Shown here in pieces: positions 1 to 64,000 of a stretch of 64,000 nucleotides of DNA (positions are counted from its first letter, which is position 1; each line of letters starts with the position of its first letter). A program made the translations under genes and the position numbers. The notes under the pieces were generated by a model. It saw only the letters and a program-made list of their open reading frames with translations, ran no database searches and was not told the origin of the DNA. The DNA comes from Dermatophagoides farinae (Eukaryota > Arthropoda > Arachnida > Sarcoptiformes > Pyroglyphidae). Where the stretch lies: positions 310,001-374,000 of the forward strand of contig NC_134681.1 of the NCBI RefSeq assembly GCF_024713945.1, read 5' to 3'.

Positions 1-140
1 TTATTGACTTCTCTTCGCAATTTAAGGACTTCGCGATTCAAATTATCGATTACTTTCATCATTTCATTCATATTTGATATATCACCAATCGAATCTGGAT
101 CAGTCTTTGTTATAACGTTTTTCGAACTGCCGCTTGACAT
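1..140 (-). CDS. 5' end of an unidentified coiled-coil protein gene (partial)
   Basis: Reading leftward from an ATG at 138-140 there is an open frame of 46 codons running off the window edge. It starts MSSGSSKNVITKTDPDS and passes into a charged stretch, MMKVIDNLNREVLKLRREVN, with heptad-like hydrophobic spacing typical of a coiled coil. The codons are more GC-rich and varied than the surrounding low-complexity DNA, which is the main reason to believe it is coding. I do not recognise the family. The gene is transcribed away from tomosyn, so 141-8,871 would be a divergent intergenic region, unless tomosyn's first exon lies further left. A chance open frame of this length is possible. Confidence 0.4.
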   Translation of the reverse strand, partial: MSSGSSKNVITKTDPDSIGDISNMNEMMKVIDNLNREVLKLRREVN

Positions 141-1872
141 CTTTATACTTTTATTTCGATAGTTGAACTTTTTAAATATGATAATCACAAATTTAATTTT
201 CATCCGAACGTTTAAAAAGAAAAAAAAATCAACGTCGGTGGTCACCAATATGTAGCGTATTCGATGACTACATTTATTCAACTGAATATCAAAATGCAAC
301 TCATCCCCACTCATCTGCTCGAATCGGGGTTAATCATTAATGACGTTATGACGCCACCACAAAACATTTTTATCATCATCATCATCGTCATCATCATCCA
401 TTAGAACTATGGCCATCCAGAACATTCAATGTCAATATTGTGTAATATAACTTGATTCTTTTCAGTTGAATGGTTAGTGGTTGGTATGAAGATGAAACTT
501 TTTAATTTTCGATTAGTGCTTCCGTTGAAAAAGATCACACACACACACGAAGCATTTACTGAGTAAACAAACAAACAAACAAATTCGATTTTTTTTTCAT
601 TCAATAATTTTGACAATAAATCATTCATCAATCATTTTGGCCACAGATTAGAATAACTGGTCAAATTAAATTCTATTGAAATTTGATTGCACTGTTTCTT
701 AAATGAATGGAAAAGTGAAATTAAAATTTGTTCAAATAGTCAAATATAAATTGCATCATTTTTTTTCTTCCATTCATTCATTCATTCATTCATCATTTTT
801 AATCGACGATAACGATGGAATTGTATTTCAAATGATGATGAAGCGTAGACAATTTTTTTCTATAGTTTACACATATTTTCAATTTAAAATTTGAAATGAA
901 TCTGCTGAATGAATACTATAATTGAATTAATTTGGTTCCATTTTAAAATTATTCAAACAACAAAATTATACATTTTTCGTTTTGGTTATATGTTTGGTTT
1001 TCAGTTTTCGTTTTCTATTTTTTTTTTTTTCGTTCATTCATTCATTCATTCATTCATTTATCAAGATTCAAATATATTGCTTTTCATTCAACAATAACGA
1101 CAACAACAACAACAACAGCAAAAAAAAAAACAAATTTAATTTTCCATTTTCTTATTTAGGCCACATTTTCAATTCATCATATATTCACTAATTCATTGCG
1201 TTTTGCTTTTTTTGTGATTGTGATTTGTAATTTTTTTTTCTCTTTACAAGAAACAAAACAAAACAAAAAAAAAATCATATTTCAAATGCAAAAAAAAAAT
1301 CAAGGCCGTAATGGCAACCAAAATGCCAAAAAAAAAACTGAAAACAGAAAAAATTGATGCTATGATTATAATGGAAAAAGAATGGATGATGATGGTTGGC
1401 CTGAAAGAAGCGCACATATATGAAATGAAAAATTTTGATTATCTCAATTTATTTGCCATTCTTTCCGATCCATCTCATCACCATCAGATTCTGTGTCTGT
1501 ATGTGTGTGTGTATAGCGGTTTTTTTTCTTGGTATCCCTGCAGCGATGGCAGTTTTTATTTATTGGTCTTAAACCCAAAAATATATAGTTTTTGAAACTT
1601 CATTTGTCCTAAACATTCAATCATAGAATGGAAAAAAATCTACAGAAAAAAGTTAATGTTTTTTTTCTTTTTATTTTTATTTTCATTTTTTTTTTTGAAT
1701 CCCAAGAAAAGGAGGTTGACATTTTTGTTGTTGTTTGCCGAGAAACAAACAAGTAAATACATACACAGAGAGAGTGAGTAAAAGAAAAAAAAATTGAAAT
1801 ATTTAAGAAACAAGACAACAAAAAATAAAATATCATGGCCATGTTGTTGTTGTTGTTGTTGTTTGTTGTTGC

Positions 1873-1914
<42 letters not shown>

Positions 1915-2514
1915 GTTGTTGTTGTTGTTGTTGTTGTTGGCTATAATAACTATTAATCACAATTTATGATTAAACTTTTGGTCATAGTAGCTGTAGCTGT
2001 GTGATTTAGCAGCCAGCCAGCCAGTCAGCCAGCTCACTGTCACGAAGATGTAAAATCTACAATGTAATGATTTATATTTTTTTCGGCATTTTTTGGTTTG
2101 TCCAGTCAAAAAAAAAAAATGACTTTGACTAAACTTTTTCTCTTTTAAAAAACCAACTTTATTATTATATCGGTTTTACTAACCATGATGATGATGATGA
2201 TGGAATATAAACAACAACAACAAAAGTTTTTTATTTTTTGCTGTCTGTTTTGTATTTTGTTTTCATTGAATGTATAGATTTACATACGGTAGATAAATAG
2301 ATTATGACAACAGATAAAAAATGAATGATTTTTTTTTTGATATAGATGATTTTGTCATCATTGTTTTAATTTCTGTGTATGTGTAAATGTGTGATTACGT
2401 AAAAAAAAAATTTCTAGCAAACATGATTCCATCATCACATTTTTTTTTCTTTGTTTGGATCAGATTTTGGAATCGAAATTTATATATTATAATGAAATTC
2501 CTTTTCATCATCTA

Positions 2515-2545
<31 letters not shown>

Positions 2546-5500
2546 ATGTAAAACAATATAACCAATGTCGATGAAAAGAGATATTGGTTATCTGTCAATC
2601 AAATTATAATAATATGATTTATTCAATAAACAACGATAACTGATAATTGTTGATATGAATTTGGAATTTCTCATCATAATGAATATACAATACAAATGCA
2701 ATAAATCAATATTGATTCAATCTGGTGATAAATCTAAACGAAAACGAAATTTCTTACCATCATTGTATACAGTTGTTCAGTTTCATTAATTCATGATTAA
2801 AATTCTTGTTATTTGTACACTGTGTGTATGTGTGTGTGTGTATCTAATAGATTAAATACATGATGATGATTATGATAAAATTCTGTGGTAGAAAAAAAAA
2901 TTCATTTAACAAAAACTTTATTATTTCTGATTATCTAAGTCAATAAATCAATTTGTATACACTTACACACATGCATCTAATCAATCAAATTAAATCCAAT
3001 TTCATTCTCTGTAATTTAATCTTCAATTTTATTATTATTCAAGAGTAATATGATAAGATGATTTAGTAGTATTAGTAGTAGTGGTGGTGGTAGTAATTTG
3101 ATTATTGAATAAAATTGAATCATTGCTATACAACATACAATTCTGACCTTTGAATGGATGTTTTTTTTCTTGTAATTTGTTTTTCTATTTTTTTCACTAT
3201 TAATTTTCATGTTTAGTCTTGAATGATCGATTATAACTCTTTTTTTCATACATTCACATTGGATGCAAAAAAAAATTGCAAATCGATTTTTTTTTTAGAT
3301 AGAATTTCTGTGTGTTTGTACGTGTGTGTATTCACTATTTATCAAAAACTAAACTAAACTAAATGAATGAATGAATGAAAAAAATTGAAAAACATCAACC
3401 ACGATGCATGATGATGATGAACAATTTTTTTATTTTATTTTTTTCATTCTCATAATTTCTTTTGTCATTTTTTTTGTTCGTATTCCTTTTCTTTTTTTTC
3501 TTGGTTCTTCATTCTGAATGATTCTATTTTTCAATTCATTTATGCAATTTTTGTTTTGTTTTGTTTTGTTCTATTCTGTTTTTTCGCTATTAATATATCG
3601 ATGAGAAATGAAAATAAAAAGAAATACTGTTTGGGGGGAGGATATCCAAATGCATGCATGTATGAATGTATTTAGTTTGATGCAAACAGAAAAGCGTACA
3701 AAATGAAAATGAAAATGAAAATGAAAAATCTACATTTTCAAACTCGTTTCTTTCATTTTTTTTTCTTCGTCATTCCATTCGTTCTTTTTTTTCATACATT
3801 CTCATTCTCAAAATCACATGATTATTTCCATACATGCCAATAAAAAAAAGTGAAGAATAAAATGAAAAATTCTGTTATTAAATAAAAATGAAATGAATGC
3901 AATAACAATTGATGATGATGATGATGATAAAAAAAAATCAAAATAATAGAAAATAATAATAATAATGGATCATAGAATCATATATGAATTCTATAATTCT
4001 ATATATGCGAATTTTATTCATGTTTTTTTTCATCGATCAATTTCGTTATTGATATTTTGTTTGGACCATCCCCTCCCCCCACTCTTCCCATCAAAAATTC
4101 ATCCTGTTTTTTTACTCTTTTTGTTTGGTATTCACTTTACCATTTCATGGATCATGGATTCATATTTCATCATCATCGTTATCGTCGAATGAAAATGTGA
4201 TGTGGATGACATTTTTTTTTTGGCTCCCCATTCCTTCTCGTCATCATATACAAAAAAAACACCAATGTTCGAATAAACGAATATCAATTTAATTGATTTG
4301 GTTTTTTTTCTGTTTGTTTGTTTGTTGGTGTGACTGTGAGAAAAAAAAACAACACAACACAACACAATACGATTTATATACTAAGGAATTTTATTTATTT
4401 TTTTGCTGTCATCATTGCTAAAAACGCAAAGAATCAAAGAAACAATATACAAACTTTAAAATGTGGAAAAAAATTCTCTTTTTTTGACTTATGATACTCA
4501 CACACGCAGACAATTATTGTTGTCATCATATGTATTCCAGGATTGTGTGTAACTGTGCCGAAAACACGAAACAATCATTTCCAAATTGAATGAAATAATA
4601 CCAATGCCATCCAATTGTAATGTTTTCTCAGTGGATAATGCTATTGGTTGAAATTTTTCACTTTTCAGAATAAAAATCTAGAATACAAAGAATAAAATGA
4701 CGAGTAGGGAAAAAAAATTTTATATAACCGATCTTGCTAATGATTGAATCAGAATTTGGATAGAAATGAATGAATGAATTTTCTTATTCTTATTCTTGCT
4801 TCATTTTTTTGTGTGTGTGTTTGTAGTTTATGCGGTCAAGCGATTATTGTTCGATCATTAGCTTCTCAGCTGGATTTTTTTTTTCGTTTGGTTCATTTCT
4901 GCTGAGACTATCATTATTATTATTATTATTACAACATATAATATTGTTTGCCATCATCTTGTCCATCATCATCATTTTATACATATTTGAGAAGCTTGTA
5001 TCGTACAAATTTCAACTTTTTTTCCGCTTGTATATATGCTTGTTTAGAATCCCGACTGTGTGTGTGTGTGTGTGGTCACATGAATCTTGTTATTTTATTT
5101 TGTTGTTTTGATATGTTTTTCTTTATGATATGATCCATGTCAGTAGATGTGGTCAGGCCATAGAAATTGTTTGTTTTTTTTGGAAAAAAAATCTTGATAA
5201 AAATATTGTCACACTACTACCATAATATAAAATTACCATACATCATTGCTTTGGTGGGCGAAGAATTTAAAAAAAAATTCAATAGAATAAAAGGTTTTGA
5301 ATCAATAATGGCCACATCATTCTTGATCACGATTGAATGATTATTCACAAAAAGATTTTTTTTGTGTGTTTACTTTGTTGAATGTATGTTTTTTTTTCTC
5401 TTACAACCAACTGGAACCAAAAAAAAAAAATATCAATTAGCAAAGCTTGAAAAGATTTTCTATGATTCCAGGACTAATTTTTTCGTTGCCACATTCATTA

Positions 5501-8500
5501 TTTTGTTTGATATACATATACAAAATCATGTTTCACATGAAAAATCAATTCACCTGATTTTTTATAGATTGAAGTTTGGTTTTTTTTGTTACTCTCATTT
5601 TTTCATTGAGATCATAAACTTTTGCCTATTGGGCATCATCATCATCATCATCATCATCAAACAAAAAATGAAAAGAAAATAGAAAAAAATCATCATCTAT
5701 CGCTTGAACCAAAAGAAAAAACTGTAATGACATTTTTTTTTCTTGCTTCAAGGTTTTTATTATCCACATAATTTAATGAATAATAATTTTCTTTCACTCC
5801 CAATTAATCATCAATTCGTTCATTTTAATTATAAACACCCAAATAACATAATGACGAAATAATAATCATAATAATAATGTCAATGGTTTTTCTCCCCATT
5901 AGACCATGACTGAATATGAATATGATAAAATTTCAATTCAATATTTTGTCTATATATAATGAGTGTATGGGTGTTTTTTGGTTAACAAAAAAAAAATCAT
6001 CTTCATTTACCACCAAAAAAATAGATCTGATACTTGACATGAATTTTGAATAAATCGAAATATATGAATTCCATTTTAATATGATTTGGTTGTCGTTTTG
6101 TAGAAACATTTTTTTTTCATTGATATTGGATATTTATATATAAATCTATTAATTTCAATATTGTAACCATTAAAAATTTACTTTTGGTTCGGAAAAGATT
6201 GGAAAAAATCGAAAAAATAAACCGAAAAAAATTATTACAAATGGCCAAATGTTTGATATTCATGTATCGTTGTTGTTATATGAATATTTTCCGGTCAAAT
6301 GTAATTTCTTTTCCCTTCACTCACACACACACACACACACGCAAATACAATTTACCTTTGAGAATTTCGAAATGTCAATTGGATTTTTTTCATTCATTCA
6401 TTCATTGACATTTACGAATGAAACAAAAAATTATGTGATTTTTTTTCCACTACATTAAAAAAAATTGTTGATACTTAAATAGTCATGTTTTCTCTCATTT
6501 CACCAGAAAAAAAAGACAGAAATGAAATGAAAAGTCAAAATAAAATCAAAAAAAAAAAAAAATTTTTCTACTTGTTCGTGTGTTATTTATGAACGAGAAA
6601 ATGAGGCCTGACATTTTTTTTTATTCTGACATTCTTTCACACATCAGGTATGAATTTCACTCACTGAAATGAATGGATGGACTTTATTATTGGTTCAAAA
6701 AAAAAACAAAATGCTGAAAATCCTTGTACACCATTTGTATGATGATATTTTTTTCCTGGTTGATGTTTTTTTTTTTTTTTTTTTTTTGTAAATTGTTTTT
6801 TTATTTCTCTCTCGCACCCATAATAACAACACTATAGTGACACTTTTTTTGGTAAGAATTTTTTTTTTAAGACAAAAAAATATGAATTTTTTTTCCAAAT
6901 TCCTTTCCATTGCCCATCATCATCATCGTCATCATCATTGTAGTTAACGGATGCGGAAAAATAGCAGTTAGTTATGTTTTTTTTCTGTTTGTTTGTTTTA
7001 TTTTATTTTCTGGTTTTATCTCCTTTTTTTCAAATAATGTGTGTATGTAAAATTGAATGTAACAAACCAGGTTAAAATAGAAAATATTCAACAACAACAT
7101 TGATGAAATGATGCGATGAAATTTTGTTTTTTTCTGTTTTTTTTTGGTTGTTTTTATATAGATAAATGTTGTTTTTTTTCTGTATACGTAAAATGATGTT
7201 GTTTGAACATTTTCTGGTTGAATGCTCATAATCATCATCATCATGGTCGTTATGGAGAAGAAGAAAAAAATTCTGTTAACGAGAATATTAAGTAATGGTA
7301 AAGAGAGAGAGAGAGAGAGAGAGCACTGGTTAAGCATTCAAGTCTTTTTACCCATGGCCATAGCAAAAAACCGAAAAAAAATGTACAGGTGTCTCTGTTT
7401 TTTTTCGTTGGATGAAGAATAAAAAAATTTTTTCTTCGACCGGGCCCAATAAATATACAGGAAACTGTGCATGAGAAGAAACCAGAAGTTGTGATGATGG
7501 CAAAATAAAAAAAAAAAAACTTTATGCTGAAAAAGTTGCATGAATTTTCTGTTGATTTCAGATATACGTTATTTTTTTTTATTTTACATTTACAGCAAGA
7601 ATAACGAATAATAATAATAAACGGTGCTAAACGCACACACACACACACACAAAAACACACGATATTTGCATACAAAATTAATTTTTTTTTCTTGTCCAAA
7701 CTTGAAAATAAACAAGAAGCAGAAAAAAAATGAAATAAAAAAATCAAATACATCCTTTGTATTCTATAACTGGAACCAGACTCACACACACACACACACT
7801 TACATTGCACATAAAATTGCCAGTGTTGAAACACACGGATTATGATGATGATGGTGATGAATTCATTTTCTCACTTATTTTTTTGGTCATTTTTTTCTAC
7901 ATAATATTCATATATATATACAAAGCATCAGTTACTCGATTTATGAAATTATCATTATTTGTACACTTTCTTATGGTGACAAATCATCATTATTCTGTAT
8001 GTAAAACAAACAAGTTTGTAAGAAATGGGATTAATTTTTATAATGAAAAAAAAATGAAGAAGAAATTATAGAGAATTCAATGAAAGGCAAAAAAATCCTT
8101 GTGTGTGTGTGTTACTATGGCGAATTTGTTAATTCATGCTTGTTCACTGTAATTTAATGAAATTGAAAAGGGTTAGCATTTTCTTACGAAATTAAATGAA
8201 AACTTAGATTAGATGAAAAAAAAAGAAAACATTCAAAGAACAAGTTGGATTTTTTTTTCCTTTTTTATTTGGAAAATGCCAAGAAATACTATAACCGACC
8301 GAATACAAGAATATATATTTTATATATATCTAGACTGAAAAAAGAGTAAAGAAAAAAAAATTTTTTCATCCATACAATTTCATTCATTAATGGTTCGTGA
8401 TGATCACCATGATCACATATTTATGTTCAACAGAATTTTATTTCTTTTTTTTCTTCCATCATGATTATAATGATGATGATGAATAGTAGAATTTTCATTG

Positions 8501-8871
8501 TCTAGACTGGCATAAACAAACACCCACACACACACACCCATACACACGCAAGCACCCTTCTTTATCGTCATCATAATAACAGAATTATCATTAAAATGAA
8601 ATTCAAATCGGAATAATCACCATGCTTTACACATCTAATTCTTATTCTATTGTTCACTAAATATTTGATATTTCTAAAATTTCGAAAAGAAATCGATTAC
8701 ATATTCACCATTTATCAATCGTTTTATTGAAAACTTTTTTTGTTTCGTTTATTTGTTCAAACAAGAAATCTGATATACATTACACACATATTCTATAAAT
8801 AAATTCACCTACTAATCTTGTATCATCATTCTTTATTCTTCTTGTTCTTTTTTTTCCTAAATAATTTGTAG
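141..8871. other. Long low-complexity non-coding stretch upstream of the first tomosyn exon found
   Basis: I see no convincing exon here on either strand. The open frames present are translations of poly-T, (CA)n, (ATC)n and (CAA)n tracts. Notable simple repeats are (GTT)n at about 1,843-1,938, (GT)n at about 2,516-2,544, poly-T at about 6,770-6,787 and (GA)n at about 7,302-7,323. Tomosyn's promoter and N-terminal exon may lie here or left of the window. I looked for a start followed by the family's basic 'VLDG' N-terminus and did not find it. Confidence 0.6.
1843..1938. repeat. (GTT)n microsatellite
   Basis: Nearly uninterrupted TTG/GTT triplets over about 95 bp, with a few interruptions such as GTTTG and GCTG. 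The minus strand reads as poly-Gln and poly-Asn in different frames, which explains the apparent open frame there. Confidence 0.9.
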
Positions 8872-11800
8872 ATTGTTCAACATGGTTTCCCATATCAGCC
8901 TACATCGATTGCATTCGATCCAATACAACGGTTAATTGCAATTGGATCGAAAAATGGTTCACTACGAATGTAAGTCAAAATGAAACAAACAAGAACAACA
9001 ACAAAAAAAAATTTCATAGGAATGAGAAAACACACTAGTTTGATGAAAACTTTTCTTTCCAATTTGTTCAACCAAAAAAAAAAACCGAAACAAAATCTCA
9101 TCTATCTATCTAATAATGTATTACCTAGAACAAAACAAAAATGATGATGATGATGAATCCAGATAAGTTCACAATGACACCACTATCACAGTATTCATCA
9201 TGATTATTGATGATTCAAATTCAGTGTTTGAACTAAAAATAAAAATAAAAATAAAAAAAAAGAAAAGAAATTCCGGTTTAAAGTTTCAATAATTTATTTA
9301 TCGTATTTTTCATTTTTCTCATTTTCATTTCTTATAAACACAATGATTGACATCCATCGTCCTCGTTTTTGGTGTGAATCTTATCAAATTCCAATCAAAA
9401 TGAATAACAACAACAACAACAACAACAAAAGTCTGGGACGTCCAGGAGTCGACATCAGTCTTCGTCATGTAACCGAATTTGCTGTATTGCAAATCATTTT
9501 CATTATTAATGAGGTAAATTTATAATGTATAACATTTAAATTGTAAAAAAAATACTAAAATAGTGAACATGAGAGGATTCTTTTCTATAAATAGTGGTAA
9601 ATCCAACAAAACGAAAAAAAATGATTGAAAGATCCATTTGGAATAATAATGATAACATGATTCCCACACACACACACACACGCACACAAACACTGGTGCG
9701 TTTTTGGGGATAAACTGAAATCCATCATGGCCAAAGATTTCGTGATTAAGAATAGAAAAAGAATAACCTCAAAAAATTGTGCATTCGTGTGTGTGTGTGT
9801 GTGTGGCCCTTGTATGAAAATATTCATATTAGTTTTTTTTTATTTGATTAGCTTTGACAAACAAAAAACAACGGCTAAGTAGTCAAAACGAATTTTCTCT
9901 TGCACAGGAAAAAAAATTTAACGAGAAAAATTAATGAATTAAACCAACAGAATAGAGAGAGAGAGAGAGAGCGAGAGAGATGATGTGCATTCCAAATATG
10001 ACACACGCGATGGCCATGATATGATATCCATATAATAATGTCAGAGAATCGGTTTAATTTTTTATTATAATCATTTAACAACAACAACAAGTATAACCAA
10101 TTATATTATCAGGTCAAGAATTTTTTTTTGTTTTGTTTTTGTTTTTTCATCATCATGATTCATGAAACAATGATGTTCATCTTTTCGATTCTGGAATGTT
10201 TATAAATATAAACGCTAATAATAATGATGATCGATCCATTCACATAGTACATTCGATAAAGACGCACACACACACAGATTGTTATTTTTTTTTGTCGCCT
10301 TTTTGATTGTTGATTTTAATTAACAGTGAAATTTTTTTCTCTCTTTCTCTTTTCTACATTCGTTTATAATTAATGATGATGATGATGATGATATCTATGA
10401 AATTTAGGGCCAATTAATAACCGTTTGTGCCGATGATAGTATTCATCTTTGGAATCTTCGAAATAAATCACCAGAAATTGTCCATTCACTCAAGTTTCAA
10501 AAAGAAAGGTATTATTATTATTGATATTTTGGTATTGATTTGCAAAAATTTTTCAATAATCTTTCATTTGTATATCATTAGGATTTCTTATTGCCATCTA
10601 GCATTTCAAAGTAAATGGATGTATATTGGTACAGAAAGAGGCAATGTTTATGTTGTCAATATCGACACATTTGCCATGTCTGGTTATGTTATAAATTGGA
10701 ATAAAGCAATCGAAATGTTTGTTATAATAATTGCATATATATTCTTAAAAGACTGATTGATTGATTTATTGATCTTTTCACTTTTTGTTTGTTTGTTTGT
10801 TTGTTTGTCTGCATAATGATAAAGATCTCGTAAAACACATCCTGGTTCAATCATTCATCTAAGCGATTGTCCAATTGATTCAAATAAGGTAAGCACGATT
10901 ATCATCATAACAAAAACAGCAAAAAATGATTGATTGATAAATAATTTATTGAATATTTGATCATCATTATCATACAAATAGCTATTAATTGGATATGAAT
11001 CCGGTAGTATTGTTTTATGGGATTTACGTAATAAAAGTGCCGATTTTCGTCATAATTATCCGGAAGGAATACTATCCATTTCATGGCATAGTGAAGGTAG
11101 ACAATTTATTTGTAGCCATGCTGATGGTAGTCTTAGTACATGGAACCTTAAAGCCGGTTCTAGGCCTCAATCATCAATCTTTCCACATGGTTTGTGCAAA
11201 AAAAAAAAAAAAAAAATTTCTCATTTCTAATATTCAATTATTCATTAACATTTGCTTTTTTTTATTAATGGCAAAAAAAAAAATCAGCCAAATCAGGTGA
11301 TCCAAAATCCGAACTATGTTCGAAAATACCAAAAGTTGAATGGCGTACATCACGTACTGGTGATGCTTATATTATGTTTTCCGGTGGTCTTATTGTTGGC
11401 AATGGTGGTGGTGGTGGTGGTGTTGGTGGTAGTGATAGTGCCAATACTAAACAAGTATTGACTGTAATTCATGGCAAATCAACAACAGTTTTGGAAATGG
11501 AACATGATATCATTGATTTTATAACCTTGTGTGAATCGCCTTATGAAGCTGATTTTAATGATCCATATGCCATAGTTGTTTTACTTAGCAATGATCTAGT
11601 GGTAGTTAATCTTCAACAACCTGGGTTAGTTTCCAAATTGTTTTTTTTCTCTTTCTTCTTCTTTTTTTTTGTCCAACAACGTTACTATGACAATAATTTT
11701 TTTTTCAATTATTCTATTCAATTGTTTTCATGTCTATATATATACAAAAAAAAATCAACGACAGTTATCCTTGTTTTACGAATCCATATCCAATGGATTT

Positions 11801-14800
11801 ACATGAATCACCGGTGACCTATTGTTATTATTTGGCAAATTGTCCACCTGATCTTATACATGCATTTTATACGGTTGGACAAAAATCAAACAAACGTAGT
11901 GGTATGTTGGAACGTGATTGGCCCATAAATGGTGGTGAATGGGGAAGTTCAACAGTAAGCTATCCAGAGATTATAATCACTGGGTAAGTTATTGCCTTTT
12001 TTTCATTTATCTAGAATAATAATCTAGTATAAATGATCAAAGATTATCATCATCATTTGATTTAAAATATGAACATTTTCTTTCACTATTCAATATCTAA
12101 TACTATCTATCTTTACATATTTATAGTCATGCTGATGGTTCATTAAAATTCTGGGATGCATCGGCAGTAAATTTGCAAATATTATATAAACTAAAAACAG
12201 CCAAATTATTTGAAAAGCCAAGACTCATAAATAGCAGCCAAAGTTCTAATAATAATAATAATAATCAAAATAATAACAATAGCAACAATAATAATGTTGG
12301 TTCCAACAATAATAACAACAGCAACAACAACAACAATACGACAAATAATAACGGAACGTCCGAAATGGAAGATTTATTTGCCATTGAATTTCTAACATTT
12401 TCTGCTGAAAATCGTGTACTATGTGTTGCAGGAGCTTCGTCACAAGTGATTGTATTCCGTTTCAGCAAACAAGAAGCTCAATCTGAAATAACAGTTAAGT
12501 TGGTTAACATGCACACACACACACACACACACACATTCGCACAATCACAGAAAGAAAGGAAATTCCACCAATACAATTGCTTAATTCAATCAACTTGATT
12601 GTTTTTGTTGTTGTTATTTCGAAGATAACTTGGAACTTTTTTTTCGCTTCTCTAATTTCTTTTTTTTTCTTTTTTTTTTATTTCATTCTAATCAATGAAT
12701 AAATGATTGGAATCAAATTCAATCTAGGTTATTGAAGTGCCAATGAATTATGATGAAATTGATCCACAATCGGATAGCGAAATTTTATCTGGTGCCTCGG
12801 CATTATTACATAAAGCCGATACACATGATCCTATGGCTTATTATCCATTAAAAGCTCGCACAGGTCATCATAAACGATTATCCGGTTTTCAGGCCGAAGT
12901 CATTTGTCTTAGTCCTTGGATTGATCGTAAAACACCGCCATATCGAATAACATCAATGAGTTATAATATGCACGCTAGTCTGTATGTATAATCATGATTG
13001 AATGAAATTATTCAATTATACATTTTTATTGCAGTTTTGCATATGGTACCGAAAATAGTTTAGTCATCATTGATCTTGTTCAAAAAAGTATCGTGTTAAA
13101 TGTTTCCACTGCATCACTTTATGGTATATATATGATATTGATTTTAATTATTGTCTAATGAGATAATAATTAATTAACTAATCATTGTTGTTGTTACCAA
13201 TAATTAAAAAAAAGGTACAAGTGATCCGTATCAAAGAACAAGAACAAAACGCTGTACATCTGCAGGACCACATTCAAAAGAATCAAGTGATCATAATAAT
13301 GAACATCGTAATGATGTTGATCGTTGTCGTTCACCAATCACCAATGAAAATGTGAGTAATTCTTTGAACAAAAACATTTCTAGATTTACAAATGATGGAT
13401 AAACAAAAAAAAAAATATTTTGCTTGCTTGATTTAATACTTGATCATTTGGAATCAAAAAAAAATGATGATGATGATGAAAATAATTATATTGACATTTA
13501 TTATCATCATTAATTGATTGATGAAACAAAATTCTTAATTCTGAATATATATATCTCTTGTTAGGCATGTGCTTAACAAGAAAACTCTTTGAAAACAAAA
13601 TGTAATACTTGATTCTATTCTATTCTTTTATGTCTTGTCAAAAAAAAAAGAATAAGAATAAGAATCATCATCAGCTACACGCACACACATACATACATAC
13701 ATAATGCATAATACAATGAAAAATATTAGAATCAAGTGAATGTGAATGAATGAACTCAATTGTATGTCCATGTATTGCTAAGATTATCATCATCATCATT
13801 ATCATTGTATTCTACATTATTATTATTATTATTAATGGCTACTTGCAGCAAGTAGTTGTCAAATAATCTTAATGCAACAAAATTAGTACAACAACAATAG
13901 AATAGAACAATGATGATGATGATGATGATGATGTTTCAAAAAATATGAAACATAAATTGCGCCGAATCATTTTTTTTCCTTTCTGGATAGAATTGTTGTT
14001 GTTGTTGTTGTTACCATTATTATTATTATCATCATCATCATCATCATTGCTATTGATCGTATCGTTTTTTTTCTCTCTATTCTCTAACATTAATAGCCTA
14101 GTTTTCATTTTATTTCTATTGATGTTTTTCTTTTTCTATTCTGTCTTGAACACATGATGTTTTGATGACATTGATGTGGTTGCACATACATTTCTATATA
14201 TATATTTATATATATGTGTGTGTATAAATTATATATTCCATTGTCCATTTTCACCATTCGACCAATCCATTATACAGAGAATAAGAATAGGAAGAGAAAA
14301 AAAACACGATATGCTTAACAGTTTCATTCATTCATTTATTCTTCAAGTTAACCATAGTAGATAACAAGACGGATGGTTACATAGATAAATTTAGCAAAAA
14401 AAGAAAAATAAAAAACAAATAAATGTTACTTAAATACGGGAAACAAAGAAAAAAAAATATCGTCACTAGAATTGTCAAGAAAGAAAAATGAACCTAGAAA
14501 TGTATGTACGAAAAACACTAAATACTAAATATAGCAAAAAAAAAGAACAAGAATTGAATTTCTTGAAAGTCTTTCTTGACAATGTTTTTTTTTTTTTTTT
14601 TTTTTTTTGATGATAATGATGATTGGTGTTTGAATGAAGCCAAAACAAAAAAAATATAAATTTTATTACAGTAGAAGGAGTATGATTCTTCTGTGTGTGG
14701 GCGTTTTTGGTGAAACTTATAAATGCCATGTTTTGGCCAGAAAAAAAACGAATTTCTACAATTCATTTTATCATCAATATTATTCCATCATCATCATCAT

Positions 14801-17800
14801 CATATATACATGTATTACAGTTATACACATTTACGTCTCTATACATGCAATATTTTTTTTTTTTGCATATTATTTGAATAATCAAAATGTATCAATTTCA
14901 CATTTATATTTTGCCATCATATTTTTTTTTCTCTTACCCCGTTTATGTTGATTTTTTCCCCTATTTTTTTCGCAATTCAAATTTTGAAATTTATCATCGC
15001 ATCACACATCACATTAATATTCTATATATTTCAATGATTTTTTATGGATGAAAATTGAAAAAATAAATGCTGAATATAAATTCAACCATTGTTTGTCAAC
15101 CATAACAACGACGACAACAACGACAACAATATAACAGGACCCAAATAATGGTGAATCCATTGATTCAACAACAATTCTTGATAATAATAATAGTTATAAA
15201 GATCGTTATTGTGATGAAGAAATTGAAAATATAATTAAAGAGCTGTCTAGTCCAGAATCACGATTATCGTCTTCAGAAGATTCTAATTCTGAATCAAAAT
15301 CATCATTACTTAAACAATCATTATCATTGGATACGAAATCTTTTACATGTTCATCGAAATCATCAATAGCCGATAATGATAATCTCAATGATGATGTTAA
15401 TGATGATGATGATGGAATAATCCAAAATGAATTATCAAAAGAAAAAATGAAAACATCATTGGAACAATCACCAAAGATGATTAGGAAAGAAGATGATCAA
15501 TTGAATGAACAATTTAAATCATCATTGGAAATGCCAAAAGCACCACCACGACGTAAACATAATAATCGAAACAAAAATATAATGGATTCTAAAAATGTTG
15601 AACAGATTAAAAATGAATCGGATTTTGATTCGAAAAACATTGATAAAAATGATGAAGATATTGATGGTGATAAACTGTCATTACATTCATCACAAAAAGA
15701 ATTTTTACCTCAATCATCATCATCATCATCATCAATGTTGGTACATTCAATTTCATTAATTGAACCATCATTGTCATCATCATCATCATTTAGTGATTGT
15801 AATAATCGTACAAGACATTATGCCGGATGGGATACATTTAAAAAATATCGTAAACATAAAATTTTCGATCTCCGTAATGATGCTCATGAAACAATTCATC
15901 ATGGTAGTGGAAGTTTTATCTCGTTAATCAGTGAGTCCCAACCATTTTGTTTTGTTTTGTTTTATTTTTGTTCATATTTTTTCCCACCATTATTCTGTCT
16001 AATTCTATGACTTTCAAGTCTCCATTCTATAACATAACATATATATCTTTATAACGAATCTTTACTGCTTATTAACTTTGAATTGATAATGTGAATTTTT
16101 TTTTCGTCATTGAATTTCTGTGTAACCAAGCAAGCAAATTTTATTGATATCTATCAATAATTTACAATTTTTTTGCGAAAATTTGTCTCTAATTACATTA
16201 CATTATTACTTTGCTTATTTCTTTCTTTTTTCTCTTTTCCTCTTTCTCTCTCTCTTTCTTTCTATCTATTTTTTTCTGATTTTTTCTTTTGAAATCATTC
16301 CATGAAATCTTTTTTTTGTTCAAAGGATGTTTGTATGAGTCCAACGACAATAGGCGGCAATCGTAATTCAGGTTTTCATCATCATAGTTCATTATCATCA
16401 TCTACGAATTTTGATGGTTCATTGGGTGCTACAGGAAGTGGTGGAAGTGGTGGATGTTCGCCGTCATCATTAGGTACGGCAACATCGACAATACTTTCAT
16501 CAACATCACCATCGGCAACAGCGTCATCGTCCGCAGCTGCTGCTGCTGCAACGTCAGCCACATCAACATCATCATCGAATATATCACGTTCAAAAGCGAT
16601 TCCACAATCCATAGTGAATACCGAGCTGAAACGTTCACGTTCTCAAGGTACTCGAAACAAGTTACAAATGATGCATACCATACATCAGAGTATGATGATT
16701 ATGCCAGCATCAATTGCTACTGACCATCGTGGTGATCACCATCATCATACTGATGCGTCCGACAGGCTCATCAATTCGAGTAGTATAAATCATATCGGGC
16801 TTCACCATCACCATCATTTACATCATGGCGTCCAATTAGGATCAGGTGGATAGTAGTTGTTGTTGTTGTTGTTGTTGTTGTTGTACTTGTTGTTGTTGTC
16901 GATGTTGTTGTTGTTGTCGTTCTTTGTTGTCGCTCATTGATTGTTTTTTGTTTCTTTCCTTTTTTTTCCCACTTTTATATTTTGATACAATCAAATCAAA
17001 TCCATTATGTAGTTGTTGAAAATCCTTTTCATTATTAGTTAGTAGTTCTGTAAATGTAGTATCAATATAGATTGATAAGTTTTTTTGAAATCGAAAAATT
17101 GATTCCATTTTTGTTTTGTTTTGTTTTTTTTTATTTTCATCCCGTTTCTTGTTTTAATCGAAATTATTATTCTATATCCATCCCTATTATGATGATCAAT
17201 ATCAACCTTTATTGATGGCTTAATTTCAATCCATCCACACATCTTTAGAATAGATAACATTGAATCCAATACCATGTTTTTTTTTGGAATTATAATTGTA
17301 GTTTTTTGTTCCCAGTTGCATCATATCCATTCATATTAGCAAAGCTATGTGCTAGTATTATGATCACTCTATATGTGTAGTTATTATTGCCCAAATTGTC
17401 AAAAAGAAAAAAAAACAACAACAAAACCAATTCCTCACTCAATTTTAGGATTCAAGATTTTTTTTTCTTTTTTAATAATCACAAACAATAGTATAGAATC
17501 ATCATAATCCACAATAGATGCATAATAATAGAATGCAAGCTATTTAGCTAGAATATATGAATTAGATGATGATAATTTTTTATTCATAAAAAAAGCGGAG
17601 TTGACATACACACACCCACACACACACACACACATACTCATATACCATACATATATATGCATAGAATACAAAAAAAATTGAAGAAAAAACAAAGACATGA
17701 AATATTTTCGAATCAATTGTTCCTCGACATCGACATTTATTTTTATTTTTTTTTTTTTGATCAAGATTTCTTTTTTTTTCATTGGTTTTTCATCGATCAT

Positions 17801-17941
17801 AGTTTCGTTTGATTTTATTCTTTCCTTCCTTACAAAATAAAAGCGACAAAGAGAGAATGATAATCAAACGATTAATCAATCAATATTAATTAGCTCGAAT
17901 ATAGTGACTACCGATTTTGATTCAGCGATTTGGTGAGCCTT

Positions 17942-17972
<31 letters not shown>

Positions 17973-18384
17973 CTTGTCGAATCATGATGATCATTTGTGT
18001 AAAATACCAAAAAAAAACGGAAACGATTCTTTAAAAAATAATTATTCAAACTTTGTCTTACGATATATTCAATTATAATTGTTGTTGTTGTTGTTGTTGC
18101 CGTTGTACTCCACATCAATTTGCCAATTTTCTATTTTGACTTTGATTCTGATTCTTTTTTTTCTGTTTTTTTTGTTTTGTTTCGTGTTTATCGATTTTGA
18201 TTGTTCTTATTCATTTGTTTTTATTGTTGTTGTTGTTGTTTTGCTATTATGGTTTTTATATGGTTTCGTTTTGTTTTGTTTTTTGTTGTTGCATATATTA
18301 AGCCTGAATATAAAAACAGCCAAAAACAGACCAAAAAAAAAAAAACATTTCGTTTTGACATTACAAAATTATGAAGAATTGCCA

Positions 18385-18415
<31 letters not shown>

Positions 18416-21400
18416 TCCCATATATTCATTTATTTATTTGTTATAATAATGAAAATTTTTTATACTGAACGGAAAAAGTCAATTTAAATTTTTAAAAGTA
18501 TCCTAAAAAGCTTTTTTTTGTGATTGAGTTTGTTTGTGTCAAACAGTTTCCGAGTGAATACGATCGATATTTTAAATTTTTAACTTTTTTCCGATTTTTT
18601 TCTTTTCGTTTTGCCATTTTTTGTTGCATGTTCATTTGTTTTTTTTTCATTCCTTTTGGCCGTTGGCGTATATCCCCACGCCAATGCATATGGATGGATA
18701 TAGATTTGCAAAATTTTCCAAATTCAAATTGAATTCATAAAGGCGAAGAAGAAATGAAATTCACGTGAATTTATTTTTATTTTTTTTTTTTTTTGCAAAT
18801 GGCCATCATGTCCAGAATTGGACAAAAAAAAGCAAAAAAGAAAAATGACATTTTTTTCGTTTGTTAAATTTTGATCCAGAATAGAATTAATAAAAGTTAT
18901 TATTTAGAAATGAAAACAATTTTTTTTCCATTTTTTCCGTTCCATTCATTCATTTATTCATCAATTCAATAATGTTGTTATAATTTATGTTAGAATAAAT
19001 TCTTGTTTGTTTGTTTGTTTGATTTTATTTAATATTCTATTTCATTCTATTCTGTTCTGTTTTTTTTCCCAACTTATTCCTTTTTTTTCATCATTCTTGT
19101 CAAGCTTATTTGATTTGTTTCGTCTATATTTTTTTTCACCCATTCTCTTGTCATCATCATCATCATGTTTTTTTTTGTCCGTCATTCGGTTAGTTCGGTC
19201 AGAAAACGACCACTCATTCATATCAAACCAGAAAAAAATGTTGAAAAAAAACGTCGATTCTTTTCATGTCCAATACCATTCATTGTACCCATACAGTGCG
19301 GCTCTTTGGCCAAAAGATATTGGCTTTTTTTCCAATGAAAATTTTCTCATAAATTTTTGATATCAAGTATTTTTTATTTTCAACAAAAAAAGGAAGAAAA
19401 AAAAATAAAAATTCATTGAATTCATTGTGTGTGTGTGTAGTAAATTTGACCGACTGACCAAACCATTACGATGATGATGATGATGATGATAATGGCCAAA
19501 AAAATGGAAAATGGAAGAAAATAACTTTTTTTTTCGCTGGCTTTCCAATTCCAGTGTGAGTGTGCGTATATAGTTGTCATGAAAAAATTGCTTTGTTGCG
19601 CCTACTATTCGGTGGATGCATCTTTCATTTTTCATTAAAGTATTTTTTTTTGTCTGTTTGAAATTGACCAATGGCCCTTTTTTTCCGTAGATAGATGAAA
19701 ATGTTGATGAGAATGGACGCCATTTTTTTCTAGTTTGCCCTTCATGACTAACTTTTGTTTTGTTCTTTCTATTGCAACATTGAGTTTCACATTGTGTGGA
19801 ATATTGGTCAAATTTTTTTTTTGCTGGTCGATCGACGATCCATTTAAGTGTTTAGAAAGGAACAAAAAAAAAATTCTCTTTTTTGGATCCAAAATGTAAA
19901 AAAAAAAGAAAAACACAAATTCCTTCCATTCTATTCGTCATATTTGTATACATGTGAAATATAGAGAAGAATTTTCAAAATGTTTGGCATTCTGTTTTGA
20001 TTGATTCCTTTCTATTTGAGTGTTTTTCGTTTTCCTAAATATATAAATTCACTTTTGACTCATATCATGCATGTAATTTTCCTACTTTTCTCCGTTGTTG
20101 AATGAATTTAATACATATATACATATGAAAGTTTGCTTGCAGTTAAACTGAAATTTTTTTTTTTGGGGAAAAATAAAAAAAAAATGAGAAAGTTTTGATG
20201 TATGCATGAAATGTGTGTGTGTGTGTGTTGTTGTTGTTGTTGTTGTTGTTTGGTGTTTGGTGTTTGGTGTTTGGTGCATAGGTGTTGGATCGAGTGTCGA
20301 TTTATCGGTATTCATTCATATATGATTTTGACATATTCTTGATGTTGTTGAATTTTTTGAAAATAATAACAATAATAATAATAATAATAATAGTATTTTT
20401 TCGCATGATTTGTTATTGATCACTAAAAAGAAAAAAAAGAAAAATGTCCAATTTCTCTCTCTCTCTCTCTCTTTCTCCTTCTCGATTCTTTCTCTCTATC
20501 TCTCTCTTTTCTCTATCTTTCATTTCATTCTATTTTTCGTAACACACACACACACACACACCTACACACAACGCTTTCACATTCACACACACCTGTCCAC
20601 AAGAACAAAAAAAAAATAAACATTTATCCATAATAATTCAACTATACTACTAACAAACAACTGAATAACATGAATTTGGAACAATAATAATAAAAAAAAA
20701 ATTTAAAAATATTAGGAAAAATGAACTAACAACAACAACCAAAAAAAAAACACTCAGCTTTGAAAAGAATTTTCTTTTTTTTTGATTTATATATAATCAA
20801 AATTAATATTCGCTTTTTTTTATGGCTAATAACTGATCACATCACTTTGTGTGAATATATATAGATATAAATAATTTATGTGACGATGATCGATTTGCTT
20901 TGAATCTGATTGCTATTGATTTTCAGCTTTTTTTTTGCTTTTTTTTTTTGTTCTGAAATGCAACTCTTGTTGTTGTTATCGATTTTTTTTCTTTTCTTCA
21001 TGTTTTGCATGGCTTTTTTTTCACACTACTATAGTAGTAGTTTTGCCTGTTAATCATCATATATTTATTATGTTTGATGTTTGAGAATTCCTAGTATATA
21101 TCAAATTCTATTCCTTATTTCCATATATGTAATCTAATGAATGTCTTTTCAATGGTTGTTCTATTTAGTCAACCTATGACAAAGACAAACCAAAAAAAAA
21201 AAAATCTTTTCTCTCAAGTTCATTCCTTTTTTTCCTATTTATATATCTTTTTTTTAATGAAAAAAAATGTGTATGATGATGAATATAATAATGCTAATCA
21301 AATGTCATATATTTATTTATTATTTGATTGATTTATTTGGATTCGTGAATGTCATACATTCATTGTAGACAAAATTGAAAGCTTTACCCGATCACGAAGC

Positions 21401-22957
21401 TCCAGTATGTCTAGCCTGGAGAATGTTGGCAGTGAACCAGTTCAATTTTTGATATTTGCCAATACTTATGTTCTCAAAACTGGTATGTTTCGATTGGTTT
21501 TTCTGTTGTTGATAATTGATCTTGTTTACTTTTTTTGAATGATGAATTTTGTCATTTAGATACTTGTCCCAGTCCAACACTTTGGGTGGGTACAAGTTGT
21601 GGTACTGTAGTTGTCATTACATTGACAATGCCCGATAGCATGGACAATCGTGTTCTATGTTTGCAAACTGTTCTAGCAACACCTAGTCGTAAGTGTCAAT
21701 CATATTTGAATCAAAGAATGATTGGAACTAATTCATTTTTTTTTTTACATTCACAATTCATTTATAGCGACCATATTTCGTTTGAAAGGTTCAATATTGA
21801 ATATTGGATTTCTTGATCTAAATGGGTGTAGCCTACCATTATCTGCTGATTCATGGAAAGATAATAATAAACGAAATGAAACTTCAACACCGACAAGCAC
21901 TGGTGAATCAAATAAACGTACCGGATCATTGACTATCACTCGTACAGGTAGTGGTGGTTCGGCAAGCAATCGAATGACGAAAACATCGCCCACATCTAGT
22001 ACAACCGATGTACGAGATTCACATTTGGTCGTGTTAACATCGGAAAAACAAATTCGTTTGATTGTAATGCCTCAACAGATTTGTGCTCAAAAAGCTGTCA
22101 TCACTGAAACATCGTTTGCTGTACGAGCTGATCTTGTATTTATTAAGAATCAAGGTTTGAATCAAAAATATTGTTTTTCTCTTATCTTAATTCATTGATG
22201 TTTTTTTTCTGCATTCATTCAAAATCATAGATGCTTATTGTTTAGCAGTATATCTGGGCACCGGCAACATTGTAGTCTATAGTTTGCCAAGTCTACGTAT
22301 CTTAATTGATAATGATTTTTTACCATTAACTGATGTCAGGTATGTGAATTTAATTAATTTCTCTTGATTTTAATTTACAAATTTATTTTTCTTTTCTTTT
22401 GTTTTTTCATTTAGAATTGCACGAACAATACTTTTTAGTGTAAATGGTCATGGAATGTATCTATCATCACCATCAGAGTTGACAAAATTCACAATATTGG
22501 CATCATTCTGTGACAATTTACCCGATATGATTGGTTCAGTATATACTGGTCCAAAAGAATTACCCGAACCGCCCAAACAATCATTTTTAAAAGGTTTTTT
22601 TGGTGGCACACCGACACCATTAGATCGTGAGGAATTGTTCGGTGAAACGAATGCCGGTAAAGCGCCCAAAACAATGGCACGTTTAATACCAGGGTCAATT
22701 GAACATGCTAAATCACAATCCAGTGCTATTGGTGGTGAATTTGCTAAATTAAAAGAGGTAATATCAACAATTCTTTGTGAATTTCTTTTATTCATATTTT
22801 TTTTCTAAAAAAAAAATAGGGCCTATCCGAACGTGGTGAACGTCTTGGTAAATTAGAAGATAATACAGCTCGTATGCAAAATGAAGCTGAAGCATTCAGC
22901 AGTATGGCACATGCTGTTATGCTCAAATATCGTGATAAGAAATGGTATCAATTCTAA
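8872..22957 (+). CDS. tomosyn: Tomosyn / syntaxin-binding protein 5 (N-terminal exon not found)
   Basis: Tomosyn is a cytosolic SNARE regulator. It binds syntaxin and SNAP-25 through a C-terminal VAMP-like motif and restrains vesicle priming and exocytosis. Nineteen exons close in frame: 8872-8969, 9432-9513, 10408-10508, 10582-10716, 10825-10888, 10982-11189, 11288-11624, 11765-11983, 12127-12493, 12728-12981, 13035-13123, 13215-13351, 15138-15930, 21369-21482, 21560-21688, 21768-22154, 22231-22339, 22415-22757 and 22820-22957. They give about 1,367 residues. Family landmarks include HGFPYQPT, LGRPGVD, FQSKWMYIGTERGN, NPYPMDLHESPVT, PEIIITGHADGS, SRSSS in the linker, LKGFFGGTP, LDREELFGE and the terminal YRDKKWYQF. 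Two WD40 propellers are followed by a variable Ser/Asp/Asn-rich linker and the R-SNARE tail. Mite-specific Gly and Asn runs interrupt the propeller at about 11,400 and 12,250. The SNARE zero-layer residue is Asn rather than Arg. The start codon is missing: the first exon found begins at the residue matching about position 50-60 of vertebrate tomosyn. Confidence 0.95.
15138..15930 (+). CDS. tomosyn: Tomosyn linker exon 13a (long acidic/serine-rich version)
   Basis: The exon is 793 bp, enters in phase 0 after 13,351 and leaves in phase 1 at a strong GTGAGT donor. Joined to 21,369 it reads ...SLI-N-KIESFTRSRSSS, which matches the start of the conserved linker tail. It is acidic and serine-rich, has a proline/basic patch KAPPRRK and a run of Ser codons, and ends in a basic stretch (FKKYRKHKIF). 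Its acceptor follows an A/C-rich (ACAACG) tract rather than a pyrimidine run, so the acceptor looks weak. Confidence 0.85.
16326..16647 (+). CDS. tomosyn: Candidate alternative tomosyn linker exon 13b
   Basis: An open frame follows a strong acceptor (T-rich tract ending CAAAG at 16,325). It enters in phase 0 like exon 13a and can leave in phase 1 at CAAG|GTACTC (16,647), again like 13a. Splicing 13,351 to 16,326 and 16,647 to 21,369 keeps frame and reads ...KRSRSQ-D-KIESFTRSRS. The encoded segment is rich in Ser, Gly, Ala and His (runs SSS, AAAAAA, GSGGSGG) and its codons are clearly more GC-rich than the surrounding intron. If the 16,647 donor is not used, the frame continues to TAG at 16,851-16,853 and gives a His-rich tail with no SNARE motif. 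Vertebrate tomosyn isoforms differ by alternative splicing in this same linker, which supports an isoform exon. No transcript evidence is available. Confidence 0.55.
16857..16918. repeat. (GTT)n microsatellite immediately after exon 13b's stop
   Basis: About 60 bp of TTG/GTT triplets with a few interruptions, starting directly after the double TAG codon of the candidate alternative exon. Confidence 0.85.
16919..21368. other. Large tomosyn intron remainder, low complexity
   Basis: This is the bulk of the 5.4-kb intron between the linker exons and 21,369, far longer than most introns of the gene. It holds GTT, CT, CA and T tracts. I found no further exon with coding composition, although further alternative linker exons could be hidden here. 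Confidence 0.6.
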
Positions 22958-25615
22958 GAATACCACACCAAAAAAGAAAAAAAATTCTTCAATCTCTCAT
23001 TTTCACTATTTATTCAACAAACGTACAACGATCAAAAAAAAATCAGCCATCATATTTATATACATTATAATCACCATATATTCATATATGGTGTATATGT
23101 AACAATCGGATAAGAATATGGATTATTTATCAACAATCTCATAAAATCATTTCATCATCATCATCATCATCATCATCAATCATCATTCAATCAATCAATC
23201 AAATGTTTTTCAAGAATAATTTAAATGATGATTTGTTATGAAGAATTTGAAAAAAAAATATTCATTCAATTTGTATTGAATTAAAGAAAAAAAATGGACA
23301 AATTAATGAATCACATGGTGTTGTGATGAAAATGTTTACAGGAAAATGAAATGAAACAAAACAAACGAACAATGATGAAGATGAATATTGGAAAATTTTG
23401 TTATTAATTTGTTAATTTTATCATCACTTTATAAATTATCGCTGTTGATGTTATCGAAAAATTTTTTTTTTCAAACAAAAATTTTAAACATTTTCTCTTC
23501 ATCATATTATCTACTATTCTTGCGTTCTCTCTTGGAAAAAAATAATAATAATAATAATCTCATCTTACCATCCTATACATATGCTTATTATTATGATTTA
23601 ATGTTATTTCAATACAGAAAGTATTTTATTTTATGAACAATTCAGTTACCACACACACAAATACACACATAAATACAGGACAAGATAAAAGAATTTTCAG
23701 TATTCACAAATGAAAAAACATTACACAAAAAATGGCTAGATTGTGATCATCATCGTCATCGTCATCATTATTTAAACGATTGCCATATATATTTGATTTA
23801 TTTAATTAATTAGTGAAACAAACAAAAAAAATCATGTCCATATAATATTCATTTACGTCATCAACGGGATGTTTTCTTGTTGTTGTTGTTGGTGTTTGTT
23901 TGATAAAATACCAATATAACACAGCAAAACAAAGTAGTGAATAAACAAACAAACCAAAATACATTTAGGAAATATATAACTACATTGATTGATATATTTT
24001 TTTTCCTTTCTCGAAATTTCCTTTCAATAACACCAAAAAAAATTATTATTATTATTTAAATTCCATCTCATTAGCATTGTCATGACCAACGAAAAAAAAA
24101 AAATAAATAAATAACTAAGTCAATTATCATTGTGATGAATGATTGGAATTCGTCTCTTTTTCACTTCGATTTTTTTCATTCATCAATTTTTTTCTGATTT
24201 TCAGTCTTTCTTATTCTGGCCATCATCATCATCGTCATCATCATAGTGCTCATCACACACACACAATACATGAAGAAAAATAAAAATATTGAAAACAGGA
24301 AATCAAATTGCCAAAACAAATCAGAAATTTTTCCTTTTTTTCATTTTTTTTTGTTTTTCTCTTTCATCACGATTTTATACATTAAACAACATTCATTCAT
24401 TCATTCATTCATACTAAATCTGGATTCATAATCTGATTGAAAACAAACCAATATAATCAAAAGTCAATGGCGAAAAAAAAATTATTATTATTATTGAAAA
24501 AAAACCAAATTTCAAACAAAAACAAAAAAATTAACAACGTAGTTTATTCAAAACAAAATTTGTGACAAAAAAAAACAAAACAAAAAACAACCATCATTAT
24601 TATTCATTATGTAATGTGTAATACAAACATACTACGCAGATGCATAAACATACATTCACTTCCTAGTGACACACACACACACACAAACAACAGCAAATTA
24701 TCAAATTATTTCGAAATTTGAACCAAAAACAATATATAACCTAAAATCATTCATTCGATTAATTCATTTTTTTCAATAATCAATTTCTCATCATCATTAT
24801 CATCATTGATTTTCTTCGAATTCCGTTTATTCGTTTTGATTGACATCATTCATTCATTCATTCATTCAACATTGAACAATTTTGAATTTAATTTCCTTTG
24901 AATTGTTTTGCGTTCTAAAATCTGGATTTTACGTACAAATCATTTTACACATTACTAATTACATTCTCATCTCTTTGATCACATTATCGATTTTTTTTTC
25001 ATTCTATAAATACAACAATCTAGCATCAAAATATACTTATATATATATAGATTATAATTATTATATATCAGAATTTGTAATCACAAAAACCAAAAATGGA
25101 TCGACCGACAGACAGAATCAATCAATCAATCAATCATATATGATATTCAATCAGATAAATATTCTAATTATCATTATAAATTCATTTGATTATCAACATT
25201 GTTCGCTTTTTTTTGTCTTCAGATTTTTTTCCCATTGCTTTTTTCATTGTCGTTGCTGTTACATTAATCATGATCATCATTACCATGAACACACACACAC
25301 ACACACATGAATGAATTGAATTGAATTATAGCAAAAAAATAAAATAAAATAAAATGAAAATAACATTGATCAGTTAATTCAAGTGAGAATGAATTTTTTG
25401 TTTGTTTGTTTGTTTGTTCATTATTGGGTTTTTTTTCTCGTTCTTACTCAATTTATGTATTCACAATATTCAAGTACAAGGCCCATTTAAAAAAAATGAT
25501 GATTATCTAGATCAAAATATGCTGTATTTCAAAGGAATAAAATTCAATTTGCCATTCAAAATTAAAGAAACAGATTATTATTATCTTGTTCTCTTGATTT
25601 TATATATATATATAT
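22958..25615. other. Intergenic, low complexity
   Basis: Tomosyn 3' UTR followed by AT-rich spacer with (ATC)n at about 23,150-23,183, ATTC repeats and CA tracts. No exon on either strand shows coding composition. No clean AATAAA stands close behind the tomosyn stop, so the transcript end is not placed. Confidence 0.6.
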
Positions 25616-25942
25616 AATAAACTACGATGTTCCATAACATCGTAATGATCATATATCGATAATACGTTCGCAGTCATGATTGGGAATCGGACACTATTGA
25701 AATATTTGTGGATAAAATAAAGCTTTATTGATCAAGTATACGCAGATCATAGATCCCAGATACTCGATGGATAATGATAATTTGGGATGGGTTTATATAC
25801 TAGATTACAATCAATTAGAAACATTAATTAGGTTATAACATTCATTAAATCAAAGTCGAACATTCCATTTAAAATATTCAAACATCACAACTTTGATCAT
25901 TAACATTCCAAAACAATCATGTTTTGGATTTCCAACGTTACA
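25616..25942 (-). repeat. 3' LTR of the minus-strand element
   Basis: On the minus strand it begins TGTAACGTTGG at 25,942. A TATATAAA box lies at 25,792-25,799 and an AATAAA at 25,724-25,729. The terminus near 25,616 is ambiguous by about 3 bp because of shared A/T bases. The purine tract lies just outside it at 25,943-25,955. Confidence 0.85.
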
Positions 25943-26708
25943 TCCCCTCGCTCAAGAGGATGCTTCGGCCAATTCGGGTGTGGTTGGTATTTGGCTCTGT
26001 TGTCATAACAGCAATGATGTTTCTGGCAAATCGACAATAACCAGGTACTTTGGAAATATTGCACGGATAGGGATTAAACAGGTTGATACTTTTTTGGGGA
26101 CTAAGGTTGATTCAGCATTTTTAGACGGACGACCCAGAGAAAACTACAATTCGAACAAATTTTATCATTTTTTTTCATTTTAACAATCCTTTCAATACGA
26201 GTTGAATCTTCTTCATTACATTACAATAAATCATCAAATTTGTTTCATTTTTCACATAATTTTTATACAACTTTTTTGACCAAATTTTCTCGATGCAATT
26301 AACGAAACATTTTCTTAAAAAACCAAAAAAAACAAAATAAAAACAATATCACCAACAATCAGCTAGAGGTGCATTTTGCCCAACCTCTCTATATAGCCCG
26401 GATTGAAGGTGTCCATAAAAATATCACGAACAATCACCATAGATTGAACGTGTCCGAAAAAAACGTTGAAAATTTTCGTAATTGCCATCAAGATCTTCAA
26501 TAAAATCATTGCATCAATTTCACATTATTATAAAACAAAATTCTTCTTTTTTATAACTTCATGATTCATTTTTCTCGTCATATTGATTGCTTTTGAAAAA
26601 CTTTGATTTTGGTCGGTATTCGACCCTCGTTGATATCACTCATATTTTCTCTGGGTTCCGGTGGAACTATTGGACGAACAAATATCGACGATCTTCTTGA
26701 GCCAAACA

Positions 26709-26758
26709 TTTGAAATCCATTTCCCAATGGGAGCGCAAGTTCGAATCTTGCTGGCTTA
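26709..26758 (+). other. tRNA-Ser(UGA) 3'-half-like sequence at the primer-binding position
   Basis: On the plus strand this resembles the 3' half of a serine tRNA. It has an anticodon-loop-like TTTGAAA (UGA anticodon at 26,711-26,713), a variable-arm hairpin TCCC-AAT-GGGA (26,722-26,732) and a perfect T arm GCAAG-TTCGAAT-CTTGC (26,735-26,751). The 5' side of the anticodon stem and the D arm are absent, so it is not an intact tRNA gene. It abuts the 5' LTR, where a complement of a tRNA 3' end is expected, but the similarity is far longer than the usual 18 bases. I do not see a TGG complementing the CCA end. Confidence 0.7.
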
Positions 26759-26759
26759 T

Positions 26760-27086
26760 AATAAACTACGATGTTCCATAACATCGTAGTGATCGTATAT
26801 CGATAATACGTTCGCAGTCATGATTGGGAATCGGACACTATTGAAATATTTGTGGATAAAATAAAGCTTTATTGATCAAGTATACGCAGATCATAGATCC
26901 CAGATACTCGATGGATAATGATAATTTGGGATGGGTTTATATACTAGATTACAATCAATTAGAAACATTAATTAGGTTATAACATTCATTAAATCAAAGT
27001 CGAACATTCCATTTAAAATATTCAAACATCACAACTTTGATCATTAACATTCCAAAACAATCATGTTTTGGATTTCCAACGTTACA
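26760..27086 (-). repeat. 5' LTR of the minus-strand element
   Basis: Same 327-bp sequence as 25,616-25,942 with two substitutions close to the inner end (CGTAGTGATCG here, CGTAATGATCA in the other copy). It carries the same TATA box and polyadenylation signal, so it would drive transcription leftward through the internal region. Confidence 0.85.
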
Positions 27087-29418
27087 TATATATATGTTTT
27101 ATGAAACCAAAAATGGAAAATAAAACATATGAAAACATGAATTTTATATTTTTCAGAAGAAATTTTTCTGAAAAACAAATATCATATATCAGTATAAGTT
27201 TTTAATCAGTAATTATTTTTGTTGATAACAAAAACAAACTAAAAAAAAAAATGATTGATTGATTGATTGTCAAGCTATATGTGTGTTTTTACATTCTACC
27301 CATGCTATTGCTTTATTATGTTAATGATGATTGATAAAATGGGTAGCCTAAATAACAGATCAACGTAAAAACGTATTGATGTTATTTTTTGTTATTTCTA
27401 ATCTATCACTCTATTGATTGATGATGACGATGATGACAACGATGATGAAGATCCAGTGATAACCCATTGATACAGTCACGTTTTTTTTTGGATATTGTTG
27501 ATGATGGTGATGGTGATGATGATGATGATGATGTTGATTTCAAATAAGATGAATTCTTGTTTGAATAAAAACAAAAAATTTGTTCAAATCTAATTGCGCA
27601 TGCGAATTGATATTTGTTTGTTTGTTCACAGATTTCACAATCACCATTTTATTCATTTACGTTCATACCATTATTGTAAATAATGGTATTTTGAAATATT
27701 TTAATCATCATCGTCATCATCATCATCATCGTCACCATCTTTGTTTTACTTTCATCCAACCATCCATCCATCCATCCATCCATATCATCATAATTATAAA
27801 AGAACCATTGGACGATTTCGTCAATAATTTATTTTCAAATAGCAGCAATAACAACAACACGACGACGACCATTACAACAACAACAACAACAACAACAAAA
27901 AATCAATGAAAGGAAAATCCTTCAATTTTCAGTTTTGCTGTTATTGTTGCTGTTGTTGTTCTGTTTTTTGTTTTCTTCATAATATATATATGAATGAAAA
28001 TATAAAAGAAAAATGTCCAATAATATGCCAACATAATATGTGTATATTTTGATGATTAATTTCATACTTATAAATAATTTTTCTTTTTGAAAAATAAGAG
28101 AAAACTAGAAAAGATTTCTTTTTTTTATGATTATGATTTTTTCATTGTTCCAGCAACAAGTTGTAATCATCATCATCATCATCATCATCTATACACTTGA
28201 AATGCACACGAACAAACAAGAGAAATAGAAAGAGAAAAATATCATATCTGATTGGAACAAATAAAGAGATAGATAGATTTTTTTTCTCTTTTTCTCCATG
28301 ATTTTTTTTTCGTTTTGTTTTCCTACATTCGTTATCATCATGATTATTAAATCGATTCAAATTGATTGATTGAAACACATAGACATATATATACAGTTTT
28401 ATTTTCTTTACTTTTTTTTTATCGATAATGATGATGTTTTGATGGTCTAACATACATACAAACAAACACATGCACACATGCACACATGCAATCGATTTAA
28501 TTGTGTTCCAGTGAATGAATATTTGATGTGTTCCATGTGTCATTCATAATGATGATCAATCTGAATAAATTGAAGAGCAAAAAATCTGTGATTTCATCAA
28601 ATTAAATTTTAAATTTATTTACAACAAAAAAAAATTTATAAATTCTATTGCTTCATCGAAAGAAATTTAGAGAAATAGAAAAAAAAATATTGAAGCCTCG
28701 AACATACACACACACACACACACAACCAAATCAAACATTCACTTCATTTCAATTTGTTTCGTGGAATTTTCATTTGTTTTGTTCATCAATCACCGTTCGA
28801 TATAGAAAGGAATTTCCAGAATAAATAAAAACAGGATATTTGCTCATAATTCCGTTTTTTCCCCTCTTCTCAATTCGATTTCAATTCATTCATTCAGAAA
28901 TTGTGAATTCAACAACAACAACAACAACAACAAAAAATTTCGTTATTGACCAATCACCCACCAAGCATATTATAAATTTTTTTTTCATTTATTTGATATT
29001 AAAATTGATTTGAATGTCATTTTTTTCCTGTGCGTTTGTAGATATCTCATTGTCCAATGAAATGTCTACACAATAAGTGATTGTTTGGACATCCTTTTTT
29101 TTGTGGTTGATGACAGTTATTTTATTTTTTTTATTTTATTTCATTCTTTCTGTATTATCCCAAAAATTTGACGTTATTCATATATTCAATCGATCACATC
29201 TACAAGTTGCAGCCCTTTTTTTGCAGTGAAATTTTTTTTTCATCCGAATTGGAAAAAAACCGCCAATAAAACGGCAATAAAACGACAAATTTTTCCATTA
29301 TTATTATTATTGAACAACAACAACAACAACAACAACAACAAAATTGTTCAACGAATCTTATTCAATTCTAATCAAATATTCTAATACAAAACCAGATCTA
29401 CAAAACAACAAAAAAAAA
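27087..29418. other. Intergenic, low complexity
   Basis: AT-rich spacer with (GAT)n at about 27,420-27,540, CATC/CATCC repeats at about 27,710-27,785, (CAA)n at about 27,850-27,900 and about 28,915-28,935, and a (CAA)n run at about 29,310-29,342 just before the next gene. No exon recognised. Confidence 0.6.
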
Positions 29419-29638
29419 ATGAGAAAAACAATGCGATTAAATGGGCAAACAAATGCCCGAATTAAATCATCACGTTCAATGATTGATAATGAAAATTCAA
29501 CAGGAATTTTATCCATTTTCCGTTATTATTCAAAATTTATGTTAGGTTTTTCATTATTCTCATTATCGATGAGTATTGTTCTATTATTCATTGGTACATA
29601 TGCTTATTATGAAGCACATATGATTGGTACAACAACAA

Positions 29639-29669
<31 letters not shown>

Positions 29670-32586
29670 GTCCAATATTGATACAAACAATGAATCAAAT
29701 ATAAATCTACAATTTTATCGTTCCATTATGAATTTTTATGGTATAAATGAAATCAATCTATCGATGTTATATCGATTGGAATCCACTATAGCGATTGATG
29801 ATCATCAAGGCAAATTACATAGCTGTAAGTATTATTTAATCAATTATTTTGTTACATTAAATTCTGAATTTTCAATTATCAATTGATATTCAATCTAAAA
29901 ATAAAATAATCATCAATCAGTACATTTGGAGATTGAAAACATTTCTGAAACAATTCTATAAATAGCTAATTATTAACGATTTAATTTATGCAATTTTTGT
30001 CATTTTGTTGTTGTTTTTGTTTTATTTTTTTTTCTTTTTTTTTCTTTCATGGACAAATTTATCATTAGAATCGATGAAAAAAAAAATAAATGTACAATCT
30101 GTACAATGTTCATGTAATTGTAAATGATTTCAACGATGAAGAAGAGGTAATATGAAATGTTTTCTTCGAATGGATGAATGAATGAATGAATGATTGAATG
30201 ATTAAATTGAATAGATTGATAAATGTTTATGAACCTGGGGAAATTCCTATCAAGTTCATTTTTTTTTGTTCAAATATAAAATTATTGAATCAATTTCATG
30301 TTCAGTTCAGTTTTTTTTATTGTATCACATTAATTCCTAGTCAATCCAATTCTAGCAACTACCCATGGTGTTTGTTTTTTTTTTTTTTTGATTCTTTCTA
30401 CCCTCTTCACAAATAAATCAAACAAGTTATTCGTACGAACAAATAGTGGTTTGTGAAGTGGTAAAAAAAAACATTTTAACAGAATGTTTGTTTCGAAATT
30501 TTAGCATCGAAAACAAAAATTGATTTAGGAATGATATTGACCTCGGTCAGTTTTTTTTTTTGCTTTCGGATTTATTCATTTTTTTTCTTATCTTGTGTAT
30601 CCCACTGTCTCTTGTGTTTTTTATTCATCATCATCATCATCATAAGCATCACACATGTTCACAAAGGTCTCTCTATGTTTTTTCATTACTTTCACTCTCT
30701 CAAATGAATGTTGTCAATCGATTGATGAGAATGACAACAACAACAACAACAACAACAACAAAAAACAACAACGAAACGATAATGAAATATTTCAAAAAAA
30801 AAAAAATTAAAATCTCGTTTTTTTCTTTGCTCTCTGTCCAAGACATTCACATGCATCCAACCATTCATTCAATACATATACACGGCACACAAAAAAAACA
30901 AATAATTAGTTTAGCATGAATTTAGTTTGAAAATACGTCAAAGAGAGAACAAAAAAAAAATGAAAGCGAGAGAGAGAATATTTTTTTTTTATAAAAAAAC
31001 GACAACAACAATTATGATTATGAATCGAAAAAAGAAAGAAAAAAAAGTGCTAATAGTGGAACATTGATTATGATGATGGACAAGTGCAACCATTTGATGA
31101 TGATGATGACGATAATGATAATGGATAATGAATATTGAAAGATACAGACAAATGAAGAAAATTGAAATGTAATTACGTTGGCAATGAAAATTATTATCAT
31201 CATCATCATCATCAAAATATCTAAGACTGACATTCATGTCTGTAAACACATACACACATAACTCTTCCAATTTTATTTTCACAATAATAAAAATAACAAT
31301 AACACTATTATTAATACTTCAACAACAACAACAACAAACAACGAAAAAAAAAATCAGACAGGCATTGAGAAAAAAAAATGCAAAGATAGTGAAAAGGAGT
31401 AAAAAAAAGGATCCAAAAGTTGAAAATGAAAATTATTGAAATTTTTGGCAATGAAAATTATTATTGCACACACACATGCATACACAAAGAGAGAGAGAGA
31501 GACAAATGTGAAGCAATGAAACTCAGTCTTGTGTATCCTTGTTTTATCGATTTTTTCTTTCTTTCTTTCTGTTCAATAAATATATTATTATATATTATAT
31601 ATACCGTGTTATAATGCTCAATACTGAAAACATGGATGAACAAAAATTCAACTTGAATACACAGAAACAGAAACAGTTATATGCAGGTATAAAAAAAATG
31701 AAAGAGAAATGAAATGAAATGAAATGATCTGTAAATTCATCGCCATCATCCTTGACCTGATGGTCAATTGTATTGTTTTGAATTTTCTAAGGTCTGTCTG
31801 TCTCTTTCTTTCTTTATTTCTTTTTCTCTCTTCTTTTTCAAATGTAAAAGAGAAGAAAAAAACTTTTCGGAAAAAATTTTTCAACGAAAAAGTTTTCCAT
31901 TAAATTGATGGATGATGATGACCATAAATGCGACAATAATTAATTTCATAATTAATAAAATTTTAATAAAAAATCATCATCATCATCATCATCACTATCA
32001 TTAAGACGCTTGTTGAATGATTGCATAAGGAAAAATAATAATTATCATGGTTGTTGTCAATCGTTTTTGAATCGATTGATTTTAATAATCAATCAAATTG
32101 ATTGATCCAATATTGAAATGATTGCATATGGAAATTTTCCCATTATTTTCATAGAAATGCATAATTAACGATTGTTTTTTTTTTGTTTTTTTTTCATTTC
32201 AAACAGATCAAATTAGCATGCTATTCGTTGCTGTTATATCGATTTTAATCGAAGTTGGATTAATCTGTAGCATCATATTTGAACATTTTAAATTGAGCCT
32301 ATTCTATAATATTATTATGATTGTTGGACTTTTTCATCATTTATCGACATCATCATCATCATCATCATCATCATCGTCAACATCGACAACATCATCGATT
32401 ATGGTACAGAATGATAATACGGATGGCATTACATCATCAATATCATTAATATATCAGATATTATTCCTCATACTATTTCTCATATATTCATTTAGTATAA
32501 AGGCAAAAAATAAGTTTGCAAGACGTTTGTTGATCAAGAATGAAATTGAACTTAATGCCGATCAACGATTCATACAAAAAGCATAA
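29419..32586 (+). CDS. Four-pass membrane protein, family not recognised
   Basis: Two exons, 29419-29824 and 32207-32586, join in phase 1 (GTAAGT donor, TTTCAAACAG acceptor) to give about 261 residues. A hydrophobic segment lies near residues 38-64. A loop of about 70 residues follows, with a Thr-rich tract encoded by (ACA)n. Three more hydrophobic segments lie near residues 139-158, 163-182 and 216-236, with a poly-Ser stretch between the last two. The C-terminus is basic then polar (ends FIQKA). There is no signal peptide and no tetraspanin CCG motif, and the first loop lacks the W/C pattern of claudins. The start is the first ATG of the open frame. The 2.4-kb intron might hide another exon. 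The function is unknown. Confidence 0.6.
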
Positions 32587-33781
32587 TAATAATAATAAAA
32601 TAATAATAATAAATATAATTGTGATTCTGAAACAAAAACAAACAAACAAAAAAAAAACAAAAACTCAAACCACGTGTGTGTGTGTATGCATATTTCAATA
32701 ATATTCATAAATATCGATAAATGGATTCGTTTGATCGGCAACGAATATCATCATCATTCATTCATTCATTATTTAGTAAAATAAATCCTCTTTCGTTTGG
32801 TGTGGGCAACCATGGAAATCGTCATTTGAACAATTGACAATTACACAAATATTTTGCACGATTCTTTCTCATTCACACACCCATACACAAAACAATTACA
32901 CTAAGTCATTGATATATAAATGTTATAATAATAATAAATATTAAGTGATGATTATATATAAAATTTTTCCAGGCCGAAAAATTTTCATCATGTTTTTCTT
33001 TTTTTTTCACATTTTTGTTGTTGTTTTGATTATTTAAAATCAATCGGTCGAGATGATTGCGCCATCTCGTATCTTGTAATGATAATAATGAACATGTTAA
33101 ATCAATAATAAACGGTTTTTTTTCTTTTGGGTTGATTTTTATAAATCATAAATTTTTTTTTTATTTTTATTATTTGAATTATAGAATAAAATTTTCTTTT
33201 TTCATTTCATAATGATTTGATGATTTAGAAATTCAGAAATTTTTCATCAATTTTTAATCAAAATTAGAATTTGAAAATGATACGAAACAAAAAAAAAATT
33301 GGCACCCACTTATGTGTTGTGGTGATGATGATTAATTGAAAAAATAGCAACAAACGAATGCATTTGTTTAGCATTCAATTCATATTTTTTTTCTTGATTC
33401 AAAAATAAAAATTAAAAAAATTTAACAAGTTAATTCGTTGAATTTTTTAAGAATTCAATAGAGTCCATTTTGAACAAACTAAATTCCGTTTTTTTCGCTC
33501 TCTTTCTTTCTCTGTTTTTTTTTTGTTTGTTTGATCAATTTGTTGTGTTCAATTTTTTTTCAATATTTTTGTCGACTAGAATTGATTTCAAATGATAATG
33601 ATGAATTTGTTTTCACTTAGTTTTTTTTTAGTGAATCAATGAGTGTGAATGAATGAATGAATGAATGAATAATTTGTATATCAGGAAAAAATTTTGTTTT
33701 GTTTTTTGTTTTTTGTTTTTGGCAACTACTTCTTTGAGATTAATATATATGAGAATTAATATTTGACAAAATTAATAAATT
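32587..33781. other. Spacer between convergent genes
   Basis: 3' flanks of the four-pass membrane gene (+) and the insulin-like gene (-). Several AATAAA motifs follow the plus-strand stop from about 32,594 on. No exon seen. Confidence 0.6.
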
Positions 33782-34822
33782 TTAATATGTTGGACGTTTA
33801 CGTATACCACAATATTGATTTAATGTTTTTAATCCACATGGACGTTTACAGCATTCATCAACGATACCACGTTTTGGTCTTTGTATACGATTGTGATTAT
33901 TATGATTCTGTAATGATGACAATGATGATCGTGAATATGTATCTAAGAAATCGATTAAATCTTGATTTGTATTCTTATTGTTATTAATTTTATTATTATA
34001 AAATTGTGTTGATTGATGTTGTTTTTGTTGTTGTTGCTGTTGTTGTTGTTGATGTGAATATTTTAATATATTCAATATATCAAACCAGGTTAATTCGCCA
34101 AAATTATTATTATTATTATTATTATTATCATTATTAGTATTACCATTAACCATTAATAATAGATTCATATCATTGAAATCGACATCATTATCGACATTAT
34201 TATCCTGTACACTATTTTTATATATTGGTTCATTTTGATGATCTTTAATTGAATAAATGTCAATTGTTTCTGTGTTAAACAAAAGAAAAAAAAATAGTAA
34301 ACAGTTAATTTATTCGATTTTCATATAAAAACAAATCTTTTTTTTCAACACCATACCTTCTGCAATTGGATTAATTGATTTGGATAATCCAGATGTTCGT
34401 TTATTTGCATAATAACCTTTACAATAAAGTGCTAATGCTTTGATTAGATTTTCACCACAATAATGTTGTTTTTCTGCACCACGTGTTTCAATTTTAATTG
34501 GCATCATCGATGATGATGATAATGATGATGACGAAACAATTGGTAATAATGAATTGATTGATTCATAATTATCAAAATTTATGTTATTTTTATTCGATTT
34601 AATCATCATTGTATCTTCGGCTGTAGAATCAGATGATGATGATGAATAAATTGGAAATAAATTTTCACCATTAATTCCACCATTTTCAGCATTATTTTCA
34701 TTACTTGATAATGTTGCCATGACGCCATCATTGTTGACATTGATCAAATGGCACAAACAGCCGATTATTGTCGCTACAATTGACAACATTTTTGATTTCC
34801 TATTCATTACAATTGTTGACAT
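33782..34822 (-). CDS. Insulin/IGF-like preprohormone
   Basis: This is a secreted ligand precursor of the insulin family, expected to act through the insulin receptor. Two exons (34822-34357, 34269-33782) join in phase 1 and give about 317 residues. A hydrophobic signal-like stretch covers residues 12-28. The B chain contains CGENLIKALALYC (Cys122 and Cys134, 11 residues apart as in insulin) and ends at a dibasic ANKR site. The A chain follows KR at residues 288-289 and reads GIVDECCKRPC...YC, the canonical CC-x3-C-x8-C pattern. Its opening GIVDECC is also found in vertebrate IGFs. Odd points are a segment of about 90 residues rich in Ser, Asn and acidic residues between signal and B chain, and a C-peptide of about 145 residues with Asn and Gln runs. 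An intron inside the C-peptide is typical of the family. Confidence 0.93.
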
Positions 34823-37800
34823 TTTTTTTCGTGTTCAATTTTTGAATGTCACGGGTTGCGTCAATGGTTGCTGATAAAAAAATTGGATTGTGAAGAAAGA
34901 AAATAACCTTTTTACGAAGATAAAAAAAACCGTTGCAATAACAACAACAACAACAACGACAACGTCAACAACAAAATTATTTCGCAGATGATTCGTATAT
35001 AAATATTTCATTCATTTATTCAATGTTTTTTTTTTGCTTATATATCTAAACAAAAAAAAGATTGAATCAATCAATCAATCAATCATTTCAACAAAAATAG
35101 TACATTCACAATTCTTAATCACAATTAGATTCAAAAATACAAACATCAAATCAACTTGTTCGAATTATATGATTCGATTGATTTTTTTTCTTTCTTGTTG
35201 AACAGTTTTTATATGCCATGATTGTTCCATATTGCTACCGTTATCGTCAAATATCATCATCATCATCATCATCATTATGATACAGAGAATAATAATAATA
35301 ACATGGACCGCCCCTACTTAAAAAAAAAGAAAATAATCGGGGTCGAAAACCGAATGAAAATGAAGAAAATCCAAAATCAAAAAAAAAGTAAATGTTTTTC
35401 ATGGATTCCACTTATTTTTTCTATGTTTGGATTGTTCATTTCATTCATGTAATATATGGTAGTAGTATTTACACATGTAGACAAAAAGAATTTCGTTTGT
35501 TTGTTTTCCATTGTGAATTAAAATCATACGCAATTGGTATATCATACATGTACAAGAAGAAAAAAAAATACGAATCCATAATTCCATGTAGAAGTTGTTC
35601 ATAGATGATTGTGATACTTGTTTGTTTTTAATTCAAATAAAAGAAAAACAAAAATTCTGTAGGATGGTGAAAGAATCCAAAAAAAAATCAATCCATTATC
35701 AATTTTTTTTTTCGTTTTTGTTTTGGTTTTAAATTCAATTCTAATTCATTCACAATCAATCAATTACAGATCACAGTTTTCATTTTTTTAGTATTGATTT
35801 TCAATGAGAAAAAAAATTTGCTGATCACATGAAAATTGGGCCTGTCAATTGCAATCAAAAAAATAAAAATAAAAAAAATAAAATAAAAAGATGAAATTCT
35901 TAATAAAATGAAAATAGATTGATTAGAAAAAAATCAATTTTTTTCGATTTTCTATTTTATATTTGGTTGTTGTTGTTGTTGTTGTTATTTTATTTCAAAA
36001 TTTTATCACCATTTTTTTCATCATGTAACAACAACATTCCGGTGTACTCACGCACACACACACGCACACAACACGATCAATTGACATTGGATCAGAAAAT
36101 TCTAGAATTTAATCCATTACAAGCGTCATTTTGTAAATGGAATCAAATCAATGATTAGTAGTAGAAAATATTATAATCTCAAAATGGAAGTTTTCATAAT
36201 TGCTTTAATCCATTCTGTTTGGATTTTTTTTCATTTCTTTTCATCTTAGCGCTTGTATATTATGACCTTAGTCCAGACAAATAAGAGAATTTTTAAAATT
36301 TAATCCACCAAATCTGTTGTGGTTTTTTTGGTTGTTCTAGTTCATCTTTAAGTGGTGTGTGTGTGAACATGAAAATTATGGAATTGGCCAGAATATTCTT
36401 GATCATATGATTAGAACCAATATGATGACATTTAAGTAGTTATTTTGTCCATTTTTATATTTGAAAGCAAGAAAAATAAAATAAAATTAAAACAAAAATA
36501 TTGAGCAATCATTCAATAACAAATTAATCGATTATTTGACATTCGATCTTTGTAAACAGAAAACAAAAAATTCATTTTCAATAAAATATTTTCCATCATC
36601 AACATCATTACATTCAATGCATTTAAACAACAACGTGAAAAAAAACCTGAGCAAGGACGAGTTTTTTTTTTGATTTCATTTTTCACCTTCGTTTCACTCA
36701 CCATTTTTGGTCTGAATTTTTTTTTCTTTTGTTCAAAAAACAAAAAAAAAAACACCAACAACAATCGATTACCATTATCCAAAAAAAAAAAATATATAAA
36801 TTGTTAAAAAATGAAAACAAAATGACAAAGAGAGTGGTACGATTTTTTTTTGTTTTTACGAACAACTCAACAACAACAACAACAACAACAACAAAACAGG
36901 TAATCCGACAACATTCAATGTCAAGCATTTTGGTTGTTTTATTTTTGGTTTTTGTTGTTGTTGTTGTTGTTGGTGTTGGTGTTTTTTTTAACAATTGATT
37001 TTTATCATTATTTATGGATTGTTTTTAGAAAAAAAACTGGAATAGAATTACAACAACAACAACAACAAAAAAAATTATAATTATCAAGGTGTTATAAACA
37101 ACAACAACAACAACAACAACGACAAAAACGACAACGACAGTAATTACTAATATAATAGGTAAACCAACCGAAAAGAAAACTTTTTTCTTCATTCATTCAA
37201 ACAACGTACAAACAAACGAATGAATGGAGTAAAAAAAAAGACTATTTCATCAAATTTGAAAAAAAATTAACCATTGGACATTTTTTTTTCTCCGAAAATT
37301 GGAATTGAAATATAAAATGTCATTCTCTGGTGACGATATAATGTGACGCTCTATTGGGTTTTTCTCTCCTATCCACTATGGCTTGATTTCTTTCTCTCCC
37401 TCTCTCTCTCTCTTTTTTTCCCATCAACAACAATACCTCTAAATTTAGCAATATAAATTCCATCCGGTCGGATAAAGCAAATTTTTGTTTTTATCTGAAT
37501 ATTTTTTTTCTTGGTTTTTCTCATTTTCATTTTTATTTTGTTTTTAATCGCTTTTTAACTTTTTTTTTGTCGTTTGTGTTCGTATGAATTTATTATGTAT
37601 TAGTCTGAATGCACTTGCAAGTTATCTATTTATTCATTTTTTTTTTGTTTTTTTTTGATGAACTTAAATTCAATATAAAAATTGCTACATCTCACACGCA
37701 CACATTGTACAGCATAGATAACTGTTGACATCATCATCATCATCATCGTCATCAATTATTCCGATATATAACATATCAATCGTTTATGAATTTCTGTCAA

Positions 37801-38619
37801 TTTGTAAATTATTATTAACTTCACTAGAAATTTTTAGTTCAAAATTCATTTCAAAAGATAAAATAGAAACTAACCCGTTTAGAAATCATCATTAAAGGTC
37901 TGTATTGAATAATTTCTTTCTTTCTTTCTTTTTCAATTTTCTTCATTCCATCACCATCATCTTTTTTTTATCATCATTCGTTTGGTTTCATTCATTATTT
38001 TTATTATTTAAATAGACTATATATTAGTTATAGTTATTAGTTATTAAAAGATGCAATACAGACAAAAAAACATTGACAACATCAAATTGAGAAAATATCT
38101 ATGACAAATGTTTGAAAAAAATTTTTTTTGTTTTTGTTTTTTGTTTTTCATTTTTGAACAGCAAAAAATATATATATTTCGTCTATTTCGACGTTTTCAA
38201 GTCATGTATTTTTTTTTTGTTTTTATCTAATGGTCAAATCATTCAATTGTTCAAATTAATTTTACCCATGATTCGATGTGTTGATAAATGTGGCTGATAT
38301 ATATTCAATTTATATAAAAACGGCCATCATCGATTTTTTTTTTTGAATATAAGACATTTCATTTCTTTTTAACCGTCATAATGTTAAAATAATGATCACT
38401 CATCTTCAGTGATTTGGTTGTTTGAAAATTTTTTTTTCATTTCGTTTAGTTTCGTTTTATTTTGACATTATCATTATCATTATATATATATTGTCTTTGT
38501 GGTCATTTTTCATCAAGTGTTTTATATATTGAAATTCATCGTCTAATTAAAATTGTCATTTCTATAGGAAAATTTAATTTATTTGTTCAATTTTAGCAAA
38601 CAACAACAACGAAATAAAA
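34823..38619. other. Intergenic, low complexity
   Basis: AT-rich spacer between divergent genes (insulin-like on minus, acyl-CoA reductase on plus), so it should contain both promoters. It carries many (CAA)n/(GTT)n blocks, including an inverted pair near 36,870-36,975, and CT/TC tracts near 37,390-37,415. I see no exon and no clear core promoter that I could assign. Confidence 0.55.
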
Positions 38620-40331
38620 ATGATGCAATCATCATTGATGACAATTGACCAACAACAACAACAACAACAACGACAACAACGGCAACCGACGACGGCGATA
38701 TCGATTCGAGAATTTTATAATGGAAAATCCATTTTCGTCACTGGTGGCAGTGGTTTTATTGGAAAAGTTTTGATTGAAAAATTATTAAATTCATGTCCAG
38801 ATATTGAACGTATTTATCTATTAATACGTTCAAGTCGTGATGGTAAATCACCACAACAACGATTGGAAGAAGAAATCATTAAATCTAAAGTGTTTACATT
38901 ACGTAATAAAACATACGATTTTACGAAACTTGTTGCCATTTGTGGTGATATGACAAAACCTCGTCTTGGTTTATCCGATATAGATTATCAAACACTTACC
39001 GATAATGTATCTATTGTATTCCATTCAGCTGCCACTGTACGTTTTCATGGGCCATTGAAAAAATTTGTAAATCAAAATGTTCTTGGCACTGAATCGGTTA
39101 TGAAATTAAGTCGTGATATGAAGAAATTAAAGGTAAATTTTTTTTTTTGTTAAAATATCATTCATTTTTATAACATATATTTTATTATTTAAATTTAAAA
39201 ATATTAGATTGTTGTATATGTTTCAACTGCTTATGCAAATTGTAATCTAATTGATGTGGAAGAAAAAGTTTATCCATTAGTTGATGATATTGATTCATTG
39301 ATCAATAAAATAATTAATGAAGATAGTGATGAAACACCAGGTGTTGGACATCCATCATTAATGGGACGACCTAATTCCTATACGATCAGTAAAGCTATTG
39401 CCGAATGTTTGGTTGATGCAAAATATTCTGATTTACCAGTCGTTATCTGTCGTCCATCCATTGTATCACATGCATATCGTGAACCAGCCGAAGGTTGGTG
39501 TGATAGCCTTAATGGTGTTGCTGGAGCTCTTTTACTTGGTGGTCTTGGCATTGCTCGAACAATGGAAAGTGAGTATTATTTTTTTTATTGTATTATTTTC
39601 ATGATTATAATCTATGACTATGTATTCCAATATAAAATATAGTGCGTTGTGATTACATTTCCGACATTATTCCAGTGGATTTTGTTGCCAATTCATTAAT
39701 TGTAGTTGGCTATCATTCATGTATGTATCCAGAACAAAGATCAAAAGTGGTACATATCACTTCTGGGCATAAAAATCCAATATCATGGGCACAGATTCTT
39801 AATTATTCACGAATGGCTGCAGTAAAAACACCATCAGTCAAAATGGTTCGACCTATTGCACAAAATCCAATAAGTGCTGGTACTTTTGTTGGCCGTATGA
39901 ATCATCGTTTAACAATGTTTTTTTCACACATATTGTTTGCCTATATTTTTGATTTGATATTGTTCATTTGTCGACAGAAACGTGTTATGGTTGATGTAAC
40001 AAACAAAATGCATCGTGTACTTGAAGTACTTGAACATTTTACCAATCATCAATGGTTTTTTCGTAACGATAATTATAGCAAAATATTTCAATCACTTTCT
40101 GATGATGAAAAACAACGTTATCAATCTAATGTCACAGCAATTGATTGGACTAATTATTGTAATGCATTGTGGATGGGATCAAGACGTTATCTGATCAATG
40201 AAGATGATTCAACATGTAAAGATGGTATACGACGTCATAAAATATTAAAATTGACTTATGGTCTATTGAATTTTTTCATCTATACAATTATTTTAATCAC
40301 ATTTGGCTATATTATTGCATCGGTTATTTAA
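38620..40331 (+). CDS. FAR: Fatty acyl-CoA reductase
   Basis: Reduces long-chain fatty acyl-CoA to fatty alcohol with NADPH, a step in wax, cuticular lipid or ether-lipid synthesis. Such proteins sit in ER or peroxisome membranes. Three exons (38620-39132, 39208-39568, 39643-40331) close in frame to about 520 residues, the normal length. Residues 41-48 (TGGSGFIG) form the Rossmann nucleotide site. The catalytic YxxxK is Tyr229/Lys233 (SYTISKA). RPSIV followed by EPAEGW is diagnostic of the family. Exon 3 holds the C-terminal sterile/FAR_C domain (RWFF-like WFFRNDNY, IDWTNY) and ends in a hydrophobic membrane segment. The N-terminus has a Gln run encoded by CAA repeats. The family is usually multi-copy in arthropods, so the exact substrate cannot be named. 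Confidence 0.95.
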
Positions 40332-41252
40332 CACCACCACCACCAATCAATCAATCAATTAACCAATTCTAAAAAAAATTGATCCTTCATTTATATAATC
40401 ACACATATAATGGTAATTTAAATTTTCGATTCATTCATTTCAACAAAAAAAATATTCACATCGACAAATCAACTATGAGAAAACAAACAAATGAAAAATC
40501 GATTCGTTCTTATTTAAAAAAAACATTTTATTTTTATTTTATTTCTGATACATTTGGCAAGATCATATTTTTTTTTTTTTTTTTGATCACGATCTTGATT
40601 GTTATCAAATTGATTAGTATTATTATTATTATTAATCCTTTCTAGATGATTTATATTGATTTGGGGATTTATTTTTTTTTTGGCACAAACACAAGTAAAA
40701 TGAATAAAATAAAGGTCAAAAAATGGGAATATAAATGTGATTATCATTAATAAGATCGATGGTTTCTACAGCTATATTTAGTTACACGGAATGACATTCA
40801 CCTTTTTTTGTTTGTTTGTTTGTTTGTGTTTTCAAGTGATTCAAGTTCTATGACTTTAATAATAAATCATAATCATATTCATATATATATGCAAAATACA
40901 TTGACCATTTACTGTGATTTTTTTTTTTTTTTGGTTTGTTTTCAATTTTCTGGTAGTTGAAGTTTGGTTTCTCCGAACAAAAAAAAACGAACAAACTAGT
41001 GCCGCCATCCTGTGGCAACGAAATCAAAACTATTTGTTTTATTCATTTTTTTTGTTTTGTTTTGTTTTCCAAAAATGAAATTCAAAATCATTTGTTAAAT
41101 ATACGAATATATTTCTAACTATAATTAAACATTCAAAATCTTTTACAATGATTACCCATCATTCAAGTGATCCGTTTGTTACTTGCTATCGGATTAAATA
41201 TACAAAAAATAAAATTCAATTTGATGATTAAATCAATAAAAAATGGTCATCA
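40332..41252. other. Short spacer between convergent genes
   Basis: 3' flanks of the acyl-CoA reductase (+) and the carbonic anhydrase-related gene (-). It includes an AATAAAATAAAG-type signal on the plus strand near 40,705 and the minus-strand signal at 41,038-41,043. No exon. Confidence 0.6.
41038..41043 (-). promoter_or_regulatory. Polyadenylation signal of the CA-related gene
   Basis: AATAAA on the minus strand, about 210 bp downstream of the proposed stop codon at 41,253-41,255. Confidence 0.5.
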
Positions 41253-43052
41253 TCAAATATACAAACCTTTATAGGCTACCGGTTGATTTACATAGCATAA
41301 TTGTTTACTATATGCATTATCCGTATTGAAATCAATTTCTTCCAAATCGTACTGAATGGAAATATGAACAAAAAAAAAAATAAATAAATATTTTTTCGAT
41401 TCTTAGATTCTTGATCATCACTTAAATACCTTGAAACGTAGATCCGATATCAAACGATGATTGATAATATTCGTTGTAACCATACGATTATTTAGCTGTT
41501 GAATTGGCCGAAAATTATCCTGATGTCCATCACTTTTCAATGATGTACGTAGCTGATGTAATTGATGACCACTAATATATAATGGTTTATTCAATATGAT
41601 CCATTGAACCGATTCAAAACAGGCTGGCTGTGTTAATGATCCTTCATAGGTAACAAATTGTTTTGTATCCGATAATAATTCTTTTAAATTTAATCTATTC
41701 AATTGTTGAATATCACCTAAAATCATGAACAATAAATATGTTAAATTTATCAAATTCAAAACTGAATTCATTTGATTTAATCAATGTAATAACTATGAAC
41801 AATTCATTCAAAGTTTGTGAATGAATGAACAAACGGAAAAGATAACAAAAAAAATAATAATAATAAATCCGATTATCAAATCGTAGTATTCAATGGCTAT
41901 CGTGATTTTTTTTCAGGATCCGAACAAATAAGAGCGAGAGAAAAAAAACAAAATGCAATCAAATTCTTATTCAACCATCATCATAATCATCATTGGTCAC
42001 TTGTGTAATATAAATATATGTCGAAGGATAATTAAATCATAGTTTGATTCAACAGAATATTGTTGAATTGTTCGAATAATAATAATAATAACAATATATA
42101 TTTCATGATATTATGTTTACTTAATCAACTACTTGTATTCACCAAGAATATATTTTTTTTTTTTTTTTTGGCTGGCTGGTTGCTCGGCGGTGGATTTTCT
42201 CTTTCACTCACTATCTACCACCCAATTTTTTTTCCTGATTTTGGTTTTCATTTTATTGGATCATACACACTTATACACGCATACATACATACACAATTGT
42301 TTTTTTTTTCATGATTCTCAAATGAATCTTGGAAATAACATACATAATTTTGACCAGCAAAAAAAAAAAAAAAATCTATACAGCATTTTAGTCGCCATGG
42401 AACAATGTCCGAGAAAGAGAAAAAAAAATATGAAATACAAACATACACACTACACATTCATCAATTGGATTGTCTTTTTGTATGTAGGTTTGTGGTTGCG
42501 TGTGTGTGTGTGTGTGTGTATAGAATATTCTATATTACAAAATTATTGTTGATCAAAAAAAAAAAATCAAATCAAGTACAACTAAATTCATGTTTTGTAT
42601 CACAAAGATCCAAGTGAATGAAATCAAATATTTTTTTTTTTGGCTTATCTCAATGACAACACTTTATTATTTAAATGAATATCGATATATAAATAGAATG
42701 TTGAACTTGATTATGCTTTTCATAGAAATAATGAAAAAAAAAGAAAAGAAAATCATTGAATACGCATATTGTTTTGGATTTTTGGCATTATTTTTTTGTT
42801 CGGTTTCTAATATTTTCCCGATCCAGCTGTTGATGATATCCAATCGATGATCAATTCACATTACACACACACACACACACATACACAAATACACAGATGA
42901 AGCATATGGTGTATCTATCAGAAATTATTGAATTGAAAAAAAAGCAAAAATTCTTTTCTTTTCTTTCTTTCTTTTTTTGTTCATATGATATAGATGTATG
43001 GATAAATAGATAGATGAACTATTGAAAAAAAACCCCAATGGAAAATTCTTAA

Positions 43053-43088
<36 letters not shown>

Positions 43089-45484
43089 TCATACATTCAT
43101 TCATTCATTGGTTGATGTTTTCAACAGAATTCATTGAGTATTTGACAGACTATCATTTTTGATAGTCCATGTATGCTATTCATACGAGTAATTTATTAAT
43201 TAATACGCTTCAATGCATCATATTCATGATGATGATGATAATGAGATAATGAGAAGAATATTCAAACATCTGTTTCATAATCAAAAAAAAAACAGTGATT
43301 GTCAATTAATTTTTTTTTCTAGTCACTTCTGATGTCGGTCTTGCACTTTTTGTTTTTCTTTTCACTATTTTCATATATTGAATAAAATAAAATAAAGAGT
43401 TAATAACGAAAACTAATCAAGTGATGAAATGATTTTTGTTCAAACTTTTGTTTTATATTGTTGTTATCTGATAAAAAATAAAAAATAAAAATATCACATA
43501 CCTCTATTGCTTATATTCTTGAATGAATTAATCATAATTTTAAGTTGAGCATTTGTTGACATATTTTTTGTCATTTTAATCATAGTTGCAATGGCAACTA
43601 AACCATTTGGTGATCTTTTAGCTTCTGACCAATTTGAATATAATTGTCCATTATAACCATAGAATTGTAATTCACCAGAAAATTGTAATTGATTTATACT
43701 ATGTTCAGATCCACGATTATTTTCACGACCAAAATGTAATGTTACATTTGATAATGTATATTGATAGCTAAGTGGTCCACCAGTAATTATGATTGGTTTC
43801 TTTTGATCAACTTCAATTTCAATACTACGGCCAGTATTTATTAGATTGCCATCAATATAATCACCTTTAATATATAATTCTCTTAAATATTGATCATATA
43901 TAAGTAATTCAGTATCAATATCAATCGGTGATTGTCGTCGTCCTTTACTACAATGTGACCATTTTGGATTTAAACGGCCCCAAAAATCTGGACCTAATAT
44001 ATAACAGAAATGATAATGAAAAAAAACAAAATCATCATCATGGAATAGAATAAAAAAAAACATTTGCAATGAAATCAAATGGTCAGAAAAAATAGTTAAT
44101 TTGTTTTTTATTTTTATTTCTCTCTTTCTCGATCCACAAACATACACACACACACTCATTAATATACGAATCAGAAATAGAATATTCCATTTTCATTTTT
44201 TTTGTTACAATTTTTTTTACATGCATTTGACATGAATGTCAATCATAATCATCATCATCATCATCATCATCGGTGCTCCACATACACACACACACACGAA
44301 AAAACAACAAATTCATTCGTTGAAATACAACCAAAAAAAAAAAACGAAATGAAAATGAAAATATTGTCAAGGGTCAACCTCTTCAGAAACAACAACAACA
44401 ACATTTTCAATTATCGTCGAAAATAAAAATATTCTACAAGTGTAATTACATCGGGAAAAAAATCGGTTTTGGCTTTTCTGGCTCTCTCTCTCTCTCTCTC
44501 TCTCTCTCTTGCTCTCATCTTAAATAGTGTGATGGAAAATGTGAATCAAACCAGTTGACTGAAGAATGTAATTACAAACACACACACACACATAAAAATA
44601 CCGCCAATATAATCAACTGAAAATGAAATGAAATTGGTTTAATCATCCCTGAAAACAAAACGGTCCAATGTTAATCTTGATTTTCATTTTTGTTTTGGTT
44701 TTATCATCATCATCATCATCATTGTAGTTGTCATTTTTATCGTATTCATTTTCTTTTATTTTTATTTTTTGTTCGATTCACAACAAAACAATAAACATTC
44801 CTTACCGTAGGAGGAAAAAAAAACTTGATGAAAATTCTTTGAAACTCATCATTATTTGTGATGGAGGGGGGAGGGAAAAAAGACACCGTTATAATAATGA
44901 CACCTCTTTCGATGTCATTAAAATCGACCATGTGTGTGTGTGTGTGTGTGGATTTTGGATTTCAGCCAGAAAAAAATAATAATAATAATAATAATAATGA
45001 AGTTGGGAAAAAAAACTAATTAACACTAGTCGAAAAAGAAAAAATCTCTTCATGGTCATTGCATTTTTTCCATTTAGAATTTTTTTTTTTTTCGTTGTTG
45101 TTGTTGTTGTGCTGTTGTTGCAATGAAATAAATTAATGGAAAAAAATTCTTCAATTTTTTTAATGTTCATGAATTTGTTTTTTTTTCGTTCTCCAAATAT
45201 TACATAAAAATAACCGATATTTTTATACAATGATAATTATGATACATACCTGAGATTCCTTCATATGTCCACCATGAATCCCAATCGGCCATAACCATTA
45301 TTGTTGATAGTAATGATCGTTGTTGTTGTTGTTGTGGTCGATTAATGTTGATTCCATTATAAACATCATAATAATAATAATCACAATGAAAAGCGATTAT
45401 TAATAAAATAAATAAATGATCAATAATTATTGATCTCATTGTATTGATAATGATTCGATATGATGATAAATTGATAATCAACAT
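41253..45484 (-). CDS. Secreted carbonic anhydrase-related protein (CA X/XI type)
   Basis: This is an alpha-carbonic anhydrase fold expected to lack catalysis; vertebrate CA10/CA11 relatives are secreted neural ligands. Four exons (45484-45250, 43993-43502, 41716-41430, 41351-41253) close in frame to about 370 residues. A Met at 45,437-45,439 gives the better signal peptide (MRSIIIDHLFILLIIAFHC) and about 355 residues. Family motifs are WW-YEGISG, FWGRLNP, GRRQSPIDI, INTGR, ISGGP-like ITGGPLSYQY, GSEH, SPNGL, GSLTQPAC and DNFRPIQ-LNNR. At the zinc site, VTLHFG replaces the catalytic FHFHWG, so the His94 position is Thr, while His96 and His119 equivalents remain. One zinc ligand is therefore lost. 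Two Cys (WSHC and QPAC) can form the usual extracellular disulfide. The last exon could instead splice at AAAG|GTTTGT near 41,267 and continue further left. Confidence 0.9.
43056..43087. repeat. (CA)n microsatellite in an intron
   Basis: About 16 CA units inside the intron between the last two large exons of the CA-related gene. Confidence 0.85.
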
Positions 45485-46598
45485 AATTATTATTGTTTGA
45501 TGGAAATTTGATTTTGAATATCAAATGAAATTTTTTTTTTGAATCCGTAAATAATGAAAATATCAAAAAAAAAATCATTCAATCGTAACGTCAAATCAAA
45601 TAATTGACCAAACAATTGATCTCGATGATCACGTGGTACACGTATACACACGATGCATATGACAGTTTTATTTTTCTTTTCAAATGCACCTGACAACACT
45701 TTAACTCAGAGAGAGAGAGCAAAAAACCTCCTTCTCACAATATATATGCGATTTATAATTGAAACAAACAATTGAATGAGAATTTGAATGGATGAAAAAA
45801 AAATCAATCAATAATCAAAACACACACACATACACACAAATACTTGAATCGCAAATACACAAAGAAAAATATATGGTAAAATAATTTGTCAATTGTAGAA
45901 TAATTTTTTTGTGATTCTGGTCAAAATTGTTTATTTAAACAACAACAACAACAACAACAACAATTCAACGACATTTGATCGAGTGATAAGTATGTGTGTG
46001 TGTTAAAGTCAATTTGATTTTTTTTTCTGGACAATTCCATAACCAAGTTGGTTGTTGCCTTAACCATCATTACCAATATCAACATCTTTTTAGGAATTGA
46101 TTCAGCAACATTTTGAACATTTGTTTTTCAATTATTAGATGCGCAGGATTCTGGCGCGCTCTTTTTTTTTGATTCTGAATTCTGTTTTCCGCGTATGTGT
46201 GTGTGGTTTCGTTCGATTTAGCTGTGGCTGTTGTGGCTAGTCTCATTTACAATTGTATTTGATTGGTTCGGTTATTTTTCCTCCTTTTTTTTTGGTTTCT
46301 ACAATATGAAATAATCATTCAGTTATGGTATACAATTGGGCGTTATCATCATCATGATGGTGGTCGACAACCACCACCAAAAAAAAAAAAAAAAATGAAG
46401 AATTTCGTTTCCAGGTTCCAGTTTGACAACAAGAGAAAAAATTTTTTTTCTTGAAAATAAAAAGATTTAATTATCAGATGATAAAAAAAAATTCAGCTAC
46501 AAAATAACAAATTTGTTTATTCAAACATTCAGATAGAATTCTGAACGAAAAAAAACATCAGGGTCTCGGAGAACCAGGTTAAGTTTATTTGTTTGTGT

Positions 46599-46600
<2 letters not shown>

Positions 46601-46657
<57 letters not shown>
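46601..46657. repeat. (GT)n microsatellite
   Basis: Uninterrupted GT for about 57 bp (28 units). Confidence 0.95.
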
Positions 46658-46658
<1 letters not shown>

Positions 46659-47349
46659 CAACATTGACAATAAACACATGTCAATTTTTTTTCTGGCCAT
46701 ATTTGTGTGTGTCATGATTTGAATGCCAAATGAATCTATTGAGAGTGGGGTTTGGAATTTGAATGTTATTTTTTTTTATCCTACTTGATTTTAAAATTTT
46801 CACTTTTTTTTCTCACTTTATTCTTCAATGTGTACATATGGTAATCCTAAGAATCCTTTGGAAATCTTGATTGGAATTTTTTTTTCCATGGTGCTAATTA
46901 GTAGAACACGATTATAATAAGCTAATAGCTAATTTTTATGAAACAATGAAAAAAAAGTTTCAATATTCAAGTGAATGGGGGGAAAAAAACAGTGAACTTT
47001 TTTTTCGTATTCCGTAACGTGATTATCATCATCATCATCATCAGGTTCTAAATATTTTTTTTTTGTTGTTGGGATTGTTGCAACTTTTTTTTTCTGCACA
47101 CAAAGATCATATTAAATCTTATTGTATTGGAAATGAAATTTATTATATGATCAATGGTTGTTGGTCATTTCTAGCTATCCAACAAAACCATGAAATATAA
47201 TATTCTTTCATCGTCGTCATCGTTTATATTACATATTGAACAACAACAACAACAAAAAATGCCAAAGGCGAATATAACGAATATAAAATCAGAATTCAAT
47301 TATAAAACAAATTGAATAACATCAAATACAAATTGTCCATTCACATACA

Positions 47350-47375
47350 ATATATATATATATATATATATATAT
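47350..47375. repeat. (AT)n microsatellite
   Basis: Uninterrupted AT for about 26 bp. Confidence 0.85.
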
Positions 47376-49266
47376 GTTTTTCATTATCATCACTGAACAA
47401 CATTCCTAAAGTCATTTGTATGACCAATATTGAATTGGTTAAGTGAATACATGTATATAATTCACTTTCTATTCGACTTTTTTTTCTTCATTGAAATTCC
47501 AGTATTCAAGGTTCCAGAAAAAAAAATCGATATAACTAGCTCAATTAGATGAATGATACAATATACTTTCAAAATAATTTGTATTTAATATATTGAAAAA
47601 AAAATAAAAAATGTTGATGATAAGCAATAATAATAAAAGCAAAGAATCGATATGATGATGTTGATGATGAAATCTAATATTTTCAATCATCATAATAATC
47701 AGAAAACTCATTGCCCAAGTATGTTTTATGTATGAAACATTCACACACACACATACAAAAACTATTGTTTGATGGTTTGAAACATTTTCACAATTGTGAA
47801 TCATGTGTGTGTGTGCGTTGGAAATATCTACAAATATTGGCAACTTACAATCAAAATCACAAACAATAGGATCAAAAATGGAAAATATGGTCTACTGCAG
47901 TCGATTGAAAATTACCCCGGTTACAATCACAATTGTATCAATTCATTTTTATTAGCTTTTTCTATTTTTTTTTGTTGTTGTTGTTGTTGTTGTATTGTAA
48001 TTATGTTGATGATGATGATTCTATTCAATATAAGAATATTCAACAAATTCAATTGTGTGTCTGTTTTTTTTCATATAAAAAAAATGAGCCATACAAAATG
48101 AAATTGAACTTTTTTCGATATTTATATATTTGGAATTAATAATTGATTGTGATCTTTGTTGAATTCGATGAACAACAACAATAATACCGTGAATTGATTT
48201 GAATTTTTTTTCTGTTTTGTTTACCGATCACTTTCTTTTTTTTTTTTTGGTTTTTTTTTAATTCCGGAATATATGACATTGGAATTGAAATTAAAAATTT
48301 TTCTCTCCTGTTCACTTTACTGTTTATATTCAGGAAAAAAAATTCGAGTTCTTGCAAACGATTAGAATTTTATGCAAATTTAGTTCCTGAAACAAACAAA
48401 CAAACAAACAAACAAATGACATGCATGCAAAAAACACACACACACACACACGCGTTTTCATTTTTGAAATTCAACAGAATCCATTTTTTTTGGCAAAATT
48501 TTGGTCGATAAACTAAATTCTGCATTGATAATTTAGTTTTAAATTAAAGTTTGGTTCAAAGATTCTATATTGAAAAATTTCATAGCCATCAAATCGAATT
48601 GATTTCAATCAATGATTACAATGAAAATCTAGCTTCGTTTATATAAATAGTATTTTATTCTCAAATTAGATACAACAAAAAAGAATGCATCATTAATGCA
48701 TTATCAGCATGAAAATCAGCCAAAAGTATAATTTTCATTCCGGAAACTTTTCCTCTTTCCTGTTTTCATTACATTATTATTGTTTGACTTTTTTGTTTGT
48801 TTGTTTGTTTTTATTTCTGATTTGAAAACAAAATTCAGTTTTGAAAAAAAATAACAACAAGAAATCAAAAAGAAAGAAAAAAAAATAAAACTTGAAAAGT
48901 ATCTTGAAAAAGAAACAAAAAAAAAAAGAATTCAATCCATTTGAATCCACATGATGATGATGATGATGATGAATGCACAATTATTTTCAAGTGTTTTTTT
49001 TACTGGATTTTGCATTTCTACCGAACCCAAACACACACACACACATAAGATGATCGAGCATCTGTTTCTAAATATTTCCTTCCTTTTCTTTAGTTTCAGT
49101 CACTTTTTTTTTGTTATTTTTTGGTTCAACTGGTTTGAATGTCGTCAGTGTATATTTTTTTTCTGTTCATTATTCTTGAAAAAAAATTTTTTTTTCACAG
49201 TGAAACATCCCATTTTTGTTTGAAACACTTGCATACAGCCTTTGGATCATCATTACCATATAGTGG

Positions 49267-49400
<134 letters not shown>

Positions 49401-50410
49401 AAATGTGTCAGTCATTCAAATTGAATTCATTTTTTTTCTCTTTTTTTTACATTGAAAACAAAAAAAAATTTGATTCGATATGGTTCATAGAATTTTACTT
49501 TTTTTTGTTATTCTTTAGCCTACATAAGTTAGAATGTTGATATTGAATATGAGATGGTCATCAAATCTGATCAGAATTTTATTCTAAAAATGCTGATTAT
49601 GTAAAGATGGTCAATCGAATTCAATCAATCATCATTAATCGAATAAAAAAAATGATGATGATGATAATGATGGCCATAAAAAAAATTGAAACATGTCAAT
49701 ACAATATCTGCATAGTAAAAGATCGATTGATTCTTAAAATATTCATCAAAAGATTGATCAGGTGTAGTATGTATGTAATCAGAGGCGTATTTCGATACAT
49801 TTCCCTTTTACTGTGTGTGTTTAGAATGTTTACTTTCAACAACAACAACAACAGCCACAGCTACAAAAATAAATCTACGTGGTCATATTTGTTACAAAAT
49901 AAATAAGAAAGAGATAAGTGGATAACCATGGATCGAGACAATTTTATCGATTGTTGATTAAATTTAAAGTGAGAAAAAAAATGATAATCATAATCATAAT
50001 CATAACTAATGGCAACGATGATGAAATTCTATCGATAACCATAATAAACATATATAATATATACACTACAATATTGATAAATGAAACGAGACAATTAATA
50101 AATTTTTCGGTTACAGATATGTAACATTGATCTACTACTGATATGTAATGTAAAAAACAAACTTTGATGCCAAATTAGAAAAAAAAACGAGATAAGAAAA
50201 AAAAATTATACGTAATCAAATAATAAGACATATATATTTCATTATTATTCCATTTCAATTTGATTGTAGCCATCAACCATTTCATCTATTCAGGCAAGAT
50301 TCATTGTTTCAAATGATTCAAGTTGAATGAACAAATTAGTAGCAGTTATTCTCAATTATTTAATCATCAAATATAAACAATTTTCAATTTAATTGTTCAA
50401 CCAATCGTTG

Positions 50411-53132
50411 ATGGATCTATCAATTATTGATCAATTCATCGATGATGATGATGATGATGATGATTATAATAATAATGATCATTATGATTATTTAAATGAT
50501 TATCATGACAATCATTGTAATAATAATATTCAAACAATTATTAATGATTTTCAATCACAATTATCATCTGATGAACAAACAAATGAATTGAAAAATATTG
50601 CCAAACACGACAAACAACGACAACAATATGATTATTTCATGAATCGAATATTAATATTACAGAAAACTTGTCAAAATCTTGCCAAAAGTAATAATTTATT
50701 ACAAACAGAATGTGATCATTATTGTCGCCAATTTCGTACATATCAATTTTTATTTACACAAGAAAAACTTGTACGTCAACGGCTTTCACGATTATTGACA
50801 TCAAATCAACGTGAACTTGAATATCATAAACGCTATTGTTGTCAAATTAAAAATGTTATTAATAATAATCATCATCATCATCATCATGGTGGCAAGAATT
50901 ATCGACAACATTCATTATCATTGACTAAAACAAGAAAAAAACGTCAAAAAATCCGTACAACATTATCAACACAATCAACAAATACTAATCGTAATAATAA
51001 TCATCTTCATATTGAACATAATCAATGGAAAAAATGTTCACAACCATTTGTTTCTGTTAAATGTAAACAACAACAACAACAAAATATTGATAATGATGAT
51101 GATCAAGATAATGGCCAGAAAACATTGATTATTGATACAAATCAATCAGCAAATCATGTTGCAAATGTAGAGAAAAAATCCAATCTTGTATTATCTGATT
51201 CAATGAGAAAATGTATTAATTTTTCAAGATCATTAATAAAATTAGACGATATGAATGAAGACAGTAACAATGTGGTTATGATTGAAAATTGCAATTCAAT
51301 CAACAATGATATGAAAAAAAATGAACAGGTAAAACAATTGATTATGGTTAAAAAAACACATGAATTTCATGGAATATTTTTCAACATGACAATTGAAAAT
51401 GGTGTTATCATACGACAAGTTGCCAATAATAGTGAAGCATATAAAGCTGGTCTACGACAAGGTGATCGTATATTAGAAATATGTGGAATCAATATGCGTA
51501 TGGCTAATTATAAATGGGCTGAAAAAATAATAAATGAATGTGAAGAAAATGAAATTCCAATCAAAATAAATTCTACGACAAATCGATATGAAACAGATAT
51601 GAATTTAACAATGATAAAAAATTCCAATAATAATCGAAAATTAGTTACGAAACGAAGTACATTAATACGAAGAAATGCATTTAAGCGTAAGAATCGAATA
51701 TTACATCCATATTTTGATAGAAAACAGAATGAACAATTGGCTTTGTATCAGAATCATTTTCTGAATGTAACATTACCACGTCGTATACATTTACGGCCAT
51801 TGTTTGCAAATAAATTAAAACTTTGTGGAGGTAATGCTGTCGGCATATTTGTTCATACGATTGCTGAAGAATTGAAAAATTTTCTACAAATTGGTGATCA
51901 AATACTTGAATATAATAAATACGATCTAACACAAGCTACAGCTGAAGATGCAGCATTACATCTAGCTGAACCGATTGCACAAAACATTCAAACTGCTGAA
52001 CTGGTGGTTTTGTTCAATATCGATGGTGAGTACTTGATCAATTGATTGATTGATGAATGATTGTAGGTAAATAATTTGTCCAATTTTAGTATTTCAACAA
52101 ATTCAGGATAATCCTATTGGCGATTCATTTTATATTCGAGCTGAATTTAGTCGATCATCATGTAGTAGTTCATTACAATTTAACAAGGGCGACATCTTGT
52201 ATGTGGATAGTACATTATATGATGGCAAACCATGTAAATATTGGCGTGCATGGAAACTTGATCCATTTGGACAACCAATTGAAAATGGTCATATACCAAG
52301 CAAATATAATGCCGAATGTGAAATGTTTCGACGATTATTTTGTTCGAATAATGATGATATGAAAAGTTTTCGATCAATTCGTCAGCTATTTCAAAGATTA
52401 ACATCAAACAAATCTTACAATGAAAACGATACACGGCTACTTGCATCATTTTCTTATATGACAAATAATAATAATAATGTTCAAGATAAACAGATTGATG
52501 ATCATAATTCATTTGAATGTATTGATAATCTTCAAGCATATCGAAGAGTTCAAATGATTGAACAGACTAAACCAAGACCGGTAATCATATTTGGTCCATA
52601 TAGCCATACAATTGGTAAACGTTTGGAAATGCAATTTTCATCATTGTTTCAATTATGTCAGAAAAAAACCGAAACAATGATTATGATGGCATCGATTAAA
52701 GATTTTGAAAGAAAAAAAGATGAACATTATATTTCTTGTGCACATCGTGAAGATGGTTCAGGTGATTTTATTTCATTGACAAATATAATGGAAATTATAA
52801 ATCAAGGTAAACATCCAGTCATAACAGTAACTGGTAATAGTTTGGATGAATTCCATTCACAACAAATCTATCCAATTATTATTGAACTTAATTTTCGTAC
52901 GGCTAAACAAATGAAAATTGCCGTGAATAAACATTGGAATCATACTAGTAAAATATCATTACGTACAGCTAAAAATATTCATAAACATCATAGAAAATTA
53001 TCTAAACAATTTGAAAATATTGAACATGTTATTCTAAATGCTGATATTAATCTGATGGCTATTATTGCAATGATTAAATTGCACGTGCTTCGTGAACAAA
53101 ACAAACTTATTTGGACCGATGCATCATCATGA
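50411..53132 (+). CDS. DLG5: DLG5-like MAGUK scaffold (coiled coil, PDZ, PDZ, SH3, GUK-like)
   Basis: MAGUK proteins assemble junction and polarity complexes at the cell cortex. Two exons (50411-52025, 52090-53132) join in phase 1 and give about 885 residues. After an Asp/Asn-rich start, a coiled coil covers about residues 50-155, followed by a His/Gln/Asn-rich linker. PDZ-a spans about residues 313-400 (FHGIFFNMTIENGV, AGLRQGDRILEICGINM). PDZ-b spans about 449-538 (AVGIFVHTIAEE, IGDQILEYNKYDL). The SH3 domain starts at about 545 (GDSFYIRAEFSR, FNKGDILYVDSTLYDG, IPSKYNAE). A guanylate-kinase-like domain (about 660-885) has PRPVIIFGPYS in place of a working P-loop, so it should be inactive. 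SH3 and C-terminal wording (AYRRVQ, YPIIIELNF, EQNKLIW) match DLG5 better than DLG1 or MPP. Vertebrate DLG5 is about twice as long with four PDZ domains. An in-frame TAA at 50,390 supports the chosen ATG unless an upstream exon splices in. Confidence 0.85.
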
Positions 53133-55938
53133 ATCATCAATAAATTTTTCAAGGCTAAAAAAAAAAATAATCAACAAAAAAAAAATAAAAACACATTCAT
53201 TTTATTAATTATGATCGACGATAGATGGCAGTGACCTGAATGAAAACAAATTCCAATTTTGATATGAATCATGATGATGATGATCAATCAATCAATAATA
53301 ATTAATATCAAAATAAAAATCAAGCAAAAAAAAAAAATCAAACACACCCTAATACAATAGGCAATTGAATAAACAAGCAAACAAACAAAAAAAAGCCACG
53401 AGTTTGGCATCATCAACAATTTTATTATAATAAAAAGATTTTTTTTCGCCACCACAAATAAAAAGTTAAAATAATAATATTCACTACTACGTCTTATTTT
53501 TTATTTTATCTTTTGATTCCATTTTGTTTGCACACACTTATATCATCATCATCATCATCAATATTAAACACAACAATGTATATTGTATTGTATTTGATCA
53601 TTAACATCCAAAGTTTACTAGTCGTATTATTAGTTTTGAAATTTAAAAGAAGAAAAAAAAATGTTTGCCATACGATAATTACCGCGGTTACCGGTATCGG
53701 TGCTATGCAGTGTGTGTTGTATGTTTTTGGTATTACACGGACAACCTGATCATTTATTTTTGATTTGATTTGATTCACAGATCTACACACATATATATAT
53801 ATATAACGGTGTGGCAACGGTATATTTTTCATTTCATTTGCTAATGTAGAAAGCTTTTTTTTTGCATTCTTGAGATAAGAGATTTTTTTTTTTTTCTTCA
53901 CTATTTGCGTCCTTATTTTGTGATTTATTAGGATATGGAAAAAAAAAAAAATCCAAAAAAAAAAAAATGTTTTGACATCATTTATTGCATTCTATCATAT
54001 CATCATATATTATTACCACTGATTACAAGATCAAAATCTTGGCCCCACACACACACACACACACACACACATTTTTTTCTCCCCACCCCCATATTATCTT
54101 TAAATGATCACTTGAATTTGTGTAATTTTTTTTTCCAAACAAAAAAAAAACCAAAATCTAAATTAATAATACAGATTCGATGATGATGATGATGAAAAAA
54201 AAATATTTGCAAGCTTAGTCATCATCGTATTTCTGGCCAAATTATTTTAAGTACTAATGTGATGATGTTTTAATAGGAATTGTAGCAATTCATCAACTTT
54301 TTTTTCTGGTTTCGATTGTCGTGTCCATTTTTTTTGTGTGTTTGTGTGTGTGATTCATTGATGTTTATCCCATTACGAGCATAATAATTATTATCACCAT
54401 CACCATAAACTGTTATGGATTTGGATTTTCTAGTTTGTATACAAACAGAGAATGAGACTAAACTATTTGCAAAGTGCGAAAAAAAAATTAGCATAGATAT
54501 GATGATGATGATGATTAATCATCATGAAATAAAAATGAAATGAATCGAAATTTTGTTTTTGTTTCCTATTGGAATCCTGGTTAATATTTGTGCCGTTATT
54601 TCTGTAATAGTTTAGTGTTTTTTTTTAAAATTCCAATTCCAATTTGATATATAGCTAATAATTGTGTGGTTGTTAATGTATATTATTATTGATGTTGTGA
54701 CTGGTTGGTTAATATTGTGGTCACCATGGTGATAATTTTGAAATTAAAACAACAACAACAACAACAACAATAATAATAATCATCAATCCATCATAGCCAG
54801 TTATTTTGAAGCAAAAATTAAAAAAAAAAAATTTGAAAATTTTCATTCAAAATGATAATGATGATGATGATGATTTAAATCTCAATTCATTTATTTTTAA
54901 CAAGGGATACCATATTTTATTTCCAAATAAAAAATTCTATACAATCCAATAATTGATCAGTATGTTTCATATGGCCAAAAATAGATGATTACTAAAATTC
55001 CATAACATGTCCAAACTGAAATCCGGACATATGATAATCTTAATTTGTAATAAACAGTGGCCAACGCCTCTATTTAAAAAAAAAAATAAAATAAAAAAAA
55101 TTTTGTTTTTATGAGATTTAGGATTTATCAAATGATTATTATTATTATTTGGTTGTTCTGGTGATCAGATTATTATTTTTTCATTTATGTTTGTTGTCTG
55201 TATGCATGTCATATATATATATATAAATATATATATCAATATCAAAGATAGAAATAGATAAAATACTGTATACATCCTGTCAACCAATCATTGATGCAAC
55301 ATGAATTGGTTCCACTTTTTTGTTGCTATAATCAACAACAGAAATGATAAACATACTTAATAATGTGTGTGTGTTGTTTGATTGTGATATTTTTTTTTTT
55401 TTTTTTTTTTTTAGTTACATCGTTTACCTGCAATTTCATTATTGGTTATTATCATTGATAGTGTAGAATGGATTTTTGAATGTGATAGAAATTTTTTTTT
55501 CTTTTTTTTATTATTTTCATTCTATTTTCCGTTATTGTTTCTAACATTTTTTTTTTTTTTTTGATAACGTTATTGTTGCGTTTTTTTTCTGGTGATACTT
55601 GTAAGTGTAAATCTTATCATATCAAATTATTGCCATCTCTCATCATCATCATCATCAAAAGGGGACATTAGGGAACAACACTGCCACCCAAAAAAAAAAA
55701 AAAAAAAAAGAAATCAGCACCAGTAAAAAGCAAATATCAAAAAAAAATCCAAATTTTTTGTCCCTCAATATATTCTTTCAATTGTGTTACACACCTATTT
55801 GCGTGTGCATCGATAAAAATTTATTGAAATTGGAAATTTTTTTTCATTTTTTCTTTCTCGTATGTGTTTGTAAAAATTTTTTTTTTACATTTTTTTTCGA
55901 TTGTGATGTTATAATTTCAATGATAAAAAAAATTCAAA
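53133..55938. other. Intergenic between DLG5-like and mesh
   Basis: AT-rich spacer with CA, GAT, CAA and long T tracts (for example at about 55,390-55,412 and about 55,548-55,562, and poly-A at about 55,691-55,709). No exon seen. The mesh promoter should lie in its 3' part. Confidence 0.6.
53139..53144 (+). promoter_or_regulatory. Polyadenylation signal of the DLG5-like gene
   Basis: AATAAA only 7 bp after the stop codon, which would give a very short 3' UTR. Confidence 0.5.
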
Positions 55939-58900
55939 ATGATTCTATTAAACAATCACATAATTCTAGGCCCTTGCCTAGCGTTTTTTATCATCACAAT
56001 ATGTTTGCAATTATGTCATACACAAATAGCTAATAATGCTGGATTAAAAACTGCATCCGGCCAAAGTTCAATCAATATACAAAGTATACGAAGTGGTTCA
56101 GATTTAAATCGAGGTAAGTGTAATTCGAATTTTGAAATTTTTTTCATTATTTTAGTAGTTTTTTTTTCAAAATTGATTGTAATTAGCGCCATTGTTATTC
56201 ATGTTAATATTGAACTGGTTGAACAATTTTCAATATGAAATCTTTTTTTTCTCATTTTTTTAAAAAATTTTTTTTTCAGCTCCACAATACATTCCAGGTA
56301 ATCGGCGACCATTAGAACAACAGGGACCAATAACAATGGGTGATCTACAACGATTCCGTACCGAATTAATGTATCCATTTAATCAACAAGATTTTCTTGA
56401 AATTACATCCAGTAAATCTTTTCATGATCAGCCATTACAATTTCAGATGCCATTTTTTGGTTTCCGTTACACTTATGTTTGGATTCAAAGAGATGGCTAT
56501 CTAGCATTCAGTCAAGGACAATTATCATATAATTTTCCTATAAAATTCCCATATGCACCGCCAAACAAACAGAGCAAAGGTCATGATCCGGCAATTATTG
56601 CACCATTTTTTGCAATGCAAGAAGTTGAACCAAGAGCTCCTCAAGGTGGTATCTATCTTCGTGTGGTTGATTTGACAAAAGAATCCAATTATACATTACG
56701 TGATCGTATATATGCTGATTTTCGTGAAGGAATGATTGGTGCTTCGAATTTTCATCCAAAATTTGCCATGATTATTACATGGCAAAATATGACTTATACA
56801 AATCGTGCTCCGGATTTTGAACGAGTCACTAACAGCTATCAGGTTGTATTGGCCACGGACGAAGTACGTACATTTGCCATGTTTAATTATGAACATATCG
56901 GATGGATCGCACCCTATTTCGAAGGTAAAAAAGGACCACCAGCTTATGTAAGTAGTTGACAAATTGATTGAACAGAATGATAATCATGTCATTTATGAAT
57001 ATGTTTTAGGTTGGTTTCAATGCTGGCAACAGTACTAGAACATATGAATTTGTTCCATATTCACAAAATGCACGTATTTCATATCTTCCAAGCCGAGGTT
57101 TTGGCAACAATCTTGAAGGACGATATTTTTTTCAAATTGATGAAGAAATCTGGTCTGGTGCTTGTGTAGAAAAAGAATTAGATCCTAATCTACCTAGTCG
57201 ATTGCCATTATCATTTTTTCCAAAAGTCGGTAATATGCTTGGTGGTACACTGGTCAATGTAACTGGACCTTGTTACAGTCCTGAAGATATTATTGAATGT
57301 ATGTTTGAAAATTGGCCAACCAAAGGTGTTTACATCGATAAAAATCGTGTCAGTTGCATTTCACCACCTGTCATGTATCATGGCTATGTTGATTTAACAG
57401 TACGAGTAAATGGCATTATTGACTTTTATGGTCGATTTTATATTCGTATGTTTTTTTTATAAATTTAATTGAAAATTTTTTTCAAACATAAAATAATACA
57501 TTTGTTTCAATCCTATAGAGCCACCAGATATTGCACATGATGATATTTCTATTGTAGCCGATGGTGATCGTCAAGAAGATCCAGTAGAAATTGAAATCAA
57601 ATGGAAATCCGAAAGATTAACATTGGATCCACGAGCAATTGGACAATTATCATTGTGGGGTTATCGTGAAACCGAAAAAGTCTATCCATCACTGACCTAT
57701 ATCGATCTATTAGTTGATGGTATCAATTTACAGGATGCTAAATATGTTTTGGATGTTCAACAATTTCGAACCCGATACAATCCATCAGTATCGGATATTA
57801 CATTTGGCTTTTTAGCATTGAATATTACAAATCCAGATCAAGTTTTTGGTTTAGATCTAAGAAAATCTCCAATAATCTGGTCAAGAGCTATGCCGCTAGC
57901 ATGGTATTTTAAGAAACAATGGGAAAAAGAATTTGGTTCAAATGGAAAATGGAAAACCTACATGTGTAACAAATGGTTTGATCGTGAAACATATCTTGAT
58001 TATTTTGCTACAACCGTTTTCCGTTGTCCATGTACAATGCGACAAGCACAATTGGATCGTGGCCATTTTTCACCAGATCTTCAATGTAATGTTATCGATC
58101 GTAAATGTGATACATTTCATCGTGGTGCATTACATTGTGTTAAAACTGGAAGACCTTCGTAAGTATTACTTGAAGTAATGCTTAAATGTTATTCGATTTA
58201 ATTTTATCTATATTCAATTATTAGTATTGGTGGGTCTGGACAAACTTGTTGTTATGATGAAACAGGTGAACTTTTACAAACAGCCGATACAATGTATGGT
58301 GGACGACCGTCACGTGCCTATGTTTATGGTAAACATCCATTCAAATCACAAATGATGATACCAGTGTTGTCGGAATATTTCCATGATGTTGTACCATTCT
58401 TTTTCTGTTGTAAATGGCAAGCTGAAGAAGATAATGCCCAAACCTGTCAAATGTATAATTATTGGCGTACATCACAAGATTGTTCTTCGTATCAACCACC
58501 ATCCGTTGCATCGGTTTTTGGTGATCCACATCTAATAACATTCGATCAATTTAATTATACATTTAATGGCAAAGGTGAATATACATTAGCTCGTGTTCAA
58601 AATCCAATGTATCGATTCGGTAAGCTAGTGTTGAATGAATCATTTTTTTGAAATCAAATACTGATTTCTGAGTCCTCTTTTCAATAAACAAATTTTCCAT
58701 AGAGCTACAAGGTCGTTTTGAACAACTACCATCACCGGACAATTATTCACCGATGCCTAATGCAACATTTTTAGGTGCCATTGCTGTCAAAGATAATGTA
58801 TCATCAACAGTAGAATTCCGTATACGTCCATTGGCTGCAAGTTGGCGTTATCAAATGTATGTTATTGTCGATAAAGAATACGTATTTTGGTGGGATGATT

Positions 58901-60020
58901 CAATGCGTGTACAGAATTTCTATGGTGTTACATTATTTCAACCGGCTGGTATTAAAAATATGTCACATATTATTGCCATGTTTGATTCTGGTGCTGGTGT
59001 TGAAGTTATGGCCAACAAAGGTCGTATGACTGTTCATGTTTATGCACCATATTCATTTATGGTAAGTTTAATTACAAAAATAATGAATGTTGATAAAACT
59101 AATGATTATTGATTCTATCCAATATAGAATAGTACATCTGGTTTGCTTGGAAATTATTCTAGAGTACAGCATGATGATTTTGTACTACCTAATCAACAAT
59201 ATCTTCCTATTGATAGTGCATCCGAAGTATTGTATCGAGAATTATCTAGGGTGTATCGTGTACTGGAAAAAGTAACACCAAACGATATTAATCAACAGCC
59301 AACATTATTTTTTCATGATTCTGTGCCATATTCCTATTATGATGGGATAAATTTCAAACCAGAATTTAATCCACAATTACCATCATATGCAAGACATTTG
59401 GAAGCAGATATGATCAATGTTTGTACTGATTCAAGCTCTTGTCGTTATGATTTCATTACAACATTGAGTAGAGAATATGCTACATTGACCAAAGAAGAAG
59501 AAACAGCATCAGCTAACCTGGCTAAAGAAGCACAAAGAATGGGTATGTAAATCAACAAAAATAGTTGTGAATTTGAATCGATCTAATTTGTTTATATTTG
59601 GAATATTTAGAAATCCGTTGTCCAGCATTACCTAAACCATTACATGGAAGAAAATCTGAAAATCGTTATTGGCCAGGTATAATTGTACGATTTAGTTGCA
59701 ATGATGGCTATCGTTTAGTTGGTTATGAAGCTCGTCGATGTAGAGAAGATGGCCTATGGTCTTGGGGTGAAGATCCAGAATGTATTAGCCATGCAGCTTA
59801 TATTGGCCAAATTGCTGGCATTGGTTTTGGAATATTAGTACCAATATTGATTCTATTGATTATAATTGTATTATTTGTTGTATTAAGTCGTCGTGATAAT
59901 GATCATGAAGGTACATATGATACACATGAAGATGGTGATGATGTACATATGCCTGAAGCTGATGAATTGACACCAAGCGAAAAAAATGAACATAATTCAT
60001 TTGATAATGATCAACATTGA
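55939..60020 (+). CDS. mesh: Mesh (NIDO-TIG-AMOP-vWD-sushi transmembrane protein)
   Basis: Single-pass membrane protein of smooth septate junctions, needed for the paracellular barrier of gut-type epithelia in insects. Eight exons (55939-56113, 56280-56947, 57010-57445, 57519-58158, 58225-58619, 58703-59061, 59128-59542, 59611-60020) close in frame to about 1,165 residues. A signal peptide covers about residues 1-28. The NIDO region is about 80-280 (PFFGFRYTYVWIQRDGYLAFS), a TIG/IPT-like domain about 350-425 (MLGGTLVNVTGPCY), and AMOP about 540-690 (rich in paired Cys, FRCPCT, QTCCYD, FFFCCKW). A vWD domain starts at about 739 (VFGDPHLITFD) and a sushi domain covers about 1,031-1,091 (IRCPALP to PECIS). 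The transmembrane helix is at about 1,095-1,118 and a tail of about 45 acidic residues follows. Domain order equals that of Drosophila Mesh. Introns are all short (about 60-170 bp). Confidence 0.96.
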
Positions 60021-60031
60021 TAAACAATTTA

Positions 60032-60037
60032 AATAAA
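60032..60037 (+). promoter_or_regulatory. Polyadenylation signal of mesh
   Basis: AATAAA 12 bp after the stop codon. Confidence 0.5.
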
Positions 60038-62277
60038 AAATACTATCAATATCCATTCAAACATTAAAAACAAAACAAAACAAAACAAAAAATTCACATC
60101 ATCATTCATCATTCATTAAATTCACCAAAAAAAAAAAAAAAAATAAATAAATAAATAATTATATCACTAAATACACCCACCAATCATAGAAATATCCATT
60201 GAAAGACAAAAAAAAACATCACCTCTACTTTCGCTCTCACATATATATTCAATTATTATTTGTAACTCACACAAGTTTTTTTATTCAAAATTTCGATTTT
60301 TTTTCTTTGAATTTTGACATCTTTTATACAATTCATTGATTGTAAAATGTATTAATAATAATAATCATTGCAACAAAACAAAAATTCCAAACATTTTTTT
60401 AAAATTTTGAAAAAAATTGAAATGAACAAAATTTTTTTTCTACTCGTTCACCATTCATGTGTGTGTGTGTGTGGGTATCCGGTAAGATTTGAATTCAAAA
60501 AATTTCAAAGAAAATCAAGGCCGACATTTTCTCCTGTGATGATGATGATGATGATGATTATGATTAAGATAGCCATAATGGTCAGGAGGTCATCATCTTC
60601 TTCATATCAAAATGATGTGTGTGTGTGTGTGTGTGTGTTGTGCGAAGAAATTAAAAAAAAAAAAAATACGACTATCAAAAACAGGATCGCTTGAAGATTT
60701 TTTTTTCTGCTGCTCCCTTATGTTGAAGATGATGATGATGATGTGATACGAGAAAATGGAAATGTTCTCGTTGTTGACGCAAGGGCGCCATCATTATTTT
60801 TAATGATTGTTTATTTATTTATTTATTTTTTTTGTTCGATCTAAAAATAAACACCATCAACGTTGGTTATTATTATGTGATGGTCATTGAAAAATATCTT
60901 TTAACAAGAAGGATTCAATGAAATGGAAATATAAAAAAAAAAAAAAATAAAGAGTCTCTTTGGTTTTATGTCTGTTGTGATGATGATGATGATGATGACT
61001 TTTATTGAATTGCGGTCATGACCTTAAAAAAAAGAATGAAACAAATGATTCAACTACACACACACACACACACAGTATCTGACCATAAAATTGGCCAAAC
61101 ATTGAATGGGAAAAGAAAAAAAAATCAGTTCATCGAAAAACACTGTGACCACCACCATCACCACCACCAACATGATTAATTTCGGTATTTGGATTTTTTT
61201 TTTCGTTGGCATGTGGCCACGGATATATATTCACATATATAGATAACCCTATCCCGTTTTTATTCTCCTTTATCAATTATTTCATATGATTTTATCATTA
61301 ATAACAGCACATTTTATAGCTGATGACCAGTTTTTTTTCTGGTTGTTGTTGTTGTTGTTGTTGTTGACGAGAATAGGAAAAAAAAGAAGAAAATGCCATA
61401 CAAGAAGAAAGGAATGGTGGAATGTTTGAATTTTTTCAATTATACAAATAACCATCATGGTTTCCTCATTGGTCAATAAGTTATCATGATTTTATTTAAT
61501 CAAATTTTTTTATTTATTTATTTTTTTTTTTTTTGGTTTCACCTGGATAAGATTACATTCAAATATATAAATGTTTAATGGATAAATATTTTGTTTTTTA
61601 AATTGTTTTCATTTTGCACTGGTTTTTTTTTGTTTTGTTTGGGTAATATAATTTATATAAAACACCTGTTGATTAAATAAACACATACGGGTGTGTGTGT
61701 GTGTGTGTAAAATGAATAATTTGAAACAACAACAACAAAAAAAAAACAAAATTATTTATTATTTGTTCATGGTTTAGTTTAATTTTGTAAAATTATTTTT
61801 GATTATTTTCAATGGGTTTTTTTTGGCTCTTTTTCATTCACGATATAACGCCATCATCATCATGATCATCATGATGATGATCATATTGTATGAATAGACT
61901 AAAATAACAGGTCGCACCAGGCGATTTAGATCCGTATATGTATTCACACAAGTACACAAACCGTATAATAGCCATCAGCATGCCAACAAATCCAGAAAAT
62001 GGGGAAAAAATGTTCAAATGATAAACGATTGAACCAGATCTGGTGCATACATTTATATATATATATATCTCTCTCTCTCTATACATATATGTTTCTCTTT
62101 CGTTTCTTCATTTTTTTTGGAGGTTTTTAACTCTCTAAACTCTATTACTCTCATTGACCATCATCAACTATAACTTGGTTCAATCAAGTTTATACAACGG
62201 ATGAATAACCCCTTTCCCTCCCCCTATACACACACACACACAACGAAATGAACAAAAAAAATCATCTCGATGGCCAT

Positions 62278-62284
62278 TATAAAA
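62278..62284 (+). promoter_or_regulatory. TATA box of the cysteine-rich secreted protein gene
   Basis: TATAAAA stands about 170 bp before the ATG at 62,457 in a locally less repetitive stretch. A start site about 30 bp downstream (near 62,310) would give a 5' UTR of roughly 145 bases. Strong TATA boxes fit genes of small abundant secreted proteins. Confidence 0.5.
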
Positions 62285-62456
62285 CGCAATAACCGAACAA
62301 CATTTTTATACATTCAATCATTTGGTCAACATTTGAACAACATTTCATTCACCATAGATCATCATCCAGTCATTCATTCATTTATTCATTTTATTTTATT
62401 GAATCTATATCCATATTATCGGTAATAATCGAAGATAACAACGAACAAAATAAAAA

Positions 62457-63424
62457 ATGGCATTTCATAAAATTATATTTATTAATCCAGCTTTCATCAT
62501 TGCTTCGTTGTTTATGCTCGGTAAGTTTGATTTACTTATGACATATATAAATTTTTTTTTTTGAAATGAATTTTCATCGAAAAAAAAACATCATCAAATA
62601 TTTCAAAGCAAATCTTATATTTATCAGTTTTATTTGTTCGTATAAAATTTTAATTTTAGAAAAAAAAATTATAAAAACCAGTGATGAAACTTTGAAATAT
62701 TTGATTGAAATGTTTTTTTAGTGAAATTTATAATTTGTTGATTTCATAATGAAATTTAAATTTGTATATTCTGGTCGATATTCGTTTATCGATTATATAT
62801 AATTAATATATTATCATTATTTTCACAATTTTTTTCTCAATCAATTAATTTATGAATTTAATAAAACAAAACAAAACAAAACAAAAAATCTAGAAATGGC
62901 TCAAGCAATACAGGAATATCGTGCCTGTGAAAATTCATTCCAATGTACTACATTCTGTAACAACAAAGGATTCAATGATCGTGTATGTAAAACGGTGACC
63001 GTTGATGAAAGTCCAAACATTGATGGTACTGCGTTAGTCAATCGTCGTGTTTGCCTCTGCAGTGAATCAAGTGAGTTTGATTTATTTTATTCATTGCTTT
63101 TTTATGCATTGTTTTTGAGATTATTTGATTCATACATTTTCATCATTTATTTCAATCCAATTCATCAATCAATGATGATGAACAACATGGTGATTGGAAA
63201 AAAAATTTGCTATAGAAGAAGAAGGAGGCGGAAATTCAGCAACTGGTGAATATTTCAACTATTGGTTCTCACCTGGTCATGAATGTATCCGTAATGGTTC
63301 TGATAAACAATGTAAAGAATATTGTAAACGTATTCGTATTGATCCAGAAGTATGTCAATGCCGATTGAGTTCATGTAAATTTCCTAAAAAATACCTGAAC
63401 GTACCACAAGCATTGGGACATTAA
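62457..63424 (+). CDS. Small secreted protein with two cysteine-stabilised alpha/beta-like modules
   Basis: Three exons (62457-62520, 62894-63070, 63216-63424) close in frame to 149 residues. Exon 1 is a signal peptide (hydrophobic core IIFINPAFIIASLFML). Exon 2 holds module 1: Cys33, 39, 43, 53, 75, 77, spaced C-x5-C-x3-C-x9-C-x21-C-x1-C. Exon 3 holds module 2: Cys104, 113, 117, 127, 129, 134, spaced C-x8-C-x3-C-x9-C-x1-C-x4-C. CxxxC followed by CxC is the signature of the CS-alpha/beta fold shared by arthropod defensins and related peptides. Both modules also share CxxxC-x9-C. An acidic/Gly linker (EEGGGNS) separates them. Both introns are phase 1, so exon 2 is a symmetric, duplicable unit. 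The exact family is not recognised: an antimicrobial or other secreted disulfide-rich role is inference, and nothing in the sequence proves activity. Confidence 0.8.
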
Positions 63425-64000
63425 TCGATTCATGAAATCATTACATTTGATCATCATCATCATCATCATCATCACCGTAAGCATCAATGATAATAAATCA
63501 TCATCAATGATGAATGAATAAAGATGGCGAAAAAAAACCGACAAAAATTGGAACAATCAAAAAAAAAAAAAAAAAAAACAACAACAATACAAAACAAAAT
63601 ATTTATTCCGATAAAAATATTTATCCAGACAAAATTTTCAAAATCTAAATCAATTGTAATGCAACTTTTTTTTCACTAAAAATTATCATATTCAGCGACA
63701 AAAAAAAGAAAGAAAAACAAAAACTATAGGCACATACCATGAATACATTCATCAACATTTTTTATCGGCTATTTATTATAAATCATTCTTTTTAATCCAC
63801 ACCTGTCTTCAGCGTCATACTGAATACACACACAATTCACAATATATTTATTAGATTTTAATATAATAATAATTTTGTGTTTATTATGTTTCCAATTTAT
63901 CGAATGGATTAAAAAAATAAAATGGATCGAAGAGAATTATTTAAAAAAAATTCGAATACATCTGGAATTTGAAAATCCATCACAAGATGGCAGCAATAGT
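63425..64000. other. Right-edge flank, no confirmed gene
   Basis: (ATC)n and poly-A tracts follow the cysteine-rich gene. One short minus-strand stretch at 63,769-63,819 could be the last exon of a gene entering from the right (acceptor TATTCAG, 16 codons, then TAG) but cannot be confirmed from this window. Confidence 0.4.
63493..63522 (+). promoter_or_regulatory. Paired polyadenylation signals of the cysteine-rich gene
   Basis: AATAAA at 63,493-63,498 and again at 63,517-63,522, about 70 and 95 bp after the stop codon. Confidence 0.55.

Follow-up and report, generated by a model that had tools for sequence, protein, structure and literature searches.

Tomosyn is a brake on nerve-cell secretion. 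In Drosophila, tomosyn has two mutually exclusive exons, 13A and 13B, which code for a WD40-scaffold loop (Sauvola et al. 2021, PMC8612732). As described there, 13A is conserved and 13B is poorly conserved; the authors base the exclusivity on splice variants in the annotation, and each of the two forms was expressed. Vertebrate tomosyn-1 and tomosyn-2 have a hypervariable region with s, m, b, and xb splice forms (PMC3188574, PMC3948876). According to these reports, the K730 SUMO site of tomosyn-1 (SLPTDLKPDLDVKD) is lost in the s1 form via exon skipping, a PKA site lies at 724, and neither fly nor worm is said to have K730. C. elegans has the forms tom-1A and tom-1B, and its short SNARE-only form is reported to arise from an intronic 5' exon (PMC10112904).

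Mutually exclusive splicing of tomosyn has already been published for Drosophila, and the mite locus that we describe would be at most one further instance. We found no report of tomosyn splicing in mites among the titles and abstract openings of the literature on tomosyn with mite.

The window that we analysed, 64,000 nt of NC_134681.1 from Dermatophagoides farinae, contains tomosyn (STXBP5). The LLGL domain of the N-terminal scaffold is present in the exon at 11290-11622 (PF08366 in a Pfam search, E 3.3e-24). The Lgl-like second propeller follows the linker (match to LLGL2, 6n8p_A, E 1.7e-11), and the SNARE part of the tail, which carries the C-terminal R-SNARE (VAMP-like) motif, matches the m-tomosyn chain 1urq_A (E 1.2e-9). 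Our gene model is partial. It begins at 10408 and suggests at least one additional coding exon upstream, so exon numbers in fly and mite are not comparable. For tblastn, the query was a hand-typed human STXBP5 sequence. The exons around the linker are:

13215..13351, + strand: constitutive tomosyn exon before the linker (YGTSDPYQRT...DRCRSPITNEN), phase 1 in and phase 0 out; gene model and tblastn
15138..15930, + strand: linker exon 13a, 793 nt, acidic and Ser-rich, phase 0 to 1; shuffles and splice-site scores
16326..16647, + strand: candidate exon 13b as first drawn, 322 nt, phase 0 to 1; 8 of 42 references score below its acceptor and 2 of 42 below its donor
21369..21482, + strand: constitutive exon after the linker (KIESFTRSRSSSMSS...), phase 1 in; gene model and tblastn
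22820..22958, + strand: last tomosyn exon, with the C-terminal R-SNARE end (...KYRDKKWYQF, stop); gene model and match to 1urq_A

The original prediction placed 13a and 13b between the same two constitutive exons, as dissimilar low-complexity segments that each enter in phase 0 and exit in phase 1. Our gene model agrees on the coordinates, the phases, and the dissimilarity. The exon at 13215-13351 exits in phase 0, with GTGAGT as its donor, and either 13a or 13b alone keeps the frame between 13351 and 21369. As had been claimed, 13a joined to 13b runs into TAA at 16364-16366, which gives a stop after 914 residues of the partial model. Skipping both exons also destroys the frame, with a stop after 664 residues, a point that the original prediction left out.

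Mutual exclusivity had been proposed from these equal phases, and this step did not hold. Exit in phase 1 is the default here: it is the phase of 21/29 GTs in the frame of the block around 13b, 18/30 in 13a, and 121/197 in the other exons of the model, so we do not accept equal phases as proof that the exons exclude each other. Also, joint inclusion with 13a breaks the frame if the second exon starts at 16326, but it keeps the frame if the second exon starts after the AG at 16354 or 16372. Because of these two observations, the shared phase is weak evidence of exclusivity.

The proposal that this site of variation corresponds to the variable linker of vertebrates is supported by alignment to this human sequence and by the s1-skipped K730 site as printed in the tomosyn-1 reports. 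In those reports, tomosyn-1 and tomosyn-2 likewise vary just before the segment that matches the mite exon at 21369, but vertebrates skip or add exons, whereas the mite would swap them. The likeness to the vertebrate linker itself is insignificant: for 13a, 13b, and the whole block, 173, 302, and 507 of 1000 shuffles match the score against the same hand-typed human sequence. With the published description of Drosophila 13A/13B, the mite locus shares a single tomosyn gene, two candidates for one exon, coding for a scaffold loop, and one better-formed exon that looks dominant. It differs in that exclusivity in the mite is argued from the reading frame only. As in tom-1A/tom-1B of C. elegans, an alternative exon would lie within a tomosyn intron, but the reported tom-1B exon is a 5' exon that yields a SNARE-only form. 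Searches for relatives in two collections in which mites are not expected gave 20 pattern stretches in viral_contigs and 137 in the prokaryote genome_contigs, none of them confirmed.

Exon 13a is well supported. Its boundaries are AACAG|GACCC and AATCA|GTGAGT, and none of 2000 dinucleotide shuffles leaves any of the six frames open. We scored splice sites with two matrices, one from 17 tomosyn introns and one from 42 homology-placed introns that include 25 myosin introns (among these, L055, at 0.82, is questionable). The 17 tomosyn introns include the two that flank 13a, so these references are not independent for judging it. With the 42-intron matrix, the acceptor of 13a beats 36/42 references and its donor beats 3/42. 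Its codon score is poor: among 164 null frames, each 45 codons or longer and taken from the non-coding parts that we examined, 8 match it, and 125 do so on synonymous choice alone.

The second exon fared differently at its two ends. A coding-like block does begin at 16326, as drawn, but the end at 16647 (TCTCAAG|GTACTC, after a start at TTCAAAG|GATG) was not confirmed: the donor is weak, and the open frame, the raised GC, and the codon score all run on, the first two up to the TAG at 16851-16853. We therefore consider 13b as drawn doubtful, and we describe the locus by the larger block and by alternative boundaries within it:

16326..16853, + strand: coding-like block containing 13b, an open frame of 175 codons and then TAG at 16851-16853; ORF, GC profile, codon scores, and shuffles
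16648..16853, + strand: the same frame continuing to the stop, the mark of either an alternative last exon or an exon that extends to a later donor; ORF and codon scores
16354 and 16372, + strand: two alternative exon starts, each after an AG, which accept 13a in frame; each acceptor above 36/42 references, joined translations without a stop
16689 (AGA|GTATGA) and 16731 (GTG|GTGATC), + strand: two alternative exon ends in phase 1, slightly better than 16647; donor scores

Openness does not distinguish 13b as drawn, since 206 of 2000 shuffles of 16326-16647 retain an open frame. The whole block (16326-16850) stays open in just 11 of 2000, and only the + strand is open throughout. By codon log-likelihood, 16326-16646 and, scored apart, 16647-16850 each exceed all 164 null frames. 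When only synonymous choice is scored, 13b is unexceptional (62/164 null frames match it), and 16647-16850 exceeds 161/164. The codon signal sets in at the acceptor: the ten codons at 16293-16322 score -9.6, the score past 16326 is mostly positive, and the first 15 codons already average 0.318. An antisense ORF at 16385-16642 outscores the sense frame (70.1 vs 53.9). Tandem repeats make up a small part of the block; it has no Pfam match and no second copy at the DNA level. Coding-like candidates that run from phase 0 to phase 1 are confined to the 13a and 13b regions of the interval: 43 further AG..GT pairs, each 60 nt or longer, reach a coding score of 2.8 at best (36.7 for 13b), and a six-frame scan of 16900-21300 found no other + strand segment above 11.3.

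The splice sites of the block are mixed. The acceptor at 16326 scores below the AGs at 16354 and 16372, but the pyrimidine fraction before it is 0.71 (the 17 reference tomosyn acceptors span 0.24-0.90), whereas a pyrimidine tract is absent before 16354 and 16372 (0.38 ahead of 16372). The donor at 16647 has C at +4, which occurs in 0/42 references. Both matrices rate it weak but differ in its gap to 16689 (5.2 vs 1.87 with 17 introns, 2.94 vs 2.52 with 42). With the 42-intron matrix, the phase-1 donors beyond 16371 reach 3.78 at most.

The start of the block is also one side of a predicted long-range RNA helix, whose three outer pairs have coordinates taken directly from the sequence:

13359..13374, + strand: 5' arm of a possible 16-bp helix in the RNA, located 8 nt inside the preceding intron; pairing prediction
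16313..16328, + strand: 3' arm of this possible helix, which takes in the acceptor AG at 16326; pairing prediction

Among 220 AGs, the 16326 site ranks first for this helix, tied with an overlapping AG. Pairing between the exon-12 donor and the 16326 acceptor is reached by 4/1000 shuffles and is the sole standout among six pairs of splice sites. The other five are unremarkable (153/1000 for this donor with the 13a acceptor, 59/1000 for the donor with the 21369 acceptor, and 723 to 995/1000 for the remaining three).

We tentatively favour, at somewhat under an even chance, two alternative linker exons within one 8-kb interval, with the block replacing 13a in some transcripts as in fly 13A/13B. 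We counted for this swap the phases and product frames, the codon signal, the shuffles, the pyrimidine stretch, the lack of other candidates, the fly precedent, and the rank of the helix. We counted against it the weak 16647 donor, the ORF past it, the default phase agreement, the better AGs at 16354 and 16372, the ordinary synonymous score, and the antisense ORF. An alternative last exon is a serious rival, albeit an unlikely one. It would be entered at 16326 and read to the TAG at 16851-16853, with intronic poly(A), and the scaffold-only product would lack the R-SNARE as well as the latter half of the C-terminal propeller. The frame and the GC island finish together at this stop, the codon scores of 16647-16850 are high on both measures, and the ceiling on later phase-1 donors points the same way. 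Against this, the first AATAAA lies 983 nt past the stop of the block; yet tomosyn's own stop-to-AATAAA distance is 982 nt, with an ATTAAA at 322. Also, removal of the SNARE motif is reported to abolish rescue in flies (PMC8612732), so a scaffold-only product would miss the known main activity. We give very little weight to a version in which the helix between 13359-13374 and 16313-16328 gates this last exon by hiding or delivering the splice site. A tomosyn that naturally lacks its SNARE and is controlled by RNA structure would be out of the ordinary.

It is quite improbable, in our view, that the block is not a tomosyn exon but a piece of intron with raised GC and low complexity, or else a coding stretch that is antisense or unrelated. 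The missing Pfam match and second copy, the weak splice sites, the stronger antisense ORF, and the insignificant likeness to the vertebrate linker are in favour of this reading; the full-length opening on the + strand alone, the onset of coding signal at the acceptor, and the low coverage by tandem repeats argue against it. A cassette added to 13a in frame, with a phase-1 start at 16354 or 16372 and a phase-1 donor at its end, seems highly unlikely. It would use better acceptors than 16326, its translations joined to 13a are stop-free, and three downstream tomosyn exons also run from phase 1 to phase 1. But the codon signal is positive from 16326 on, the two starts lack a pyrimidine tract, and the cassette depends on the same weak donors. 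The same donors would be required by an alternative first exon with an internal promoter, a long shot that would give a short tomosyn keeping its SNARE end, like tom-1B. In-frame ATGs are present at 16302 and 16335, but both have T at -3, which is a poor start-codon context, and 16293-16322 scores as non-coding.

Under the favoured swap of linker exons, the default tomosyn would carry 13a. In some transcripts the block, entered at 16326, would substitute for it and be left via one of several weak phase-1 donors, from about 16473 to 16845. A long acidic linker between parts of the WD40 scaffold would then give way to a shorter one rich in Ser, Thr, Ala, Gly, and His, and the SNARE end would be unaltered. 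Exclusion would act through a broken frame in the unwanted products, and perhaps also via the predicted helix of the upstream 5' splice-site region with the 16326 acceptor. At 395 nt, the spacer is too long for steric exclusion, given that introns of 50 nt occur in this genome.

The mite case is a reasonable gene-annotation hypothesis with published precedent. Should the block turn out to be a last exon, mites would make a SNARE-less tomosyn. If the swap is true, then splice variation in the scaffold loop reaches from flies to chelicerates, which would suggest that selection keeps the loop rather than a particular sequence in it. It would also give a test of the loop's role in vesicle binding and release.

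Judging by its sequence, the + strand gene at about 8.9-22.96 kb is tomosyn. Its exons were matched in order by tblastn (with an approximate human STXBP5 sequence as the query), it includes an LLGL domain (PF08366, E = 3.3e-24), and the part after the linker is similar to LLGL2 (E = 1.7e-11), with a SNARE match to the m-tomosyn chain 1urq (E = 1.2e-9). With one of the downstream exons as the probe, the only match across the 62.4-Mb genome was the exon itself. Our gene model starts at 10408, and residue counts refer to this partial model. We keep the exon number 13 from the original prediction; it is not comparable with the fly numbering because the model is partial and its start codon is not placed. 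The relevant features are:

about 8873-8970 and 9432-9513, + strand, tomosyn exons 5' of the model
13215-13351, + strand, upstream constitutive exon, phase 0 exit
15138-15930, + strand, linker exon 13a, 793 nt, phase 0 to 1
16326-16647, + strand, candidate exon 13b, 322 nt, phase 0 to 1
16326-16850, + strand, coding-like block that contains 13b
21369-21482, + strand, downstream constitutive exon, phase 1 entry

The boundaries and phases of 13a and 13b were proposed previously, and they agree with the sequence and the gene model. Joining 13a to 13b is indeed out of frame, with a stop after 914 residues; skipping both gives a stop after 664 residues. But the block runs on past the proposed end of 13b at 16647, and the shared phases are weak evidence. 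Overall, the proposed exon pair is confirmed in part, and its interpretation is partly supported.

For 13a, the frame was open in none of 2,000 dinucleotide shuffles. Its acceptor outscored 36 of the 42 reference sites (from homology-placed tomosyn and myosin introns) and its donor outscored 3. Codon scoring does not strongly favor 13a: its score was reached by 8 of 164 null frames (frames from non-coding parts), or by 125 if only synonymous choice is considered. A weak score is expected because this stretch is Asn/Asp/Ser-rich and AT-rich.

For 13b, the acceptor at 16326 outscored 8/42 references. The 16647 donor outscored just 2/42 and has C at +4, which no reference has; 98 of the 403 GTs within 13360-21360 score at least as high as this donor. 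The 13b stretch was open in 206/2,000 shuffles, versus 11/2,000 for the whole block. The frame continues beyond 16647 to a TAG at 16851-16853, GC content stays at 0.40-0.44 in 90-base windows across 16575-16889, and the codon scores of 16326-16646 and, separately, 16647-16850 exceed those of all 164 null frames. We therefore consider 16326-16850 to be the natural unit, and 16647 to be one of several candidate exon ends. The running codon score rises from 36.7 at 16647 to a peak of 48.7 at 16782 and is 41.9 at 16845. Two points call for caution. By synonymous choice alone, 13b is ordinary (reached by 62/164 null frames) and the continuation is less so (3/164). An antisense ORF at 16385-16642 scores 70.1, versus 53.9 for the sense frame; such antisense shadows also lie over known tomosyn exons (22463-22744, for example, 41.1 versus 50.6). 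We tentatively favor a second alternative linker exon as the single most likely reading. An alternative last exon comes next, as a serious but less likely rival.

The equal phase of 13a and 13b says little about exclusivity. GTs in coding frames lie mostly at codon positions 2-3, so pseudo-donors exit in phase 1 by default: this holds for 21/29 GTs in the block, 18/30 in the 13a frame, and 121/197 in the model's other tomosyn exons. Phase-1 ends at 16473, 16689, 16731, or 16845 read through as well as 16647. Starts at 16354 and 16372 outscore 36/42 reference acceptors, and joining 13a to either is in frame without a stop. Favoring 16326, the codon score is -9.6 over 16293-16322, then close to zero, and mostly positive after that, and a pyrimidine-rich stretch lies just upstream.

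Crowding cannot exclude the pair, because the spacer is 395 nt and the shortest myosin introns in this genome are 50 nt. The upstream intron's first bases include a 13-nt perfect complement to the stretch whose 3' end is the AG of the 16326 acceptor, and the predicted helix extends to 16 pairs, of which one is G-U. Ranked by duplex energy, the 16326 acceptor is joint first among 220 AGs, with the overlapping AG at 16340; the next non-overlapping uninterrupted helix has 11 pairs. It was matched in 4/1,000 shuffles, with six splice-site pairs tested. Because it was found after looking, and in one genome, we view the helix as a lead. Such pairing could mask the acceptor at 16326, or it could loop 13a out.

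Elsewhere in the window, there is an insulin-like peptide gene (33785-34834, - strand; PF00049, E = 1.7e-9) whose A-chain-like end resembles IGF and fly DILP2. The adjoining ORF (34310-34834) has a readable B-chain-like stretch and no Pfam match of its own. A multi-exon fatty acyl-CoA reductase-like gene lies at 38578-40331, + strand (PF07993, E = 3.5e-43; PF03015, E = 2.7e-27). Two 300-nt direct repeats (25613-25912 and 26757-27056; 99% identical, 1144 apart) could flank a mobile-element remnant; ORF 25839-26183 has no Pfam match. ORF 32155-32586, + strand, has a weak PMP22/claudin-like match below the cutoff (E = 0.0073). The genome also contains a group-2 allergen-like gene (E down to 1.6e-30 against its best solved relatives, Der p 2 and Der f 2), which points to an astigmatid mite as the source. 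In the rest of the genome, a chaperonin (Cpn60/TCP1) search gave 26 matches (loci L017-L042), many full-length without introns, several of these on higher-numbered contigs (C14-C21); such contigs may come from a symbiont or a contaminant, or the genes may just be poor in introns.

Tomosyns vary in other animals. In Drosophila (PMC8612732), exons 13A and 13B are reported to be mutually exclusive and to encode a loop of the scaffold. Exon 13A is highly conserved in insects and 13B poorly; both forms restore release in the mutant, and the overexpressed 13B form is less effective. Other reports describe variable exon use in the hypervariable region of vertebrate tomosyns (PMC3188574), an s1 form that lacks the K730 SUMO site through exon skipping (PMC3948876), and a short C. 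elegans form from a 5' exon within an intron (PMC10112904). Given these fly, vertebrate, and worm precedents (the fly compared by description), the mite exon pair is a candidate for a further case of known tomosyn variation.
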